64,000 bases of DNA from Bacillus sp. FJAT-29790 (lineage in GTDB: Bacteria > Bacillota > Bacilli > Bacillales > Cytobacillaceae), in assembly GCF_019039215.1 (NCBI RefSeq), contig NZ_JAHNZZ010000001.1:749637-813636 (forward strand). Direction: 5' to 3'. Under the pieces are notes generated by a model that was not told the origin of the DNA, made no database searches, and was given only the letters and a program-made list of their open reading frames with translations. Positions 1 through 64,000 of this stretch are shown piece after piece; position 1 is the first letter of the stretch; each line of letters begins with the position of its first letter. The translations under genes were made by a program, and so were the position numbers.

Positions 1-107
1 GAGAAGCGTGTCAGGGGAGACCCCGCAGGAGCGTTAGCGACGAGGAGGCTCCCCGACCGCCCACGGAAAGCGAGTGCCTGTAGCGAAAATCAACAGCTAC
101 ATTTAAA
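1..107 (+). repeat. Dispersed repeat family B, copy B1 (right part)
   Basis: Non-coding, GC-rich block beginning mid-element at the window edge. It matches the right half of the copy at 25157-25356: GGAGACCCC, then CGAGGAGGCTCCC, then GCGGAAAGC-like and GTAGCG-AAATCAAC segments. No open frame with a ribosome binding site lies in it. The left half is outside the window. Confidence 0.75.
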
Positions 108-138
108 ACAGCCTATTTTTAAAGGAGGAAAATGAAAG

Positions 139-1710
139 ATGACAATTACAATTGGGAAATTATTCGACTTAACTGTTAGCAAGTATCCGAACAAGGAAGC
201 ATTATATGATGTAAGCAAGAATCTTCGGCTCACATATAAGGAATGGAGTCTTGAAATCAATAAGCTCGCGAATGCTCTTTTACAGGAAGGAGTAAGAAAA
301 GGGGATATCGTATCAACTTATTTATTTAATACGGAAGAACTGGCAACTGCTGTTTTTGCCTGTGCGAAAATAGGTGCCATTTTTAACCCGATTAATTTTC
401 GCCTTATGTCCGAGGAAGTCGCTTATATATTAAATGATGCGAAACCTAAAGTCGTGTTATTCGAGAAAATGCTCGAATCCGGCATCAAACCAATTGCCAA
501 TCGTTTTCCGCAAACTGCCTTTTGGCAAATTGATGATGAAGCACCATCATACGCAGCAAGCTACAATGATAAGGTAACGAATGCCTCGCATTTGGATATA
601 GATACAAATATTCATGAAAGCGATATCTATGCCATCATGTACACAAGCGGCACGACTGGCAGGCCAAAGGGAGTCATCCACCGCCATAGGGAAATTGTTG
701 AGCAGAGTCTGATCGTTATTAGTGCAACCAAGCTGGACAGTAATGATCATGGCCTTGTCACTGCACCGATGTTTCACTGCGCTGAATTACATTGTGCATT
801 TATTCCTCGTGTTCATATCGGTGCGAAAAATACGATTCTTCATCATTTTGATCCAAAGCAAGTTCTTCAGTTAATAAATGATGAAAAAATTTCGAAGTTT
901 TTTGCCGCACCAACCATGTGGAATATGATCCTGCAAGAAAATCTTGAGGCCTATCAGCTTCAAAGTTTGAAAATAGGTCTCTATGGTGCAGCACCGATGG
1001 CTCCGGCCTTAGTTTATGCATGTAAAAGCAAATTAGGCATCTCACTCATACAGGCGTATGGAATGACAGAAATGGGTCCGGCAATCACATTTTTATCTGA
1101 AGAAGACCAAATTAGGAAAGCAGGTTCTGCTGGTCAAGCCTGCCTAAATCATGAAATCAGAATTGTAAGGCCGAAGGAGGATGGCCCTTCAGAGCCAGAT
1201 GATACCGTTCTAGCAGGTGAAACAGGAGAAATTATTGTGAAAGGTCCTTGTATGATGAGCGGCTATTATAATAATGAAGAAGCATCAGAAAAATCAATGT
1301 ATAAAGGCTGGTACCATTCGGGCGATATTGGCTATCTCGATGAAGAAGGCTATCTTTGGGTAAAGGATCGGGTCGATGACATGATCATTAGCGGTGGTGA
1401 AAATATATATCCTCGGGAGGTAGAGGATATATTGCACTCCTATAGTGGTGTCTTAGATGTAGCTGTAATTGGGCAGCCGGATGATCGCTGGGGAGAGACG
1501 GTAACAGCTTTTGTCGTAAAAAAGGATCCAGCCCTAACGGAAGCTGAGCTTGATGAATACTGTAAAAACAGCGAGGAGTTGGCTAATTACAAACGCCCGC
1601 GTAAATATGTGTTTTGTGATGTGCTTCCAAGGAATGCAAGCGGCAAGATTCAAAAATTCATCCTTCGCAAACAGCTTGAAGGGCTATTTACGAACAATGA
1701 ATCAAAATAA
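139..1710 (+). CDS. AMP-forming acyl-CoA synthetase (fatty-acid--CoA ligase family)
   Basis: The 523-residue protein belongs to the ANL superfamily, which activates a carboxylic acid to an acyl-adenylate and then to an acyl-CoA thioester in the cytoplasm. The P-loop YTSGTTGRPKG lies near residue 167, the AYGMTEMG motif near 310, the YHSGDIGYLDEEG motif near 393, and the C-terminal lysine motif NASGKIQK near 498. The ATG at 139 follows AAAGGAGG with 10 bases between. It is followed after 15 bases by a class III CoA-transferase gene, so the pair is probably co-transcribed and acts on the same acid. The substrate cannot be read from sequence; medium/long-chain fatty acids or aromatic acids are possible. 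All catalytic motifs look intact. Confidence 0.9.
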   Translation: MTITIGKLFDLTVSKYPNKEALYDVSKNLRLTYKEWSLEINKLANALLQEGVRKGDIVSTYLFNTEELATAVFACAKIGAIFNPINFRLMSEEVAYILNDAKPKVVLFEKMLESGIKPIANRFPQTAFWQIDDEAPSYAASYNDKVTNASHLDIDTNIHESDIYAIMYTSGTTGRPKGVIHRHREIVEQSLIVISATKLDSNDHGLVTAPMFHCAELHCAFIPRVHIGAKNTILHHFDPKQVLQLINDEKISKFFAAPTMWNMILQENLEAYQLQSLKIGLYGAAPMAPALVYACKSKLGISLIQAYGMTEMGPAITFLSEEDQIRKAGSAGQACLNHEIRIVRPKEDGPSEPDDTVLAGETGEIIVKGPCMMSGYYNNEEASEKSMYKGWYHSGDIGYLDEEGYLWVKDRVDDMIISGGENIYPREVEDILHSYSGVLDVAVIGQPDDRWGETVTAFVVKKDPALTEAELDEYCKNSEELANYKRPRKYVFCDVLPRNASGKIQKFILRKQLEGLFTNNESK

Positions 1711-1725
1711 AGAAGGGGGCATTCC

Positions 1726-2844
1726 GTGCTAAAAGGAATTAGAATCATCGATTTCTCAAACTATTTGCCAGGTCCTTATGCGACACTGAGACTTGCTGAA
1801 CTAGGTGCTGAAGTGATTAAAGTAGAGCCTCCCAATGGAGATCCAGCTAGACATCTAGGGGTTAAAAAAGAGGGAACAGGCATCATATACCTTGCAAATA
1901 ACCGTCAGAAAAAAAGCATAACACTTAACCTGAAGGAAGAAGCTGGCAGAGATATAGCATTACAATTAATTCAAGCAGCAGATGTCGTACTAGAAAGCTT
2001 CCGGCCAGGTGTGATGAAAAAGCTTAGTCTCGACTATGAGTCTGTGATCAAACATAAAGAAGACATCGTCTATTGCTCGCTAACAGGCTATGGCGACAAT
2101 GGGCATTTCAGCAAGCTTGGAAGCCATGACTTAAACTATATGGGGGTGAGCGGTGTCCTAGCGCAGTTAAAGGATGGAAGTGGAAAGCCTATTCATCCAA
2201 GCATTCAAATAGCTGACTATATGGGCGGATTTGCGGTTACGGAAAGAATTCTTGCAGGTTTAGTGTCAAAATCCTTAACAGGGAAAGGAAGTTATCACTG
2301 CATTTCCATTGCAGAGGTGCTGACATCCATCATGGGTAACCATCTATTAATCGAAAAAGAAACAGGTGATCTAACGGGTATATCTCTTTTAAATGGAAAG
2401 ATCATATCCTACGCTATCTATGAAACAAAGGATAGTCGCTATGTCACTCTTGCTGCAGGTGAACTAAAATTTTGGAAAAACTTCTGTCAAGCTGTTGGCA
2501 AAGATGAATGGATAGCAGCTCATTTCTCAACAGCCGAAGAGAATAATCCTGTCTATGAACAAATGAAAAAATTGTTTAAAAGCCGAAATTTAGTAGAATG
2601 GATTGAATTTGGACAAAATGTGGACTGCTGTTTAACTCCGATTTTGGAAGCAAATGAGCTGCTAGAGTTTTCCTTATTTAAAGAAAAGAGCACGGTGTAT
2701 ACAAGTAATCAAGGGCTGCTGCAGGTGAAAATGCATGGGGATATACAAGTTAAACAGGCAACGCCACCACCGGTGAGTGATGAGCATAAAGAAGTGGTCC
2801 TAAAGGGGTTGTTGGGAGCAGGGGAAGAACAAATAGGGATATAA
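1726..2844 (+). CDS. Class III CoA-transferase (CaiB/BaiF family)
   Basis: The 372-residue protein begins LKGIRIIDFSNYLPGPYAT, the usual N-terminus of family III CoA-transferases, which move CoA between acyl groups without a covalent enzyme-substrate ester to glutamate. LAELGAEVIKVEPPNGDPAR near residue 25 and SLDYESV near 108 are family hallmarks, and HDLNYMGVSG near 138 contains the conserved Asp expected to carry the CoA-acid intermediate. The start is GTG at 1726 behind AGAAGGGGG. It is somewhat shorter than the roughly 400 residues of many family members, and the C-terminal half is divergent. Being just downstream of the acyl-CoA synthetase, it probably handles the same acyl group. Substrate unknown. 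Confidence 0.88.
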   Translation: MLKGIRIIDFSNYLPGPYATLRLAELGAEVIKVEPPNGDPARHLGVKKEGTGIIYLANNRQKKSITLNLKEEAGRDIALQLIQAADVVLESFRPGVMKKLSLDYESVIKHKEDIVYCSLTGYGDNGHFSKLGSHDLNYMGVSGVLAQLKDGSGKPIHPSIQIADYMGGFAVTERILAGLVSKSLTGKGSYHCISIAEVLTSIMGNHLLIEKETGDLTGISLLNGKIISYAIYETKDSRYVTLAAGELKFWKNFCQAVGKDEWIAAHFSTAEENNPVYEQMKKLFKSRNLVEWIEFGQNVDCCLTPILEANELLEFSLFKEKSTVYTSNQGLLQVKMHGDIQVKQATPPPVSDEHKEVVLKGLLGAGEEQIGI

Positions 2845-2859
2845 GGGATACAAAAAAAT

Positions 2860-2893
2860 CCGCTTGGATATTCAGGATCCAAGCGGGTTTTTA
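2860..2893. terminator. Bidirectional rho-independent terminator
   Basis: CCGCTTGGAT pairs with ATCCAAGCGG around a 7-base loop. A T-run follows on the plus strand and an A-run precedes it, so it can end both the CoA-transferase operon and the convergent ABC importer operon. Confidence 0.85.
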
Positions 2894-2970
2894 CAATAAA
2901 TAATTATTTTGTCCGTAATGTGTGTACAAAAATGAGGAAACTGTCTTTTTGTGGTGCCTGACACCGTAGT

Positions 2971-3777
2971 TTATGAAGAAATAAGACTGATAATCTCTTC
3001 GCGTTTTTTTACAAAGTCTGGTTCTGCCCGGTACATTCGGCTTTTTCCCTCTTCAATTTTATACGGCAAATCGCTGTAAATTTCTTTAATGATGCGGCCC
3101 GGCCGTGAAGATAAGACGATTATATGTGTACCTAACAACAAGGCCTCTTCGACATCATGTGTAATAAAGAAGATCGTTTTATGCGTCTCTCTCCATATGT
3201 TCCGGATATTATCTTGCATTTGTTCTTTTGTCATCGCATCTAAAGCTCCGAATGGTTCGTCCATTAACACAATCCGTGGATCATTTGCTAATACGCGGGC
3301 GATTGAAGCCCTTTGCTTCATGCCGCCGGATAGCTCATATGAAGCTGATTTTTTGAACTGAGAAAGACCGACCATTTTTAAATAGTGATCGACAATTTCA
3401 CGTCTTTCTTTCGTTGGGATTTTCCTCATCTTTAACCCGAATTCCACATTTTCTTCAATATTTAACCATGGATACAGCATTTGTTGCTGGAAAACAACAC
3501 CCCTATGCCGATCAGGTTTAGGTGAGATAGGCTTGTTGTCAAGCAGAACCTCACCGGATGTCGCTTGATGAAAGCCTGCTAAAATACGTAATAATGTTGT
3601 TTTTCCACATCCGGAGGGGCCTAATACACAGACGAAACTTCCTTCTTTAATGTCTAAATTTATATTTTGTAATGCAGTAACAATTTGCTTATCTGTTTGA
3701 TACGTTAATTCGACATTTTTTATTTGGATAACTGTAGACTTGGCTATCTTTTCTACAAGAGCGTGACTTTGATTAAT
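2971..3777 (-). CDS. ABC importer ATPase, sulfonate/nitrate/taurine type (SsuB/TauB-like), apparent ATT start
   Basis: Reading through to the ribosome binding site gives a 268-residue ATPase, of which only the last 169 residues follow an ATG. The missing front carries Walker A GPSGCGKTT near residue 54 and the Q-loop GVVFQQQ near 93-99, so it is needed for function. The signature LSGGMKQRASIARVL and Walker B IVLMDEPFGALD follow. In this frame a TGA stop lies two codons before an ATT at 3777, and there is no ATG, GTG or TTG between that stop and the Walker A motif. AGGAGG sits 9 bases before ATT, overlapping the stop of the upstream gene. ATT is therefore the most likely start. It powers import together with the permease and binding protein upstream in the operon. 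Confidence 0.85.
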   Translation of the reverse strand: MNQSHALVEKIAKSTVIQIKNVELTYQTDKQIVTALQNINLDIKEGSFVCVLGPSGCGKTTLLRILAGFHQATSGEVLLDNKPISPKPDRHRGVVFQQQMLYPWLNIEENVEFGLKMRKIPTKERREIVDHYLKMVGLSQFKKSASYELSGGMKQRASIARVLANDPRIVLMDEPFGALDAMTKEQMQDNIRNIWRETHKTIFFITHDVEEALLLGTHIIVLSSRPGRIIKEIYSDLPYKIEEGKSRMYRAEPDFVKKREEIISLISS

Positions 3778-3790
3778 GGGGGCTCACCTC

Positions 3791-4816
3791 CTAATCTATT
3801 TGAAGAAATTGTGGTTCAATAGCATCTTCATACGCTTTAAGGTCAGGTACTGACTCAATGGCCTTCTGGGTTTTTAAGAAGTCTGCAGTATCTTTTAACG
3901 CCTTTGCAAATGCGCCTTTTTTATCAACTGTTCCTAAAAACTCGTCTGAAGCTTGTTCATTCGCATCTAACCAAATTAATTGATCCATGAAAAATTCCGC
4001 GTCTTCTTTTGATGCATTCAACTCATTCTTTATCGCTTCAGAAGCTTGGTCTTTCGATGAACGATAAAGTTGAACGGACTCATTTAATATTTTAATATAT
4101 TGTTTCAATACATTTGGATGATTCTTAATAAAGTCCTTTGTTGCGATTCCCACGTCTGCAGTGAGAATTCCATCTTGTGCGAGGTCACGACTCGTTAAAA
4201 TAATGTTGCCGTCAGCAAGCATTTCTCCTAATGTTGGATACCAGACATATCCACCATCAATTTGTCCTTGTTTCCAGGCTGCTAACATGTCAGCCGGTTT
4301 CATGTCTAAAATAGTTACTTTATTTTCGTCAATTCCTTTTAATTTAAGAGCTGATAGCAAACTATAATGTGTTGTTGAGCCGAAGGAAACAGCGATTTTT
4401 TTGCCAACAACATCTTCAAGTGATTGAATCCCGCTATCCTTCTTTGCAACTAGCGCCTCATTATCGCCAATTACATCGTGAAGCCAAATGACTTGGTATG
4501 GTAATTTTTGTGCTACTCCTGAAGCAACAGAACTTGAACCAATTAGGCCAGCATCAATTTCTCCGGCAGCCATGGCAGTATTCACATCAACTGCTGCTTC
4601 GAACGGAAGCAGCTTTACTTTAACACCATCGAACTTCTCCTCGAACATTTTGGTCGCTTTTGCAAGCAACTCTGCATTTGGGATTACTTGATAACCAATG
4701 CGAAACTCTACTGTCCCATCAAAAGGTTTCGATGCTGTTTTCCCACAGGCACTAATCATTACTAGTGCCAAAACAAGCATCATACTCAGGAACAATCTAC
4801 TAAAGCTTTTCTTCAT
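3791..4816 (-). CDS. ABC importer substrate-binding lipoprotein, sulfonate/nitrate/taurine type
   Basis: The start is placed at the ATG at 4816 because GGGGGGAAAG precedes it and a lipoprotein signal peptide follows at once (MKKSFSRLF, hydrophobic stretch, then ISAC with the lipidated Cys at 24). A longer reading from 4852 would overlap the permease gene. The 341-residue mature fold is that of the SsuA/TauA/ThiY-type binding proteins: EFRIGYQVIPNAELLAKA at the N-terminus, DAGLIGSSSVASG and KKIAVSFGSTTHYSLLSALK in the first lobe, and GYVWYPTLGEM in the hinge. It hands the ligand to the neighbouring permease at the outer membrane face. The VWYP motif is often seen in taurine/sulfonate binders, but the ligand is not certain. 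Confidence 0.9.
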   Translation of the reverse strand: MKKSFSRLFLSMMLVLALVMISACGKTASKPFDGTVEFRIGYQVIPNAELLAKATKMFEEKFDGVKVKLLPFEAAVDVNTAMAAGEIDAGLIGSSSVASGVAQKLPYQVIWLHDVIGDNEALVAKKDSGIQSLEDVVGKKIAVSFGSTTHYSLLSALKLKGIDENKVTILDMKPADMLAAWKQGQIDGGYVWYPTLGEMLADGNIILTSRDLAQDGILTADVGIATKDFIKNHPNVLKQYIKILNESVQLYRSSKDQASEAIKNELNASKEDAEFFMDQLIWLDANEQASDEFLGTVDKKGAFAKALKDTADFLKTQKAIESVPDLKAYEDAIEPQFLQID

Positions 4817-4833
4817 CTCTTTCCCCCCATTTT

Positions 4834-5724
4834 CTAATCTTTCCCCTTCCATGGAATCGCTTTCACTTCAATCTTACGAAGGATCCGGTCAAGTAAAATC
4901 CCTGTAACACCCATCAAAATAATGCCAACATACATGATGTCACTTCGTAAGTATTTACTTGCATCAAGCACTAACCACCCGATACCGGAAACAGCGGCAA
5001 CCATTTCTGAGGCGACTAAAGTTGTATATGCAAAACCAATCGCTGTTCTCATTCCAGTGAAAATTTCCGGTAAACAGGACGGGAAAATAACAAAGCGGAA
5101 CGTTTGCCACCTATTTGCACCTAATGAAGATGCGGAATGGATGCGGTCTTCCAATACGCCTTTTACACCGGACACGGATGCAATATACATTGGAGCAAAG
5201 GCGGCTAGATATAATAAAGCCACTTTTGAGAGATCTCCTATTCCAAACCATAAAATTAATAGTGTGTAGTATGACAGCGGAGGCAGGGGACGATAAAATT
5301 CTAAGACTGGGTCTAATGCGGCTCTAACTTTTGATGAATAACCACTGATTAATCCTAAAGGAACGGCTGTAATTAATGCGAAGAAAAATGCTGTAGATAA
5401 TCGATATAGACTATCTAGTAGATGATATATTAAACTATTTCCTTTATAACCATTAACAAGTAAATCAATAAAGGCAGCCCAAGTTTTCGCGGGCGAGGGG
5501 ATAAAGACTTCAGAGAAGATATTTAGTTTAGTAGCTGTATACCATAATAAAAATATGATACCAACCGAACTCCACATGATGGCTGTTTCCTGTGAGGCTC
5601 TCCACTTGCTCTTTTTTTGTCTGACGGTCGGTATTGCACTTTTCATATTGCTATCAAGTGGTGTAAGGCTGTCATAAAGTTGAAAACTATCTTGTTCAAC
5701 TTTATTATTCATGTTTCCGTTCAT
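4834..5724 (-). CDS. ABC importer permease, sulfonate/nitrate/taurine type (SsuC/TauC-like)
   Basis: First gene of the three-gene minus-strand operon; the binding protein starts 17 bases after its stop. The 296-residue protein has a long cytoplasmic N-terminus (about 50 residues) and roughly six hydrophobic segments. The inner-membrane BPD_transp_1 signature (EAA loop) is at ASSLGANRWQTFRFVIFP, followed by LPEIFTGMRTAIG. It forms the transmembrane channel that couples to the ATPase. The start ATG at 5724 follows a GGAGTG-like site. No regulatory site was recognised upstream, where a dispersed repeat lies instead. Confidence 0.9.
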   Translation of the reverse strand: MNGNMNNKVEQDSFQLYDSLTPLDSNMKSAIPTVRQKKSKWRASQETAIMWSSVGIIFLLWYTATKLNIFSEVFIPSPAKTWAAFIDLLVNGYKGNSLIYHLLDSLYRLSTAFFFALITAVPLGLISGYSSKVRAALDPVLEFYRPLPPLSYYTLLILWFGIGDLSKVALLYLAAFAPMYIASVSGVKGVLEDRIHSASSLGANRWQTFRFVIFPSCLPEIFTGMRTAIGFAYTTLVASEMVAAVSGIGWLVLDASKYLRSDIMYVGIILMGVTGILLDRILRKIEVKAIPWKGKD

Positions 5725-5808
5725 AAAGTTACTTCACTCCCTTTACATTAAGCTAAAATGGTTTTGTATATCGGACATTCTAATTCATACATTTAACCCT
5801 TCCTTCCT

Positions 5809-6002
5809 AAATCAAATTGCCTTGGCGAATTTGCGCCCAGATTTTTATCTTAGCTTGCTGATAAATTTCTTGAAAAATCTGAGGCATCCGTCGGAGGCTT
5901 AACTTTATTCAGCCGGGGTTTGAACACTCACTGAATTGGATTCCTATTTGCATTCATCTCGCCACTAATAGAAGTGGAAGACTTCTGCTGAATAAAGTTT
6001 AA
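5809..6002 (-). repeat. Dispersed repeat family A, copy A1 (inverted orientation)
   Basis: About 195 bp, the reverse complement of the copies at 12543-12733 and 62454-62650. It contains a long-range inverted repeat, AACTTTATTCAGC against GCTGAATAAAGTT about 70 bases apart, then a block with GAGGCATCCG, AAATCTGAG and CGCCCAGATTTTTA. It has no coding capacity and sits in the 541-base gap between the ABC permease and pssA. Nothing else recognisable lies in 6003-6240. Confidence 0.85.
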
Positions 6003-6265
6003 CTGCATTCGTGGATCGTAAGGATAAGTATTTGATGTAAATCGTATTATATGGGATAGAAAATAGGTTATCAATAATTTCTGAAAGTTATGTCTATTCA
6101 AAATACAAATAAGAATTATGAGTAAATTTCATAAGATATATTTGGAGAGAAGAATAAATTCGTAGAATGGGGCATCTTTTTGTAGTAAATAAGGAGTCGA
6201 GAATGGCAATTGGATTTGACGGATACTAGATAAAGTCTGAAAAGGAGGTTAACAAGAATGAATTA

Positions 6266-6379
6266 ATGAATTATTACTTGGAAATTTTTTTCGCAGCATA
6301 TATAGAGGAACGATATTCTTATGTTAAAATGAAAGAAATTCATTTTAACATAAGAATGGTCTTAAATTTAAAATTGTAG
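6266..6379 (+). CDS. Possible 37-residue leader peptide upstream of pssA
   Basis: A 37-codon frame (MNYYLEIFFAAYIEE at the start) ends in a TAG that overlaps the pssA ribosome binding site, so it could be translationally coupled to pssA. A strong AAAGGAGG lies at 6241-6248 but is spaced for an ATG at 6258, which opens a two-codon frame (Met-Asn-stop) whose TAA overlaps this ATG. The frame runs through the perfect hairpin at 6315-6357. I do not recognise the peptide. It could be a real small protein, a coupling leader, or chance. Confidence 0.3.
   Translation: MNYYLEIFFAAYIEERYSYVKMKEIHFNIRMVLNLKL
6315..6357. promoter_or_regulatory. Perfect 18-bp inverted repeat upstream of pssA
   Basis: ATTCTTATGTTAAAATGA pairs exactly with TCATTTTAACATAAGAAT around a 7-base loop, 38 bases before the pssA start. 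There is no T-run, so it is not an ordinary terminator. An operator for a dimeric regulator or an mRNA hairpin controlling pssA are both possible. Confidence 0.6.
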
Positions 6380-6394
6380 GAGTGATGAGAACTA

Positions 6395-7078
6395 GTGCGA
6401 TTTGCGAAAATGATTCCAAACATGCTAACACTAGGTAATTTATATTGTGGATTTTTGTCAATTGGATTTGCTGCGAATGGGCAATTTAAAAACGCAGCTA
6501 TCTTGATATTAATTGGTATGATGCTGGACAGCATGGACGGCAGGGCTGCGAGAATGTTAAACGTTGATGGGGAATTAGGAAAACAGCTTGATTCACTCGC
6601 CGATATTGTCACATTTGGGGTTGCGCCCTCATTTTTAGTTTATTATACATATTTTTTCCAATTCGGCGTATTAGGATTTGTAGTAGCAGGATTATTTCCT
6701 TTGTTCGGTGCTTTTCGATTAGCCAGATTTAATATAAGCTCGAATAAATCGTCTTTGAATTATTTTGTTGGCGTTCCGATTACCGCAGCTGGGGGAATAT
6801 TGGCAATCCTCACTTTATTCGGGGATAAGATTCCTCATATCATTACAACGGTTGTTTTTACAGGCATGTGTTTTTTAATGGTAAGCAAAATTAGAATCCC
6901 AAGCTTAAAAGAAATACCGCTCCCGAAGTATGGGACGATTGTTACAATCTTTATTGGAAGCCTTTTATACTTGATTTATAAAGGTAAGTTTGGCCAATTT
7001 CCATACTTGATTTACATTGCTACACCGCTTTATGTTGCCTACTTAGCCTATCGTTTTGTTAAGTGGAAAAATAAATAA
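6395..7078 (+). CDS. pssA: CDP-diacylglycerol--serine O-phosphatidyltransferase
   Basis: An integral membrane enzyme that makes phosphatidylserine from CDP-diacylglycerol and serine, the first step to phosphatidylethanolamine. The CDP-alcohol phosphotransferase signature DG-x2-AR-x8-G-x3-D-x3-D is complete, from DGRAAR to KQLDSLAD (about residues 49-71). The protein opens RFAKMIPNMLTLGNLYCGF, typical of bacterial PssA of this subclass, and has several hydrophobic helices. At 227 residues it is longer than the Bacillus subtilis enzyme, the extra length being C-terminal. The start is GTG at 6395 behind AGGAGTGATGAG. No decarboxylase (psd) gene is adjacent; the next gene is convergent. Confidence 0.9.
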   Translation: MRFAKMIPNMLTLGNLYCGFLSIGFAANGQFKNAAILILIGMMLDSMDGRAARMLNVDGELGKQLDSLADIVTFGVAPSFLVYYTYFFQFGVLGFVVAGLFPLFGAFRLARFNISSNKSSLNYFVGVPITAAGGILAILTLFGDKIPHIITTVVFTGMCFLMVSKIRIPSLKEIPLPKYGTIVTIFIGSLLYLIYKGKFGQFPYLIYIATPLYVAYLAYRFVKWKNK

Positions 7079-7146
7079 AGGAAATTTTGCGGGGGAATTT
7101 TATACGTGGTGTTTAATGCATTGTAAATGCTGTTATGATTAATTGT

Positions 7147-7186
7147 TTCGATAATTAAAGGAGAGAAATCCCCTTTAATTATCGAA
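7147..7186. terminator. Hairpin between convergent pssA and GIY-YIG genes
   Basis: TTCGATAATTAAAGG pairs perfectly with CCTTTAATTATCGAA (10-base loop). It overlaps the last codons of the minus-strand gene. There is no strong T-run on either side, so termination may be weak. Confidence 0.55.
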
Positions 7187-7553
7187 AGAACACTTTGTCA
7201 ATATTGTATTTAGCCTGAAGTTTATTAATAATATACGTTTCATAGATTTCTCTTTCCATTGGATCCTCTACAAAACAAACCGCGATTTTATATACTTCGT
7301 CCCGATACATTTTAATGGGGGATACCGTATCTTCGAAATGCTTTCTTACTCTCTGTCTTAATTTTCTAGCTTTCCCGACGAATAAAAGATCATCATTTTT
7401 GTTGAAAAACATGATTAGACCACCTTTATCTCTTGGAATTCGATGGTAGTCTGTAAAGCCGTACATATTGCTTAATTCCGGTTCACTTGCCTCTCCTAAT
7501 TGTTTCCGTTTTGTTATGACAATATCTGGAGATGGTATTTCGATTTTTATCAT
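7179..7553 (-). CDS. GIY-YIG nuclease-like protein
   Basis: A 124-residue protein with a single GIY-YIG-like domain. GLIMFFNKNDDLLFVGKARK (about residues 44-63) aligns with the first two strands and the GK-A motif of the UvrC N-terminal nuclease, QRVRKHF supplies the conserved Arg, and PMEREIYETYIINKLQAKYN gives the catalytic Glu region. The canonical tyrosines of GIY and YIG are replaced (GLI, FVG), so activity is uncertain. No UvrC helix-hairpin domains are present. The gene stands alone and convergent to pssA. It could be a stand-alone endonuclease or an inactive nucleic-acid-binding relative. Confidence 0.75.
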   Translation of the reverse strand: MIKIEIPSPDIVITKRKQLGEASEPELSNMYGFTDYHRIPRDKGGLIMFFNKNDDLLFVGKARKLRQRVRKHFEDTVSPIKMYRDEVYKIAVCFVEDPMEREIYETYIINKLQAKYNIDKVFFR

Positions 7554-7842
7554 TATTTATCACATCCTAGTCTTTGTAGATCGTACCACACGATAACAGT
7601 AGAAATCCAGTATATGTTTGGGGATCTAATGAATAATATGCTGAAATAATAGCCCCTTTAGCCAACACCTTCTAATTGAATGGAATAATCAGTCAATCCT
7701 TCCGCAAAACGCGCATGTCACCATTTTGCCTCATTTAGAAAAATATTTAGTTTTAGAGAAGGATTAATTAAAGCAAAAGAGAATACATTTAATATTCGAA
7801 ATTTTTGGAATTATAGGTTTTCTTGTTTGGAAAAGGGGGATT

Positions 7843-8616
7843 ATGGTGGGAATTCTAGAAATTAAAGATGTGACTTTAAGATTTGGGGGAGTTGTTGCTC
7901 TGGACCATGTTGCGTATGAGGTAAAGGAGGGTGAAATTTTTTCCTTAATCGGTCCAAATGGGGCTGGAAAGACGAGTATGTTGAATTGTATAAGTGGTTT
8001 GTACCGGCCAACGGAAGGATCGATTTTGTTCAAAGGCGAAGAGATAACTCATTTTAAGCCTCATAAACGGGCGGATCTCGGGATCGCGAGAGCATTTCAA
8101 AATATTGAATTGTTTTCACATTTATCTGTTTTGGACAATCTTATGCTAGGCCGGCATGTACGAATGAAAACCGGTGTCCTAGCTGGCGGGTTATATTGGG
8201 GAAAGGCGCAAAAGGAGGAAGTGGAGCATCGAGAGAAAGTGGAAGGTGTCATCGATTTTTTAGAAATTGAAGATATTCGAAACACACCTGTCGGAACATT
8301 ATCTTATGGACTTCAAAAACGAGTGGAGGTCGGTAGAGCACTTGCGTTGGAACCTGAAATCCTCTTACTGGACGAACCGATGGCAGGAATGAATAGCGAG
8401 GAGAAAGAAGATATGGCCCGCTACATTATCGACATCCATGAAGAAATGAATACGACGATTATTTTAATTGAGCATGATATGGGTGTTGTTATGGATCTGT
8501 CGGATCATATTGCAGTTCTTGACTTTGGGAAGTTGATTGGTTATGGAACACCATTGGAAATCCAAAACAATCCAAAGGTCATCGAGGCTTATTTAGGGGA
8601 AGAAAACGTAGGATAA
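7843..8616 (+). CDS. Liv-type ABC importer ATPase (LivG-like)
   Basis: First gene of a long plus-strand cluster for a branched-chain-amino-acid-type importer. The 257-residue ATPase has Walker A GPNGAGKTSMLNCISGLY near residue 38, the Liv-specific IARAFQNIELFSHLSVLDN segment, signature LSYGLQKRVEVGRAL, Walker B ILLLDEPMAGMN and the switch His in IILIEHDMGVV. It is cytoplasmic and pairs with the LivF-like ATPase at 14146. The start ATG at 7843 has only a loose AAAGGGGG site. An acyl-CoA ligase gene follows 20 bases later in the same operon, which suggests that the cargo is a carboxylic acid activated after uptake. Confidence 0.9.
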   Translation: MVGILEIKDVTLRFGGVVALDHVAYEVKEGEIFSLIGPNGAGKTSMLNCISGLYRPTEGSILFKGEEITHFKPHKRADLGIARAFQNIELFSHLSVLDNLMLGRHVRMKTGVLAGGLYWGKAQKEEVEHREKVEGVIDFLEIEDIRNTPVGTLSYGLQKRVEVGRALALEPEILLLDEPMAGMNSEEKEDMARYIIDIHEEMNTTIILIEHDMGVVMDLSDHIAVLDFGKLIGYGTPLEIQNNPKVIEAYLGEENVG

Positions 8617-8636
8617 ATAAAGGGGGGAGTGATTTC

Positions 8637-10553
8637 ATGTCCAGTTCGAATAAGACATTTCCTCAATTATTATTAGAGAGGGCGAATACAGCTGGGGCAC
8701 ATGTGGCTTTAAGGGAAAAAGATTATGGCATTTGGAATGAGATAACGTATGAAGAGTATTTACGGCAAGTGAAGCTATTAAGTCTAGGGTTGGCGAAACT
8801 AGGGCTCCAAAGAGGAGATAAGGTAGCAATCATTGGTGATAATCGGCCGGAGTGGGTAATCAGCGAATTAGCAACCCAAAGCTTAGGCGGGATATCGGTT
8901 GGCATTTACCAAGAATCTCTTCCAAATGAAATAAGCTATATTTTGGACCATTGCGATGCAACAGTTGTTGTTGTTGAAGATCAAGAGCAAGTTGATAAAA
9001 TATTTGAAATCAGGGAAGAGATTCCGAAGGTCGAAACGATTATTTATTATGATCCACGTGGGATGAGAAACTATCACGATGATTTTTTACTCAGCTTTAA
9101 GGACGTACAAAAACTTGGCAATGCGTTTGATATAGAAGCTCCTGATTTTTTTCAAATGGAAGTGAAGAAAGGAAAGAATGATGATGTAGCTATTTTTTCG
9201 TATACATCTGGTACAACAGGAAATCCGAAAGGAACAATGCTTACATATAAGAATTTGCTTGACATGGCTAAAAATCTTTCAACGATTGACCCACTTTCAG
9301 ATAAAGACGAATATGTTTCCTTTCTCCCTCTCGCCTGGATTGGTGAGCAAATGATGACAATGGCTATGGGCTTATATAACGGGATGACTGTTAACTTCCC
9401 GGAAGAACCTTCCACCGTTTTAGAAGATCTGCGCGAAATTGGACCACAAGTTATGTTTTCACCTCCTAGAATCTACGAAGATATGCTTTCAAAATTTCAA
9501 GTGAAAATACAGGATGCCGGTTGGTTAAAGAAAAAAATCTATCAATGGTGCAAGCCAATTGGGGAAAAAGTCGCAAAAGCACATTTTGAAAATACTCCGA
9601 TTTCTTTCGGTACAAAATTAGGTTATAAAATTGCGGATTATTTCATGTTTAGTTCAATTAGAGACCATTTGGGCTTATTGGGTATGAAGCGGGCCTATAC
9701 GGGTGGTGCGCCTCTAGGACCAGATGTATTTGAGTTTTTTCATAGTATTGGTGTGAATGTGAAGAGTATTTATGGGCAAACGGAAGTGTCCGGAATCTCC
9801 ATCGTTCATCGGGACGGAGATATTAAATTTGATAGTGTTGGCATTCCGATTCCTGGTACAGAGGTAAAGATATCCGATGAAGGTGAAATTCTCATAAAAA
9901 GCTCAAGTATTTGTAAGGGCTACTACAAAAATGAAAAATCGACGAAAGAAACGATTCAATCCGGATGGCTGCATACGGGCGATGCAGGCAGATTAGATGA
10001 AGCGGGGCATTTATATGTCATCGACCGGATTAAAGACGTTATTCGCCTCCATTCAGGGGAAATGTTTTCCCCGCAATTTATTGAAAATAAACTGAAATTT
10101 AGTTCATACATTCAAGAGGCGGTAGCCATTGGAAAAGACCGACCATATGTCGTAGCGATGATTAATATCGATATGGAAAACGTCGGAAGATGGGCGGAGA
10201 AACATCAGATTAGCTATACAACATATACAGATTTATCTTCGAAATCAGAGGTTTTAGAACTCATTCAAAAACAAGTCAACGAGATGAATCGAACATTACC
10301 TAAAAAAGCTCGTGTGAAGAAATTTGTTCTTCTTTATAAGGAACTGGATGCGGATGATGAAGAACTAACTCGGACAAAGAAAGTACGCCGGCAGTTTGTG
10401 GCCAAAAAATATGAAGCCCTCATTGATGGAATGTATTCCACAGAAGAGCAGATCCATGTCGAGGGGACGATCAAATATCGGGATGGAAACGAAAAGCTTA
10501 TTCAAACAACACTTCGAGTAATCTTTATGGATGTGGAAGAGGGGGCTGCTTAA
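8637..10553 (+). CDS. Long-chain acyl-CoA synthetase-type AMP-forming ligase
   Basis: A 638-residue ANL-superfamily ligase of the long (FadD15/ACSL-like) subgroup. The P-loop FSYTSGTTGNPKGTM lies near residue 184, VKSIYGQTEVSG near 375, and SGWLHTGDAGRLDE near 442. The C-terminal lid contains RIKDVIRLHSGEMFSPQFIE and ends in extra residues after the LTRTKKVRR lysine region. It starts at ATG 8637 behind GGGGGGAGTG and its stop overlaps the next start (TAATG), so it is translationally coupled to the Liv permease. A ligase embedded within an importer operon suggests vectorial activation of the imported acid. The substrate is not determinable here. Confidence 0.9.
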   Translation: MSSSNKTFPQLLLERANTAGAHVALREKDYGIWNEITYEEYLRQVKLLSLGLAKLGLQRGDKVAIIGDNRPEWVISELATQSLGGISVGIYQESLPNEISYILDHCDATVVVVEDQEQVDKIFEIREEIPKVETIIYYDPRGMRNYHDDFLLSFKDVQKLGNAFDIEAPDFFQMEVKKGKNDDVAIFSYTSGTTGNPKGTMLTYKNLLDMAKNLSTIDPLSDKDEYVSFLPLAWIGEQMMTMAMGLYNGMTVNFPEEPSTVLEDLREIGPQVMFSPPRIYEDMLSKFQVKIQDAGWLKKKIYQWCKPIGEKVAKAHFENTPISFGTKLGYKIADYFMFSSIRDHLGLLGMKRAYTGGAPLGPDVFEFFHSIGVNVKSIYGQTEVSGISIVHRDGDIKFDSVGIPIPGTEVKISDEGEILIKSSSICKGYYKNEKSTKETIQSGWLHTGDAGRLDEAGHLYVIDRIKDVIRLHSGEMFSPQFIENKLKFSSYIQEAVAIGKDRPYVVAMINIDMENVGRWAEKHQISYTTYTDLSSKSEVLELIQKQVNEMNRTLPKKARVKKFVLLYKELDADDEELTRTKKVRRQFVAKKYEALIDGMYSTEEQIHVEGTIKYRDGNEKLIQTTLRVIFMDVEEGAA

Positions 10554-11437
10554 TGGTCTTTTTTTTACAAATGTTAGCTACAGGGATCGTCATTGGAAGT
10601 GTTTATGCATTAGTAGCATTAGGATTTGTATTAATCTATAAATCTAGTGATGCAATCAACTTTGCACAAGGAGAATTCCTACTAATCGGGACATATGTTT
10701 GCCTTACATTAATAACGGCTTACAATATCCCGTTTATTGCAGCATTATTTATTGCCCTTCTATTCAGTGCAGTGCTCGGCTTTGCGATTGAGCGAATTGT
10801 TTTGAGACCGTTTATCGGGGAGCCTGTCATATCAATGATTATGGCGACCATTGGCTTATCGAGCGTCTTGGCTGGGATCGTCCATATTATTTGGGGCCAT
10901 GAAACACGAGTATTTCCGCAAATTTTTTCGGATCAGCCTGTTCGGCTTGGGGAAATTGTCATTGCGCCCGTTTATTTATGGTCACTGCTCATCGTCGTTA
11001 TTATGCTGCTCATTTTTACTCTCTTTTTCAAATATTCGAAGCTTGGGATTGCCATGAGGGCTACAGCGGATGATCAGCAGGCTGCTATGTCTATGGGTAT
11101 AAGTGTGAAAACTATTTTTGCTGTTGCATGGGCGATCGCGGCAATTGTTTCGGCAGTTGGCGGTATTTTGCTTGGGAATATTAACGGTGTGAATGCTTCC
11201 CTATCAGCAATTGGACTGAAAGTATTGCCTGTTGCCATTCTCGGAGGACTGGACAGCATTCCCGGAGCGATTATTGGCGGGCTAATTATCGGTGTGATCG
11301 AAAGTATGACAGGCGGTTACTTAGATCCGCTCGTTGGCGGAGGTCTAAAAGAGGTTATGCCGTTTGTCATCTTAGTGTTTATCCTTATGTTCAAGCCTTA
11401 TGGGCTATTCGGGAAAAAAGAAATCGAGAGGGTGTAA
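10553..11437 (+). CDS. Liv-type ABC importer permease (LivH-like)
   Basis: A 294-residue polytopic membrane protein. VIGSVYALVALGFVLIYKSSDAINFAQGEF at the N-terminus is the LivH hallmark, and LPVAILGGLDSIPGAIIGGL near the C-terminus contains the conserved coupling region. It overlaps the preceding ligase stop (TAATG) and is followed 4 bases later by the LivM-like gene. It forms one half of the transmembrane channel. Confidence 0.92.
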   Translation: MVFFLQMLATGIVIGSVYALVALGFVLIYKSSDAINFAQGEFLLIGTYVCLTLITAYNIPFIAALFIALLFSAVLGFAIERIVLRPFIGEPVISMIMATIGLSSVLAGIVHIIWGHETRVFPQIFSDQPVRLGEIVIAPVYLWSLLIVVIMLLIFTLFFKYSKLGIAMRATADDQQAAMSMGISVKTIFAVAWAIAAIVSAVGGILLGNINGVNASLSAIGLKVLPVAILGGLDSIPGAIIGGLIIGVIESMTGGYLDPLVGGGLKEVMPFVILVFILMFKPYGLFGKKEIERV

Positions 11438-11441
11438 GCGG

Positions 11442-12503
11442 ATGAAAAATCCTTTTGTGATGGGCTGTGGCGAGTTCCATGTGAACTATAAACAAGACAT
11501 GGCCATTTGGAAAATCTCCCGGGTCAGAATGCGCGTTTTCATCATACTTGCGTTATTCGCCATCTTTCCGTTACTTGCCTCCGAGTATGTCGTCGGTCTA
11601 GCCACTTTATGTGGAATCGCAGCCATCGGTGCCATTGGGTTAAATATATTAACCGGTTTTACTGGGCAAATTTCGATTGGGGTAGGGGCTTTTTTAGGTG
11701 TGGGCGGTTATACTTCTGCGGTTTTGACAGCTAAGCTTGGCTTAAGCTTTTGGATTGCCATGCCAACCGCCGGAATTATTACAGCAATTGTAGGCGGTCT
11801 TTTTGGGTTACCATCTCTCAGGCTGAAAGGGCTCTATTTAGCCATTGCAACACTAGCTGCGCAAGTAATTATCCTCTTTGTCATTTCCAGATGGGATTCA
11901 GTGACAGGTGGTACAGCGGGAATGGTACTTTCAAGGCCGGAAATCGGTGGCTTTGTTTTTTACAGTGAAACAAGCTATTACTATTTGATGTTTGCGATAT
12001 TGATCATCACGACTATGTTTACATTGAATCTTTTTCGATCGCGAGTCGGACGAGCATTTATTGCCGTAAGGGATCGTGATATTGCGGCAGAAGTTATGGG
12101 TATCGATTTGTTTAAGTATAAAGTTCTGGCGTTCATCGTAAGCTCCTTCTTCGTAGGAGTAGCGGGTGCGTTACTTGGCCATTACACAATGGTCGTAAGC
12201 CCGGAACTGTATAGCATTACTGTTTCGATAGAGTATTTAGCAATCATTCTCGTTGGCGGATTAGGGAGTGTGTTTGGCTCGATTTATGGAGCAGTCTTTA
12301 TCACATTATTACCTGTTTTCCTGCGTTCGGGTGTTGATTTATTAAGCGGAATTTTCCCGGATCTTTCAGGTGTACTCGCAGGTATGAAAGAAGTGGTTTT
12401 TGGGCTAGTTATTATTTTATTCCTTATTTATGAACCACAAGGGTTGGCGAAAATATGGAAGAACATTAAAGACTATTTTAAGCTATGGCCATTCTCGTAT
12501 TAG
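11442..12503 (+). CDS. Liv-type ABC importer permease (LivM-like)
   Basis: The 353-residue second permease. The ATG at 11442 (MKNPFVMG) is preferred over an upstream in-frame start within livH. LCGIAAIGAIGLNILTGFTG, QISIGVGAFLGVGGYTSAVL and the LAIILVGGLGSVFGSIYGAV coupling segment are typical of LivM. Roughly ten membrane segments are predicted from hydrophobicity. It is separated from the binding-protein gene by a 191-bp dispersed repeat, so the downstream genes may depend on another promoter. Confidence 0.92.
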   Translation: MKNPFVMGCGEFHVNYKQDMAIWKISRVRMRVFIILALFAIFPLLASEYVVGLATLCGIAAIGAIGLNILTGFTGQISIGVGAFLGVGGYTSAVLTAKLGLSFWIAMPTAGIITAIVGGLFGLPSLRLKGLYLAIATLAAQVIILFVISRWDSVTGGTAGMVLSRPEIGGFVFYSETSYYYLMFAILIITTMFTLNLFRSRVGRAFIAVRDRDIAAEVMGIDLFKYKVLAFIVSSFFVGVAGALLGHYTMVVSPELYSITVSIEYLAIILVGGLGSVFGSIYGAVFITLLPVFLRSGVDLLSGIFPDLSGVLAGMKEVVFGLVIILFLIYEPQGLAKIWKNIKDYFKLWPFSY

Positions 12504-12542
12504 CAACTAGGCCAATAAAGCGCTGGAATTTTTGAAAGTGAT

Positions 12543-12733
12543 TTAACTTTATTCAGCAGAATTCTCGCTTCTATAAGTGGCGGGATGAATGCAAACAGGT
12601 ATCCAATTTAGTGGGGGTTCAAACCCTGGCTGAATAAAGTTAAGCCTTCGGCAGATGTCTCAGATTTTTAAAGGAATTTATCGTGCAAGCTAAGGTAAAA
12701 ATCTGGGCGCAAATACGCCAAGTCGAATTTGAT
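12543..12733 (+). repeat. Dispersed repeat family A, copy A2 (inside the Liv cluster)
   Basis: Direct-orientation copy with the TTAACTTTATTCAGC / GCTGAATAAAGTTAA inverted repeat and the AAATCTGGGCGCAAATACGCCA block. It fills most of the 289-base gap between the LivM-like and binding-protein genes and is the only thing seen there. Confidence 0.85.
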
Positions 12734-12792
12734 AATAGGGGGTTACTTTCAATTTTTAATAATTCATTATCAAGATGACAAGGGGGAGGAAA

Positions 12793-14025
12793 ATGAAAAA
12801 AGTATGGGCTGTATTGTTTGGTGTCATGTTAGTCTTGGGAATGCTTGCAGGATGTTCAGGCGGAGAGAAGAGCTCAGGAGGGGAAACAAGTTCAGGGGGA
12901 GAAGTAAATTCGGGAGGAGAGAAAAGTTCAAATGAATCAAAAGGAACAATCAAGATTGGCGGGCTTTTTGACATTACAGGTGGAACTGGAGATGTTGGAA
13001 CGCCGTATGCAGAAGGAGAAAAGGCATTTTTCGAGTATCTTGCTACACAGGGGGATATTAATGGCTATAAAATCGAATTAGTTGGCGATGATTACGCCTA
13101 TAAAATTCCGGAAGCCCAAAAGCTTTATCAAAAATATAAATCAAAAGATAAGGTAGCAGCTATTTTGGGTTGGGGAACAGGTGATACAGAAGCACTTCGT
13201 CAACAAGTAGCAGCTGATAAACTTCCATTTTTCTCGGCTTCTTATTCGGAAACTCTCAAAAACTTGGAAGAAAGTCCATATAACTTTTTGACAGCTGCGT
13301 CTTATTCAGACCAAGCAAGATCCGTCCTAAAGTGGATTAAAGATAATCATAGCGGTGGTACGCCAACAGTTGCTTTGATTTACAACGATACAGCTTTCGG
13401 AAAATCCCCGATTGAAGATGCAAAAAACTTTGCCAAAGAAATTGGCGTGGACATTGTTGATGAACAGATTGTTGATTTAAAGGCACTTGATGCGACGTCC
13501 CAGTTATTAAATATGGAAAAGAAAAACCCTGATTATGCGATTATCCAACAAACTTGGGGTGCGACAGCAACGATTTTAAAAGATGCTAAAAAGCTTGGGA
13601 TCGATACACAATTTGTTGGACTGAATTGGGCAACTGGAGAAGGATTGCTTCCGATTACAGGAGATGCCGCTGAGGGATTCATTGGTGTTGTGACACATGC
13701 ATTCCCTTATGAGGATTTACCTGGAATGGCAGAAATTAAAGGGTTTTTAGAAAGTAAAGGAGAGAAATTAGAGGATAAGAACCAAAAATTTGTTCAAGGA
13801 TGGGTAGCAGCCAAAATTATGATAGAGGGAATTAAATTAGCGGATGACCCGACAACAGGCGAAGGAATTCGTGCCGGGATTGAAAAACTGACAAATCTTG
13901 ATTTAGGCGGACTTGCTGCTCCAGTTTCGTTCGCTCCCGATAATCATGCGGGTACACATCAAGTTCGTCTTGCAGAAGTGAAGAACGGGAAATTTGAAGT
14001 CTTTACTGATTATATTGGGTATTAA
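12793..14025 (+). CDS. Liv-type ABC importer substrate-binding lipoprotein
   Basis: The start at ATG 12793 follows AAGGGGGAGGAAA. The signal peptide ends in LAGC (Cys 21), followed by a low-complexity Ser/Gly/Glu linker with repeated SSGGE units up to about residue 45. The 410-residue protein is a periplasmic-binding-protein type I fold: IKIGGLFDITGGTGDVGTPY, then AAILGWGTGDTEALR, VALIYNDTAFGKS and FVGLNWATGEG. Many relatives bind amino acids, amides or aromatic acids. Two CoA ligases in the cluster favour a carboxylic acid, but that is inference. It lies between a dispersed repeat and an internal terminator, so it can be made in excess of the ATPase and permeases, which is normal for binding proteins. 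Confidence 0.92.
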   Translation: MKKVWAVLFGVMLVLGMLAGCSGGEKSSGGETSSGGEVNSGGEKSSNESKGTIKIGGLFDITGGTGDVGTPYAEGEKAFFEYLATQGDINGYKIELVGDDYAYKIPEAQKLYQKYKSKDKVAAILGWGTGDTEALRQQVAADKLPFFSASYSETLKNLEESPYNFLTAASYSDQARSVLKWIKDNHSGGTPTVALIYNDTAFGKSPIEDAKNFAKEIGVDIVDEQIVDLKALDATSQLLNMEKKNPDYAIIQQTWGATATILKDAKKLGIDTQFVGLNWATGEGLLPITGDAAEGFIGVVTHAFPYEDLPGMAEIKGFLESKGEKLEDKNQKFVQGWVAAKIMIEGIKLADDPTTGEGIRAGIEKLTNLDLGGLAAPVSFAPDNHAGTHQVRLAEVKNGKFEVFTDYIGY

Positions 14026-14033
14026 GGAGTATA

Positions 14034-14060
14034 GGGGCGGTTGTTCATACGCCCCTTTTT
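14034..14060 (+). terminator. Intra-cluster terminator/attenuator after the binding protein gene
   Basis: GGGGCG pairs with CGCCCC around a 10-base loop and is followed by TTTTT. It lies between the binding-protein gene and the LivF-like gene and would partly reduce transcription of the latter. Confidence 0.7.
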
Positions 14061-14145
14061 AAATAAACCGGCTGTTAAATTGCAAAAAAAAGAAGTACTG
14101 AAATTTATTCAATTTACCAATTCCACTTTTTATAGGAGGAAGGAT

Positions 14146-14934
14146 ATGCTGACGATTAATAACGTTGAGGTCATGTACGATCGTGTCATCCTTGTATTAA
14201 AAGGAATGTCCATGGTTGTACCAAAAGGAAAGATTGTTGCCCTTTTAGGAAGTAATGGAGCAGGAAAAACAACGACATTGAAAGCAATTTCAGGGCTATT
14301 AAAAAGTGAGAATGGGGAAGTAACAGGCGGGTACATAGAACTGTATGGGGAACGGATTGATGTAAGTGATGCCGAGGCAATTGTCAAAAAAGGGATCTTT
14401 CAATGCATGGAAGGCCGACGTGTGTTTGAACAATTATCTGTTGAAGAAAATTTAATCGCAGGTGCCCATACCCGTAAGGACAGAAAAAATATTAAGAATG
14501 ACATTCAGAAGGTATATAACTATTTTCCGAAGCTTGATATGCTGAAAAATCGGCAAGCAGGTTATTTGTCCGGAGGTGAGCAGCAAATGCTTGCAATTGG
14601 GAGAGGTATCATGGCTAAACCGAAAGTATTGCTGTTAGATGAACCTTCCCTCGGGCTCGCTCCTCTCCTAGTAAAAGAGATTTTTACTATCATAAAAAAA
14701 ATCAATGAAGAGGAAGGCACGACGATTTTAGTTGTTGAACAAAATGCGAATGTCGCCTTATCGATCGCTGACTATGGCTATATTATGGAGAATGGAAGAA
14801 TCGTCATGGATGGTACGGTTGAAAGATTACTAGCTAATCAAGATGTCAGGGAATTTTATCTCGGGATGAGCGATAAAGGCAGGAAAAGCTATAAAGATAT
14901 TAAATCGTATAAACGAAGAAAGAGGTGGCTATAA
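14146..14934 (+). CDS. Liv-type ABC importer ATPase (LivF-like)
   Basis: The start is placed at ATG 14146 (MLTINNVEVMYD) because TAGGAGGAAGG stands just before it; a longer frame back to 14041 runs into the terminator. The 262-residue ATPase has Walker A GSNGAGKTTTLKAISGL near residue 37, signature LSGGEQQMLAIGRGIM, Walker B VLLLDEPSLGLAP and VVEQNANVAL, all typical of LivF. A basic tail of about 20 residues follows the usual end. Its stop overlaps the ATG of the PaaK-like gene (TAATG). It works as a heterodimer with the ATPase at 7843. Confidence 0.92.
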   Translation: MLTINNVEVMYDRVILVLKGMSMVVPKGKIVALLGSNGAGKTTTLKAISGLLKSENGEVTGGYIELYGERIDVSDAEAIVKKGIFQCMEGRRVFEQLSVEENLIAGAHTRKDRKNIKNDIQKVYNYFPKLDMLKNRQAGYLSGGEQQMLAIGRGIMAKPKVLLLDEPSLGLAPLLVKEIFTIIKKINEEEGTTILVVEQNANVALSIADYGYIMENGRIVMDGTVERLLANQDVREFYLGMSDKGRKSYKDIKSYKRRKRWL

Positions 14935-16106
14935 TGAAGCAGCTACAGGCTGTCATTCAATCTGCATTTGAACATGCCGAAGGGTTCAAACAGCGCATGA
15001 AGAAAGCAGGACTTGCACCGGCGGATATCAATTCTGTTGAGGATTTGGCGAAAATTCCTATCTTAAAGAAGGATCTTCTACCTGAATTACAAAAGGAAAA
15101 TCAACCGTTTGGCAATTTGGCGACGGTTGATTCAACGGGAATGGCAAGAATTTTCATGTCACCCGGACCAATTTATGACCCCCAAACGCATGATAAAGAT
15201 TTTTGGCGATTTTCTGAGGCGCTTCAGACTGCAGGTTTTAATGAAAAAGACATTGTGCAAAACACATTTTCCTATCATCTATCACCTGCTGGGTTTATGT
15301 TTGATTCAGCATTAAGGGAAATAGGCTCTACCGTGATCCCGGCTGGCACAGGGAATAGAGAGCTGCAAATACAGGTAATGAAGGATTTAAAAGTCACTGG
15401 GTATGTGGGAACTCCGAGTTTCTTTGCAATCTTATTAGATGCGATTGAGGAAAAAAACTGGACGGTTGGAAAAGAAATTCATCTGAAGAAAGTGTTTTTT
15501 ACTGCCGAAATGCTGACAAACGATCTCAGAGGAAGATGTGAGGACAAAGGCATTTCAGTATATGAAGGATACGGGACGGCTGATTGTGGTTGTTTAGCCT
15601 TTGAGGATAAGCAAGGATTAGGCTTAAAACTGACAAGCTCAGCCATTGTGCAAATTTGTGATCCGCTGACCGGAATGGAAGTAACATCCGGTGAAGGTGA
15701 GATTGTTGTCACCCTATTTGACAAGAGCTATCCGCTCATTCGTTTTGGTACAGGTGATTTGTCACGCTGGGTGGAGGGATATGAAGGAAAACGGATTGCA
15801 GGTGTACTTGGAAGGGTAAGCGATGGAGTCAAAGTAAAAGGAATGTTTGTTAGAGAAAAACAGCTTGCGACTGTATTGGAGCAAGCCGGTTACAGTACTT
15901 TCCAAGGAATCATCACAAGCGAAAGGAATCAAGATCGATTCGAAATTTTGATTGAGTCGGAGGCAGAACTAGATGCCGACCTCATTGCCAAGATCCAGGA
16001 CGTAATCCGGGTTACACCAATACTAACAAGAGTTGCTCCGGGTATAATTAATGGGGAAGAAAAGCGTTTGATTGATCAGCGTATGTTTGAATTGAAAAAG
16101 GTATAG
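14934..16106 (+). CDS. Phenylacetate-CoA ligase-like protein with altered P-loop
   Basis: A 390-residue relative of PaaK-type aryl-CoA ligases. The PaaK-like opening (VEDLAKIPILKKDLLPELQ) and the FGTGDLSRW region near residue 273 are recognisable. However, the Ser/Thr/Gly-rich AMP-binding P-loop (SSGTTGKP in PaaK) is replaced by MSPGPIYDPQTHD near residue 75, and the usual acidic motif is YGTADCGC. It may use a different nucleotide contact, act as an adenylate-transfer partner, or be inactive. The start is ATG 14934, overlapping the LivF-like stop; a GTG at 14925 is an alternative. Co-translation with the importer suggests a role in processing the imported acid. Confidence 0.85.
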   Translation: MKQLQAVIQSAFEHAEGFKQRMKKAGLAPADINSVEDLAKIPILKKDLLPELQKENQPFGNLATVDSTGMARIFMSPGPIYDPQTHDKDFWRFSEALQTAGFNEKDIVQNTFSYHLSPAGFMFDSALREIGSTVIPAGTGNRELQIQVMKDLKVTGYVGTPSFFAILLDAIEEKNWTVGKEIHLKKVFFTAEMLTNDLRGRCEDKGISVYEGYGTADCGCLAFEDKQGLGLKLTSSAIVQICDPLTGMEVTSGEGEIVVTLFDKSYPLIRFGTGDLSRWVEGYEGKRIAGVLGRVSDGVKVKGMFVREKQLATVLEQAGYSTFQGIITSERNQDRFEILIESEAELDADLIAKIQDVIRVTPILTRVAPGIINGEEKRLIDQRMFELKKV

Positions 16107-16154
16107 AAAGAAAATGAGGGGCAGATTGCTCCTCATTTTCTTTCTATACCTTTT
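16096..16154. terminator. Bidirectional terminator with 24-bp perfect arms
   Basis: The arms 16096-16119 and 16131-16154 are exact reverse complements (AAAAGGTATAGAAAGAAAATGAGG on one side) around an 11-base loop. The left arm includes the last codons of the ligase gene. A-runs and T-runs at the outer ends suit termination in both directions between convergent genes. Confidence 0.85.
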
Positions 16155-16185
16155 ATTGCTGTATAAACTAAACAAACAAGTTTGA

Positions 16186-16977
16186 TTAGTTATCAAACAT
16201 ATCATTCAATTTTTCATACGTTGCTGGATATTTTGCTTCATATTGGAGGTAATTTGGGACTGGGTAACGGACACCGCCTTTATGTGTTTGTTTCAATCCA
16301 TCTATGAAATTTTGGGCGAGCGAGTAAGGGAGGGAAAAGGCCATTTCATGATCATGTGTCTGTGCAAATACTCGGTCCCCGTAGCAAGGCAATATAACTT
16401 GAGGTTTGTCTGATTTCATTGTTTTGATCACGATATCAGCACAATCTGCCCGAGCGGTAAAGGAAGATGTGATTTCCCCGCCTGAATGATATAGCGCACC
16501 AGCGACCATTCTCATCACTTGCGCCGAATTTCCGTAAGCAACAATCACCTCTGGTTCAAAATTAGCACGTGTTAATGGTGCGATTAAAACCGTACCCGCT
16601 TCATCCTTCGAAAACTTAGGAACAGCTGCCTCTGTTAGCACACCTAAATCACATGTTTTTGTGTACATTCCATCCGTTAAATTTCCTTCTTTATAATAGT
16701 CCAATTCATCTTCAAAACCGAACGCCACCTTAGCAATTGGGCAAGAAAGATCCTCACGGTCCATGGCTATCGCCCATCCATACCGTCTTGCCATCGTCAC
16801 ACCTTGGCAAATACTGAATGTTTTCCCGAAATCTTTATATGGACGTTTTACCCGGACCGGCAGTGCTTCCCCTTTTTTCATCACTCGAATGGCTAACGGA
16901 AATGTATCAGGCCTCACAAATGAAGAAATGGCAGCATCTAATTCACTCAACACTTTAAGATTTGTTGTTTCTTGCAT
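16186..16977 (-). CDS. DUF169 family protein
   Basis: A 263-residue protein of the DUF169 family, whose function is not established. The N-terminal DTFPLAIRVMKKGEALP matches the family's conserved prolyl segment, SICQGVTMARRYGWAIAM and EDLSCPIAKVAFGF give the conserved Cys residues, and GEITSSFTARADCADIV and VILPCYGDRVFA are conserved later blocks. The start at ATG 16977 follows GGGAGGGAG. It is convergent to the Liv/ligase cluster. DUF169 genes often sit near metabolic oxidoreductases in anaerobes and bacilli, but I infer no reaction here. Confidence 0.8.
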   Translation of the reverse strand: MQETTNLKVLSELDAAISSFVRPDTFPLAIRVMKKGEALPVRVKRPYKDFGKTFSICQGVTMARRYGWAIAMDREDLSCPIAKVAFGFEDELDYYKEGNLTDGMYTKTCDLGVLTEAAVPKFSKDEAGTVLIAPLTRANFEPEVIVAYGNSAQVMRMVAGALYHSGGEITSSFTARADCADIVIKTMKSDKPQVILPCYGDRVFAQTHDHEMAFSLPYSLAQNFIDGLKQTHKGGVRYPVPNYLQYEAKYPATYEKLNDMFDN

Positions 16978-17381
16978 CGTTTCATCTCCCTCCCTTTAAT
17001 ATTTTAAATATTCGGTAATAAAGAGGAAGATTCCTGCTGGAATATAGGTTTAGGATAAAGTTATCTAAAATGAGAGATGATTGAATAATTCTTTCCCATT
17101 TCCTTTTCAATTTCTGCCTTTAATAACATGCAGGCAGGGTAATACTGACAAGATATTGTAATCGCTAACAGGATATGATAAAAAAGAACTAACTTGTTTA
17201 TTTGATCCATTATTTAGCATAAAAATACATCTTTATTCCGGTTACTTTAGCACTATTATAATGATAATAGATTAGGTAACTAGAAGTGTCCGATTTCTTC
17301 CTGGGTAATTGGATATATACGTTTAGTTTCATTCCCTTTATTTTTTTATCTAAGTCTTCACATTGAAAAAGGAGTGAGAAA
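16978..17381. other. Intergenic region, nothing recognised
   Basis: AT-rich 404-base gap between divergent genes (DUF169 and the GGDEF-EAL protein). It must hold both promoters, but I see no convincing -35/-10 pair, operator or repeat. Confidence 0.6.
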
Positions 17382-19601
17382 ATGGCTGAAATGTTTGATA
17401 AAAATCGCGTACAGCCATGGATTAATTCATTGCAGGAGCTAATTCGAAAGGGAAGTGCGAATGACAAGAATCTAATAGAGCTAGAAGATGGCATTCAACA
17501 AATTGGCAATCTTATAGAGGATTTCTCCAATTTGAAATACGCATTGGATGTTTCTGTTATTGTTGCCGCCACTGACACGGCTGGAAAAATTATTTATGCA
17601 AATGATAAATTTTGTGAATTATCTAAGTATAGCCGTGCTGAGCTAATCGGAAAAGACCACCGTATCTTAAACTCTGGTTTTCATGATAAATCATTTTTTC
17701 AAAATATGTGGGAATCTATTAAGAAAAGTAGAGTTTGGGAAGGAGAGGTTAAAAATAGGGCAAAGGATGGGACATTTTACTGGGTTAAAACGACAATTGT
17801 CCCGTTAAAGGATAAAACAGGTTTACCTTTCATGCATATTGCCATTAGGACAGATATATCAGAAGGGAAGTTAGCACAAGAAAAATTAGTAACGGCCCTA
17901 CAAAATGATTTTCGACATGTTGTAAACTCCATGCACAATCTCATTTTTAAAATAGAGAGAAATTACAAAGGGTTATTTACTTATAAACTAGTTACTGGCA
18001 AATTAGCTGAAGAATTAGATTTAGCAAATGAAAAAATGAATAACAAAAGTCCTCATGACGTATTTCCAAATGACTTAGCTAATATGCTAGTATGTAAATA
18101 TGAACAAGCCTTCTTAGGACAACCTATTTCTTACAACTATCCTTATCAGGAAAGACAACTGTTCACATATCTATCACCCATTTTTCGTGAAGACAAAGTG
18201 GTTGAGGTAATTGGTTGTATAAATGATATTTCTGAGCTGCACAAAGTTCAAGGTGAAGTAGAGTTTATGGCCTATCATGATTTACTGACAAGTTTACCAA
18301 ATCGAAGGAAACTTTGTGGTGATTTAGATCACTTATTTGAAGATAGCCGTAAAACCAATCGGCAAATAGCGCTGTTTTTTCTTGATTTGGATCGTTTTAA
18401 ACAAATAAATGATTCCTTAGGTCATACTGTTGGCGATCAACTTATTAAAGAAGTTTCCTATCTTTTAAGAAAAGCGGTTGGGGCAATAGGAACTATTTAT
18501 CGATTGGCGGGAGATGAGTTTATTATCATCTTTCCAAACATTGATAAAAAAATGATTTCCACTTTTGCGAATCAGATTTTATCAATCTTTAAAAAAGCGA
18601 TTATTTTGCCTCCTAATCTGGAAGTATATATAACTTGCAGTATCGGCATTAGTCTCTATCCGGATCATGGCGAAAACCAAGATTCTTTATTAAAAAATGC
18701 AGATGCCGCCATGTATGCTGCTAAAACGAATGGCCGAAATTCATTTGAAATTTATGAACCGGCAATGAATGAGTCAGAGAAGGAAGTTCTTTTGATTGAA
18801 CATCATTTGAGAAAAGCCATCGATAATAATGAGCTAGACTTATATTTTCAACCGAAGGTGAACTTGTTTACAAGAGAAATAAATGGGATGGAGGCTTTAT
18901 TACGATGGAATAGCCCTTTGCTTGGCAATGTGCCTCCAGATAAGTTTATCCCAATTGCTGAGGAGTGCGGCTTTATCATTGAGCTTGATAAATGGGTAAT
19001 GGAAAGAGCTTGTCAGCAAAATAAAGAATGGAATCATAAGCATTTTTCCTCTCCAATCCGAGTGGCAGTTAACATTTCACCTCTTCATTTTCGCCTTCCT
19101 AATTTTCATCATGTCGTTCAGAAGGTGTTAGAAAAAACAGGCCTTGAACCCAATTTATTAGAAGTGGAAATTACGGAAAGCAGTTTTATTGATAATACAG
19201 AAGAATGTATTACTTGTTTAAATAAATTAAGGGAAATGGGCGTTACAGTGGCCATTGATGATTTTGGGAAAGGATATTCTTCCCTAAACTATTTAAGAAA
19301 GCTGCCAATTCATGCACTCAAAATTGATCGCAGTTTCATTCAAGAGGTTACAAAAAACAGGGATAACATCGCAATTGTGAGAGCGATTACATATATCGCC
19401 CATGAATTAAATTTAAAAGTGGTAGCAGAAGGCATTGAAACACAAGAAGTCATTGAAATCCTCGAAGAAATAGGATGTGATGAAATCCAGGGCTATTACG
19501 TGAGTGAGCCCCTCCCGAGTAAGGATTTCGAAACGACCTATCTCCGTCTAACAGGGGGGGAAGTTGCTTCTGATAAATTTCCCGCCCTATCCAAACGATA
19601 A
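17382..19601 (+). CDS. PAS-GGDEF-EAL cyclic-di-GMP signalling protein
   Basis: A 739-residue soluble protein. A PAS domain is at about 55-165 (AGKIIYANDKFCELSKYSRAE, with a PAC-like DGTFYWVKTTIVPLKDK). A second PAS-like domain is at about 175-290, GGDEF at about 295-465 and EAL at about 475-725. The GGDEF signature reads RLAGDEF, a variant found in both active and inactive cyclases. All the usual EAL catalytic blocks are present: EALLRW, NISPLHF, EITES, IDDFGKGYSS, LKIDRSF, VAEGIETQE and QGYYVSEP. Phosphodiesterase activity is therefore likely, with the GGDEF domain either regulatory or weakly active. The start ATG 17382 follows AAAGGAGTGAG. A broken chemoreceptor gene follows by 15 bases. 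Confidence 0.92.
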   Translation: MAEMFDKNRVQPWINSLQELIRKGSANDKNLIELEDGIQQIGNLIEDFSNLKYALDVSVIVAATDTAGKIIYANDKFCELSKYSRAELIGKDHRILNSGFHDKSFFQNMWESIKKSRVWEGEVKNRAKDGTFYWVKTTIVPLKDKTGLPFMHIAIRTDISEGKLAQEKLVTALQNDFRHVVNSMHNLIFKIERNYKGLFTYKLVTGKLAEELDLANEKMNNKSPHDVFPNDLANMLVCKYEQAFLGQPISYNYPYQERQLFTYLSPIFREDKVVEVIGCINDISELHKVQGEVEFMAYHDLLTSLPNRRKLCGDLDHLFEDSRKTNRQIALFFLDLDRFKQINDSLGHTVGDQLIKEVSYLLRKAVGAIGTIYRLAGDEFIIIFPNIDKKMISTFANQILSIFKKAIILPPNLEVYITCSIGISLYPDHGENQDSLLKNADAAMYAAKTNGRNSFEIYEPAMNESEKEVLLIEHHLRKAIDNNELDLYFQPKVNLFTREINGMEALLRWNSPLLGNVPPDKFIPIAEECGFIIELDKWVMERACQQNKEWNHKHFSSPIRVAVNISPLHFRLPNFHHVVQKVLEKTGLEPNLLEVEITESSFIDNTEECITCLNKLREMGVTVAIDDFGKGYSSLNYLRKLPIHALKIDRSFIQEVTKNRDNIAIVRAITYIAHELNLKVVAEGIETQEVIEILEEIGCDEIQGYYVSEPLPSKDFETTYLRLTGGEVASDKFPALSKR

Positions 19602-19616
19602 AAGGAGAAGAGCGAA

Positions 19617-20043
19617 ATGAGGAGTATTAAGTCAAAATTATTAGTTGTTATCGTGCCAATTATTTATATTTCTTTAGTTTTGGTTGCTTGGATGAATCAT
19701 AATAAGGCAAAAGAATTTTTAGAGGCAAACTTTGAAGAATTATCTTTCATTCATTTAGAAAACACTCAGACGATGCTTGATGACGCTTTCAGGATACATA
19801 TCGATAGATTGAAAGCGCTTTCTATTGGTACCGGATTAATCAGTTAAGATAAGGATTAGTATCACAGATGACATGGAAAGTATTTCGGCCGTAACGGAAC
19901 AGTCTTCCGCTGGAGCTGAAGAGGTCAGCGCCTCCAGTGAACAACAGGCTGCAGGTGCGGTGCAAATCTCTCGAAATGCCATTGAACTATTAAATTTAAG
20001 TAATGATTTACAAGAAATGCTAAAGCAGTTTAAGATTAAATAA
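19617..20043 (+). pseudogene. Methyl-accepting chemotaxis protein, gutted by internal deletion
   Basis: The first 76 codons encode a chemoreceptor-like N-terminus (MRSIKSKLLVVIVPIIYISL signal anchor, then the start of a ligand domain) and end at a TAA at 19847. From about 19858, in another frame, a typical receptor C-terminus follows: SAVTEQSSAGAEEVSASSEQ, then QQAAG and a tail ending MLKQFKIK. The middle (rest of the sensor domain, second membrane helix, HAMP and the signalling hairpin tip), several hundred residues, is missing. It has a good start site and terminator, so a short truncated peptide may still be made. Confidence 0.85.
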
Positions 20044-20047
20044 GATT

Positions 20048-20099
20048 AGAGCCCGATTCCCAGGTTACATAAATGCATCCGAGGAATCAGGCTCTTTTT
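20048..20099 (+). terminator. Rho-independent terminator
   Basis: AGAGCCCGATTCC pairs with GGAATCAGGCTCT (one mismatch), followed by TTTTT. It ends the GGDEF-EAL/chemoreceptor transcript. Confidence 0.85.
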
Positions 20100-20206
20100 G
20101 TACGTCAAGGTGGAAAAATTTCAACTATCTGAGATCAGAAGCCGGAAATCGGGTTTAAAAAGTTTAGTGATTTGTTCCAGTACGTTTTTTCGGCAAAATG
20201 GATGTG

Positions 20207-22249
20207 TTACCGTATTTTCTCCACACCGACACGTCCCGAAAAGAATGTCGCTCCGCCTCCCATGTCGGCGATTCGATCAGGGGATAGGGAGTTGACTAGC
20301 TGTTTTGTTCCTTGTGTATCTGCCCAAAGCCCTTGCGAAACAACGACACCAGGAAGAACACTTTCCCCGACTGACACTTTTAGCTCACATTCTCCGCGAT
20401 GATTCCACACTCGAACATGATCCCCATCCGCAATGCCTGCTGATGATGCATCCTCAAGATTCATGTGTAATCGAGGCTCCTTTTCGAGGGAGGTGTGTTT
20501 CTGATTGTTTGAAAAGGTTGAGTTTAAGAAATTATGATTAGGTGCCGGGATAAACAAAAATGGAAAATCTCCGTCATGCACTAATGGAATATAGGTTGGC
20601 AACGCTGGGTGCCCATCCTCTTTCATTTTTTCTGAATACAACTCAATTTTCCCGCTCGGTGTCGAAAGTTTTCCAGGAAACAATGGTTTTATGTTTGATT
20701 TTAAATATTGCTGATCAGCCAAATCCTCATAATTAAATCCAGCTAGATAAGGGTTTTTCGGATTATCGATTGCCGATGCGATCATTTCTTCATCCGTCTC
20801 GGCAAAAGCAGGTTCATCGTAGCCCATTGCCCTTGCCAGTAATCGGAAAACATCCGTATTTGATTTAGACTCTCCGAATCTTTCGATGACGGGCTGCTGA
20901 ATTTGCATATAATGATGCCAGTATGAAGTGTAGAGATCAGTATTTTCATAGGATGATGTGGCTGGCAAGATTATATCTGCGTATTTTGCCGTTTCTGTTA
21001 AAAATAAATCATGCACGACAATAAATAAATCTTCCCGCTCTAAACCTTTTCGGACTTTATTGCCTTCTGGGACAACAACCGCAGGGTTACTGCTATACAC
21101 ATACAATGATTTTACGGGTGGATCTAATTCAAGTAATGCATTGCCGAGTAAATTCATGTTAATGACGCGCGTTTGTTTATTTTGCAGTAAATCTGGACGC
21201 TGTAAATTTGCTGTATTAATAGCTAAATAGCCCGAATTTCCCTTGATTGCACCGCCGCCTTTGACTAGCCATTGACCAGTTAAGGCAGGAAGACATGAAA
21301 TGGTACGAATGCACATGCCGCCGTTATCGTGATGCTGGGGTCCGTTCCCGATCCGAATATAGGAAGGGGGCGTTTGTCCATACATCCGTGCCAACTTATA
21401 AATATCTTCCACAGGCACACCGGTAATGCCAGAAACAGTGACAGGGTCGTACTGTATGACATGCTCACGAAGTTCTTCGCGGCCGACCGTATATTGTTCT
21501 AAAAAAGCTGAATCCACCATGTTCTCTGCAAATAAAATATGCATCATCCCAAGTGCGAGAGCCGTATCGGTGCCTGGCAAAATCGGAATAAACCAATCGG
21601 CTAGTCTTCCCGTTTGGTTTTTGTGGACATCGATGACGACGATCTTCGCTCCATTTTTCCGTGCTTTTTGGGCAAGTGCTACTTGATGCATATTTGTGCT
21701 GACGGCATTAACTCCCCAAAAAATGATCAATTTTGAATGAATAGTATCTTCTGGGTCAATACCGAGACTTCCGCCCATCGTATAGTTGTAGCCGACGGTT
21801 CCGGCTGATTGGCAGATGGTCCGGTCTAGTTGTGAAGCGCCAAGTCGATGGAAAAAACGCCGATCCATTCCTTCTGCACTCAGTCTCCCCATGTTTCCAT
21901 AAAAACTATATGGGAGAATACTTTCTGGTCCATCTGTTTGGATTAGCTCTTTCCAACGAGTAGTAATTGTTTCGATGGCTTCCTTCCAGCTAATTCGCTC
22001 AAACTTTCCTTCTCCTTTGGCCCCAATACGTTTCATTGGAAATTGCAAACGCTTTTCATCATAAATACGTGCCGTCATATTCCGAACTTTGTTGCAAATA
22101 TTTCCTTTTGTCACGGGGTGATTCGGATCCCCATCTATTTTTACAATTTTTCCGTCTTCCTTATGCAGGAGTAAACCGCATTGATCAGGACAATCAAGAG
22201 AGCAAACAGATGGAAAAACACCGTTACGTTCATTTACAAAAGTGGTCAT
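20207..22249 (-). CDS. Molybdopterin-dependent oxidoreductase (DMSO reductase/formate dehydrogenase superfamily)
   Basis: A 680-residue cytoplasmic molybdoenzyme without a Tat signal. The N-terminal 4Fe-4S site has the spacing C-x3-C-x3-C (CSLDCPDQC, residues about 17-25) with the fourth Cys in GNICNK about 27 residues on. The bis-MGD binding blocks include VIDVHKNQTGRLADWFIPILPGTDTAL, and the C-terminal dinucleotide-binding domain (DHVRVWNHRGECELKV) is present. The family oxidises or reduces small substrates; electron donor and substrate are unknown because no partner subunits are adjacent. The start ATG 22249 follows AAGGAGACC. It runs convergent to the chemoreceptor remnant and divergent from the MATE gene. 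Confidence 0.9.
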   Translation of the reverse strand: MTTFVNERNGVFPSVCSLDCPDQCGLLLHKEDGKIVKIDGDPNHPVTKGNICNKVRNMTARIYDEKRLQFPMKRIGAKGEGKFERISWKEAIETITTRWKELIQTDGPESILPYSFYGNMGRLSAEGMDRRFFHRLGASQLDRTICQSAGTVGYNYTMGGSLGIDPEDTIHSKLIIFWGVNAVSTNMHQVALAQKARKNGAKIVVIDVHKNQTGRLADWFIPILPGTDTALALGMMHILFAENMVDSAFLEQYTVGREELREHVIQYDPVTVSGITGVPVEDIYKLARMYGQTPPSYIRIGNGPQHHDNGGMCIRTISCLPALTGQWLVKGGGAIKGNSGYLAINTANLQRPDLLQNKQTRVINMNLLGNALLELDPPVKSLYVYSSNPAVVVPEGNKVRKGLEREDLFIVVHDLFLTETAKYADIILPATSSYENTDLYTSYWHHYMQIQQPVIERFGESKSNTDVFRLLARAMGYDEPAFAETDEEMIASAIDNPKNPYLAGFNYEDLADQQYLKSNIKPLFPGKLSTPSGKIELYSEKMKEDGHPALPTYIPLVHDGDFPFLFIPAPNHNFLNSTFSNNQKHTSLEKEPRLHMNLEDASSAGIADGDHVRVWNHRGECELKVSVGESVLPGVVVSQGLWADTQGTKQLVNSLSPDRIADMGGGATFFSGRVGVEKIR

Positions 22250-22532
22250 ATGTGGTCTCCTTATTGATTAAATCGTATTTTACTAATGTAAGAGAATTGG
22301 TTTTTTAATATTGTTACTATCATAAGGCAGTTTGAAAAGTCTAGCAAATAATTTTTTCCGCGGGTAACCGTAAAGTACCCTTAATCCGTATCTCGCATTG
22401 TTTAAAACGATAAAGGAAAATCGATTTTTGTTTGTTATGAGTCTGTGAATGTGTATGATTAGGAGAGGGTCTTAAACTTAATCTATATGATGTTAACTTT
22501 GCTCTCATTACCAAATCAAGGAGTAACTATTA

Positions 22533-23897
22533 ATGAACCAAACATATTCTTTAAATGAAAAAATCAAGCAAGTTTTCATCTTATTAATTCCGATATTAAT
22601 CACACAGCTTGGGATGTTTTCAATGGTGTTTTTCAATACGATCATGTCAGGGAAATACAATCCGTCCGACCTCGCAGGTGTGGCAATCGGCTCATCGATT
22701 TGGAATCCGATCTTTACCGGATTAAGTGCCATTCTCCTTGCTGTATCTCCGATTGCAGCCCAGTGTTTTGGAGAAAAGAAGGGGCGGGAAGTTACTTCTA
22801 TTGTAAAAAGCGGAATTTATTTAGCTTTCTTGATTGCGATATTGGTGATCATTCTAGGATTCTTCTTTTTAAACCCATTGTTAAATCAAATGAACTTGCC
22901 ATCAAGTGTTCACGGTACGGCATTTGATTATTTGGCAGGCCTGAGCTTTGGAATTATTCCACTCTTTATTTTTAACGTATTAAGATCGTTTATATATGCA
23001 CTTGGAAAAACACGTGTAGTCATGGTCATCTTACTTATTTCATTGCCATTCAATTTCTTTTTAAACTATGTGCTGATATTTGGGCATTTTGGATTCCCTG
23101 AGCTCGGTGGGGCAGGAGCAGGGTATGCGACCTCAATTACTTATTGGCTAATAGCGGGAATGACAGCGTTTATTATTAAAAAACATGAACCATTTTCATC
23201 ATTTAAGGTGTTTTCCAATTTGCAAGAGTTTTCGTTCGCCAGATGTAAGGAAATTTTAAAAATTGGCGTCCCAATGGGGCTTTCGACCTTTTTTGAAACG
23301 AGTATGTTTGCCGTCGTAACGATCCTTTTAAGTAAGTTTAATATCGCCACGATTGCTGCCTATCAATCAGCATTAAATATCGTATCCTTCCTATATATGA
23401 TCCCTATCAGTATTTCCATGGCTCAGACTGTTCTCGTTGGGTTTGAGGTTGGAGCAGGGCGATATAAGGATGCAAAAACATACAGTTGGCTGGGGATTTA
23501 TCTTTCGATCGTCATCGCTCTCGTTACCGGACTGCTCGTTGTTCTTTTTCGCTATGAAGTGGCCGGTTTTTATTCAAACGAGGCGTCCGTTATTACATTA
23601 ACTGCGCATTTCCTTATCTACGCACTGTTTTTCCAGATCTCTGATGCCATTCAAGCAACAGCACAAGCAGCGTTAAGAGGGTATAAAGATGTCAATATTT
23701 CGTTCATTGTCACCCTTATCGCCTATTGGCTCATTTGTTTGCCACTTGGATATATTTTAGCCAATCAAACAAATATAGGCGCTTCAGGCTATTGGATCGG
23801 GTTAACGGTTGGCCTGTTAGCGGCTGGGATTTTTTTAAGCATAAGGCTGTTTTATATTCAGAGGCGGAAATTTGTTCACTCGGAGCTTGGGGAATAG
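22533..23897 (+). CDS. MATE family efflux transporter
   Basis: A 454-residue protein with about twelve hydrophobic segments in two repeated halves, the MATE (NorM/DinF) fold that exports cationic drugs or metabolites in exchange for sodium or protons. Family marks include ILITQLGMFSMVFFNTIMSG near residue 20, AVSPIAAQCFGEKKGREV, and in the second half ISMAQTVLVGFEVGAGRYKD. The start ATG 22533 follows AAGGAGTAAC. It stands alone, divergent from the molybdoenzyme gene; the substrate is not predictable. Confidence 0.92.
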   Translation: MNQTYSLNEKIKQVFILLIPILITQLGMFSMVFFNTIMSGKYNPSDLAGVAIGSSIWNPIFTGLSAILLAVSPIAAQCFGEKKGREVTSIVKSGIYLAFLIAILVIILGFFFLNPLLNQMNLPSSVHGTAFDYLAGLSFGIIPLFIFNVLRSFIYALGKTRVVMVILLISLPFNFFLNYVLIFGHFGFPELGGAGAGYATSITYWLIAGMTAFIIKKHEPFSSFKVFSNLQEFSFARCKEILKIGVPMGLSTFFETSMFAVVTILLSKFNIATIAAYQSALNIVSFLYMIPISISMAQTVLVGFEVGAGRYKDAKTYSWLGIYLSIVIALVTGLLVVLFRYEVAGFYSNEASVITLTAHFLIYALFFQISDAIQATAQAALRGYKDVNISFIVTLIAYWLICLPLGYILANQTNIGASGYWIGLTVGLLAAGIFLSIRLFYIQRRKFVHSELGE

Positions 23898-23970
23898 CTG
23901 TTTTTTTGATGCATGACAGCCCCTAAATGTAATTGTATACTAAAGAAAATACTGCAAAGAGGAGAAACAC

Positions 23971-24984
23971 ATGAGACTGATAACTATAGACGAATATCAT
24001 CCGAAACTTATGCAGTTAGCCAGGCCTGTTTTAGATAGGCAACGGCGGGTATTGCTTGCTGCTGGAAGAACCATTCATCCAACATACTTAAAAAGACTTG
24101 AGGCAGTCGGGGTTCGTTATCTATTCGTAGAGGATGCCATTTCAAAGGGGATTTCTATGGATGAAATTGTGGATGCATCTTCTTGGATAGAGGCGATTGA
24201 AACCGTTCAAGAGGCTTTTCAAGATGCTGCCCAAAATGGAAACATACCAGTTATTACACTCGAAAGACTTGTTGCCAATCTAGTGAACGAAGTAACAAAA
24301 AGGAAGGCAATTATACTCTTTCCTACAACATCCCTTCATGAAGAATTGCAAGGTTATGCTCATGCGGTGAATGTAGCCTTATTATCCTTGCAACTGGCCA
24401 AAAAGAAGTTCATTCCGCCCAGTCAGTTAAAAGAGGTCGCTATGGGGGCATTGCTTCATGATATTGGCAAGGTGATTAAAGGTGCAGAAGATCATCCTGT
24501 ATCAGGGTTTGAGTTTCTGCGGAAAATCAGGGAAATCAGCTTAATATCTGCACATATAGCTTATCAGCATCATGAAAAGACAGATGGAACCGGGTTTCCG
24601 CGAGGGATGTCAGCAGACCAAATACATGAGTTTGCCCAAATCTGCTCCATTGCGAACATGTATGATAATCTATTATCGCATGACGCCATGCCTCCGCATA
24701 TAGCGATGGAATACATTATGACACAAGCTGGCACGAGTTTCAGTAATGAACTTGTTCAACTATTTGTTCAAGAAGTGCCTTCTTATATTCCCGGTACTCG
24801 GGTGCTATTAAACAATGGGAGAGAAGCAATCGTGACGAAAATATTGGGCAGTATGCAAAGGCCCTATATCCGTTATCTCGAATCTGGGGAAGAATTGTCC
24901 CTGGCAAACAACCATACGTTATTAATAACTGAAGTGCTGTATAAAGATAGGGACAAAATGCCTGCTGAGGGCGATGGGGAATAA
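23971..24984 (+). CDS. HD-GYP domain protein (putative cyclic-di-GMP phosphodiesterase)
   Basis: A 337-residue soluble protein. Residues about 1-100 form the N-terminal domain common to bacillar HD-GYP proteins (LARPVLDRQRRVLLAAGRTI). The HD-GYP core follows, with the metal ligands HDIGK near residue 163, a downstream H-x-H-like HIAYQHHEKTDGTGFPRG segment in which the GYP signature reads GFP, and NMYDNLLS. The family hydrolyses c-di-GMP to GMP. It has no sensor domain, and a C-terminal domain of about 60 residues (NNGREAIVTKILGSMQRPYI) is typical. It starts at ATG 23971 behind AGAGGAGAAA and is the second c-di-GMP enzyme within 7 kb. Confidence 0.9.
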   Translation: MRLITIDEYHPKLMQLARPVLDRQRRVLLAAGRTIHPTYLKRLEAVGVRYLFVEDAISKGISMDEIVDASSWIEAIETVQEAFQDAAQNGNIPVITLERLVANLVNEVTKRKAIILFPTTSLHEELQGYAHAVNVALLSLQLAKKKFIPPSQLKEVAMGALLHDIGKVIKGAEDHPVSGFEFLRKIREISLISAHIAYQHHEKTDGTGFPRGMSADQIHEFAQICSIANMYDNLLSHDAMPPHIAMEYIMTQAGTSFSNELVQLFVQEVPSYIPGTRVLLNNGREAIVTKILGSMQRPYIRYLESGEELSLANNHTLLITEVLYKDRDKMPAEGDGE

Positions 24985-25156
24985 TTGAAAAAATTGAGTC
25001 GGCATAGCCACCACGATTAAATGCTTAATCCGACCTCATAAAGCCTCTTATTACAGATTTAAATCCTAGTTCATAACACCATTGGAGGGTTATTTCATTT
25101 AGGCTGTTTTCCGTAACCTTTGATGTTTTATTCGAATGATTTTTTTATAAAAATCT

Positions 25157-25356
25157 GAGTTGATTGGAGCGGAGGGCACTTGACTCCTCGAAAATGCTAT
25201 CGCTTTTCCTTCGTGCGTGGGCAGATTCAAGGATGTAAATTCAGTATCCAGCGGGAGATAGAGGGAACGGGAGACCCCACAGGCGGTAACGCCGAGGAGG
25301 CTCCCGTCCCTCCCCGCGGAAAGCAAGTGCCCGTAGCGGAAATCAACGGGCAAACT
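25157..25356. repeat. Dispersed repeat family B, copy B2 (complete)
   Basis: About 200 bp bounded by imperfect terminal inverted repeats: GTTGATTGGAGCGGAGGGCA at the left and the complement ending GTAGCGGAAATCAAC at the right. Between them lie the ACTCCTCGAAAATGCTATCGC block (shared with 28983-29046) and the GGAGACCCC...GAGGAGGCTCCC block (shared with 1-107). It fills the gap between the HD-GYP gene and ilvD. Open frames across it have no ribosome binding site. The rest of 24985-25561 shows nothing else. Confidence 0.8.
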
Positions 25357-25561
25357 TTATACGCAAACAATATATGCGAAAACAGCCTTTTGTTATTTTT
25401 AAATAATTTTTATCTTTGTTTTTTCCACTAGCAATAGGTAGTGAAGCGTTTACAATGTTTGGACAGTTCATGGAAAAAATATTTTATTTATCCATTTTCG
25501 ATAAAAAAATGATAGAATAAGAAAATAGAATATTTTAAAAACTATTTGTGGAGGTTTCATA

Positions 25562-27238
25562 ATGGCTGAATTACGCAGTAATATGATTAAAAAGGGATTT
25601 GATCGTGCGCCGCATCGTAGTCTTTTACGAGCTGCAGGAGTGAAAGAGGAAGATTTCGACAAGCCGTTTATCGCGGTTTGTAATTCATATATTGATATTG
25701 TTCCAGGTCATGTCCACTTGCAAGAATTCGGAAAATTGGTAAAAGAGGCAATTCGTGAAGCAGGTGGAGTTCCATTCGAATTTAACACGATTGGTGTGGA
25801 CGACGGGATTGCGATGGGACATATCGGGATGCGCTACTCATTACCAAGCCGTGAGATCATTGCAGATTCAGTAGAAACAGTCGTAGCTGCCCACTGGTTC
25901 GATGGTATGGTTTGTATTCCGAATTGTGACAAAATTACACCGGGAATGATGATGGCTGCAATGCGTTTAAACATTCCAACCGTTTTTGTCAGCGGTGGTC
26001 CGATGGAAGCAGGACGCACGAGTGATGGCAAAAAGATCTCATTATCTTCCGTATTTGAAGGGGTAGGTGCATACCAAGCAGGTAAAATTGATGGAGATCA
26101 GTTACAAGAACTAGAACAGTTCGGTTGCCCTACATGTGGGTCATGTTCAGGCATGTTCACAGCTAATTCAATGAACTGTTTAGCGGAAGCTTTAGGACTT
26201 GCCCTGCCTGGGAATGGGACAATTCTGGCAACGGCGCCAGAGCGTAAAGATTTTGTAAAAGAAAGTGCGAAACAGCTTATGGAGTTAATTAAGCTAGATA
26301 TCAAACCGCTTGACATCGTAACGGAAAAAGCGATTGATAACGCATTTGCTCTTGATATGGCACTTGGAGGTTCTACAAATACAGTTCTTCACACATTGGC
26401 ACTTGCAAACGAAGCCGGTATTACATACCCGCTTGAGCGAATCAATGAGGTCGCATCTCGCGTACCACAATTAGCTAAGCTTGCGCCGGCTTCTGATTGG
26501 CATATTGAAGACTTGCACATGGCAGGCGGGGTTTCTGCTGTTTTAAATGAATTAGCCAAAAAACCAGGCGCTCTGCATCTTGATGTCATGACGGTAACTG
26601 CGAAAACATTGGGTGAAAATGTGGCTGGAAGAGAAATTGAAGACCACAACGTCATCTATCCAATTGATAAACCGCATACGCATACAGGTGGCTTAGCTGT
26701 TCTATTCGGCAACTTAGCTCCGGATGGCGCCATCATTAAAACGGGTGGTGTGCAAGATGGCATTACACGCCATGAAGGTCCAGCGATCGTTTTTGACTCA
26801 CAGGAAGAGGCACTAAACGGGATTATTAACAAAAAAGTAGAAGCAGGACATGTTGTGATCATCCGCTACGAAGGACCAAAAGGTGGACCAGGCATGCCAG
26901 AAATGCTTGCACCAACATCACAAATCGTAGGGATGGGATTAGGTCCAAAAGTAGCACTCGTTACGGACGGCCGTTTCTCCGGCGCTTCCCGCGGCTTGTC
27001 TATCGGTCATGCTTCACCGGAGGCAGCTGAGGGCGGACCACTCGCATTTGTTCAGAATGGAGACCATATTATCATCGATATTGAGGCACGTACGATGGAT
27101 GTTCAAGTATCTGAAGAAGAATGGGAAAATCGGAAAGCCAATTGGAAAGGGTTCGAACCAAAAGTAAAAACTGGTTATTTAGCACGCTATTCTAAACTTG
27201 TAACGTCCGCAAGTACCGGGGGAATTATGAAAATCTAG
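25562..27238 (+). CDS. ilvD: Dihydroxy-acid dehydratase
   Basis: Dehydrates dihydroxy-isovalerate and dihydroxy-methylvalerate to the 2-keto acids that precede valine, leucine and isoleucine, using an iron-sulfur cluster and Mg. The 558-residue length equals that of bacillar Ilv[14 protein letters not shown] near residue 37, [10 protein letters not shown] near 120, and [19 protein letters not shown] near 190 carry the cluster cysteines. The C-terminal [22 protein letters not shown] block is intact. The start ATG 25562 follows GTGGAGG. It stands apart from other ilv genes and ends at a strong terminator. Confidence 0.96.
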
Positions 27239-27303
27239 TTTAAGTAGTGTTCATATTTCCTAAGAAACTTTAGGGGTGAACTGACAATTATTTTCTGTCA
27301 TTA

Positions 27304-27347
27304 AATAACGATTGATAGTTTTATACTATCAATCGTTATTTTTTTTT
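27304..27347 (+). terminator. ilvD terminator
   Basis: AATAACGATTGATAG pairs perfectly with CTATCAATCGTTATT around a 7-base loop, followed by an unbroken T-run. Confidence 0.92.
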
Positions 27348-27434
27348 ATAAATAGAATAATTGGCTGGTAATCTTATACGTGACAAGGAATATATTTAAT
27401 TAGGGAAGAAAAAAATGATGGAATGGGGAGAAAC

Positions 27435-27902
27435 ATGATAACTGTTAATTTAACTCAACTTCGAATGTTAGAGGGGTGGCTCGAAAAAGAGCCGCTTAGT
27501 CATCGAAAAGTTGCTTTTCCATTTTATAATGCAACGGGTACTGAAAATTCATCGGTTGTTTATTTTGAACTTGAGCCAGGGCATTCACTTGGAACTCATA
27601 CCGATAGTGCCGAAGAGATCATTCTTATTCTTCAAGGAAATGCCGAATTATCTCTAGGAGAAGAAGTTGGCCAGTTAATAAAAAATGAAATGGCAATAAT
27701 TCCAATTATGATCCCGCATAATGTACGCAATATCGGGATAGGAACGCTAAAAGTAATCGGCTTTTTCTCAAGTTCAAACGTAGAAAGTACCTTTTTGGAA
27801 CCAGTTATGCCCCTTAACCAGAAGATCGCTGGCGCTCCACCTATACCGACGGATCACCCACTAACATGGAATGAAATTGCAAATAAAATCATTCCATCAT
27901 AA
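27435..27902 (+). CDS. Cupin domain protein
   Basis: A 155-residue single-domain cupin. ELEPGHSLGTHTDSAEEIIL followed by LQGNAELSLGEE (residues about 44-77) matches cupin motif 1, G-x5-H-x-H-x3,4-E-x6-G, except that the second metal His is Asp (H-T-D). IPHNVRNIG is motif 2 with its His. A metal site with three ligands remains possible. The start at ATG 27435 follows GGGGAG; ATG 27423 is an alternative four codons earlier. It is a lone gene between two terminators. Function unknown: small cupins serve as isomerases, dioxygenases or binding proteins. Confidence 0.85.
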   Translation: MITVNLTQLRMLEGWLEKEPLSHRKVAFPFYNATGTENSSVVYFELEPGHSLGTHTDSAEEIILILQGNAELSLGEEVGQLIKNEMAIIPIMIPHNVRNIGIGTLKVIGFFSSSNVESTFLEPVMPLNQKIAGAPPIPTDHPLTWNEIANKIIPS

Positions 27903-27956
27903 TCCCCATCCTTATGATTTCATAACTCTTTCGAGGACCTAAAACAATAAATAAAT

Positions 27957-27994
27957 GTAGTGCATTTCGGTTGGTGAAATCGCACTACTTTTTT
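27957..27994 (+). terminator. Terminator of the cupin gene
   Basis: GTAGTGC pairs with GCACTAC, extended by ATTTC/GAAAT across a bulge, followed by a T-run. Confidence 0.85.
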
Positions 27995-28033
27995 CTTTCT
28001 TTTATACCTGTTGTTTTTTATATAAAATAATGA

Positions 28034-28062
28034 TTGAATTATCAGAAAACAGCTGTTATAAT
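28034..28062 (+). promoter_or_regulatory. Sigma-A promoter of the IDEAL-domain gene
   Basis: TTGAAT and a perfect TATAAT are separated by exactly 17 bases, 28 bases before the GTG start. The same promoter and 5-prime leader recur at 54214 without the gene. Confidence 0.75.
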
Positions 28063-28090
28063 AGAAAAAAGGTCAAGGAGTTGATTTTTA

Positions 28091-28285
28091 GTGAAAAAAT
28101 ATTTGCTTAACTCACCCCATCAACCTGAAGAAAATTTGGATTCCCAAATTGCGGAAAAAATTTTAAACAACGCCTTGCAAGCATACCGGAGAGAGAAACT
28201 TAAAATGGAAATTGACCAGACATTAAGTGACAGAAACAAGGAAGAGTTCCTGCGCTTAACTGAGGAATTAAAAAGTATTTCATAA
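28091..28285 (+). CDS. Small IDEAL-domain protein
   Basis: A 64-residue protein, most of which is an IDEAL domain, a short helical motif of about 37 residues. It reads NNALQAYRREKLKMEIDQTL followed by SDRNKEEFLRLTEELKSI, where the canonical IDxAL core is IDQTL. The domain is found in small Firmicute proteins and in some competence-related and phage-related proteins, and its role is mostly unknown. The start is GTG at 28091 with AAGGAG 10 bases before it. It has its own promoter and terminator. Confidence 0.8.
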   Translation: MKKYLLNSPHQPEENLDSQIAEKILNNALQAYRREKLKMEIDQTLSDRNKEEFLRLTEELKSIS

Positions 28286-28351
28286 CATTGAAAAATCGGT
28301 TGCATCGATCTCGAATAAATGAAAATATCTTAAAATATTTGGAGTAACTAA

Positions 28352-28397
28352 AATCAGGCAGCCAGATCCTTAAAGGGTCCATGCTGCCTGATTTTTT
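28352..28397 (+). terminator. Terminator of the IDEAL-domain gene
   Basis: AATCAGGCAGC pairs with GCTGCCTGATT and is followed by a T-run. Confidence 0.9.
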
Positions 28398-28448
28398 AGC
28401 AGTATAGGGGCTAGCGAAGCTTGATCATGAATTTATTTAGAAGGGCAA

Positions 28449-28620
28449 GCTACGATTTGGCACGTAAAGCCCAGATTCGTTCCCGTGAAATGACTTTTTG
28501 AACAGTATCGGGCACGAATAGCTTTTTTCCGGTCCAGTCCCGTGCTTTCAGAATTTTCGGTATTCGACTTTGAACGGGATTAGCCAATAAAAACAACAAA
28601 GTCTGTGAACACAGTCTTAA
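28449..28620 (-). pseudogene. Possible C-terminal remnant of an unidentified gene
   Basis: An open minus-strand stretch ending in TAG encodes a protein-like tail (RIPKILKARDWTGKKLFVPD, then QKVISRERIWALRAKS). There is no usable start codon or ribosome binding site, and a TAA closes the frame upstream. Its composition, rich in Lys/Arg with Trp, looks like a real protein end rather than chance. I do not recognise the family. Confidence 0.3.
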
Positions 28621-28636
28621 TAAATAAGGTTATACT

Positions 28637-28846
28637 TTATTTTAAATCGGACCAATCAGAATAGTTCCCACTTCCATTGCAGCCAGGACAATCAAAATGA
28701 TTTGTATGAAAAGAATATTCATTCGAGGGATAGTTTAAAAATCCTCTACCGTAACATTCAGGGCATTTATTTGCTTCTTTCATTTGAGAAACATGGTTTT
28801 CATATCTTGTAGCCCTCCATTCATTAAAAGCGTTCAATAATCCCAT
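28637..28846 (-). CDS. Small DnaJ-type zinc-finger protein
   Basis: A 69-residue protein with two CxxC knuckles of DnaJ central-domain style: CPECYGRGF near residue 29 and CPGCNGSGNY near 53. They should bind one Zn. The N-terminus (MGLLNAFNEWRATRYENHVS) is helical. The ATG at 28846 is preferred because GAGGTG stands 6 bases upstream; a GTG at 28855 overlaps that site. A decayed N-terminal copy of the same family lies at 45502-45588. The function of such small zinc-ribbon proteins is not known. Confidence 0.8.
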   Translation of the reverse strand: MGLLNAFNEWRATRYENHVSQMKEANKCPECYGRGFLNYPSNEYSFHTNHFDCPGCNGSGNYSDWSDLK

Positions 28847-28982
28847 ACCTAACACCTCAACCGTTTTTTCTTATTTTTTGTCATAAAGTAAATTTATATA
28901 CGTGGCTGGATAGCGATGATTAGTCTGGTGCTATAAAGTTGGAGTTTTATTAAAAGACTGTGGTTTATAAATAGGTTTTGTA

Positions 28983-29046
28983 AGTTGAATGGAGAGGAAG
29001 GTGCGAGACTCCTCGAAAATGCTATCGCATTTCCTTCGTGCATGGG
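28983..29046. repeat. Dispersed repeat family B, copy B3 (left part only)
   Basis: GTTGAATGGAGAGGAAGGTG and the ACTCCTCGAAAATGCTATCGC block match the left half of the copy at 25157; the right half is absent. It lies in the 536-base gap before the DJ-1/PfpI-like gene. Apart from this and the terminator at 29241, nothing else was seen there. Confidence 0.7.
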
Positions 29047-29240
29047 CTAACCACAGATTGATCAAGTTCCTTTTAAGAAACGAAATCCATCCCAAAAAAG
29101 GCACCAATAAGAACTGCTTCTCGGAAGGTATATTGAACCGGCGTGTCAATCAATAATATTGTTTTAACAAAGCCTTAACTGAAAGAAAAGCATATCAGAA
29201 ACCGTATGATGGAAAGCTTCACTTAAGCTTAAAGACAAAG

Positions 29241-29293
29241 GAACTGATTCTAAAGAGATAGCCAATGGTTACCTCTTTGAAATCAGTTTTTTT
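29241..29293 (+). terminator. Orphan terminator-like hairpin
   Basis: ACTGATTCTAAAGAG pairs imperfectly with CTCTTTGAAATCAGT, followed by TTTTTTT. No intact plus-strand gene precedes it closely. Confidence 0.65.
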
Positions 29294-29382
29294 ATTTTTC
29301 ATCCATTCATATTGAGTTCACAAAACTGCTTTATTGTATTTCTTAAGAAAGCTAATCTGAATTTTTCTAGGAGGAAAGAAGT

Positions 29383-30771
29383 ATGAAGAGATTATTATTA
29401 CGCTTAGTAGTTTATTTATGTACTTTTGTACTGATTGTCGGTGTAGTCGGATGGGTTGGGTATTCCCGTTCCTACAATGATTTTTATGGTTCTGTTTATG
29501 ATGAGCCGTATCCATCTTATCAAAAAGTTGAAATTCCTGAACATAATCCGAAGAAACCTACAGTGGCAGTCATGTTGGGGGATGCATCAACTACGACTGA
29601 AGTATTTGATTTTCTGATTCCGTACGAATTATTTGCGATGACTGCCGAATATAATGTATACGCTGTTGCCCCTGATAATGATTTGAAGTCATTATCGGGC
29701 GGACTGGAAGTGATCCCGCATTACACTTTTAATGAATTGGATCAATTATTAGGGAAAAGTCCCGATATTATCGTAATCCCTTATATTCCTTTTGTCGATG
29801 AAAAGAAATATCAACCGGTACGTGAATGGTTACAACAACATTCTGCAACTACTTTAGTAAGCATATGTGGCGGAGCATGGAATCTTGCTGATGCGGGTTT
29901 GTTAAAAGGGAAGACAGCTACGACACACTGGCAAGCGATTGATGGAATGAAAAAACTGTATCCCGACACTAGTTGGAAAGGAAATCAACGGTATGTTGAT
30001 GAAGGAAACATCGTTACCTCTGGTGGTCAAACGGGAGGATTCGATGCTGTTCTCTATGTCATCAAACAAAAACTAGGAGATTCAATGGCCGAAAAAGTGG
30101 CGAAAGAAGTAAAATATCCAACTTACCACTTTGTGCAAAATCCAACCGTAGATCCATATTCAATTGATTTGCGCTTTGCAACATATGTTCTAAATTATGC
30201 CTTTCAGTGGAATAAGACAAAAACAGGCGTGCTGCTGTACAACGGTATGGAGGAAATGGCTTTGTCATCGATTTTTGATACGTATGCAGACACTGGTACG
30301 ACCAAAGTCTTAACAGTTTCCAATACGGAACAGCCGATTATAACAAAACATCATCTTAATCTGCTTGCAAGATATCAAACATCGAATGTCCCTGAATTAG
30401 ATCGTATGATCATCACAGGAACTGAGGCGAAATCTCTGGCTAAGGAGGAAGTGAAACGCTTGAAAGAAAACGGCCATGCGAGTGAGCTTCTATACATGCA
30501 CAGTGATTCCCCGGATAGATTTGTTTTCTCGGCGCCGCTAGAAGATTTAGCCAAGCAAGAGGACCTTATGACTGCTAATCATGCTGTGAAACGATTCGAA
30601 TACCGTGCAGACGATTTAATCCTTGAAGGGAGTGCATTTCCTCTTGAAACATACAGTAATATGCTCTTAGTTTTATTCTTTTCTGTACTATTAGCTTTAT
30701 TTATTGACAAAAAATTCATCGAAGACAAAAGATTCAACAAATCGAAAGAAACAACTTCGAAAACAATTTAA
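29383..30771 (+). CDS. Membrane-anchored DJ-1/PfpI family protein
   Basis: A 462-residue protein with an N-terminal membrane helix (residues about 5-27), an extracellular DJ-1/PfpI-type class I amidotransferase-like domain at about 55-235, and a second hydrophobic helix near 425-445. The nucleophile elbow VSICGGAWNLADAGLLKGK (Cys about 163) followed by TATTHW matches the AraC/ThiJ subfamily, in which GGA-x2-LA-x-AGLL-x-G is conserved. ITSGG-like VTSGGQTGGFDAVLYVI follows. Relatives act as hydrolases, glyoxalases or ligand sensors; this one would face outside the cell. The start ATG 29383 follows AGGAGGAAAG. It ends at the hairpin at 30790. Confidence 0.85.
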   Translation: MKRLLLRLVVYLCTFVLIVGVVGWVGYSRSYNDFYGSVYDEPYPSYQKVEIPEHNPKKPTVAVMLGDASTTTEVFDFLIPYELFAMTAEYNVYAVAPDNDLKSLSGGLEVIPHYTFNELDQLLGKSPDIIVIPYIPFVDEKKYQPVREWLQQHSATTLVSICGGAWNLADAGLLKGKTATTHWQAIDGMKKLYPDTSWKGNQRYVDEGNIVTSGGQTGGFDAVLYVIKQKLGDSMAEKVAKEVKYPTYHFVQNPTVDPYSIDLRFATYVLNYAFQWNKTKTGVLLYNGMEEMALSSIFDTYADTGTTKVLTVSNTEQPIITKHHLNLLARYQTSNVPELDRMIITGTEAKSLAKEEVKRLKENGHASELLYMHSDSPDRFVFSAPLEDLAKQEDLMTANHAVKRFEYRADDLILEGSAFPLETYSNMLLVLFFSVLLALFIDKKFIEDKRFNKSKETTSKTI

Positions 30772-30789
30772 ACTTAGTCATACCAGCAT

Positions 30790-30831
30790 AGCCCCTTTTG
30801 TTACTCAAGTACGATGAGAACAAAAGGGGCT
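30790..30831 (+). terminator. Hairpin after the DJ-1/PfpI-like gene
   Basis: AGCCCCTTTTGTT pairs perfectly with AACAAAAGGGGCT around a 16-base loop. Only a weak T-run follows. Confidence 0.7.
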
Positions 30832-31088
30832 AGAAATTAAGAATCGGGCTGTAATGCGGAAGAGGACGAATAAATCTCAAGTGATCTTAAGTATGGAAAG
30901 TATTTTTGCAAATCTTACCAAAAAATATATTATAATGTAGGAAATAATACATCATGCTTTTTGTCTTAATTCCAAAATTTATAGAGTGGATTATAGTTGA
31001 AATTTGAAATTAGATTTGTTTTATTCAGGGGATTCTTATTTAAACAAAAATAGCCACAATTCATCACTTAGAATGGGGAGATGAGCGA

Positions 31089-31194
31089 ATGAAAAAGAAA
31101 AAAACAAAAAATAAATCTGTCGGGGCTCTATATTTAATTATCGCTCTATTTTCCGTATGAAGAAATACTAGCAGGAATGAACGTGAGCAGGTGA
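31089..31194 (+). pseudogene. Short membrane-peptide frame, probably frameshifted
   Basis: An ATG behind GGGGAGATG opens a 23-residue frame (KKKKTKNKSVGALYLIIALF) that stops at TGA 31158. One base away the frame continues sensibly as YEEILAGMNVSR to a stop at 31194. This suggests a single frameshift in a small one-helix protein of about 36 residues. Not recognised. It sits in the 466-base gap ahead of the response regulator gene, where no other feature was seen. Confidence 0.3.
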
Positions 31195-31237
31195 AATGAA
31201 TCTGCAGTTGAATCGATCATAAAGGAGAGATTAAAAT

Positions 31238-31915
31238 TTGCCCAAAATATTAGTGGTGGATGATGAAGCCCATATCCGCGAGCTGGTAGGCTTATATCTT
31301 AAAAATGAAGGGTTTGAAATTATCGAAAAATCGAACGGCAAGGAAGCCTTGGAGTACGCTGAGAACCATATAGCCAGTCTTGATCTAGTGATTTTGGACA
31401 TTATGATGCCTAAAATGGATGGATGGGTTTTGTGTGAGCAGCTTCGTGAACTAGGGGATATCCCTATTTTGATGATGACAGCGAAGGGCGAGGCATCGAA
31501 TAGAATTAAAGGATTTAAACTTGGAACAGATGATTATTTAGTTAAACCATTTGATCCCGTAGAGCTGGTTTTGAGGGTGAAGGCTTTGCTAAAGCGGTAT
31601 CGTATTTCTACTTCAAATGTGATTAAACTTGGAGAAATAACATTAGATCGAAAGAATTATCAAGTAATCTACCAAAATGGGGAAACGGTAACACTTCCAA
31701 TGAAAGAATTCGAATTGCTGTACAAAATGGGCAGCTATACAGGACAGTTATTTACACGAAATCATTTAATTGAAACGATATGGGGCATGGATTATGAAGG
31801 TGACGAGCGGACGGTGGATGTGCACATAAAGCGTATTAGAGAACGTTTTGCTGAATTTGATTCTGATTTCCGTATTGTGACAATCCGCGGACTTGGTTAT
31901 CGGTTGGAGGTGTAA
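31238..31915 (+). CDS. OmpR-family response regulator
   Basis: A 225-residue regulator. The receiver domain (1-120) has the acidic pair VVDDE, the phospho-acceptor Asp 54 in VILDIMMPKMDG, a Thr in MMTAKGE and Lys in DDYLVKPFDP. The winged-helix DNA-binding domain (about 130-225) ends RTVDVHIKRIRERFAEFDSD with IRGLGYRLEV. The start is TTG 31238 behind AAAGGAGAG. It is followed at once by its histidine kinase gene; the regulator's last codons overlap the kinase ribosome binding site. The signal and target genes are unknown. Confidence 0.95.
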   Translation: MPKILVVDDEAHIRELVGLYLKNEGFEIIEKSNGKEALEYAENHIASLDLVILDIMMPKMDGWVLCEQLRELGDIPILMMTAKGEASNRIKGFKLGTDDYLVKPFDPVELVLRVKALLKRYRISTSNVIKLGEITLDRKNYQVIYQNGETVTLPMKEFELLYKMGSYTGQLFTRNHLIETIWGMDYEGDERTVDVHIKRIRERFAEFDSDFRIVTIRGLGYRLEV

Positions 31916-31919
31916 CGGG

Positions 31920-33278
31920 ATTAAGTCACTGTATACTCGCGTTGTAGTCATCTTCGTAGGAATCGTTATATTGAGCTTGTTTATCGCCTATTTTAGCACT
32001 ACATTACTCTATCAAAAGCGCATTCATAGTTCGATAGAAGAAACTTTGATCAAGAACGGTCAAAAAATGATCCAAATTTATCAGTCGACAGCAACTTCTG
32101 CTGATGATTTGCCCGAATTCATGCAAAATTTCTCGGGGTTTGTTCCTACTAATATCCAGCTTTATAATAAGGAAGGCAAGCCATTGCTTGTCATGAATAA
32201 GACGCCAATACATGTTGAAGACAGAAATATTGAACAGGTCATTGCTGGTGGCATTGCCCGCAATATAGTTACAGGAGAGTATCACCTTCCTATTATTGGC
32301 CTTCCTTTTCAGGTAGATGAGGAGCCATACGCATTATTTATAACTGTTGAGAAAAATAGTGTCGACGATGAAATTATGAATTCTATTCACCTTATGTATG
32401 TCATCATTTTACTTTTAGGTAGTTTGCTCATTCTAATTGCTGCGCGATATCTTGTCAATCCAATTCTTCAGTTAACGAAAGCAACTAAGAGGATGGCAAA
32501 AGGAAAATTTGATTTTGAGATTCAGACAAAGCGCAAGGATGAAATAGGCGTGTTAAGCACAAGTTTTAAAGAGATGGCTAATGAGATTTCTAAGTTAGAT
32601 CGAATGCGGCAAGCATTCGTTACCAACGTCTCACATGAGATTCAATCACCCTTAACATCCATTTCAGGATTTTCCAAGGCACTTAAACAGATGAAAATGA
32701 GCGAGGAAAGCAAAAACCGCTATTTGACAATTATCGAAGAGGAGAGTGAGAGGTTATCCCGGTTAAGTCAAAATTTGCTTAAGCTTTCTTATTTACAACA
32801 GGAGCAGCACCCATTGAGTGTAAGTACTTTTCGATTGGATGAACAGCTCCGCACGGTTGTTATCAATTTGGAGCCGCAATGGAAAGCGAAGGAAATTTTT
32901 ATAGACGTACAGCTTCAAAATATTACCATTCAAGCGGATGAAGACCAACTCAAACAAGTGTGGACCAATTTAATGAGTAATGCCATAAAATTCACCCCGA
33001 TTCACGGTAAGATTAGCATTGAAGCTATAATCAAAGGTGATTATAGCATTGTCTCTATTACAGATAATGGGATTGGAATACCGTTAGAAGAGCATGCCGA
33101 TATTTTTAAACCATTCCATAAGGTCGATAAAGCTCGTGATCCTTCGGTAAAAGGAAATGGACTCGGGTTATCGATTGTAAAACAAATTGTCGATATTCAT
33201 AATGGGAAGATTCAAGTATCTGGGGATCTAGGCGAAGGTTCAACATTTAAAGTTACCCTTCCGCGGTCATTTATGTGA
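31920..33278 (+). CDS. Sensor histidine kinase, apparent ATT start
   Basis: A 452-residue membrane kinase. It has a first helix at about 6-30, an extracellular sensor to about 165, a second helix near 167-188, HAMP to about 235, HisKA with the phospho-His in VSHEIQSPLTSISGF (about 239), and HATPase with NLMSNAIKFTP, DNGIGIP and GNGLGLSIVKQIVDIHNG. The natural N-terminus KSLYTRVVVIFVG follows an ATT at 31920. GGAGG lies 9 bases before it, overlapping the regulator stop. The only upstream alternative is a TTG at 31893 with no ribosome binding site, inside the regulator gene. It phosphorylates the regulator encoded before it. Confidence 0.88.
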   Translation: MKSLYTRVVVIFVGIVILSLFIAYFSTTLLYQKRIHSSIEETLIKNGQKMIQIYQSTATSADDLPEFMQNFSGFVPTNIQLYNKEGKPLLVMNKTPIHVEDRNIEQVIAGGIARNIVTGEYHLPIIGLPFQVDEEPYALFITVEKNSVDDEIMNSIHLMYVIILLLGSLLILIAARYLVNPILQLTKATKRMAKGKFDFEIQTKRKDEIGVLSTSFKEMANEISKLDRMRQAFVTNVSHEIQSPLTSISGFSKALKQMKMSEESKNRYLTIIEEESERLSRLSQNLLKLSYLQQEQHPLSVSTFRLDEQLRTVVINLEPQWKAKEIFIDVQLQNITIQADEDQLKQVWTNLMSNAIKFTPIHGKISIEAIIKGDYSIVSITDNGIGIPLEEHADIFKPFHKVDKARDPSVKGNGLGLSIVKQIVDIHNGKIQVSGDLGEGSTFKVTLPRSFM

Positions 33279-33308
33279 TTGTTCATTAGACAGTATAAAG
33301 CCCGCTTC

Positions 33309-33459
33309 CATTAATATTAATGATGGTCGGCATCCGCAATATACACCTGAAGTATTGGATTTATTAGCGAAATATGATGCTAAAGCTAATTTTTTTGTTG
33401 GTTCCCGTGTCAAGGAATATCCGCAAATTTTCTCAAGGCTTGTAAAAGAAGGGCATTAA
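33309..33459 (+). pseudogene. Polysaccharide deacetylase, N-terminal fragment of the NodB domain
   Basis: The frame reads INDGRHPQYTPEVLDLLAKY, DAKANFFVGSRVKEYPQIFS and RLVKEGH before a TAA. This matches the start of a NodB-homology domain, normally TFDDGPH...ATFFV...EGHEIGNH. The catalytic Asp pair is altered (NDG), there is no start codon, and the gene is cut off immediately before the histidine pair. Confidence 0.8.
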
Positions 33460-33513
33460 ATAAATGGGCTTATCTCGCTTCTGAAAATGCTCAGTTTTTA
33501 GAAAAAAGAAAAG

Positions 33514-33550
33514 CGACACCGTTCAAATAAATTGAACGGTGTCGTTGTTT
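33514..33550 (+). terminator. Rho-independent terminator
   Basis: CGACACCGTTCAA pairs perfectly with TTGAACGGTGTCG around a 5-base loop, followed by TTGTTTT. It ends the two-component operon and possibly also the convergent transporter. Confidence 0.85.
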
Positions 33551-33651
33551 TACATTTTTACGATTAAAATAAGCTATGGATAACTAGAGCCCTTGCTTTT
33601 TGGAAACAAATTATCTTAGCGTTAGGAACATTGTTAGTAATCAACTAAAGT

Positions 33652-35172
33652 TTAATTCTCTGCTAATTTAGTTGCAACTTTTTTCCCGGATGATATCGTA
33701 TCTTCCGCTTGTTTTGCTCGTTTGATAAAGAAGGCGAGAATGAGAGCAAGACCGGCAATAAAAACAGTCACTAAGAAAGCATCATTAATTCCTTCTAGCA
33801 TTGCTTTCATCGCAATCTGTTGTTTCATTTCCGCAAGTGCTGCTGCAGTTGGCTGCTCTGTTGCATGTTTCATTGCAGCTGCAGCAAGTTCTTCTGCATG
33901 CGTTTCAGTACGTGTAGACATAACTGTTACTAACAAGGCCGTTCCAATTGCGCCGGATACTTGCTGCAATGTATTATTCATAGCAGTTCCATGCGGATAA
34001 TAGCGAGCGGGCAACTGGTTTAAGCCATTTGTTGACACAGGCATCATGACCATGGACATGCCAAACATCCGGGCTGAGTAAAGAATCATTAAGTTAGTAT
34101 ATGAAGTGTCTAGTGTTAATTTACTGAAATAATAACTCGTGATTACAGTTATTGCTAAACCGATGATGGCTAATATACGTCCGCCAAACTTGTCGAATAA
34201 TTTACCATTAATCGGTGACATGACTGCCATTAAGATCGCTCCTGGCATCAACAATAATCCTGCATCAAGCGGAGATATCCCCCGAAGAGTTTGGACATAA
34301 ATAGGCAGTAGAAGCATAGCGGAAAACATCGCCATAGTAACTACCATAGAAATAGCCGATGATAAAGCAAACATTGGATATTTAAAGATCCTAAATTCTA
34401 GCATTGGCCGATCTAACTTTAATTGCCGGATAATAAATGAAACCAATGAAATGAACCCTACAATTAAAGTCCCATATACTAGTGGACTATCCCAGCCTTT
34501 CGTAGCGGCAGAACTAAAGCCATAAAGCAACCCGCCAAAGCCCAAACTTGATAAAAGAATTGAAAGCATATCAAGCTGAATATTGACTTTATCTTTTTTA
34601 TCTTTAAGCAAGAAAAAAGCAAACAATAAAATGACAACTGCAATTGGCGTGACAAAATGGAAAAGCATTCTCCAATCATAATGTTCAATTAACCAGCCTG
34701 ATAATGTCGGCCCAATCGCTGGAGCACCCATTAAAACTAAACCAAAAACGCCCATCGCGGCTCCTCTTTTTTCAACAGGAAAGCTTGTTAACATGACATT
34801 CATTAACAAAGGCATCATAATCGCGGATCCAGAGGCTTGAACCATACGACCGATTAATAAAAGGGGAAATGCATGCGCAAAACCAGCGAGAATGGTCCCA
34901 AGCGTAAATAAGCACATCGCAGTTAGGAATAACCGGCGAACAGTATATTTTTGAATTAAAAATGCCGTTGCTGGAATCAAAATTCCATTTACTAACATAT
35001 AGCCCGTAGTTAGCCATTGCACGGTCGATGCTTCGACATCTAAGTCCTTCATAATCGATGGCAGTGCAATATTTAATAACGTATTGTTTAAAAAAGCAAT
35101 AAAAGCTCCGATCATCAGTACAGCAAGAATCCCATATGGTGGGCGATCAGTCTTTTTTATAGAATGGTCCAT
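33652..35172 (-). CDS. MFS multidrug efflux transporter (DHA2, EmrB/QacA type)
   Basis: A 506-residue protein with about fourteen membrane segments, the DHA2 drug:H+ antiporter architecture. The motif FLNNTLLNIALPSIMKDLDV near residue 26 and TTGYMLVNGILIPATAFL are characteristic, as is motif C in LVLMGAPAIGPTLSGWLIE near 150. The start ATG 35172 follows GGAGGGAAC. It is divergent from a TetR-type regulator 192 bases away, which probably represses it. Drug specificity is unknown. Confidence 0.93.
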   Translation of the reverse strand: MDHSIKKTDRPPYGILAVLMIGAFIAFLNNTLLNIALPSIMKDLDVEASTVQWLTTGYMLVNGILIPATAFLIQKYTVRRLFLTAMCLFTLGTILAGFAHAFPLLLIGRMVQASGSAIMMPLLMNVMLTSFPVEKRGAAMGVFGLVLMGAPAIGPTLSGWLIEHYDWRMLFHFVTPIAVVILLFAFFLLKDKKDKVNIQLDMLSILLSSLGFGGLLYGFSSAATKGWDSPLVYGTLIVGFISLVSFIIRQLKLDRPMLEFRIFKYPMFALSSAISMVVTMAMFSAMLLLPIYVQTLRGISPLDAGLLLMPGAILMAVMSPINGKLFDKFGGRILAIIGLAITVITSYYFSKLTLDTSYTNLMILYSARMFGMSMVMMPVSTNGLNQLPARYYPHGTAMNNTLQQVSGAIGTALLVTVMSTRTETHAEELAAAAMKHATEQPTAAALAEMKQQIAMKAMLEGINDAFLVTVFIAGLALILAFFIKRAKQAEDTISSGKKVATKLAEN

Positions 35173-35364
35173 TGTTGTTCCTCCCTGTTAGACTCTTAGT
35201 CCATTATTTTATACCATCGTTTATCGCAAGGAACTATCATATACCAACAGTTCAAAAATTGCAATGGGAAAATATCCATTTTATTTAATGGGTTTGTTTA
35301 AACCGTAAAAATGAAGTAATATGGCTTTTATACAGGTAGTCTAAATAAGATGTAAGGTGATAAT

Positions 35365-36264
35365 ATGAACGACAGGAAACAGCATGTGATAAAAATGGCC
35401 CACCATTTATTTATTGAGAAAGGCTTTCAAGCCACGTCCATTCAAGATATATTGGATTATAGTGGAATTTCGAAAGGAACATTTTATAATTATTTTTCAT
35501 CTAAAAATGAATTATTAATCGCCCTTTTTAAAATGATTTATAGCAAACTGGAAAAAGATCGCAATGAATTACTAATCGGCCGAGATCCCTCTAATATTGA
35601 AATCTTCATTAAGCAAATTGAACTGCAAATGGAGATGAATAAAACAAATAAGTTATATCCCCTTTTTGAGGAAGTAAACTTTTCGAATGATGCGGATCTT
35701 AAACAAATTATAAAAAAAGGGCAATTGAGGATGCTTCGCTGGTTACACGGGCGGTTCATTGATCTTTTCGATGACAGTAAGGAACCCTATTTATTGGATT
35801 GTGCCATTATGTTTACAGGGATTTTGCAACATAATCTTAAATATCATGCAATCGCATATGAATCGAATGCTCGCATCCATCAAGTAGTCCGATATAGTGT
35901 AGAGCGTATCGTCAAGATCGTTAACGAAGTTGCAGAAGCACGTGATCAGTTAATTAACCCAGAGCTTATAGAGAGCTGGTTACCCGACTGTAAGAAGTCT
36001 GACCTGAATTTTCAGCAGAAGCTTTATCGTACTGTTTTAGAATTGAAAAAGGCGCTCACCAATAACGAGAACCAGTCGAAATACAACGAGCTGTTAGACT
36101 TTGTTCAAGATGAACTCCTACATTTAAAGAATCCGCGCAAATTTCTACTAGAAAGCGCCCTGGAATCTTTGAAAGCAGGTCAATCCCTTTTTGGGACAAA
36201 AGAACTCCAAAAGCTTGATCAACTAGTTGACGATTATTTTACTCAAATAGAAGAGCAAGACTAA
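35365..36264 (+). CDS. TetR/AcrR-family transcriptional regulator
   Basis: A 299-residue regulator. The N-terminal helix-turn-helix reads FIEKGFQATSIQDILDYSGI, then SKGTFYNYFSSKNELL (residues about 14-50). The long ligand-binding part (about 55-299) resembles the larger bacillar TetR proteins found beside EmrB-type pumps. The start ATG 35365 follows AAGGTGATA. The divergent arrangement with the MFS pump suggests control of that gene; the shared 192-base region contains a short GGTTT-x4-AAACC palindrome but no clear operator. A decayed copy of its C-terminus lies at 52448-52600. Confidence 0.9.
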   Translation: MNDRKQHVIKMAHHLFIEKGFQATSIQDILDYSGISKGTFYNYFSSKNELLIALFKMIYSKLEKDRNELLIGRDPSNIEIFIKQIELQMEMNKTNKLYPLFEEVNFSNDADLKQIIKKGQLRMLRWLHGRFIDLFDDSKEPYLLDCAIMFTGILQHNLKYHAIAYESNARIHQVVRYSVERIVKIVNEVAEARDQLINPELIESWLPDCKKSDLNFQQKLYRTVLELKKALTNNENQSKYNELLDFVQDELLHLKNPRKFLLESALESLKAGQSLFGTKELQKLDQLVDDYFTQIEEQD

Positions 36265-36270
36265 AAGTAC

Positions 36271-36303
36271 ACCCCTATTCATTGAAAGAGTAGGGGGGTT
36301 TTT
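36271..36303 (+). terminator. Terminator of the TetR-type gene
   Basis: CCCCTATTC pairs with GAGTAGGGG (one G-U), followed by TTTTT. Confidence 0.85.
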
Positions 36304-36381
36304 GATTCCATTAAATTGCAGGAGGTTTACGAGACTTGTCGAATTAATGAATGATATCGTTTTAAAATAGAGGGTGAAAAT

Positions 36382-38139
36382 GTGGACTTAATGGATATTC
36401 AGCCTGTCGTTCAACGGATTGCCGATGCGATTGCAGCTGTTTTGAAAATAGAAGTTGAGATTGCCAACCATCATTTTATAAGGGTAGCAGGTACAGGGGA
36501 ACAAATAGAAAGTGTTCTTCATAAAATGGAAGGCGATTTAGTCTATCAATCTGCTATTCGGACAGGCCGACCGGTAATCATTGAAAATCCAGGCAATGAA
36601 CAGGTTTGTGAGAGATGCAGATTTTTTGGGAATTGTTCGGAGACAGGAGAGATATGTGCCCCGATTACCTTTAGAGATCAACCTATAGGTGTGATCGGTT
36701 TATTAGCATTTAATGAAGAGCAGCGTATACGACTGTTTGAAAATACAGAGGGAATCCTAACATTTTTAAGTAAGATGGCCGATCTATTAGCTAGTAAATT
36801 ACATGAGCATGATATGATTCAACAGCTTACAAGAAATTCAGAGAAAATGCTTAAAGTGATGAATCTCGTTAATCAAGGAATTATTGTGTTAGATGAAAAA
36901 GGCACCATTGAAGAAATGAATTTAAAAGCGGAAATGTTATTAGGTATTGAAAATAAAAGCTTGCTCCCAGTTGAGGTGAAGAATTTTTTAATCGAAATGG
37001 TTCAAGAGATGGAAGAAGTGAGTCAAACGGTAAACATATCAATTAACAAAGAAGAAAGATCGTTTTATATGAATAAGCAAAAGTTATCTGCTGCTGGGCG
37101 TCATTCTGAGTATTTATTAATTCTTCAAGATGTAAATGAAATTCAGCATCTGGCAGAAAAAACAACAGAAGAGCAAAAGAAACCGTTCGATCAAATAATA
37201 GGGGTCAGCCCTCAAATAAGAGTGGTTAAAGATTTTGCCTATAAAGTTTCTCAATCTCACTCTACAATTTTAATTCAAGGTGAAAGCGGGACGGGGAAAG
37301 AAGAGTTTGCTAAAGCCATACATCATGCTAGTATGCGGAAAGAAAAACCCTTTATTACGGTCAATTGTGGTGCAATTCCAGAACATTTATTAGAAAGTGA
37401 ATTGTTTGGGTATGAAAAAGGTGCATTCACTGGTGCTAATAGTAAAGGGAAACCTGGTAAGTTTGAATTGGCACATACAGGCACTATTTTTCTTGATGAA
37501 ATAGGGGAAATGCCTCCATTACTGCAAGTTAAATTATTGCGTGTTCTGCAGGAAAGAGAGATTGAACATCTTGGCGGAACTGTTCCCATTCCGGTTGATG
37601 TACGTGTGATTGCGGCAACGAATAAAGATCTGCAGGAAATGGTGAGTAAAGGTACGTTCAGAGAAGATTTATATTTCAGGTTAAATGTGATACCGATTAT
37701 GATTCCACCTCTAAGGAGCCGGAAAGAAGATATTCTTGCCCTAACCGAGCATTTTATTTCTATGTTCAATGATCTTTTTCAAGCAAATGTGTTGGGCTTT
37801 GGGAAAGAAGTCAAAGAAATGATGATAAATTATCCATGGAAAGGAAATGTTCGGGAATTAAAGAATTTTATAGAATATTTGTTTAATTTCATTAATAATG
37901 GTTGGGTCACAATGGAAGAAGCCGAAGAGTTAATTCATCACAAATTAGAAATAAATGAGGGAAATCCCACAATTAGCAGTCCTTCCTTTTCACTTCTCGA
38001 GATGGAAAAAGAAATGATCAAAAGAGCGCTAGATTATGTTCGCCATCATGAATTAAATATCGAGGACGCTAGTGAATTGCTTGGAATTGGAAGGGCAACT
38101 TTGTTTAGGAAAATAAATAAGTATCAAATCGATACTTAA
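36382..38139 (+). CDS. Sigma-54-dependent enhancer-binding regulator
   Basis: A 585-residue activator of RpoN-dependent promoters. An N-terminal sensory region (about 1-150) contains a Cys cluster, CERCRFFGNCSETGEICAP, that could bind a metal or Fe-S cluster. A PAS-like domain (about 160-250) follows, then the AAA+ domain with Walker A GESGTGKEEFAKA near residue 302, the sigma-54 contact loop GAFTGAN near 348, Walker B IFLDEIGEMP and the FREDLYFRLNVIPI sensor. The C-terminal Fis-type HTH is NIEDASELLGIGRATLFRKI. The start is GTG at 36382 (ATG 36391 is possible). Its stop is overlapped by the first of three palindromic sites that precede a -24/-12 promoter, so it very likely controls the genes downstream. 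Confidence 0.93.
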   Translation: MDLMDIQPVVQRIADAIAAVLKIEVEIANHHFIRVAGTGEQIESVLHKMEGDLVYQSAIRTGRPVIIENPGNEQVCERCRFFGNCSETGEICAPITFRDQPIGVIGLLAFNEEQRIRLFENTEGILTFLSKMADLLASKLHEHDMIQQLTRNSEKMLKVMNLVNQGIIVLDEKGTIEEMNLKAEMLLGIENKSLLPVEVKNFLIEMVQEMEEVSQTVNISINKEERSFYMNKQKLSAAGRHSEYLLILQDVNEIQHLAEKTTEEQKKPFDQIIGVSPQIRVVKDFAYKVSQSHSTILIQGESGTGKEEFAKAIHHASMRKEKPFITVNCGAIPEHLLESELFGYEKGAFTGANSKGKPGKFELAHTGTIFLDEIGEMPPLLQVKLLRVLQEREIEHLGGTVPIPVDVRVIAATNKDLQEMVSKGTFREDLYFRLNVIPIMIPPLRSRKEDILALTEHFISMFNDLFQANVLGFGKEVKEMMINYPWKGNVRELKNFIEYLFNFINNGWVTMEEAEELIHHKLEINEGNPTISSPSFSLLEMEKEMIKRALDYVRHHELNIEDASELLGIGRATLFRKINKYQIDT

Positions 38140-38223
38140 TCTCATTTTGATACTTTCGTTTTCATACGACTTTATTTCTAAATTTTACGATAAAACAGCA
38201 CCTCTTTAGTATCATTTTGATAC
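38121..38223 (+). promoter_or_regulatory. Three 15-bp enhancer sites for the sigma-54 regulator
   Basis: GTATCAAATCGATAC (38121-38135) and GTATCATTTTGATAC (38209-38223) share the pattern GTATC-N5-GATAC. ATCTCATTTTGATAC (38139-38153) has one conserved half. They lie 55-155 bases upstream of the -24 element, the usual place for enhancer sites. Assignment to this regulator is inference. Confidence 0.7.
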
Positions 38224-38275
38224 GGAAGTGGGTGCTATTTTTTTTTACATCCCTCTATTAAAAGGATTCATTGAT

Positions 38276-38292
38276 TTGGCATGATTTTTGCA
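38276..38292 (+). promoter_or_regulatory. Sigma-54 (-24/-12) promoter
   Basis: TTTGGCATGATTTTTGCAA fits the RpoN consensus, with GG (38278-38279) and GC (38290-38291) separated by exactly 10 bases. It drives ridA (broken) and the amino-acid catabolic genes that follow. Confidence 0.88.
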
Positions 38293-38330
38293 ATGTTAAT
38301 ATTGTGAAACGACTAAAGGAGGAAGTACAT

Positions 38331-38535
38331 ATGATTCAGCAAATTCAAACAAGTAAAGGACCAGCAGCTGTAGGTCCCTATTCACAAGCTGTGACAGCGA
38401 ACAGTTTTGCTTTTTAATCAGGGATGCTGCCATTGGATATTGATATTGGGAACATTGGCAAGAAGTTTTGTAGAAGTTTCAGCTATACCGAAAGGAGCGT
38501 TAGTTGAGATAGAAGTCATTGCAAAATTGAAATAG
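38331..38535 (+). pseudogene. ridA: RidA (2-iminobutanoate/2-iminopropanoate deaminase), broken
   Basis: The start MIQQIQTSKGPAAVGPYSQA followed by VTANSFAF is an unmistakable RidA N-terminus. It then meets an in-frame TAA where Thr or Ile is normal, goes on as SGMLPLD, and loses the middle of the gene. The last 19 codons (VSAIPKGALVEIEVIAKLK) follow in another frame. RidA normally hydrolyses reactive enamines or imines such as those released by PLP ammonia-lyases, which fits the diaminopropionate ammonia-lyase downstream. A second copy of this tail lies at 39925-39990. Confidence 0.9.
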
Positions 38536-38573
38536 AGGGTTTTTTTTACAATACGAATAAGGAGAAATGTTAA

Positions 38574-39824
38574 ATGCTATTTAAGAGTTTTAACCTATCA
38601 ATCGACGCCGAACGATTGGTCAGCCGAATTAATAAACTAGGCCAAATTGGGCGTGACGGAGACAGTAAATTGACGAGGTTGGCGGCCTCTGAAACGGACA
38701 AAGCGGGGCGTGACGCGGTGGTGTCATGGATGAGGGACGCCGGCTTAGAGATCGCGATCGACCGCATCGGTAATATCTTCGGTATTTGGCGTGGTCCTGA
38801 CTCTGGAAACCAAGCCCCAGTCCTAGTCGGTTCACACATCGACACAGTAATCAATGCTGGTATTTACGACGGCTGCTATGGCGTAATAGCTGGTATCGAG
38901 GTGATCAACACCTTGCGGGAGGCCGGGGTTGTCCCTTCTCGCCCGATAGCGGTTGCAGCGTTCACTAATGAGGAGGGTGTGCGCTATGCGCCCGACATGA
39001 TGGGCTCCCTTGTGTATGCGGGTGGTCTCCCTATCGAGGAGGCGCTGGCAACGGTGGGTACGGACGGGACATTACTAGGTTCGGAGCTTGAACGTATTGG
39101 CTATGCGGGTACGAAAGATCCTGGCTTCTTGCAGCCACACACCTATGTCGAACTCCACATAGAGCAAGGACCGGTACTTGAGCGTGTGGGGATCCCGATT
39201 GGAGCTGTGGAAAACCTTCAGGGGATCTCATGGCAGCGCGTCACGATCGATGGTGTTGCAAATCACGCCGGTACGACACCAATGACAATGCGACGCGACG
39301 CAGGGCAAGCAGCCGCACGTGTGATGACATTCTTGCGTGATCGGATCGCCAGTTCGAACGCGCCCACCGTAGCTACAGTTGGTTGCATTAATTTCGAACC
39401 AAATGCTATCAACGTTATCCCTTCGCGTGCCACGTTCACTGTAGATTTGCGCAATCCTGATGAGCAGCGATTAAAGAACGAAGAAGCTGCACTCGCAAAC
39501 TACCTCAAAGAACTTGCTGCTGTAGAGGAAGTTTCGATTTCTGTAGAGCGACTAGCGCGCTTTGAGCCGGTTATCTTCGACGCCGATATCGTTGAGCTGG
39601 TGGAGCATGCTGCCAATCATCGTGGCCTGCAGTCAAAGCGAATGACGTCCGGTGCTGGCCACGATGCTCAGATGATCTCCCGTATCTGTCCGACTGCCAT
39701 GATCTTCATTCCGAGTGTCGGCGGGATCAGTCATAACCCACGCGAGTACACACGGGAACCGGATTTGGTTGCAGGAGCCAACGTATTGCTCGATGTAGTT
39801 GGCCATCTCGCAGGCGTTCAGTAA
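38574..39824 (+). CDS. M20-family amidase: N-carbamoyl-L-amino-acid hydrolase/allantoate amidohydrolase type
   Basis: A 416-residue dinuclear-metal hydrolase that releases ammonia and CO2 from N-carbamoyl amino acids or from allantoate. Metal and active-site blocks are VLVGSHIDTVINAGIYDGCY near residue 83, FTNEEGVRYAPDMMGS near 126, ELHIEQGPVLE near 192, HAGTTPM near 226 and SGAGHDAQMISRICPTAMIF near 358. The start ATG 38574 follows AAGGAGAAA. Its DNA is clearly more GC-rich than that of its neighbours (GC-ending codons such as CGC, GGC, GAC). It is flanked by duplicated ridA tails, so acquisition by transfer is likely. Substrate choice between carbamoyl amino acids and ureides is open. Confidence 0.9.
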   Translation: MLFKSFNLSIDAERLVSRINKLGQIGRDGDSKLTRLAASETDKAGRDAVVSWMRDAGLEIAIDRIGNIFGIWRGPDSGNQAPVLVGSHIDTVINAGIYDGCYGVIAGIEVINTLREAGVVPSRPIAVAAFTNEEGVRYAPDMMGSLVYAGGLPIEEALATVGTDGTLLGSELERIGYAGTKDPGFLQPHTYVELHIEQGPVLERVGIPIGAVENLQGISWQRVTIDGVANHAGTTPMTMRRDAGQAAARVMTFLRDRIASSNAPTVATVGCINFEPNAINVIPSRATFTVDLRNPDEQRLKNEEAALANYLKELAAVEEVSISVERLARFEPVIFDADIVELVEHAANHRGLQSKRMTSGAGHDAQMISRICPTAMIFIPSVGGISHNPREYTREPDLVAGANVLLDVVGHLAGVQ

Positions 39825-39924
39825 ATTGGCGAGTGTACGTCGATGTAAATTTAGATTTTAAGCCTCAAAAGTAGTCTTACGACAATCGCAAATATGTATC
39901 AAGTTCCAACAATATGGTCCAAGG

Positions 39925-39990
39925 GTTTCAGCTATACCGTTAGGAGCATTAGTTGAAACAGAAGTAATTGTAAAATTAAAACAGGAGTGA
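39925..39990 (+). pseudogene. ridA: Second RidA C-terminal tail
   Basis: Twenty-one codons (VSAIPLGALVETEVIVKLKQ and one more) match the RidA end at 38476-38535 at about 80 percent, and stop just before the dpaL start. There is no other part of ridA here. With the first tail it brackets the GC-rich hydrolase gene like a direct repeat. Confidence 0.85.
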
Positions 39991-39995
39991 TTTTC

Positions 39996-41222
39996 ATGCA
40001 GAAAACAATTCAAACCGATATAAAATTTGCCGAAAATAATTTTTATTCATCAGAATATAACAATGAGGAGTTATCAATTTTTGACGAAAGGGATATAAAA
40101 AGCGTACATGAATTTCAAAAAACACATAGCTCTTACACAGAAACACCTTTGCATCACTTGAAACACTTAGCTGAGCATTTAAATGTGGCAGATATCAGAG
40201 TAAAAGATGAGTCACATCGATTTGGCCTCAATGCTTTCAAAGTGATGGGGGGCATATATGCAGTTGCGAAGTACTTGGCTGATCGCCTCGGAGAGAAAAT
40301 TGAAGATCTTTCTTTTCAAACATTACAATCTACAGAAATTAAAGAGAAGCTCGGTGAACTCACTTTTATTACAGCAACAGATGGTAATCACGGACGTGGA
40401 ATAGCTTGGGCAGCGAGGGAGATCGGGCAAAAATCAGTGATCTATATGCCAAAAGGGTCATCATTACAGCGGTTGACAGCTATTCGCAATGAAGGGGCTA
40501 AGGCTGATATTACAGAAGTCAATTACGATGAGACTGTCAGAATGTGTGCAGACCTAGCTAATGAAAATGGGTGGATTATGGTTCAGGATACCGCGTGGGA
40601 AGGTTACGATGATATTCCTCTTTGGATTATGCAGGGATATGCCGCTATGGCAAAAGAAATCGTGGAACAAATTAATGAAGACGGTGCTGAGCAACCGACA
40701 CATATATTTCTCCAGGCAGGAGTCGGATCATTCGCAGCGGCCATTGCAGGTTATATGATTAACCATTATCGAAACAATCCACCGATCATTGTTGTAGTTG
40801 AACCAGATCAAGCAGATTGTTTTTATCGTTCTTTTGTAAATAAAGAGGGTATTAGAGAAATTGTTACTGGAGAAATGAACACAATCATGGCAGGGTTAGC
40901 TTGTGGAGAACCGAACACAAGAGCTTTTCGGTTGCTTGGCCAATATGCTAAGGGAACATTCTCATGTAATGATAATATCGCTGCACTCGGAATGCGAGTG
41001 TATGGGAACCCGCTGAAAAATGACCCCCGTGTCATATCAGGAGAATCGGGTGCCGTTACACTAGGATTACTATACTACTTACGCAAACTAACGGACGACC
41101 CTCAAGCTTGTCGTGAGATTTTACTAGATTCGGATTCTCGGGTACTACTAATAAGTACGGAAGGGGATACAGATTTATCAAAATATCAAAAGGTCGTATG
41201 GGAAGGTCTTTGTCCGAATTGA
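39996..41222 (+). CDS. dpaL: Diaminopropionate ammonia-lyase
   Basis: A PLP enzyme that splits 2,3-diaminopropionate to pyruvate and two ammonia (E. coli homologue YgeX). The 408-residue length fits. The PLP lysine is Lys 82 in RFGLNAFKVMGG, the substrate/phosphate loop is TDGNHGRGIAWAA near residue 129, and ISGESGAVTLGL closes the site. The start is ATG 39996 behind ACAGGAGTG, which is in the second ridA tail; a GTG at 39987 is less likely. It is part of the sigma-54-controlled locus. Ammonia-lyases of this type generate imines that RidA would clear, but ridA is broken here. Confidence 0.93.
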   Translation: MQKTIQTDIKFAENNFYSSEYNNEELSIFDERDIKSVHEFQKTHSSYTETPLHHLKHLAEHLNVADIRVKDESHRFGLNAFKVMGGIYAVAKYLADRLGEKIEDLSFQTLQSTEIKEKLGELTFITATDGNHGRGIAWAAREIGQKSVIYMPKGSSLQRLTAIRNEGAKADITEVNYDETVRMCADLANENGWIMVQDTAWEGYDDIPLWIMQGYAAMAKEIVEQINEDGAEQPTHIFLQAGVGSFAAAIAGYMINHYRNNPPIIVVVEPDQADCFYRSFVNKEGIREIVTGEMNTIMAGLACGEPNTRAFRLLGQYAKGTFSCNDNIAALGMRVYGNPLKNDPRVISGESGAVTLGLLYYLRKLTDDPQACREILLDSDSRVLLISTEGDTDLSKYQKVVWEGLCPN

Positions 41223-41258
41223 TGTAAAAGACATATAAATTAAATGGAGTGATAAATT

Positions 41259-42422
41259 TTGTTGATATTTCCGAAATCAAATGTTTTAGAACTGCTTCGT
41301 GAACTTATTAGAATTCCTTCCGTTAATCCTACCCTTGCACCTGAAGAGGGTCACAATGAAATGAAAATAGCAGAATTTGCTGTGGAATGGCTTAAAAAAC
41401 ATAATGTAGATGCACGTATAGAGCTTGTCGAACCTGGCCGACCAAATGTATTTGCAGAGGTTGGAGATGGAGACGGCCCAACTATATGTTTATGTGCACA
41501 CTTGGATACTGTTGGTACTGCGGGGATGGAAATTGCCCCCTTCGAACCAAAAGTAGAGGGCGATCGTGTATATGGACGGGGAAGTTGTGATATGAAAGCA
41601 GGAATAGCCACTATAATGTCCACAGCAGCTACTTTAGCAGCAGCAGGTTCTATAAAGGGTAAACTTATTTTAGCACTTGTCTGTGATGAAGAATATGCTA
41701 GTATCGGTGCTGATCATTATGTGCTCCATCACAAAGCCGACGCTTGTATTCTAACAGAACCAAGTGACTTGAAAATGGTTATTGCTCATAGAGGATTTTT
41801 ATGGGGAAAGGTGACAACTTCGGGTCGCAGCGCTCACGGCAGCAGATGGGATCTAGGCAATAGCGCGATCTCAAAAATGGGCAATGTAATCGTGGGGTTA
41901 GATCATTTAGATAAGAATGTTTTAAGAAATCGAAGGGAAGATCTTGTTGGCCCTGCCTCTATGCACGTAAGTCTTATTAATGGTGGTGTAGGAGTTTCCA
42001 CTTATGCACCAGATTGTCAAATTCATATTGAAAGACGCACCCTGCCTTCAGAGAACGTAGACAGTATAAAATCAGAGATTGAAAGAGTGATACAGAATGC
42101 ATCTGAAGGTTCCCTAATAGATTGGTACTTCCAAAGAGCTCCTTTTTCCTGTGATCCAAACGAATTAATTATTAAGCATGTAACTGAATCTTATAAATCC
42201 TTACTAAGCAGGGAGCCTGAACGTGTAGGCTGGGGTTTTTGGACAGATGCTGCAATTTTCCAGCAAGCAGGTATTCCCACTGTTAATATTGGTGCGTCCG
42301 GATTCGGACTCCATGAACCTGTAGAATGGGTTGATTTTGAGTCCGTCTTTCTGAATACGAATATTTTAATCAATACCGCTAAAACGTTTTTGAAAGGAAA
42401 AGAGGTTATAGCAGGGATTTAA
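41259..42422 (+). CDS. M20 peptidase/deacylase (ArgE/DapE family)
   Basis: A 387-residue zinc hydrolase. Metal ligands are in ICLCAHLDTVGT near residue 75, YGRGSCDMKAGIATIM near 107, and VCDEEYASIGADHYV near 142 with the general-base Glu. The dimerisation domain has HRGFLWGKVTTSGRSAHGS. The start is TTG at 41259 (or TTG 41262) behind ATGGAGTG. It follows dpaL by 36 bases in the same operon, as the M20 gene ygeY follows ygeX in E. coli. It probably removes an acyl or peptide blocking group from an amino acid, possibly feeding the ammonia-lyase. Exact substrate unknown. Confidence 0.88.
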   Translation: MLIFPKSNVLELLRELIRIPSVNPTLAPEEGHNEMKIAEFAVEWLKKHNVDARIELVEPGRPNVFAEVGDGDGPTICLCAHLDTVGTAGMEIAPFEPKVEGDRVYGRGSCDMKAGIATIMSTAATLAAAGSIKGKLILALVCDEEYASIGADHYVLHHKADACILTEPSDLKMVIAHRGFLWGKVTTSGRSAHGSRWDLGNSAISKMGNVIVGLDHLDKNVLRNRREDLVGPASMHVSLINGGVGVSTYAPDCQIHIERRTLPSENVDSIKSEIERVIQNASEGSLIDWYFQRAPFSCDPNELIIKHVTESYKSLLSREPERVGWGFWTDAAIFQQAGIPTVNIGASGFGLHEPVEWVDFESVFLNTNILINTAKTFLKGKEVIAGI

Positions 42423-42469
42423 TGCAAATAGTGGAGACCTTCTTATGAAGGGTTTGAATTGAAATAATA

Positions 42470-42625
42470 GGTAATAATGCGGCCTATGAATTGGCTGAAA
42501 TCATTCAACGCGTTGAAAAAACGAATGCTGACCTGATGAAAAAGGATGGTCTAAAGGGCACAATGGTATGGTCGAGGACTTCAAGTATCAGTGCATCTTT
42601 AATGCTGTAGATTTTATTCAGCTTT
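42470..42625 (+). pseudogene. YgeY-like M20 peptidase, internal fragment
   Basis: The frame reads NNAAYELAEIIQRVEKTNAD, LMKKDGLKGTMVWSRTSSIS and ASL. A one-base shift then restores FNAVDFIQ, as expected of the dimerisation domain of YgeY-type peptidases. There is no start and no metal site. It does not match the intact M20 gene upstream closely, so it is the remnant of a second, related gene. Confidence 0.7.
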
Positions 42626-42652
42626 AATTCATAAAATTTAACTGAAAATCAG

Positions 42653-42686
42653 GCCTGTCCCCAGTTGGGATCAGGCACTTTTTTTT
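42653..42686 (+). terminator. Terminator closing the sigma-54 locus
   Basis: GCCTGTCCC pairs with GGGATCAGGC (one bulged T), followed by ACTTTTTTTT. The GGGATCAGGCACTT half is shared with the hairpin at 52046. Confidence 0.8.
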
Positions 42687-42708
42687 GTTATGGTGAGGTT
42701 ATAATCGA

Positions 42709-42813
42709 TTTGGCTGATAAACTATGAAATTTGGCTGACAAACGGTTGGAATTGGCTGACAATCTATCAAATTTGGCTGACAAATTACCGAAATTGGCTG
42801 ATAAATGAAAGAA
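42709..42813. repeat. 21-bp tandem repeat array, locus 1 (five units)
   Basis: Units begin at 42709, 42730, 42751, 42772 and 42793, each with the core TTGGCTGA-AAA. In one frame they encode heptapeptides of the type LADKLxN/LADKLPK, broken here by a stop. A second array with the same unit lies at 52125-52208. Confidence 0.9.
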
Positions 42814-42886
42814 GCTTTAATAAAAAAGGATTTTTTGATAGCATATTGAATTAATATCTTGATAATAAATGCAGAGGAGTGACATT

Positions 42887-43861
42887 TTGATTAAGAAAGA
42901 GAGGAAAAAGCCGATAAAGCTTAGAAAATTGGAGGCTTTGGTGAGAAGATTGCCTACAACCCATCCTAAAAAACAATTTATTATGGATCATTTGGCTAAA
43001 AACGAAGCTGGCTTCCGTGGTGAACAGGCACTGGATTATCATTTAACATTTTTGCCAAGTGAGAATTTTTTTATTTTCCATAATCTTAGATTACAGGATA
43101 ATAAAAAACGTTTTTTTCAAATTGATACACTGATTCTAACCCCAAAATTTCATCTTATCCTTGAGATAAAAAATATTTCGGGTAATTTGTTTTTTGATCA
43201 AGAATTCCATCAATTATTGCGTACCTACAAAAACGAAATCCAATCATTTTCTGATCCTCTATTACAAGTTAGAAGACAGAGATTTCAATTGCAATCATGG
43301 TTACATCATAATAAATTTCCACTTGTCCCAATTATCCCATTCATTATCATTAGTTCCCCGTCCTCAACGATTCAAACAAATCCAAGGTATTCACATTTGC
43401 TTCGAAATGTTATCCATTCAGACGCACTTCCCTTAAAAGTAGAAGAGCTAGAGAAAAATCATCAACAAGCGCTTATATCGAAAAAAGAATCAACCGCCAT
43501 ATCCCGGAAGTTAGTAAAAATGCACGTGCCTTATAATCCCGATATCTTGTCACTTTATCAAATTAGCAAAAAAGATATCATTCAAGGGGTTTATTGTGAC
43601 AATTGTTTTTCGTTCTCGATGAAGAGAGTGTGGGGGGCTTGGCAATGTACACACTGCAATGACTTCTCTCCTCATGCTCATCTGCCAGCCATCGATGACT
43701 ATTCACTATTATTCGGATCAAATATCACGAATCAAGAATTAAGAGCTTTTTTGGGAATACAATCGGAATCAGTCGCTAGAAAAATACTTACTTCAGTTTG
43801 CAGTGAATCCTATGGGCAAAAGAAAAATAGAGGCTATGAGCTTCCGATGTGGTTGGAATGA
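42887..43861 (+). CDS. NERD-domain protein with C-terminal zinc ribbon
   Basis: A 324-residue protein. A NERD (nuclease-related) domain spans about 40-150: GFRGEQALDYHLTFLPSENF, then FQIDTLILTPKFHLILEIKN with the catalytic-like D...E-x-K. A CxxC...CxxC ribbon (CDNCFSFSMKRVWGAWQCTHC) is near residues 237-258, and the last part is a helical HTH-like tail. NERD proteins are suspected DNA-processing enzymes, many bacillar ones being uncharacterised. The start is TTG 42887 behind AGAGGAGTG; an ATG at 42869 overlaps that site. It is a lone gene just after the 21-bp repeats. Confidence 0.85.
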   Translation: MIKKERKKPIKLRKLEALVRRLPTTHPKKQFIMDHLAKNEAGFRGEQALDYHLTFLPSENFFIFHNLRLQDNKKRFFQIDTLILTPKFHLILEIKNISGNLFFDQEFHQLLRTYKNEIQSFSDPLLQVRRQRFQLQSWLHHNKFPLVPIIPFIIISSPSSTIQTNPRYSHLLRNVIHSDALPLKVEELEKNHQQALISKKESTAISRKLVKMHVPYNPDILSLYQISKKDIIQGVYCDNCFSFSMKRVWGAWQCTHCNDFSPHAHLPAIDDYSLLFGSNITNQELRAFLGIQSESVARKILTSVCSESYGQKKNRGYELPMWLE

Positions 43862-44239
43862 AGAGTTACTAATATAAAATGCATTCGGATCACATACCTT
43901 TGTAGGATATAATTTGCAAGTTTCACGCTTATTCGACAAAAAGGAAATGGTTATTACTGAATTTACCCTTCTTTTTGCTTAATTTTTAATAATAATGATT
44001 TTAAGAAAAAGGAATATAGTAAACTTTTACCACTCTTTAAAATATTAATAATAATCTGTAATAATAACCATTGCCTAATAACCACTTACTTACAAAATTT
44101 GTTCAAAAAGCACTCTTTTTTCACATGTTTCGTAAAGCGAAATTTGTCTGAATGATAGGTACGATATTCTATTAACACATTTTAATCGAAACAGTAGAAT
44201 TGTAGATGGTTACACTAAACGATGAAAATGGGGGAATGA
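43862..44239. other. Intergenic region, nothing recognised
   Basis: Very AT-rich 378-base gap. It must hold the promoter of the secreted carboxypeptidase, but no confident motif, repeat or terminator was found. Confidence 0.6.
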
Positions 44240-45307
44240 ATGATGAGCTTAAAAAAGAAAGTTCTATCTGTTTCATTATCTAGTTTAATGGCATTAGGAG
44301 CTGTAACAGCTGTTTCGATTCCGGCAAGTGCTGTTGGAAACGGTCCAAGCGCTGGAAATGGGTCCATCCAAACATCCATCTTGCATACATATGATAGCAT
44401 GGTAGACTATCTTAAAAAACAAGATGCGAAGCAAGCAGCAATGGAGCTTGAAGTCATTGGGCAAACTATAAAAGGCCGCGATATTTACATGGCTAAATAC
44501 ATATCTAACCCTAGCAATCCAACGATTCTATTTTTAACACAGCAACACGGAAATGAGCAGCTAACAACTGAAGGAGCACTAGAATTTATCAAACACTTAG
44601 GTACTGGCAAGACAAAAGGTGTATTGGATAATGTAAACGTATTGATCATTCCAATGTTAAATGCAGATGGCGCAATGGGCGATGTTAACTTCTCCCTTGA
44701 TAACTACTTGGCTGATGGGGATCGACACCTAACTCGCTACAATGCGAATTATGTTGATTTAAATCGTGAACATGATAAAGCGACGAGCAAAATGGAAGCA
44801 GAAGCCAGGGCATTGCATGAAAACGTATTTGCTAAATACAAAATTGACTATATGATTGATTTACACCACCAAGGAACAAGAAGTGAAACGGATGGTGAAC
44901 TAGTTTCCGGATCAATCCTATATCCAACAAACGCCCAAGTAAAACCAGAGGTACTAGAAAAATCGAAAAAACTTGGATCAGTTGTTTATAACGCTATTGA
45001 AACGCAGGGCTGGGGACATATTGGTAAATATAACGGAGACTCTGGCGCAAATATTGGCAGAAACGGCGCTGCGATTCGTTATGATATTTCAACTCTACTT
45101 TTTGAAATGCGCGGCATGTCAGATCACTATATTGAGTCATATGCGCTTGGTCAAAAAAGTAATGGCTATTTAATCAAGCAAACGATTACTACACTAGATG
45201 CAACGGTTAGAGCGATTGCAGATCGATCAATTGAAACAGCTGATACGAGCTTCTGGGACACACTGCCAACCCAAAAAAATAGACCTGGAGAAGAATCGGA
45301 CGAATAA
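44240..45307 (+). CDS. Secreted M14 zinc carboxypeptidase
   Basis: A 355-residue exoenzyme. A Sec signal peptide (basic KKK, hydrophobic LSVSLSSLMALGAVTAV, cleavage after ASA near residue 31) marks it as secreted. The M14 zinc ligands are His 103 and Glu 106 in QQHGNEQ, with the third His in IDLHHQGT near 214. The substrate-binding NADGAMGD and NYVDLNREHD blocks and the catalytic Glu in LLFEMRGMSD are present. It releases C-terminal residues from peptides. The start ATG 44240 (or 44243) follows TGGGGGAATG. It lies alone between AT-rich gaps. Confidence 0.92.
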   Translation: MMSLKKKVLSVSLSSLMALGAVTAVSIPASAVGNGPSAGNGSIQTSILHTYDSMVDYLKKQDAKQAAMELEVIGQTIKGRDIYMAKYISNPSNPTILFLTQQHGNEQLTTEGALEFIKHLGTGKTKGVLDNVNVLIIPMLNADGAMGDVNFSLDNYLADGDRHLTRYNANYVDLNREHDKATSKMEAEARALHENVFAKYKIDYMIDLHHQGTRSETDGELVSGSILYPTNAQVKPEVLEKSKKLGSVVYNAIETQGWGHIGKYNGDSGANIGRNGAAIRYDISTLLFEMRGMSDHYIESYALGQKSNGYLIKQTITTLDATVRAIADRSIETADTSFWDTLPTQKNRPGEESDE

Positions 45308-45435
45308 AGAAATAAAGCAGATTCCCCGTAATCTAAAAAAACAGGGTTGCTAAATGATTTATATTTTTCTCTTAATCTCATAGGTTTATATTAAATCGAT
45401 TGTTACTTCATGAAATATAGTTGTTAAAAAAATTC

Positions 45436-45468
45436 CGGTCACCATGCCCTCATATGGAGACCGTTTTT
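45436..45468 (+). terminator. Terminator after the carboxypeptidase gene
   Basis: CGGTCACCAT pairs with ATGGAGACCG (one mismatch), followed by TTTTT. It lies 128 bases after the gene. Confidence 0.75.
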
Positions 45469-45501
45469 CCATTTTTGTTGAGTATTAGGTCACTATGTCC
45501 C

Positions 45502-45588
45502 TTAAGATGTCCGTCCATTTTCTTCTTCCATGAGATGGTTTTCGTATCTCAAAGTCCGCTATTCAATAAAATTATGAAGTAATCCCAC
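45502..45588 (-). pseudogene. Decayed copy of the small zinc-finger protein
   Basis: From a GTG with GGTAAGGTG upstream, the frame reads GLLHNFIE, an in-frame TAG where the intact gene has Trp, then RTLRYENHLM and a stop. It corresponds to residues 1-20 of the protein at 28637-28846 (GLLNAFNEWRATRYENHV). The CxxC half is gone. Flanking DNA is also similar to the 28.8-kb locus. Confidence 0.8.
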
Positions 45589-45916
45589 GTTATTCACCTT
45601 ACCACTTTTCTATATTTATGAAATGGATTACTTCCCCCGGGTGTCACATCATTTTTCTTATTTTATTATTTGATTAATAATTCAAAATTGGAATAAAAGT
45701 GGGAAAACCCCAAAAGTTAATGAATTTCCCCCTGTTCGTTTTGAGCGGATTTACGAAGCCCCATAAAAATAGGCGTTTACTTCAGTAACAATACCTAATA
45801 ATCGTTCATATTTTGTTGGGGAGACGTACCAGTGGATTCACTAATGAATGATTGTACTCTATCCCCCTTTATTGTTGCTGGAACATCCTTAAAAAAAATT
45901 TATGGAGGCTATGCCA

Positions 45917-46207
45917 ATGTATGATTTTCAAAGAGATCTCCAAATGTTGAATGTTGGTGATTTCCACGCAAACGATGCAATTCCTTGGGATCCAAGCTCT
46001 ATGGATCGACAATTTGGTCTTTTCGGTTTTGGTTCTTGTTTTGGCTTGGGGTTTGGTTCTTGTTTTGGCTTGGGGTTTGGTTCTTGTTTCGGCTTCGGCT
46101 GTTTTGGTTTTGGTGGTTTCCGTTGTGGTGGTTGTGGTGGCTTCGGTTTCCGTTGTGGCGGTTTCCGTTGCGGTGGTTGCGGTCGCTGCGGACGCTGCTT
46201 CCGTTAA
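45917..46207 (+). CDS. Heterocycloanthracin/sonorensin-type TOMM bacteriocin precursor
   Basis: A 96-residue precursor. The leader (about 1-33, MYDFQRDLQMLNVGDFHAND and on to WDPSS) has the FQ-x2-LQ-x-L-x-V pattern of this family. The core (about 34-96) is almost only Gly, Phe, Cys and Arg with 11 Cys. It holds three tandem octapeptides GFGSCFGL/GFGSCFGF (37-44, 45-52, 53-60), then CFGFGGF and a Cys-Gly-Arg tail ending GRCGRCFR. Cys and Ser would be converted to thiazoles and oxazoles by the enzymes encoded next. ATG 45917 is chosen because GGAGG stands 8 bases before it; two earlier ATGs overlap that site. A terminator follows directly, separating it from the maturation operon. Confidence 0.92.
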   Translation: MYDFQRDLQMLNVGDFHANDAIPWDPSSMDRQFGLFGFGSCFGLGFGSCFGLGFGSCFGFGCFGFGGFRCGGCGGFGFRCGGFRCGGCGRCGRCFR

Positions 46208-46257
46208 TCGTTTTTCGTTTTCTATCGAAAAAGATGGTTTCCAAAGGAGAAGATTTT

Positions 46258-46289
46258 GCCCCTGCATATGTTTTTGCCGGGGCTTTTTT
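46258..46289 (+). terminator. Terminator after the bacteriocin precursor gene
   Basis: GCCCC pairs with GGGGC, extended by GC pairs, followed by TTTTTT. Partial read-through would give far more precursor than enzyme mRNA. Confidence 0.75.
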
Positions 46290-46387
46290 CTAAAAAATTA
46301 GACATATGGGACATATTTCGGTACATAGGGTAATAGTGAAAATGATGATGGTGATTTAAGAATAGCACACGGGTAAGGAGGAGCGAA

Positions 46388-48352
46388 ATGACGAATGTAA
46401 CCCCGTCTATGCGCTTGAAATTGAAAAGGGACACGTTTTTTCTCCCTGAACCAAATAGTGGTGTATATTTTCGGAACAACTTATGTTCGTTTCGAATGGA
46501 AGGCAGTACGATCGATCAGTGGGTTGAAAAGCTTGTACCAATGTTCAACGGGGAGTACGCGTTGGCGGATTTGACGAAAGGATTGCCGGGCCCGTATCGG
46601 GATCGGGTCTATGAAATTGCGGATGTGCTTTATCGAAATGGGTTTGTACGGGATGTGAGCCAAGATCGTCCACATCAACTGTCGGATCAGATTCTTAAAA
46701 AGTATGCTTCTCAAATTGAATTTTTGGACAGTTTTGGCGATTCGGGTGCGTACCGTTTTCAAACCTATCGCCAGGAAAAGGTGTTGGCAGTTGGCTCCGG
46801 TCCTTTTTTTGTTTCCTTGGTTTCTGCTTTGCTTGAATCTGGCTTGCCAAAGTTTCATGTCCTAATTACAGATTCGGTACAGACCAATAGACGGCGTTTA
46901 ATAGAACTTGTGGCACATGCCCGTAAAACAGACCCCGAAGTAGCTGTAGAGGAGGTCATCCTACAGGGGAATGGGGTGAGTTCATGGCGGGAGACTGTGC
47001 AGGCGTATCAATCAATTTTGTATGTTTCGCAGAAAGGGGATATAGAGGAACTACGGGATCTCCATGGGATTTGTAGGGAAGAAAAGAAGGTGTTTATACC
47101 AGCTATTTGCCTGCAGCAGGTGGGGCTGGCAGGTCCTGTGGTGCATCCAGACTCTATGGCATGCTGGGAGTCTGCGTGGCGCCGTATACATCAATCTGTG
47201 CTTCCCGAAGATCAGCAGTTAACCGGCTTCTCATCCACAGCAGGGGCGATGTTGGCTAATGTAATCGTGTTTGAATTGTTCAAAGAGAGTACAAGAAAGA
47301 CCGAATCGGAACAAAATAATCAAATCTTTCTACTTGATCTGAATACGTTGGAAGGAAATTGGCATTCCTTCATGCCACATCCGTTAGTGGATGGTCGTGT
47401 TTCTGCCAAATGGGTTCAAGATTTAGATTTGCGGCTTGAACAGAGCTTAAACAAAGTTGAGGAGAGTAAATTGCTTCTTTACTTCAGTCAATTTACATCA
47501 GCTGACTTAGGAATTTTCCATGTTTGGGAAGAAGGGGACTTGAACCAGCTGCCATTAGCTCAGTGTCGTGTTCAGGTAGTCGACTATTTGTCGGAGGGAC
47601 CGACTGGGCTTTTACCAGAACTGATTGGTACCGGCTTGACGCATGAAGAGGCAAGAAAAGAAGCGGGACTGGCCGGGATTGAGGCGTATGTGTCACAAAT
47701 AGCTGATCTGCTTGTTACGACTCTACCACCACATCATGAAGTAGATGATAGTATGGCGGATCGAAAGGGTTTAGTCGGTATCGGAACGGGAGAAACGTTT
47801 GCGGAAGCTGTTGGCCGCGGATTGAAAATGTGTTTGGAAAAGGAATTAAACAAGCAATTGGCTGATCAGACGAATTTCGTCTCACGGGTTCACTTGAGTG
47901 AGATAGAAGATGAGCGATGCCGTTTTTATTTGCAAGCACTGACTACGATGCAGGGTGCACCAATCATAGGCTTAGGAAAGGAAGTGTCAGGTTTCCCTGT
48001 CGTATGGATTGGTACGAATGGAAGTTGGTACGGCAGTGTAGGTTTGAATACCACAGAGGCGTTACGGAATGCGCTACAACAGGTGCTCAAGAAGGTACAA
48101 AACCGAGCGATTTGTCAAACGACACAGGCGTTGGAGGTTTCGTCTGTACTTCTGGAAGAAAAGGAGCTTCAAAGCCTAGTCATTCATCCGTGTGAAGTTT
48201 CCACAAAACCTGATGTATTGTATTCCGCAATTAAGACCTTGGAAAGAAACGGCAAGCAGCTTCTCGTCTTTGAACTTGAATTGGAACCATTTTTGAAAGA
48301 GGGACTTGAAGGGGTGTATGGAGTTATGTTACGAGAGGAGGAAGCCAAGTGA
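46388..48352 (+). CDS. Thiazole-containing bacteriocin maturation protein (ThiF-like)
   Basis: A 654-residue protein of the group found beside heterocycloanthracin precursors. An N-terminal region (about 1-110) is followed by a ThiF/E1-like Rossmann segment at about 125-300 (VLAVGSGPFFVSLVSALLES, then HVLITDSVQTNRRRL). The adenylation site is not well kept, and no CxxC zinc pairs are evident. The C-terminal half (about 330-654) is family-specific. Its likely role is to bind the precursor leader and assist the cyclodehydratase. The start ATG 46388 follows TAAGGAGGAGC. Its last codon overlaps the next start, so the two are translationally coupled. Confidence 0.88.
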   Translation: MTNVTPSMRLKLKRDTFFLPEPNSGVYFRNNLCSFRMEGSTIDQWVEKLVPMFNGEYALADLTKGLPGPYRDRVYEIADVLYRNGFVRDVSQDRPHQLSDQILKKYASQIEFLDSFGDSGAYRFQTYRQEKVLAVGSGPFFVSLVSALLESGLPKFHVLITDSVQTNRRRLIELVAHARKTDPEVAVEEVILQGNGVSSWRETVQAYQSILYVSQKGDIEELRDLHGICREEKKVFIPAICLQQVGLAGPVVHPDSMACWESAWRRIHQSVLPEDQQLTGFSSTAGAMLANVIVFELFKESTRKTESEQNNQIFLLDLNTLEGNWHSFMPHPLVDGRVSAKWVQDLDLRLEQSLNKVEESKLLLYFSQFTSADLGIFHVWEEGDLNQLPLAQCRVQVVDYLSEGPTGLLPELIGTGLTHEEARKEAGLAGIEAYVSQIADLLVTTLPPHHEVDDSMADRKGLVGIGTGETFAEAVGRGLKMCLEKELNKQLADQTNFVSRVHLSEIEDERCRFYLQALTTMQGAPIIGLGKEVSGFPVVWIGTNGSWYGSVGLNTTEALRNALQQVLKKVQNRAICQTTQALEVSSVLLEEKELQSLVIHPCEVSTKPDVLYSAIKTLERNGKQLLVFELELEPFLKEGLEGVYGVMLREEEAK

Positions 48353-50292
48353 GTGCTGTCGTATTAGTGGTCGGAGAAGGATTGTTGGCTGATCGCGTCT
48401 GTACAGAACTGTCTGCACAATACGAGGTCGTTCGTCAAGCTGATTTCGAGACAGAAATACCAGAAGCGGCTAATTTGGTTCTTGTATTGGACGATACTTG
48501 GCATCCCTCTGTTCATCAAAAAGCGGAAGAGGTGTTGCGAATAGCCGGCATCCCTTGGCTGCGAGGATTCGTTTCATTTGGTGAAGGTGTGATCGGGCCA
48601 TTGGTTTATCCAGGTAAACTGGGTTGCTCCCAATGTGCAAATTTAAGACTTCTAATGGCCGGACGAGACCGTAAAGAGATGTGGGAGATAGAGCAAAGAC
48701 TGACGGAGGTCGGTGAAGTGTCGCGCGATCCATGGGTATCGCGATCGGGCGTTTTACAGATGGCCCATCTGATTGAGGCAGAGGTGCAGAGCTTATTACA
48801 GGGTGATAAGGTTCGCTCGGAAGAACGGATATTATTAATCAATCTAAAAACGCTGAAGAGTTCATCCCATTTCTTTCTGCCTGACCCGTTGTGTCCATTT
48901 TGTGGTCAATTACCTGACGATTCAGCGACTGAGGCCCGAATATCGCTGCAACCTAGTCCAAAGATTAGTTCCGATAGTTACCGCTGCCGCTCGATGGATG
49001 ATCTGAATAAAGTTTTAGTTAAAGACTATATGGACAATCGGACCGGCTTATTAAATGGAAAAATGTATGACATCGTGACGCCATTTGCCGATGTCGGAGC
49101 CAATTTGCCGTTGTTCTCAGGGGACGAGGGAGTGGCAGGTAGGACACATTCATATGCGGTAAGTGAGCAGACCGCTATTTTAGAGGGGTTGGAGCGGTAC
49201 TGCGGTTTGTCTCCCCACGGCAAACGAACAGTGGTCCATGATAGTTTCCGCAATCTGAAACATGAAGCACTCAATCCGTTCAAGGTAGGGGTGCACGCGA
49301 AGGAACAATATATGAAGCCTGATTTTCCGTTCGAACCGTTTCATCCTGATCGCTCAATGAATTGGGTATGGGGCTATTCGTTTACGCAAGAGCGTCCGAT
49401 TCTTGTTCCAGAGTTGCTTGCTTATTATAGTTTGGGCTGCGGTGACGGATTTGTGTATGAAACTTCCAACGGATGCGCATTAGGCGGAAGTTTGGAGGAG
49501 GCCATTTTCTATGGAGTGATGGAAGTAGTGGAGCGTGATTCGTTCTTGATGACTTGGTACGCGCAACTAACACTCCCGCGTCTTGATCCTTATTCAGCAA
49601 ACGACCAAGAATTACAGTTGATGATTGAGCGTGCACGAGCGGTTGCGGGATACGATCTATACTTCTATAACTCGACAATGGAGAACGGTATTCCAAGCGT
49701 GTTGGCGTTGGCGAAAAACAGAAAGGAAAAGGGGATGAATATCATCTGTGCCGCCGGTTCGCATTTGGACCCAGTGCGAGCGGCGAAAAGCGCGGTTTAC
49801 GAGTTGGCAGGTATGATGCTGACGCTTGACGGGGAATTTGAAGCGAAAAAGGAGAAGTATGCACGAATGTTGCAAGATTCTTCACTAGTACGGAAGATGG
49901 AAGACCATGGAATGCTGTATGGTTTACCGGAAGCGGAAGAGCGCCTGAGGTTTTTATTGGACGAAACCCGTCCGATGCGAACGTTTGATGAGGAATTCAA
50001 ATGGAAGGCAAAGCATACAGATCTGACTGATGATTTGCAGGATATACTTCAAGTGTTTTGCCGATTAAATCTAGATGTAATTGTAGTGGATCAAACGACA
50101 CCGGTAACGAAACGAAACGGACTGAATTGTGTGAAAGTGCTGATTCCCGGCATGTTGCCGATGACATTCGGGCACCATCTTACTCGCGTAACAGGGCTGG
50201 ATAGGGTGTTAACAGTGCCAATGGACCTCGGATACTCGAAACAACCGCTGACACATGAACAGCTCAATCCATTTCCACATCCGTTTCCATAG
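48349..50292 (+). CDS. Fused E1-like/YcaO TOMM cyclodehydratase (SagD-type)
   Basis: A 647-residue cyclodehydratase that turns Cys/Ser of the precursor into azolines using ATP. Residues about 1-215 form the E1-like partner domain with a Zn site from two CxxC pairs (GCSQC near 94, CPFC near 182). Residues about 235-647 form the YcaO domain: EGLERYCGLSPHG near 280, ETSNGCALGGSLEEAIFYGV near 375, and VERDSF, with ATP/Mg-binding Glu residues. The protein ends NPFPHPFP, a proline tail of the kind needed in YcaO active sites. The start is GTG at 48349, overlapping the previous stop by GTGA. Fusion of both halves in one chain is typical of this TOMM class. Confidence 0.93.
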   Translation: MSAVVLVVGEGLLADRVCTELSAQYEVVRQADFETEIPEAANLVLVLDDTWHPSVHQKAEEVLRIAGIPWLRGFVSFGEGVIGPLVYPGKLGCSQCANLRLLMAGRDRKEMWEIEQRLTEVGEVSRDPWVSRSGVLQMAHLIEAEVQSLLQGDKVRSEERILLINLKTLKSSSHFFLPDPLCPFCGQLPDDSATEARISLQPSPKISSDSYRCRSMDDLNKVLVKDYMDNRTGLLNGKMYDIVTPFADVGANLPLFSGDEGVAGRTHSYAVSEQTAILEGLERYCGLSPHGKRTVVHDSFRNLKHEALNPFKVGVHAKEQYMKPDFPFEPFHPDRSMNWVWGYSFTQERPILVPELLAYYSLGCGDGFVYETSNGCALGGSLEEAIFYGVMEVVERDSFLMTWYAQLTLPRLDPYSANDQELQLMIERARAVAGYDLYFYNSTMENGIPSVLALAKNRKEKGMNIICAAGSHLDPVRAAKSAVYELAGMMLTLDGEFEAKKEKYARMLQDSSLVRKMEDHGMLYGLPEAEERLRFLLDETRPMRTFDEEFKWKAKHTDLTDDLQDILQVFCRLNLDVIVVDQTTPVTKRNGLNCVKVLIPGMLPMTFGHHLTRVTGLDRVLTVPMDLGYSKQPLTHEQLNPFPHPFP

Positions 50293-50313
50293 TGGTGTTT
50301 AGGAGGTAGGAGG

Positions 50314-51891
50314 ATGGTTCTAGAGGCATTTCTGCACAATCTTCATTTTGACAATGAAAAAATCACTCCGCCGGACTGGGAAGTGGACTGGGATGATGCA
50401 CCGCTAGCCTATAAGCTCTATCGCGGCTTGCCGGTTGTTCCTTTATCTCTAGAAGTACCGCTGACGCTAGACGGAAGGGGAATACCTGCAAAGCCTGACC
50501 TTCGTACAATCGGTCATTTTCTATGGTACACGTTTGGCCTTACTCAGGTTTCCCAGTTAGTCCCTCCTTTAGATTCCACGGAAAATACGGTTGACTTCGT
50601 GCAGTCGTATAGGCGATTTGTTCCTTCCGGTGGGGCGTTGTATCCAAACGAATTATACGTGTATTTGAAGCTGGAGGATCTGCCTGCTGGGGTGTACCAT
50701 TATGATGTAGCACATCACAGCTTAGTGTTATTGCGAGAAGGAAATTTCGATTCATATATAGCCCGCGCTCTGGGTCATCGCTATGACGAGGACACTTGTT
50801 TTGGGACTGTTTTTGTATCGACCATGTTTTGGAAAAATTTTTATAAATACAATAATTTTGCCTATCGTCTGCAAGGGCTGGATGCTGGGGTGGTAATTGG
50901 ACAGTTATTGGAAGTAGCAAAAAGTTTTGGCTTTGCATCAGGTGTTTTCTTTCAATTTCTTGATCGGGCCATCAACCATCTTCTTGGGCTTTCCGAACAG
51001 GAGGAGAGTGTGTATGCGGTTATTCCTCTATCTGTGGAACCTACAAACTGGTCAAATAACCGGAGTGACGTAGCCGGGATTGTCTCTGCAGACGAATTGT
51101 GCCGAGAATTGACATCCCTTCCTTATAATCACTATCAACGGTCGCAGAAGGTCGCAGAGTGCCCGTTTTTGACTATGATGAATGAAGCATCTATGCTGGA
51201 ATCAACGCAGTCGTTTCGAAAAATCGAGGTGAAGAAGAATCTAAATTGTGACGGTCAAGCACAAGTTCTTCCTCGCATGAAGAGGATGTCGTATGATCTT
51301 GCAGCGGTCTGCAGAGAGCGATATTCTCCGGAGATGGATTTCGTTTTGGGAAAGGTAAGTCAGTCTCAACTGGCCAATCTTTTGCAGGAGACAATTGCTT
51401 CCTTTTCATATCGCAATGATTTGGATGTAGCACATTCGAAGCAAGAGTCTCGTGTCTCGCTGTATGTCTGTTTGTATAATGTTGAGGGCATTCAAGATGG
51501 TGCTTATTATTATGATAGTGCTGCTCATGTTTTACGGCAGGTAGATCTTGGAGATCATCGACTCGAGTTACAAAAAGGATTGGTTGGATTTAATGTGAAT
51601 TTACACCAAGTACCACTTTGCCTTAATGTGGCAGGGGATAGCGATCACTTAATACCAGCACTCGGTTACAGAGGATATCGTATCCAACAAATGGAAGCGG
51701 GTATGCTGACACAGCGATTATTGTTATCTGCGACAGCCATTGGGATGGGGGGACACCCACTCCTCGGGTTTAATGCGAAAATGAGTGATGAAATTTTCAA
51801 GATAGATACACATGGAAAAACCAGCCTAATCCAAATCCCGATTGGTCCATATCGACAACGTCCATGGATGAAAGGCAGTTTGCATAGTTAA
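50314..51891 (+). CDS. SagB-type FMN dehydrogenase for azole formation
   Basis: A 525-residue nitroreductase-fold oxidoreductase that should oxidise azolines to thiazoles/oxazoles with FMN. It appears as two tandem SagB-like halves. The first runs about 60-250 (RFVPSGGALYPNELYVYLK, GVYHYDVAHHSLVLL, then GLDAGVVIGQLLEVAKSFGF). The second runs about 330-515 (VSLYVCLYNVEGIQDGAYYY, then QRLLLSATAIGMGGHPLLGF). The start ATG 50314 follows TAGGAGGTAGG, 21 bases after the YcaO stop. It is the last gene of the cluster; no transporter, protease or immunity gene follows. Confidence 0.9.
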   Translation: MVLEAFLHNLHFDNEKITPPDWEVDWDDAPLAYKLYRGLPVVPLSLEVPLTLDGRGIPAKPDLRTIGHFLWYTFGLTQVSQLVPPLDSTENTVDFVQSYRRFVPSGGALYPNELYVYLKLEDLPAGVYHYDVAHHSLVLLREGNFDSYIARALGHRYDEDTCFGTVFVSTMFWKNFYKYNNFAYRLQGLDAGVVIGQLLEVAKSFGFASGVFFQFLDRAINHLLGLSEQEESVYAVIPLSVEPTNWSNNRSDVAGIVSADELCRELTSLPYNHYQRSQKVAECPFLTMMNEASMLESTQSFRKIEVKKNLNCDGQAQVLPRMKRMSYDLAAVCRERYSPEMDFVLGKVSQSQLANLLQETIASFSYRNDLDVAHSKQESRVSLYVCLYNVEGIQDGAYYYDSAAHVLRQVDLGDHRLELQKGLVGFNVNLHQVPLCLNVAGDSDHLIPALGYRGYRIQQMEAGMLTQRLLLSATAIGMGGHPLLGFNAKMSDEIFKIDTHGKTSLIQIPIGPYRQRPWMKGSLHS

Positions 51892-52045
51892 TTGAGCCTA
51901 GTAAGGAAAGGGTTGTGAAAAACCTGTTTTTATGAAGCGCCTTGGATAAGGGAAAAAGTGTGAACATGGTTTTGGTAGTATTATCTCTCTTATATTTGTG
52001 GAAATTGAGCGTGCGAATTCAATGATCGTATAACTGGAAAACGAG

Positions 52046-52101
52046 GCCTGTTCCCCAATGTATTTACGAATTCACGCATTGGGGATCAGGCACTTATTTT
52101 T
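52046..52101 (+). terminator. Terminator-like hairpin linked to the 21-bp repeats
   Basis: GCCTGTTCCCCAATG pairs with CATTGGGGATCAGGC (one mismatch), followed by ACTTATTTTT. The same GGGATCAGGCACTT end and the same downstream repeat occur at 42653-42813. Confidence 0.8.
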
Positions 52102-52124
52102 GATTATGGTCAAGTTATAACTGA

Positions 52125-52208
52125 TTTGGCTGATAAACTATTAAATTTGGCTGATAAATTACCGAAATTGGCTGACAAACTACTGAAACTGGCTGATAAA
52201 AGAATATA
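52125..52208. repeat. 21-bp tandem repeat array, locus 2 (four units)
   Basis: Units start at 52125, 52146, 52167 and 52188 with the TTGGCTGA-AAA core. In one frame this reads DLADKLLNLADKLPKLADKL, so all four heptapeptides are open here. There is no start codon or ribosome binding site. Confidence 0.9.
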
Positions 52209-52447
52209 TCCGAAAAAAAAAGAACGCACTGTCGGTTAGGATAGTAACTAACGTTGGATTCACGGAACTGTTTGAAGGGTTTCTTCTGTTTTTTCGCCTG
52301 ATTTATCTGGTCAAGTTGTTTTTATCCTCATACAAGAGCTTCTGGCTACTATTTCAGATATTGAAAGTAATAAACTTGTTATGAACAAATTCGTAAAGCT
52401 CCGAATGAAAAATGTCCACATTAAGGCAAATAGGGGCTATGTGTAAA

Positions 52448-52600
52448 TTTCCCCCTGAAAGCGCTCTTTTGTCATTAAAAACGGGACAAGCATTTGCGAG
52501 TGATTTAGAACTCCAAAAACTCCACCAGCTAATAGTTGATTATTTTACTCAAATAAAGGAAAAAGATGAATATCCCCCCTTATCTTTGTTTGAAAATTAG
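52448..52600 (+). pseudogene. C-terminal remnant of a TetR-type regulator
   Basis: The frame reads ESALLSLKTGQAFASDLELQ, then KLHQLIVDYFTQIKEKDEY. It aligns with the last 40 residues of the intact TetR-type regulator at 35365-36264 (ESALESLKAGQSLFGTKELQ, then KLDQLVDDYFTQIEEQD). Upstream sequence (52290-52440) looks like further decayed regulator but with stops in every frame. Confidence 0.85.
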
Positions 52601-52604
52601 GGGG

Positions 52605-53060
52605 TTATTTAATGTAATTAAATCATATGTGGATTTAGATTAGTTGTGCAGTTGTAATATCATTCTTAATCACAAATCTTCTTCAATTGCTGGATAGTAG
52701 AAGGGCATTTTGGAAGACTTATTAGTGATATAGAAACAAATTGAAGCAGAGAATAACTGTTTATTCATTCCATGAAAGATAGTAGTTAAATTGTGGGGAA
52801 TAATAGTGCATAATTTAATCTTAGCGACACCAGAATCAATGCCAAAATGGTCAAACGGCTCAAGTTATTGTAGAATTTAGTTTTGTACTTAATCCATTGG
52901 GCAATAATAAATACATTTCCAGAAGATGATAACATTTACTAAATTAGTTTCTCTAAGCATTTTGTTATGGAATCAATTCCGGCAGGTTTTAGATGTTTCA
53001 CTAGCTAAATTGCTTAACACAAATTCCGTAATGTTATGTAGTAATTTAGGAGGTAGAAAA
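52605..53060. other. Intergenic region before the quinone oxidoreductase gene
   Basis: No gene supported. A frame opening at 52926 merely extends the oxidoreductase upstream without a ribosome binding site. Some stretches (52830-52920) read as protein-like but have no start and are unidentified. Confidence 0.5.
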
Positions 53061-54026
53061 ATGAAAGCATTAATTATTGAATCGTTCGGTGGACCTGAAG
53101 TGTTGCAGTATAAGGAAATTGCTGATCCTATTATAAATGAAAATGAAATCTTGGTAAAAATGCAGGCGATTGGCTTAAATTTTGCTGATATTTATAGAAG
53201 GAAAGGCCATTACCATTTAGCAGGAAAACCACCTTACATATTGGGTTATGAAGGTGCAGGAATTGTAGAACAGGTTGGTTCAGTTGTTACTAAGTTCAAA
53301 GTTGGAGATCGTATTGCATTTGCAGATGTCCCATTTGCAAATGCAGAGCTAGTAGCCGTTCCTATTGAGAAGGTTATTCCTATACCGGATGAGATCTCTT
53401 TTGAAACAGCTTCTTCCGTTTTACTGCAAGGCCTAACCGCTCATTATCTAACAAATGACAGTTATCAAGTTAAGTCAGGGGATACTGTTCTTGTTCACGC
53501 TGCAGCGGGAGGGGTAGGTCAGCTGCTTATTCAGATTGCAAAAATTTTAGGTGCTCAAGTAATAGGTCTTACATCATCCGAAGCAAAATCTTCAGCTGCT
53601 TATGCGGCTGGTGCTGACAGTGTATTCTTATATAGTGATAAATGGACTGAAAAAATAAAGGAAAAAACCAATGGTCACGGAGTAGATGTTGCTTACGATT
53701 CTGTGGGATCTACATTAGAAGATAGCTTTAACGTTACAAGAATCGGAGGCACGGTAGTATTTTATGGGATGGCAGGAGGGGACCCTACGCCAGTGGATCC
53801 GCGAATGCTAATGGATACTTCAAAAACATTAACTGGTGGAGACCTTTGGAATGTTCTAACATCCTTTGAAGAAAGAAAAAAACGTTCGGGTCAGCTGTTT
53901 AATTGGATCAGTAATGCTCAAATAAAAATTACAGAACCTACTATTTTTTCATTAGAAGATGGTTGTAAAGCACATGAATTACTTGAAAGTCGAAAAAGTA
54001 CAGGGAAGATTTTATTGCTTCCATAA
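53061..54026 (+). CDS. NADPH:quinone oxidoreductase-type zinc-less alcohol dehydrogenase family protein
   Basis: A 321-residue medium-chain dehydrogenase/reductase of the quinone oxidoreductase (Qor) group. The start is KALIIESFGGPEVLQYKEIA, with NFADIYRRKGHY near residue 45 and GYEGAGIVEQVG near 63. The nucleotide-binding VLVHAAAGGVGQLLIQIAKI lies near 145 and HGVDVAYDSVG near 213. The zinc-ligand cysteines of alcohol dehydrogenases are absent, as in Qor. It reduces quinones or enones with NADPH. The start is ATG 53061 behind TAGGAGGTAG, not the longer frame from 52926. It is a lone gene in decayed surroundings. Confidence 0.92.
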   Translation: MKALIIESFGGPEVLQYKEIADPIINENEILVKMQAIGLNFADIYRRKGHYHLAGKPPYILGYEGAGIVEQVGSVVTKFKVGDRIAFADVPFANAELVAVPIEKVIPIPDEISFETASSVLLQGLTAHYLTNDSYQVKSGDTVLVHAAAGGVGQLLIQIAKILGAQVIGLTSSEAKSSAAYAAGADSVFLYSDKWTEKIKEKTNGHGVDVAYDSVGSTLEDSFNVTRIGGTVVFYGMAGGDPTPVDPRMLMDTSKTLTGGDLWNVLTSFEERKKRSGQLFNWISNAQIKITEPTIFSLEDGCKAHELLESRKSTGKILLLP

Positions 54027-54069
54027 AAAACAGGAAACACAATTCAGAAATATATCTTCTTATATAAAT

Positions 54070-54098
54070 AAATGCAGCCTACATACGGCTGCATTTTT
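54070..54098 (+). terminator. Terminator of the quinone oxidoreductase gene
   Basis: AATGCAGCC pairs with GGCTGCATT, followed by TTTTG. Confidence 0.85.
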
Positions 54099-54213
54099 GT
54101 TATAATCGCGGTAAAAACACGCAGACTGGAGTTTTTATTGTTACTTTATCCTCATCATTTTTATGTATCAAAAAGTAAATGAATAGCAAAAGGCTGTTTT
54201 TTTACCTAAATAA

Positions 54214-54326
54214 TTGAATTTTCTAAAAATTTCAGGTATAATAGAAAAGGTCAAGTAGTTAATCTAGTTGATTAAATAAAAATCAGACATTCCTTTCCAT
54301 TTTGGAAGGGGATGTCTGATTTTTTA
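54214..54326 (+). ncRNA. Promoter-leader-terminator unit without a gene: sRNA candidate or gene scar
   Basis: A strong sigma-A promoter (TTGAAT, 17 bases, TATAAT at 54237-54242) is followed within 40 bases by a strong terminator (AATCAGACAT against ATGTCTGATT, T-run, 54281-54326). The expected transcript is about 78 bases. The promoter and leader (TATAATAGAAAA-GGTCAAG) match those of the IDEAL-domain gene at 28034-28090, and the terminators both begin AATCAG. It may be that gene's locus with the coding part deleted, or a small RNA. Confidence 0.5.
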
Positions 54327-54495
54327 AGGGCTCTCCCCTCAATACGATATGGATTGAACAGGTAGAGGGTCATACAAATTTATTTTGAGAGAGAAAAAGA
54401 GCAGTTCGGTAAATAGATTCACAATCAGTAGGTTCTATCAGTGTAATTGATTTCTTCATGTGATTTAAATAGATTTGCTAGGGAGGATGCATAAC

Positions 54496-55419
54496 TTGAA
54501 TTTTGAACATCTTAAAGTATTTCACATGGCAGCAAAGAAAAGGAATTTTTCTGAAACAGCCAAATTACTACATATGTCACAACCGAGTATCAGTTTGCAA
54601 ATTCGGCAGCTTGAGGAATCATTAAACATCAAACTGTTTAAACGGACGACGAGAAAAGTCGATTTGACCCCAGCTGGTGAGATCCTTTTTAACTCCTCCG
54701 AGAAAATCTTGAATTTAATTCATCAGACAGAACAGGAGATTGCCCTTCTATCGGATTCGAATTATGGTGTTTTGAACATTGGCGCCAGCATGACAATAGG
54801 AGAGCATATCCTCCCATACGCTTTAGGGAAATATAAAAAGGAATATCCAAACGTAAATATTATCCTTGAAATCTACAATACAGATCAAATCATCGAGAAA
54901 CTAGTCAATGAGGAAATCCATCTCGCATTTGTTCAATCGATGATTTCTTACCCGAAATATCGTCAGCTCCCCTTTTTTGAAGATAAGTTAATCCTAATTG
55001 CATCCAATAATTACACTCATCCGCTTTTGGATCACCAGCAACGAAGCATTAGCTTGAATGATATGTTTTCACTCCCCTTAATTTTAAGGGAAGCAGGCTC
55101 AGGAACAAGACAAGTCATAGAGGAACAGCTGCGTCGTAACAAACTAAATCCTGAAAAGCTTCAGATCATTCTTGAACTTGAAAACACCCAGTCTATAAAA
55201 TCAGCAGTTGAATCAGGTATGGGATTATCGATTATTTCCCAAGCATCCGTTCAACACGAGCTCCGCTTAAAAACACTTCGTCAATTTTCTATCGAGGGAA
55301 TGAACTTAAAACGAAATTTTTATTCTGTTTACGATGAGAAAAGGCTAACATCTGCAAGCGAATCCTTTCTTTTATTTCTTCATAATTACTACAGCATGAA
55401 AAGTAAGACATCAGTGTAG
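54496..55419 (+). CDS. LysR-family transcriptional regulator
   Basis: A 307-residue regulator. The N-terminal winged HTH reads NFSETAKLLHMSQPSISLQI, then RQLEESLNIKLFKRTTRKVD (residues about 16-56). The effector domain starts GVLNIGASMTIGEHILPYAL near 88. The start is TTG 54496 (MNFEHLKVFHMAAK), with GGAGG 9 bases upstream; ATG 54487 and TTG 54475 are in-frame alternatives. It lies directly upstream of, and in the same direction as, the sulfoacetaldehyde dehydrogenase-like operon, whose 265-base leader contains a LysR-style inverted repeat. It is therefore a likely activator of that operon, with the pathway acid or its CoA ester as candidate inducer. Confidence 0.92.
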   Translation: MNFEHLKVFHMAAKKRNFSETAKLLHMSQPSISLQIRQLEESLNIKLFKRTTRKVDLTPAGEILFNSSEKILNLIHQTEQEIALLSDSNYGVLNIGASMTIGEHILPYALGKYKKEYPNVNIILEIYNTDQIIEKLVNEEIHLAFVQSMISYPKYRQLPFFEDKLILIASNNYTHPLLDHQQRSISLNDMFSLPLILREAGSGTRQVIEEQLRRNKLNPEKLQIILELENTQSIKSAVESGMGLSIISQASVQHELRLKTLRQFSIEGMNLKRNFYSVYDEKRLTSASESFLLFLHNYYSMKSKTSV

Positions 55420-55430
55420 ATATGGACCCT

Positions 55431-55456
55431 AACTGACATCCAGGTGTCAGTTTTTT
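55431..55456 (+). terminator. Terminator of the LysR-type gene
   Basis: AACTGACA pairs with TGTCAGTT around a 6-base loop, followed by TTTT. It separates the regulator from the catabolic operon. Confidence 0.8.
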
Positions 55457-55531
55457 AAATTTCTAATAATCGAAAAAGCCAATAGATCAAGCCAGAATGG
55501 AAATTCATAATAATTCTTTATATATGTAATA

Positions 55532-55573
55532 AATTATCCAAATATATCAAATATTTAAAATATATTGATAATT
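55532..55573 (+). promoter_or_regulatory. Candidate LysR-type operator
   Basis: AATTATCCAAATATAT faces ATATATTGATAATT across about 12 AT-rich bases, an imperfect inverted repeat with a T-N11-A-like core, about 110 bases before the operon start. Strong AT bias here makes chance symmetry possible. Confidence 0.4.
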
Positions 55574-55684
55574 TAAAGGTGATTGAATTACCATAAGGAG
55601 GCAGGCTTCCAAAATTTCTAAATCTGATGACCACATCATGAAATTGGTAATGAAAGAAAAATTGGATAGGATGGAGGAGCAAGT

Positions 55685-57124
55685 ATGACAAAGAACGTAA
55701 AAGATCATGTGAAAAGCGCAGGTGTGATCGATGTGAAGGATGTTATTTCAACCATGATGGAAAAAGCTAGGTCTGCGATGAAAACTTTTAATGGATATTG
55801 CCAGGAACAAGTGGATGAAGTGGTTCAAGCAGTTGCCTGGGCAATCTACAAACCGGGTCATGCAGAGGCATTAGCAGAACTTGCATTAATGGAAACAGGT
55901 TTAGGCTGTTATGACGACAAAGTCACAAAAAAGCGGCGTAAAACGCTTGGAACGCTTCGTGATCTAAAAGGGGCCAAATCAGTTGGCGTAATAAACGTTG
56001 ACGTAGCTAAAGGAATCACCGAAATAGCAAAGCCGGTAGGTGTTGTCGCTGCCGTCGTTCCTTCCACAAATCCTGGTGCTACACCAGCTAATATCGCTAT
56101 GATGGCCTTAAAAGGACGGAATGCGATTATCATTGCCCCATCACCAAAAGGATTAACTACAAGCCAATTGCTTCTTCAATATATTCATAAGGAATTTGAA
56201 AAAATCGGTGCACCTCTTGACCTTGTTCAAGTTTTGCCGCCGCCAGTCAACAAAGCCATTACAAAAGAACTAATGAACCAGGCTGACTTCGTTACAGTAA
56301 CAGGATCTGCTAATAATGTGTACAACGGTCAAACATCCGGAAAGCCAAATGCTTGTGTTGGAGCTGGGAACGTTGTATCCATTGTAGACGCAACTGCCAA
56401 TATCGAAGAAGCCGCCCGTAAAATTTATTTGAGTAAAACCTTTGATAACGCTACAAGCTGTTCCAATGATAACTCTGTGGTAATTGAAGCCGCTGTCTAT
56501 GACGAAATGATTGCTGCATTGCAAAAAGAAGGAGGTTATCTTTGTAACCAAAAGGAAAAAGAGCTGCTGCAGCATGCCATGTGGATAGATGGAAAACGAA
56601 ATAGCAGAACAGTTGCGAAAGATCCTTATGTTTTGGCAAAAGAGGCTGGCCTGGAATGTGCAAAAGCGAAAAATGCAAAGTTTTTTATGGTCAAAGAAAC
56701 AGGTGTCGGGAAAGAATACCCTTTTTCTGGAGAGAAACTAGCCGTCGTATTAACGGTTTATAAGGCCGCTGATTTTAATGAAGCAATAGAGCTGACAAAA
56801 GAGATTCTTCAATACCAAGGCCGCGGCCACTCTTGCGGGCTGCATACGACTGATGAATCACATATAGAGCAAATCGGGATGGAGATCGATGTGTGCCGTC
56901 TGTTAATCAATCAAGTTCAGGTATATGGGAACGGGGGAAGCTTCAATAACGGCCTTAATTTTACACTTTCAATGGGCGGTGGTTCATGGGCAGGTAATAA
57001 TATCGGAGAAAACTTATCATATAAACATTTCTTGAACATCACAAGGGTTTCGCGTGTTATTCCAGAAGTGGTACCTACTGATGAAGAACTTTGGAGTACG
57101 TATTGGAACAAATATGGCCGCTAA
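55685..57124 (+). CDS. sauS: CoA-acylating aldehyde dehydrogenase, probable sulfoacetaldehyde dehydrogenase
   Basis: A 479-residue CoA-dependent ALDH. VVPSTNPGATPANIAMMALK near residue 119 is the acylating-ALDH signature, and the catalytic Cys is near 258 in DNATSCSNDNSVVIE. A Gly-rich end (LSMGGGSWAGNNIGENL) is conserved in this group. The overall sequence and the neighbours (acyl-CoA ligase pair, MFS importer, LysR regulator) match acylating sulfoacetaldehyde dehydrogenase, which reduces sulfoacetyl-CoA to sulfoacetaldehyde (or the reverse). The start ATG 55685 follows ATGGAGGAG. The substrate is inferred from context; another short acid is possible. Xsc, which would split sulfoacetaldehyde, is not in the window. 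Confidence 0.8.
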   Translation: MTKNVKDHVKSAGVIDVKDVISTMMEKARSAMKTFNGYCQEQVDEVVQAVAWAIYKPGHAEALAELALMETGLGCYDDKVTKKRRKTLGTLRDLKGAKSVGVINVDVAKGITEIAKPVGVVAAVVPSTNPGATPANIAMMALKGRNAIIIAPSPKGLTTSQLLLQYIHKEFEKIGAPLDLVQVLPPPVNKAITKELMNQADFVTVTGSANNVYNGQTSGKPNACVGAGNVVSIVDATANIEEAARKIYLSKTFDNATSCSNDNSVVIEAAVYDEMIAALQKEGGYLCNQKEKELLQHAMWIDGKRNSRTVAKDPYVLAKEAGLECAKAKNAKFFMVKETGVGKEYPFSGEKLAVVLTVYKAADFNEAIELTKEILQYQGRGHSCGLHTTDESHIEQIGMEIDVCRLLINQVQVYGNGGSFNNGLNFTLSMGGGSWAGNNIGENLSYKHFLNITRVSRVIPEVVPTDEELWSTYWNKYGR

Positions 57125-57142
57125 AGAGGAGGGATATTGATT

Positions 57143-58267
57143 ATGAAATTATTTGAATACCAGGCCAAAGACATATTTGAAGAAAGTTCAATTCCTGTCC
57201 CAAACAGGATATTAATTAAAAATAATGATGAAGCCGAAAATGCGGTGAATGAAGTGGGTATCCCTTGTGTACTAAAAGCACAGGTCCTTCACGGAGGAAG
57301 AGGAAAAGCCGGACTTATTAAGCTTGTATCAGAATTGGATGCAGTACAGGAAAATGCAGACGGAATATTCTCACGGGCGAAAAATATGCCGTACTTATTA
57401 ATTGAAGAGGCCATCAACATTGAGAAGGAACTGTATGTTTCTATTAGCGCAGATCCCATGACAGGATATGGGATGATAATGGCTTGTGCAGAAGGCGGAA
57501 TTGATATAGAAGAAATTGCAAGGACGATGCCGGAACAAATCAAAAAGTTGCTTGTGGATCCGTCTGTTGGTCTATTGCCATATCAAGCTAGAAGTCTCCT
57601 ATATGAGCTAGGCATTCAACAGGAAATGATCGGACAGGGGACGAAAATTCTATTAAACTTATACGATATTTTTCAAAAGTATGAATTGGAATTGGTGGAG
57701 ATTAACCCTTTGATGATCACTAAGGAAGGGGGGTTCATTGCAGGTGATGGTAAAGTAAGTATTGATGACAATGCATTGTTTAGACACCCGCAGTTTTCAA
57801 TGACAAGGGAGTATTTTGAAAACGATGCTCAATATGAAGCTGCACAGGAAGGGATTCCTTATCTCCAATTCGACGGCAATATCGGCTTAATGTGTGCTGG
57901 AGCCGGATTAACCAACACGGTTTTTGACCTTGTGAATGATTATGGCGGAAGTGTCGCTAATTATCTTGAATTTGGTGGTCCAAATTACCACAAGGCACGA
58001 AAGGCCATGGAGATTATGATGAAAAATGACATTAAAGTGATGCTAATTGTCACATTTGGCACGATTGCCAGAGCAGATGTAATGGCGAAAGGGGTCGTTG
58101 ATGCCATTAAAGAATTAAAGCCCGACTTTCCAATTGTTACGGCGATTCGGGGGACAGGAGAGGAAGAAGCACATGAACTTCTTCGCGGTGCGGGGCTTGA
58201 TCCGCTAAAAGATACAGAGGAAGCGGTAATCACGGCAATCGCACTGGCTGGAGGTGGAAAGCGATGA
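57143..58267 (+). CDS. SucC-like ADP/GDP-forming acyl-CoA ligase, beta subunit
   Basis: A 374-residue ATP-grasp subunit. KLFEYQAKDIFEESSIPVPN at the start, the nucleotide loop VLHGGRGKAGLIK near residue 48, and ELVEINPLMITKEGGFIAGD, then GKVSIDDNALFRHPQF, match succinyl-CoA synthetase beta. The C-terminal power-helix domain (GLMCAGAGLTN...GGPNYHKARKAM) is complete. ATG 57143 is chosen because GGAGGG is 9 bases upstream; TTG 57137 is too close. It overlaps the alpha-subunit start (ATGA). Being between a sulfoacetaldehyde dehydrogenase-like gene and an importer, it probably forms sulfoacetyl-CoA rather than succinyl-CoA, as the SqwKL ligase does in a sulfoglycolysis pathway. Confidence 0.9.
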   Translation: MKLFEYQAKDIFEESSIPVPNRILIKNNDEAENAVNEVGIPCVLKAQVLHGGRGKAGLIKLVSELDAVQENADGIFSRAKNMPYLLIEEAINIEKELYVSISADPMTGYGMIMACAEGGIDIEEIARTMPEQIKKLLVDPSVGLLPYQARSLLYELGIQQEMIGQGTKILLNLYDIFQKYELELVEINPLMITKEGGFIAGDGKVSIDDNALFRHPQFSMTREYFENDAQYEAAQEGIPYLQFDGNIGLMCAGAGLTNTVFDLVNDYGGSVANYLEFGGPNYHKARKAMEIMMKNDIKVMLIVTFGTIARADVMAKGVVDAIKELKPDFPIVTAIRGTGEEEAHELLRGAGLDPLKDTEEAVITAIALAGGGKR

Positions 58268-59157
58268 GCATTATTTTAGATAGGCGTACGCGAGTATTGG
58301 TACAGGGAATTACGGGCAAGGAAGGGGCTTTTTGGACACAGCATATGATTGATTACGGAACCAACGTGGTTGCTGGAGTTACACCGGGCAGAGAAGGACA
58401 ATATGCAGCAGGGGTCCCCGTTTACCATACGGTCCGCCGTGCAGTAGCTGATATTCCTGTAGATGCCTCACTCCTATTTGTTCCTCCGAGGTTTGCCAAG
58501 GATGCACTAATGGAAGCGCTGGATGCGGGAATTAAGAAAGTTGTTATTTTATGTGATGGGATTCCATTGCACGATGCCATGCAAATGAGGAGAGCTGCCC
58601 GATTGGCTGGTGCGATGGTGATAGGAGGCAATACATCAGGCATTATTTCAATGGGGCAGGCTATGATGGGATTTTTCCCGTATTGGCTGGATCGTGTTTA
58701 TCGTCCTGGACGCATAGGAATCATGACAAGGAGCGGTTCTTTAACAAATGAAGTTACCGCAGAGGTCGTTCGTGCAGGTTTTGGCTGCTCATCTTTAATT
58801 GGAATCGGGGGAGATCCAGTTCCAATGACCCGATTTGCTGAAGTACTTCCATTATTCGAGGCAGACCCGGACACAGACGCTGTTGTTATGATTGGTGAAC
58901 TTGGTGGGACGATGGAGGAAGAAGTTGCTGAAGCAATTGAGAATAAAGTCTTCACCAAGCCTTTGGTTGCTTTTCTAGGAGGAAGGACTGCACCAGAAGG
59001 GAAAAAGATGGGTCATGCTGGAGCCATCGTAACGGCAGGTAAAGGAACGGTGAAAGATAAAATCGCTGCATTGAAAAAAGCAGGAGCATACGTTGCTGAA
59101 CGTCCGAGAAATGTCGGTATGCTACTTGAATCCTTTTTGGTCGGCAATAAGCGTTAA
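58264..59157 (+). CDS. SucD-like ADP/GDP-forming acyl-CoA ligase, alpha subunit
   Basis: A 297-residue CoA-binding subunit. RVLVQGITGKEGAFWTQHMI near residue 9 is the CoA-binding Rossmann motif, IGIMTRSGSLTNEVTAEVVR near 153 starts the ligase domain, and the phospho-histidine is about 251 in KKMGHAGAIV. FLGGRTAPEGKK is conserved. Its ATG overlaps the beta-subunit stop (ATGA), so subunits are made in balance. It differs from housekeeping SucD, which is normally beside sucC in its own operon. The acid specificity is inferred from neighbours only. Confidence 0.9.
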   Translation: MSIILDRRTRVLVQGITGKEGAFWTQHMIDYGTNVVAGVTPGREGQYAAGVPVYHTVRRAVADIPVDASLLFVPPRFAKDALMEALDAGIKKVVILCDGIPLHDAMQMRRAARLAGAMVIGGNTSGIISMGQAMMGFFPYWLDRVYRPGRIGIMTRSGSLTNEVTAEVVRAGFGCSSLIGIGGDPVPMTRFAEVLPLFEADPDTDAVVMIGELGGTMEEEVAEAIENKVFTKPLVAFLGGRTAPEGKKMGHAGAIVTAGKGTVKDKIAALKKAGAYVAERPRNVGMLLESFLVGNKR

Positions 59158-59320
59158 AGCCGCTAACTATAAATAATAGGTATTAGTAAAGTCGGATGTA
59201 AGCGCTTTATTTATTCTTAAATCATCTTTAAAAACTTAGGCGAAAAGATTATTATTCTGTCTATCAATTTTGAGACCTTACAAAATACTCTGGAAAAATC
59301 TTTGGAAAGAGTGGTGTGCT

Positions 59321-59350
59321 AGATCCCTGCCAAAAAAGAGGCAGGGATCT
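59321..59350 (+). terminator. Hairpin between ligase and MFS genes
   Basis: AGATCCCTGCC pairs perfectly with GGCAGGGATCT around an 8-base A-rich loop. No T-run follows, so it may attenuate or protect mRNA rather than stop transcription. Confidence 0.6.
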
Positions 59351-59431
59351 GAAATAAAACGAATTCTTCATGAAACCAATGTGTGGTGTTGAGGTTTAGG
59401 AACATAAACAAGATTTTAGGGAGGCAAGGGG

Positions 59432-60730
59432 ATGAAGAAAAAAATCACTGTTGGTAACAAAGTGTTATTTCTTCTATGTGCTATGTATTTTATCACGTAT
59501 ATTGATAGAGTCAACATTGCCACAGCTGCTCCGTTTATGCAAAAAGATCTTAATCTGTCCACGACCGAAATGGGTCTCATATTGTCAGCCTTCGCTTATC
59601 CATATGCTTTTTTGCAGATTTTTGGCGGATGGATCGGAGATAAGGTAGGTCCACGTAAAACATTGACCTTCGTAGGAGCAATTTGGTCAGTGGCAACCAT
59701 CGTTACAGGAATGGTCACAGGAATGTTCAGTGCCATATTGGCACGAGTTGGGCTTGGTCTTGGAGAAGGAGCCGCATTTCCTACAGCAACGAGAGCGATG
59801 GCACAATGGCTGCCCAAAGATAAGTTCGGATACGCCCAGGGGATTGTACATTCGGCTTCCCGGCTTGGAAATGCAGTAGCGCCGCCCCTTATTGCATTAT
59901 TGATAGTTGCCTATGGCTGGCGTGAATCGTTTGTCATTATGGGTGTCATTAGTCTTGTTTGGATGGTTGTGTGGATGTGGTATTTTCGAGATAACCCGAA
60001 AAATCATCCGAAGATGACATCTGAGGAGCTAGAGAAGCTGCCAAGGTATGTGACGAAAAGTGAGAAGAAAAAAATCAAGGTTCCTTGGAAAGCATTATCG
60101 AAAAGGATTCTTCCCGTTACCTTTGTAGACTTTTGTTACGGATGGACATTATGGGTGTATTTAACTTGGCTGCCTTCCTTTTTATTCACAGCCTACGGAC
60201 TGGATATCAAATCTTCAGCGTTGTTTGCGGCGGGTATCCTGATGTCCGGTGTTATCGGTGATACATTGGGAGGTGTGATATCAGACCGAATTTATCGTAA
60301 GACGAATAATCTGAAATTGGCACGCCGGTCTTTATTAATCGTTGGTTTATCAGGTTCATTCATCTTCCTTTTACCTACTTTATTTGTACACAATCTGGCG
60401 TTTATCGCCATTTCAATGAGCCTTGCCTTCTTTTTCCTAGAACTGTGCAATGCCGTTCTATGGGCGATCCCAATGGATATTGCGCCTAATCATTCAGGAA
60501 CCGCGAGTGGTATGATGAATACAGGCTTCGGTGTGGCCGGAATGCTGTCACCTGTAGCTTTTGGTTTCTTAATTGCTGTCTCTGGCAACTGGCAAGTACC
60601 TTTTATCATGTCTATTGTCTTACTGGTTGCGGGAATTATCGTTACGTTAAGGATTGATCCTTCCAAACAACTAGAAGAAGACACCGATATCCCAATCGAT
60701 CCATTAAATCCAAATGTGAAAAGTGTATAA
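59432..60730 (+). CDS. MFS organic-anion importer (ACS family), candidate SauU-like sulfoacetate carrier
   Basis: A 432-residue protein with twelve hydrophobic segments. ITYIDRVNIATAAPFMQKDL near residue 21, FGGWIGDKVGPRKTL near 63 (motif A) and GLGEGAAFPTATRAMAQWLP near 110 mark the anion:cation symporter family that takes up hexuronates, tartrate, phthalate and sulfonate acids. The start ATG 59432 follows AGGGAGGCAAGG. It is 274 bases after the SucD-like gene in the same direction, the usual place of a substrate importer such as SauU. Which anion it carries is inferred. Confidence 0.9.
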   Translation: MKKKITVGNKVLFLLCAMYFITYIDRVNIATAAPFMQKDLNLSTTEMGLILSAFAYPYAFLQIFGGWIGDKVGPRKTLTFVGAIWSVATIVTGMVTGMFSAILARVGLGLGEGAAFPTATRAMAQWLPKDKFGYAQGIVHSASRLGNAVAPPLIALLIVAYGWRESFVIMGVISLVWMVVWMWYFRDNPKNHPKMTSEELEKLPRYVTKSEKKKIKVPWKALSKRILPVTFVDFCYGWTLWVYLTWLPSFLFTAYGLDIKSSALFAAGILMSGVIGDTLGGVISDRIYRKTNNLKLARRSLLIVGLSGSFIFLLPTLFVHNLAFIAISMSLAFFFLELCNAVLWAIPMDIAPNHSGTASGMMNTGFGVAGMLSPVAFGFLIAVSGNWQVPFIMSIVLLVAGIIVTLRIDPSKQLEEDTDIPIDPLNPNVKSV

Positions 60731-60883
60731 GGAAAAATGAAAACCTACTTCCTAGTTAAAAATACTTCGAGTTTGTTTTGGTAAATCCCCAACATTGCAA
60801 GGAAGCTATTATCCTCTGCACTTAGTTTATGTTTAATTCTTCAATATTCGATTACAAATTTATAGGATCATTCGGAAAGGGTA

Positions 60884-60934
60884 AAAGACCACATAAGGAG
60901 CGGAAATATAATTTCCTTGCTTACGTGGTCTTTC
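60884..60934. terminator. Bidirectional terminator between MFS gene and dapA
   Basis: AAAGACCAC pairs with GTGGTCTTT, extended by GGAAA/TTTCC with small mismatches. A-runs and T-runs flank both ends. Confidence 0.8.
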
Positions 60935-60940
60935 TTCAAT

Positions 60941-61831
60941 TTAAATAGATTCTTCGATTAAATTGCTAAGTTTCAGTATTCTTTGTAGCTCTTTATTTTC
61001 TGTATCATTTAATGAAACCATTGGCAAGCGAACCCCTCCAACGTTTACTCCAAGTATATTTAATGCTCCTTTTACCGGTGATGGGCTTGGGGCAGTAAAT
61101 AATGCTTTCATAATTGGGAGAAGGGCACGATGTGCAGAGGCCGCATCTTGGAGTTTCCCATTTTTGAAGCTATTGATCATTTCTTGCATTTTATTCCCTA
61201 TAATATGGGAAGCGACAGAAACAACCCCCGCTCCACCGATAGCTAAAACCGGTATTGTTAATCCATCATCACCACTGTACAGCGTAAAATCATCAGGCGT
61301 TTGCCCAATAATTTCTGCCATGGCATCTAAGTCACCGCTTGCTTCCTTAACGGCAACAATATTATTAATCTCTGAAAGCCGAACAATTGTCTCTACTGTC
61401 ATGTTAACAGCGCTACGTCCTGGAATATTGTAAAGCATGACAGGTAGCTTTGTTGATTCGGCAATCGCTTGAAAATGCTGAAATAATCCTTCTTGGGACG
61501 GCTTGTTATAGTATGGGGTAACAAGCATGATTCCATCGACTCCTGCACCCTCAGCAAGTTTAGTTAAACTGATCGAAGCTCTCGTGTTATTCGAGCCAGT
61601 CCCAGCGATGACTGGAACTCTTCCATTAACAGCTTCAACAACAAACTTAAATAATTCTACTTTCTCTTCCGTAGTTAGTGTAGGCGACTCTCCTGTTGTG
61701 CCAGCCACAACTAGTCCATCAGAACCGTTAGCTATTAAATAGTTTACTAAAGTTCTTGTCGCGTTAAAATCTACCTCCCCATTATGATCAAATGGCGTCA
61801 CCATTGCGGTTAAAACTTGGCCAAAATACAT
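60941..61831 (-). CDS. dapA: 4-hydroxy-tetrahydrodipicolinate synthase
   Basis: Condenses pyruvate with aspartate semialdehyde, the first committed step to diaminopimelate, lysine and (in spores) dipicolinate. The 296-residue TIM barrel has AGTTGESPTLT (43-53), the catalytic Tyr 134 in YNIPGRSAVNM and the Schiff-base Lys 162 in VAVKEASGD. The start ATG 61831 follows AAGGGTGTG. A lysine riboswitch with its own terminator precedes it, which confirms a lysine-biosynthetic role rather than another aldolase of the family. It stands alone, without asd or dapB, so it may be a second DapA. Confidence 0.94.
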   Translation of the reverse strand: MYFGQVLTAMVTPFDHNGEVDFNATRTLVNYLIANGSDGLVVAGTTGESPTLTTEEKVELFKFVVEAVNGRVPVIAGTGSNNTRASISLTKLAEGAGVDGIMLVTPYYNKPSQEGLFQHFQAIAESTKLPVMLYNIPGRSAVNMTVETIVRLSEINNIVAVKEASGDLDAMAEIIGQTPDDFTLYSGDDGLTIPVLAIGGAGVVSVASHIIGNKMQEMINSFKNGKLQDAASAHRALLPIMKALFTAPSPSPVKGALNILGVNVGGVRLPMVSLNDTENKELQRILKLSNLIEESI

Positions 61832-61897
61832 AATTTCACACCCTTTAAATTATTTTTTGTATAAATTAGAGGTGGTTAAGGCATTCAAAAGTAAACG

Positions 61898-62145
61898 CAA
61901 AAAAGCAACAACGAGGATTCGCTGTTGCAATAGAAACAAATTTATAAAATCGTTCCCGTGCGTGAGATAGCCCTCCATATAGTTTCCTATATGACAATTC
62001 TGCATTTATTCAATAACAGAACCAGCTTCAAGATCAATGAGATTCTTTCCACTTCGGCAAATTCCCCTTTTCACAATCGTCATTGGATCTCATTATCCTC
62101 ACATTGTGTACTAATGGTCTTTGCGCCTCTATCCTCACTTCAAAA
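61898..62145 (-). promoter_or_regulatory. Lysine riboswitch (L-box) with terminator, controlling dapA
   Basis: Read on the minus strand, GTGAGGATAGAGGCGC near 62138 and GGAGGGCTATCTC near 61964-61976 form the closing helix. Between them are GAAAAGGGGAATTTGCCGAAG and the CTGGTTCTGTTATTGAATAA arm, all hallmark L-box segments. A terminator follows at 61905-61928 (GCAACAGCGAA...TTGTTGC, then TTTTTT). Lysine binding should favour the terminator and switch dapA off. Confidence 0.95.
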
Positions 62146-62179
62146 GGTATTGAAGTAAGAAAATATATAATTGAGTAAA

Positions 62180-62208
62180 ACTATATCAGAAGATTCTTCT
62201 AATTGCAA
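62180..62208 (-). promoter_or_regulatory. Sigma-A promoter of the dapA riboswitch transcript
   Basis: On the minus strand TTGCAA (62208-62203) and TATAGT (62185-62180) are separated by 17 bases, about 35 bases before the riboswitch closing helix. Confidence 0.65.
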
Positions 62209-62453
62209 GGATAATTCAAATTTCCTTCCAAAAAAAAGAAAAATCGATTTAAATGTCATAGGTTAGCTTTTCTTTCGAGGTTTTAAGAACTTAACTTCCT
62301 TACTTTGAGATGATTCCAACAAGCATAAAGGACCGGTCCCATGGAAAAAGGCTCGATTGATTAGCAAATAATATTTTACCATATGTATAACGCAAAAGGT
62401 ACCATGTATGTGTATGCGAATTGGCTTAAGAATGGTATTCTAATAATGTGAAT

Positions 62454-62650
62454 TTAACTTTATTCAGCAGAAGTCTCTAAACGCTATAAGTGGCGAGATG
62501 ACTGCAAATAGGTATCCAATTCAGTGGGGGTTCAAACTCCGGCTGAATAAAGTTAAGCCTCCGGCGGATGCCTCAGATTTTTTAAAGGAATTTATCGAGC
62601 AAGCTAAGGTAAAAATCTGGGCGCAAATACGCCAAGGCGAATTTGATTTA
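62454..62650 (+). repeat. Dispersed repeat family A, copy A3
   Basis: Direct-orientation copy: TTAACTTTATTCAGC / GCTGAATAAAGTTAA inverted repeat, then AGCCTCCGGCGGATGCCTCA and AAATCTGGGCGCAAATACGCC. It lies just upstream of the squalene/phytoene synthase-family gene. The remaining DNA back to the dapA promoter (62209-62453) shows nothing recognised. Confidence 0.85.
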
Positions 62651-62709
62651 TCGTCAAAATAAATGAAAATGTTTAGCACGTTAAGACGAAAAAAAGGAGG
62701 CAGTTCAGG

Positions 62710-63528
62710 GTGAGTGAAACGAACTATTTACAAAGTGATGCGATAGACATGTTAAAGGCTACTAGTCGGACTTTTTATATTCCTATTAGTCTCCTATCGC
62801 CGGGATTAAAGGAAGCAGTAACATCTGCTTACTTATGCATGCGAGCAATTGACGAGATTGAAGATCACCCCGGGCTTCAGCTATCATCCAAAAGTGACCT
62901 ATTGCTTTCGATAAGCCAAATTTTACGAAGACCTTTTGATGAAAATGCGTTAATGGGTATTTTTCAACCATACAAATCCCTACTACCCGAGGTCACATTA
63001 CGACTCGGTGACTGGATAAAATTTTGCCCGCCAGCAATTTTGGAAAACATCTTAGAATCGACATCTATTATGGCTAAAGGTATGGCGGAGTGGGCTAGCA
63101 AAGAGTGGAAAATTAAGGATGAAGAGGATTTAGATCAATATACATTCTATGTTGCAGGCTTAGTTGGAGTCATGCTAACAGATATTTGGAAATGGTATGA
63201 TCATACGGAAACAGATAAAGAGTTGGCTATCGCATTTGGCCGCGGTTTGCAGTCTGTCAATATTCTCCGCAATCAAATGGAGGACGCAAGTCGGGGGATC
63301 AATTTCTTTCCTGATGGGTGGGAATTCGAAGATATGTTAATGTATGCCCGGCGTAACTTAGCATTAGCTGATGAATATGTGAAGGATATTAAAACCGAAA
63401 CCATCCTTCATTTCTGCAAAATTCCTTTAGCCCTCGCATATGGTACGTTGGATGCGTTAACAGCTGGGAAAGAAAAAATGAGTAGAGCTGCTGTAACTGA
63501 TGTAGTTAGCCAAATCGTAGGTAAATAA
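62710..63528 (+). CDS. Squalene/phytoene synthase family protein with altered second Asp motif
   Basis: A 272-residue protein of the head-to-head prenyl synthase family. SRTFYIPISLL near residue 19 and the first Asp motif (Asp 48, Asp 52 in RAIDEIEDHP) are intact. The second motif, normally DxxED, reads NQMED (Asn 188, Asp 192). Loss of the first Asp may reduce condensation; the related bacillar protein YisP acts as a farnesyl-diphosphate phosphatase, so phosphatase activity is a real alternative. The start is GTG at 62710 behind AAAGGAGGCAG. No desaturase or cyclase gene is adjacent. Confidence 0.88.
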   Translation: MSETNYLQSDAIDMLKATSRTFYIPISLLSPGLKEAVTSAYLCMRAIDEIEDHPGLQLSSKSDLLLSISQILRRPFDENALMGIFQPYKSLLPEVTLRLGDWIKFCPPAILENILESTSIMAKGMAEWASKEWKIKDEEDLDQYTFYVAGLVGVMLTDIWKWYDHTETDKELAIAFGRGLQSVNILRNQMEDASRGINFFPDGWEFEDMLMYARRNLALADEYVKDIKTETILHFCKIPLALAYGTLDALTAGKEKMSRAAVTDVVSQIVGK

Positions 63529-63535
63529 GCTTCAA

Positions 63536-63575
63536 GATCCAGGAACCCTCTAGAAAACGGAATGGTTCCTGGATC
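63536..63575. terminator. Hairpin after the squalene/phytoene synthase-family gene
   Basis: GATCCAGGAACC pairs perfectly with GGTTCCTGGATC around a 16-base loop. It lacks a T-run. Confidence 0.6.
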
Positions 63576-63647
63576 GTAATATATAGGAAGCAGCCATTTT
63601 TGTTTTTACAGGAAGTTATACTAGACTTTTGTAAAATCTGTTAAAAA

Positions 63648-63878
63648 TTAAGAGGTTTTTTTATGATGATCATTTATAGGGATTAACGACCCTTTTTTTA
63701 TCCAGTATAGAAAGCTGTCAATTGGAAATACGCCTCTGCAATCTGGATTGCACATTTGGATAACCACACTTCTTGGCGTAATCTCCAATACCTTTAATTT
63801 TTCAGAGTTGCTAATGTTAGGCATAAAGCAGCTTTTCATTTCAAACTCCATATTGATATCTAAATTGATAATAAACAC
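63648..63878 (-). CDS. Small hypothetical protein
   Basis: A frame of up to 76 residues. The core KLKVLEITPRSVVIQMCNPD, then CRGVFPIDSFLYWIKKGSLI, looks like a compact beta-rich domain with two Cys (NPDCRG and MCNP) and is convincingly protein-like, but I do not recognise it. The start is uncertain: GTG at 63878 behind TAGGGGTG, or ATG codons 9 and 13 residues in (before EFEMKSC). It is convergent to the squalene/phytoene synthase-family gene. The 122 bases beyond it at the window edge show no further gene. Confidence 0.55.
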   Translation of the reverse strand: MFIINLDINMEFEMKSCFMPNISNSEKLKVLEITPRSVVIQMCNPDCRGVFPIDSFLYWIKKGSLIPINDHHKKTS

Positions 63879-64000
63879 ACCCCTAGATTTTTTTCACTTC
63901 AACATTAGTTTTTCCTTCCTTATATAATATATCCAAATGTTGGTTGAATAAATAACATCAAGGATAATTAGGAGAGTTTCCTAAGGAAAATCTACCTACC

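Follow-up and report, generated by a model that had tools for sequence, protein, structure and literature searches.

The window, a 64,000-nucleotide stretch of the Bacillus sp. FJAT-29790 genome, carries four genes that form a complete heterocycloanthracin (HCA) cassette, which is probably (at an estimated probability of about 0.7) switched on in two steps by the sporulating mother cell. Two deeply conserved control sites, read from sequence, suggest that the peptide is made in the dying mother cell of spore-formers. The HCA family and this type of cassette are known; the unexpected part is the apparent regulation by mother-cell-type promoters, which is not described in the sections of Haft 2009 and Cox et al. 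2015 that were consulted.

A complete heterocycloanthracin cassette

The cassette consists of the following genes:

45917..46207, + strand: precursor of the heterocycloanthracin/sonorensin family, 96 aa (TIGR03601, 45.1 bits, cut-off 35)
46388..48352, + strand: F protein (ocin-ThiF-like), 654 aa, with a predicted N-terminal leader-binding RRE (TIGR03693, 792.5 bits, cut-off 561.9)
48349..50292, + strand: fused E1-like (C)/YcaO (D) cyclodehydratase, 647 aa (TIGR03882, 160.7 bits, cut-off 36.9; TIGR03604, 414.3 bits, cut-off 219.25)
50314..51891, + strand: SagB-type FMN dehydrogenase (B), 525 aa (TIGR03605, 220.8 bits, cut-off 78.4)

Since all four genes exceed curated cut-offs, the HCA assignment is not due to chance. 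A preliminary description of this DNA had proposed a heterocycloanthracin-type cluster with ThiF-like, E1-YcaO and SagB-type genes downstream of the precursor, and both the open reading frames and the scores of all five TIGR families bear this out. The precursor start at 45917 is 8 nt past a GGAGG, and two other in-frame ATGs, at 45902 and 45911, either overlap that site or lie too close to it; a leader of probably about 33 aa is followed by a Gly/Cys/Phe/Arg core. The precursor matched neither a Pfam model nor anything in a plasmid collection, and a scan of 44000-53000 with Rfam at gathering thresholds returned nothing. Residues 10-90 of the F protein match the solved PbtF chain 8t19_A (E = 2e-7). 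The fusion gene starts with GTG and overlaps the F gene upstream; TIGR03882 is matched at residues 68-235 and TIGR03604 at residues 264-647 of 647, the YcaO part is matched by LynD, MusD and TruD, and the C-terminus is PxPxP (PHPFP). The SagB protein has two matched stretches (3eo7_A, E = 5e-24; McbC, E = 2e-4).

The cassette shares with heterocycloanthracin (Haft 2009; Cox et al. 2015) the TIGR03601 leader family, the TIGR03693 F protein, the C/YcaO fusion and the SagB-type enzyme, as well as a low-complexity Cys-rich core varying by small units. A fused C-D cyclodehydratase with a C part about 100 aa short is an HCA trait, and the fusion is seen in the window. The window precursor adjoins the enzymes, whereas most precursors of the B. 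cereus group are far away according to Haft (PMC2674419) and Cox et al. (PMC4603692); the B. licheniformis HCA precursor of Haft is also adjacent to the enzymes (PMC2674419). Going by the TIGR03601 name, sonorensin of Bacillus sonorensis MT93 belongs to the same precursor family. Thiopeptide cassettes likewise combine an F protein with a fused cyclodehydratase, the RRE of the window F protein resembles PbtF, and about half of the thiopeptide YcaO proteins were grouped with HCA in the consulted part of Cox et al. (PMC4603692). In contrast to thiopeptide cassettes, no further modification gene recurs beside the window-type cassette in the loci compared. Judged by eye, the window core also lacks the thiopeptide pattern.

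Promoter-like elements upstream of the precursor gene

Two adjoining elements were found upstream of the precursor:

45767..45778, + strand: GerE-box-like site AAATAGGCGTTT, 0 mismatches to RWWTRGGYNNYY, with 21 nt from its first base to the AC of the -35 element
45786..45815, + strand: predicted sigma-K-type promoter of the precursor, with the -35 element TAACA (its C at 45789) and the -10 element CATATTTTG (45807-45815)

The label of the GerE box is based on RWWTRGGYNNYY, which we take to be the GerE consensus; in the literature searched, this string appeared only as the motif of the cyanobacterial regulator PedR and was absent from the consulted parts of GerE papers. AC and CATA are separated by 17 nt. 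We then defined a composite as a GerE box with at most 1 mismatch whose first base is 21 nt before AC, followed by 16 or 17 nt and CATA, within 300 nt of the precursor. As both this pattern and that of the enzyme promoter below were drawn up after viewing alignments, the counts gauge conservation rather than blind prediction: the composite precedes the precursor in 77 of the 83 HCA loci (74 of the 80 without the near or exact duplicates L019, L033 and L068), and is missing in L032, L040, L053, L056, L065 and L079. The loci bearing it span 18 GTDB genera of the host's order, Paenibacillus and a Cohnella MAG. A search of the window and 25 loci on both strands (1,164,384 nt) gave 24 matches, 23 of which are at the precursor promoter, and 3 Mb of Markov-1 sequence gave 4 matches, none with 0 mismatches. 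The spacer of this promoter is 17 nt in 68 and 16 nt in 4 of the 72 loci counted, and its sequence is variable. We set aside the reading of this upstream block as an RNA leader, because conservation is concentrated in islands that flank a spacer of fixed length but variable sequence; yet the bases +9 to +19 after CATA are conserved as well (0.4-1.3 bits), which the promoter elements do not explain.

All counts exclude L001 (the window copy) and L002 (a chance match without F). The three duplicates were also left out of the promoter profile, in which AC and CATA are fixed by construction, of the 77-locus count of SpoIIID boxes (see below) and of the 77 precursors; L019 and L033 were left out of one comparison upstream of the precursor, and L033 out of the near-flank ORF and spacer counts. 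L059, L062 and L067, which have no automatic precursor call, were read by hand for the 83-locus composite count and are outside the profile, the alignment of relatives upstream of F, both sets of 77 and the 80 loci of the enzyme-promoter count.

A C at position 4 of the -35 element and a gap of 15 match sigma-K and not sigma-E, going by part of PMC517825, on whose numbering we placed the window bases ourselves. The positive controls were mixed: a sigma-K-like site lies some 90 nt in front of gerE, and the composite was not matched at two CotZ-family coat genes of the host genome.

Promoter-like elements upstream of the enzyme genes

Three further elements are found between the precursor and the F gene:

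46258..46289, + strand: terminator-like hairpin, GCCCC...GGGGC and then TTTTTT, separating the precursor from the enzyme genes
46303..46331, + strand: predicted sigma-E-type promoter of the enzyme genes, CATA (46303-46306), 17 nt, CATAGGGT (46324-46331)
46309-46316, + strand: SpoIIID-like box GGACATAT, one mismatch to RRACARNY

The region 46208-46300 has a fold z-score of -2.35, with 4 of 200 shuffles folding equally well. On visual inspection, many of the 22 relatives aligned have similar hairpins; the window hairpin was absent from a consensus scan with a loop limit of 8. The name of the SpoIIID-like box relies on RRACARNY, presumably the SpoIIID consensus, a string that was not found in the literature searched for it. 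With the precursor stop or the F start as the only anchors, 73 of 80 loci have a CATA-like -35 element, 17 nt and CATA no more than 160 nt from F (simulations gave a mean of 0.56 and a maximum of 3), and an exact RRACARNY occurs 15 nt before CATA in 55 of 77 loci (simulated mean 0.06). In the window, the conserved T of the -35 element implies a gap of 13, the optimum being 12. Both promoter-like elements, that of the precursor and that of the enzymes, are conserved far beyond most of their flanks in the HCA loci compared. They are absent from the preliminary description.

Gene order and neighbourhood

F, the YcaO fusion and SagB are in the same order in all 26 loci examined (25 fetched loci and a 25.6-kb part of the window). 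All 53 loci found via F have a Cys-rich precursor-like ORF upstream of it, and in all 30 loci fetched via TIGR03601, the best-scoring ones only, F follows downstream of the precursor. None of the other window ORFs of at least 90 aa belongs to a family common to at least 4 of the 26 loci, and among near-flank ORFs of at least 35 aa (24 loci and the window) the sole window match is a 366-aa oxidoreductase, in one locus. Beyond enzymes and precursors, the families of ORFs of at least 90 aa shared by at least 4 loci occur for the most part only in Rossellomorea and its near relatives; two further families (5 and 4 loci) have scattered positions and include no window gene. We therefore dropped the M14 carboxypeptidase upstream of the precursor (44240-45307) as a leader protease, because it is in no family common to at least 4 loci; nor does any recurring family supply a window gene as a common transporter, protease or immunity gene.

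These observations bear on whether the product is an ordinary secreted HCA bacteriocin of vegetative or stationary phase, whose exporter, leader protease and immunity genes lie at other sites, the conserved islands being promoters of another regulon. Haft 2009 termed the family a putative bacteriocin (PMC2674419), and sonorensin, a predicted HCA, is reported in part of PMC4544038 to kill Gram-positive and Gram-negative cells via membrane damage. There is also one sigma-70-like site before the precursor (45641-45669, 9 of 12), which is within chance expectation, as are the sigma-70-like sites of the region overall (10 found, 11.2 expected). Given that no flanking gene is common outside the cassette in the loci compared, and that both conserved elements resemble mother-cell promoters, we consider this explanation unlikely.

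Proposed expression in the mother cell

The host genome encodes SigK (373 bits), SpoIIID (153 bits) and SigE (443 bits), each over its cut-off, and a 74-aa GerE. GerE is found in 93 of 94 HCA genomes and in 285 of 303 others, a weak co-occurrence (P = 0.055, Fisher's exact test). In the proposed scheme for the mother cell, the enzyme genes would be transcribed at an early stage by RNA polymerase with sigma-E, tuned by SpoIIID, and the precursor late, by sigma-K and GerE. As in other members of the family, the F protein would bind the conserved leader of the precursor, the YcaO fusion would turn core Cys into thiazolines, and SagB would oxidise these to thiazoles; the roles of the F protein and the cyclodehydratase in HCA are described in part of Cox et al. 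(PMC4603692). The peptide might then escape next to the spore when the mother cell lyses, or be deposited on the spore surface, which is the least certain step. If the mother cell makes the enzymes first and the substrate later, this would account for the lack of a common exporter, protease or immunity gene in the cassette; that the death of the mother cell does away with the need for exporter and immunity is the least certain of our inferences.

It is somewhat more probable than not, then, that the HCA family as a whole is a developmental product of the mother cell rather than a group of secreted vegetative bacteriocins, with enzymes under sigma-E/SpoIIID, substrate under sigma-K/GerE, and a product left on or around the spore, hence needing neither exporter nor immunity. 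Biofilms of B. cereus show an increase in an HCA-family gene, in BC1248-50 and in sporulation genes (part of PMC6962202), which agrees with mother-cell expression but is confounded. A paper linking the HCA family to mother-cell control was not found in searches that scarcely covered subscription literature; the consulted part of PMC12700454 has none of the terms sought for such a link, and the sole thiazole passage that a search for thiazole and sporulation found in the consulted part of PMC4634765 is a reference on plantazolicin.

As a special case of mother-cell expression, the peptide could be building material of the spore surface rather than an antimicrobial, a Cys/Gly/Phe-rich azole peptide laid in coat or crust. 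Exosporium and other late mother-cell genes are driven by SigK and GerE (parts of PMC4750369 and PMC517825), and leader and promoters stay constant around a core that differs strongly in sequence and length, as could be the case for bulk structural material. Against this, the Oceanobacillus version (L040) is His/Cys-rich, unlike the others. Rapid change of the core is also typical of antagonistic peptides, and we hold the structural role to be a tentative possibility.

HCA clusters are common: TIGR03601 matches at E 0.001 occur in 94 of 397 genomes of the host's order, 81 of them over the cut-off, and 254 HCA clusters are given in Cox et al. (PMC4603692, seen in part). Yet the timing of production and the missing common exporter and immunity have no account in the portions of the literature examined. 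Expression in the mother cell, if true, would tie azole-peptide biosynthesis to spore development, offer a reason why export and immunity genes are missing, and make sporulating cultures and spores the place to search for the HCA product. If the product is antimicrobial as well, HCA would be an antibiotic escort of the dormant spore.

Repeats and cysteines of the precursor core

The first part of the core consists of tandem 24-bp units, identified with Tandem Repeats Finder and from the sequence letters:

46025-46048, + strand: GFGSCFGL
46049-46072, + strand: GFGSCFGL
46073-46096, + strand: GFGSCFGF

The preliminary account of a 96-residue precursor with three tandem GFGSCFGL/F units and 11 Cys agrees with the ORF and repeat analysis; the Arg-Cys-Gly tail that it described recurs near the C-terminus, but the peptide ends Cys-Phe-Arg (...CGGCGRCGRCFR). 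The units are near-identical: of their 24 bases, 1 differs between copies 1 and 2, and 2 differ between copies 2 and 3 (period 24, 2.8 copies, 97% matches). Cys spacings are 8, 8, 5, 8, 3, 7, 5, 3, 3 and 3, and thus CXX-like toward the end and not in the first half, where 8-residue spacing and Ser-Cys differ from the mainly (Cys-Xaa-Xaa)n cores of known HCA. Spacing 8 accounts for 11 of 961 spacings across 77 precursors, 3 of the 11 being from the window, and spacing 3 for 662; the spacings in L004-L008, which also bear GFGSC, are mostly other than 8. By sequence, the window octapeptides are a local variant among relatives with mostly other spacings.

It had been proposed that the Ser-Cys pairs could become tandem oxazole-thiazole units at 8-residue spacing, and one could extend this to a gyrase-poison-like product as in microcin B17. 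The microcin B17 core is Gly-rich with Gly-Ser-Cys and Gly-Cys, like the window core. Gly-Ser-Cys recurs in L004-L008, and its Ser is encoded by TCN in L003-L006 but by AGY in L007-L008, a change of codon class that implies that Ser was kept or regained. Nevertheless, the residue before the 1038 Cys of the 77 precursors interchanges among Arg (368), Asn (201), Gly (200) and Ser (161), so that Ser seems to be one among a number of residues tolerated as spacers, and the proposed oxazoles are left without support. McbC of microcin B17 is a weak relative of the window SagB protein, for which no orthology is claimed; microcin B17 has a different leader, discrete C and D proteins, and a dedicated exporter and immunity. 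For the reconstituted HCA cyclodehydratase, the part of Cox et al. consulted (PMC4603692) speaks of thiazoline heterocycles. An oxazole-thiazole product of this kind is therefore quite improbable.

The suggestion that the core can change in length was upheld by the relatives: the window genome and L004-L008 (six species, one genome each) have 3, 3, 4, 3, 5 and 4 copies of GFGSCFG in precursors of 92-134 aa, and an identical core everywhere was not seen. The number of octapeptides would change by gain and loss of 24-bp units. An independent octapeptide repeat, in which Phe precedes Cys, is present in a Cohnella MAG (L054).

Membership in the heterocycloanthracin family

The genes of the cassette are as follows, each scoring above the cut-off of its curated NCBIfam model for the heterocycloanthracin (HCA) system.

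45917-46207, + strand: HCA precursor
46388-48352, + strand: F protein
48349-50292, + strand: fused E1-like/YcaO protein
50314-51891, + strand: SagB-type dehydrogenase

With all four genes over these cut-offs, the HCA-type cluster proposed in the preliminary description is upheld, and its coordinates and four-gene layout were confirmed by ORF, repeat and composition checks. HCA is described by its leader family together with an F protein, a dehydrogenase and a fused cyclodehydratase whose C part is shortened (Haft 2009, PMC2674419; available text of Cox et al. 2015, PMC4603692). Judged by sequence, the window locus is a new member of this known family, with all of the HCA gene families present. 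Residues 10-90 of F match the solved leader-binding domain of PbtF, and the YcaO protein, which has PxPxP as its C-terminal end, is matched along its YcaO part by LynD, MusD and TruD. The best solved match of the SagB protein by sequence is 3eo7, McbC being far weaker.

The precursor is reported to be far from the enzymes in the majority of the B. cereus group (Haft 2009, PMC2674419; available text of Cox et al. 2015, PMC4603692), whereas it adjoins them in the window. The two are also adjacent in all 53 loci found via F, and F lies inside the fetched stretch in all of the 30 best loci found via the precursor model. F is carried by 28 of the 36 genomes of the window's GTDB genus, the window genome counted, and the precursor model TIGR03601 has matches in 94 of 397 genomes of the order, 81 of them over the cut-off. 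One genome (G357) has two matches 0.8 kb apart (C1:617533-617769 and 618292-618510), the second being below the cut-off with one internal stop.

Conserved putative promoters of the precursor and of the enzymes

It is evident from the upstream alignment of HCA loci that an island ahead of the precursor is conserved in a way that most neighbouring bases are not. Its layout is a GerE box, 9 nt, the AC of a -35 element, 17 (or 16) nt, and CATA. In the window, the elements of this island and the hairpin between the precursor and the enzyme genes are located as follows.

45767-45778: putative GerE box AAATAGGCGTTT
45788-45789: AC of the -35 element, precursor promoter
45807-45815: CATATTTTG, -10 of the precursor promoter
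46258-46289: terminator-like hairpin (z -2.35)

Since the patterns for this promoter and for that of the enzymes were both written after the alignments had been seen, their counts show constraint rather than blind prediction: in 77 of 83 loci the composite, its GerE box having no more than one mismatch, was found at most 300 nt from the precursor. The composite of B. methanolicus PB1 (L031) has 0 mismatches. A scan of both strands of the window and 25 loci (1,164,384 nt) gave 24 composite matches, 23 of them at the precursor promoter. In the conservation profile of 71 loci AC and CATA were fixed by the search, and positions that were not fixed reach 1.7-2 bits, such as the GG of the box, the G three bases before AC, the C seven bases past the A of AC and the T seven past the C of CATA; the 39 bases upstream of the GerE box have 0.01-0.57 bits. 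A purine-rich stretch at +9 to +19 after the -10 CATA (45816-45826 in the window) is also conserved in these loci (0.4-1.3 bits) and likely surrounds the transcription start.

According to the available text of Eichenberger et al. 2004 (PMC517825), sigma-K and sigma-E promoters have -10 sequences in common, position 4 of the -35 is C for sigma-K and T for sigma-E, and the optimal gaps are 15 and 12, respectively. On that numbering, as we place it, the precursor promoters have C at position 4 and a usual gap of 15. A Bt sigma-K promoter is reported as CAC-N16-CATATGTTA, and exosporium genes are under GerE control in Bt (available portion of PMC4750369). A sigma-70-like site is also found upstream of the precursor, within chance. 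The precursor element is absent from six of the 83 loci. At the L056 locus of genome G428, a GerE-like core and CATA are kept and the AC of the -35 is missing; G428 alone among the 94 HCA genomes gives no GerE match at E 1e-20, which could be an assembly gap.

A second conserved island follows the hairpin, with a CATA-like -35, 17 nt and CATA, and lies at most 160 nt from F in 73 of 80 loci (simulated mean, 0.56). In 55 of 77 loci (0.06 simulated) an exact RRACARNY box, mostly GGACAAAT, precedes the -10 CATA by 15 nt, and all 64 anchored loci have the T at -19. In the window the SpoIIID-like box is GGACATAT, with one mismatch. The second island fits a sigma-E promoter with a gap of 13 (stated 12 ± 1) together with a SpoIIID site. 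The HCA family thus appears to be tied to the mother-cell sporulation programme, and it is this apparent link that is worth following, the window locus being a further member of a known family.

The GerE and SpoIIID strings used for the box matches are what we take to be their consensus, and were not found in the available text of the GerE and SpoIIID literature searched. The host SigE, SpoIIID and SigK are each over the cut-off, and its GerE (74 residues) was named from length and sequence. Positive controls for the promoter reading are mixed. About 90 nt upstream of the host gerE gene there is a sigma-K-like site. No composite site was found before two CotZ-family genes of the host, so coat genes in this genome do not generally bear the composite. 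Co-occurrence of GerE with HCA is weak (93 of 94 HCA genomes versus 285 of 303 others, P = 0.055). In the available part of a study of B. cereus biofilm (PMC6962202), HCA, BC1248-50 and sporulation genes are raised together, which agrees with a mother-cell reading and is confounded by many other changes.

Neighbourhood of the cassette and a possible role

We compared the window with 25 fetched loci of 8.5-22.5 kb (Bacillus, Cytobacillus, Rossellomorea, Oceanobacillus, Paenibacillus and two MAGs). The three enzymes are in the same order in all 26, and no further window ORF of at least 90 aa belongs to a family common to at least four loci. Because immunity proteins can be small, the comparison was repeated with near-flank ORFs of at least 35 aa in 24 loci and the window; it agrees with the earlier one, the single window match being a 366-aa oxidoreductase in one locus. 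By both comparisons, no exporter, protease or immunity gene is seen to travel with the cassette in the flanks of the fetched loci.

These results suggest that the cassette probably works in two steps in the mother cell. The enzymes would be made there first and the precursor late, once GerE is present; F would present the leader to the cyclodehydratase, and core Cys would be closed to thiazolines and afterwards oxidised. The mother cell would then lyse, and the peptide would be freed next to the spore or would already be part of its surface. Lysis would explain the absent exporter and immunity gene. The regulatory part of this model is well supported computationally, ring formation in the window peptide is expected by analogy with the HCA family, and a released antimicrobial and a spore-surface material are about equally probable as the final role.

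Other features were noticed around the cassettes. A 21-bp tandem repeat (TTGGCTGATAAACTACTGAAA, 3.6 copies) lies just downstream of the SagB gene (52126-52200), in a stretch without a listed ORF of at least 50 aa. At 54475-60730, Pfam identifies a LysR regulator, an aldehyde dehydrogenase-family gene and a CoA-ligase subunit, followed, by eye, by an ORF resembling a second ligase subunit and an MFS-like ORF; presumably these genes resemble a sulfoacetate-type catabolic operon. In Paenibacillus aceris (L035:3691-5583), an inverted second YcaO-fusion gene about 4-6 kb upstream of the main cassette may mark a second HCA-like cassette.

Variation of the precursor core

Among the 1038 Cys of 77 non-duplicate precursors, the commonest Cys-Cys spacing is 3 (662 of 961), and a spacing of 8 was counted 11 times, the window precursor contributing three. 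The first half of the window core is thus unusual, and its end is of the ordinary kind. GFGSCFG units number 3 in the window and 3, 4, 3, 5 and 4 in five relatives (L004-L008), which supports, between species, the change of core length proposed in the preliminary description. The three DNA copies in the window hardly differ from one another, as would be expected after recent duplication. The octapeptide register is not conserved, since the units in L004-L008 are mostly spaced otherwise than 8 and B. methanolicus PB1 (L031), about as close as these relatives (F protein 75%), has none. The proposed Ser-Cys oxazole-thiazole units find no support, because the position ahead of Cys is taken variously by Arg, Asn, Gly or Ser among the 77 precursors. 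The Ser codon of the GSC unit is TCN in L003-L006 (4 of 6 species) and AGY in L007-L008 (2 of 6), and this switch of codon class with the residue kept is the only hint that Ser may matter.

A Cohnella MAG (L054:3688-4089) has an independent octapeptide repeat in its HCA precursor, CGGFGGGF-type with about 4 copies, where Phe, not Ser, precedes Cys. In Oceanobacillus salinisoli (L040:9547-9831), whose locus is among the six that lack the GerE/sigma-K composite, the core of the precursor at the HCA position consists of four His/Cys-rich, HCHHCHTQYHCHA-like units unlike all others, and looks as much metal-binding as azole-forming.
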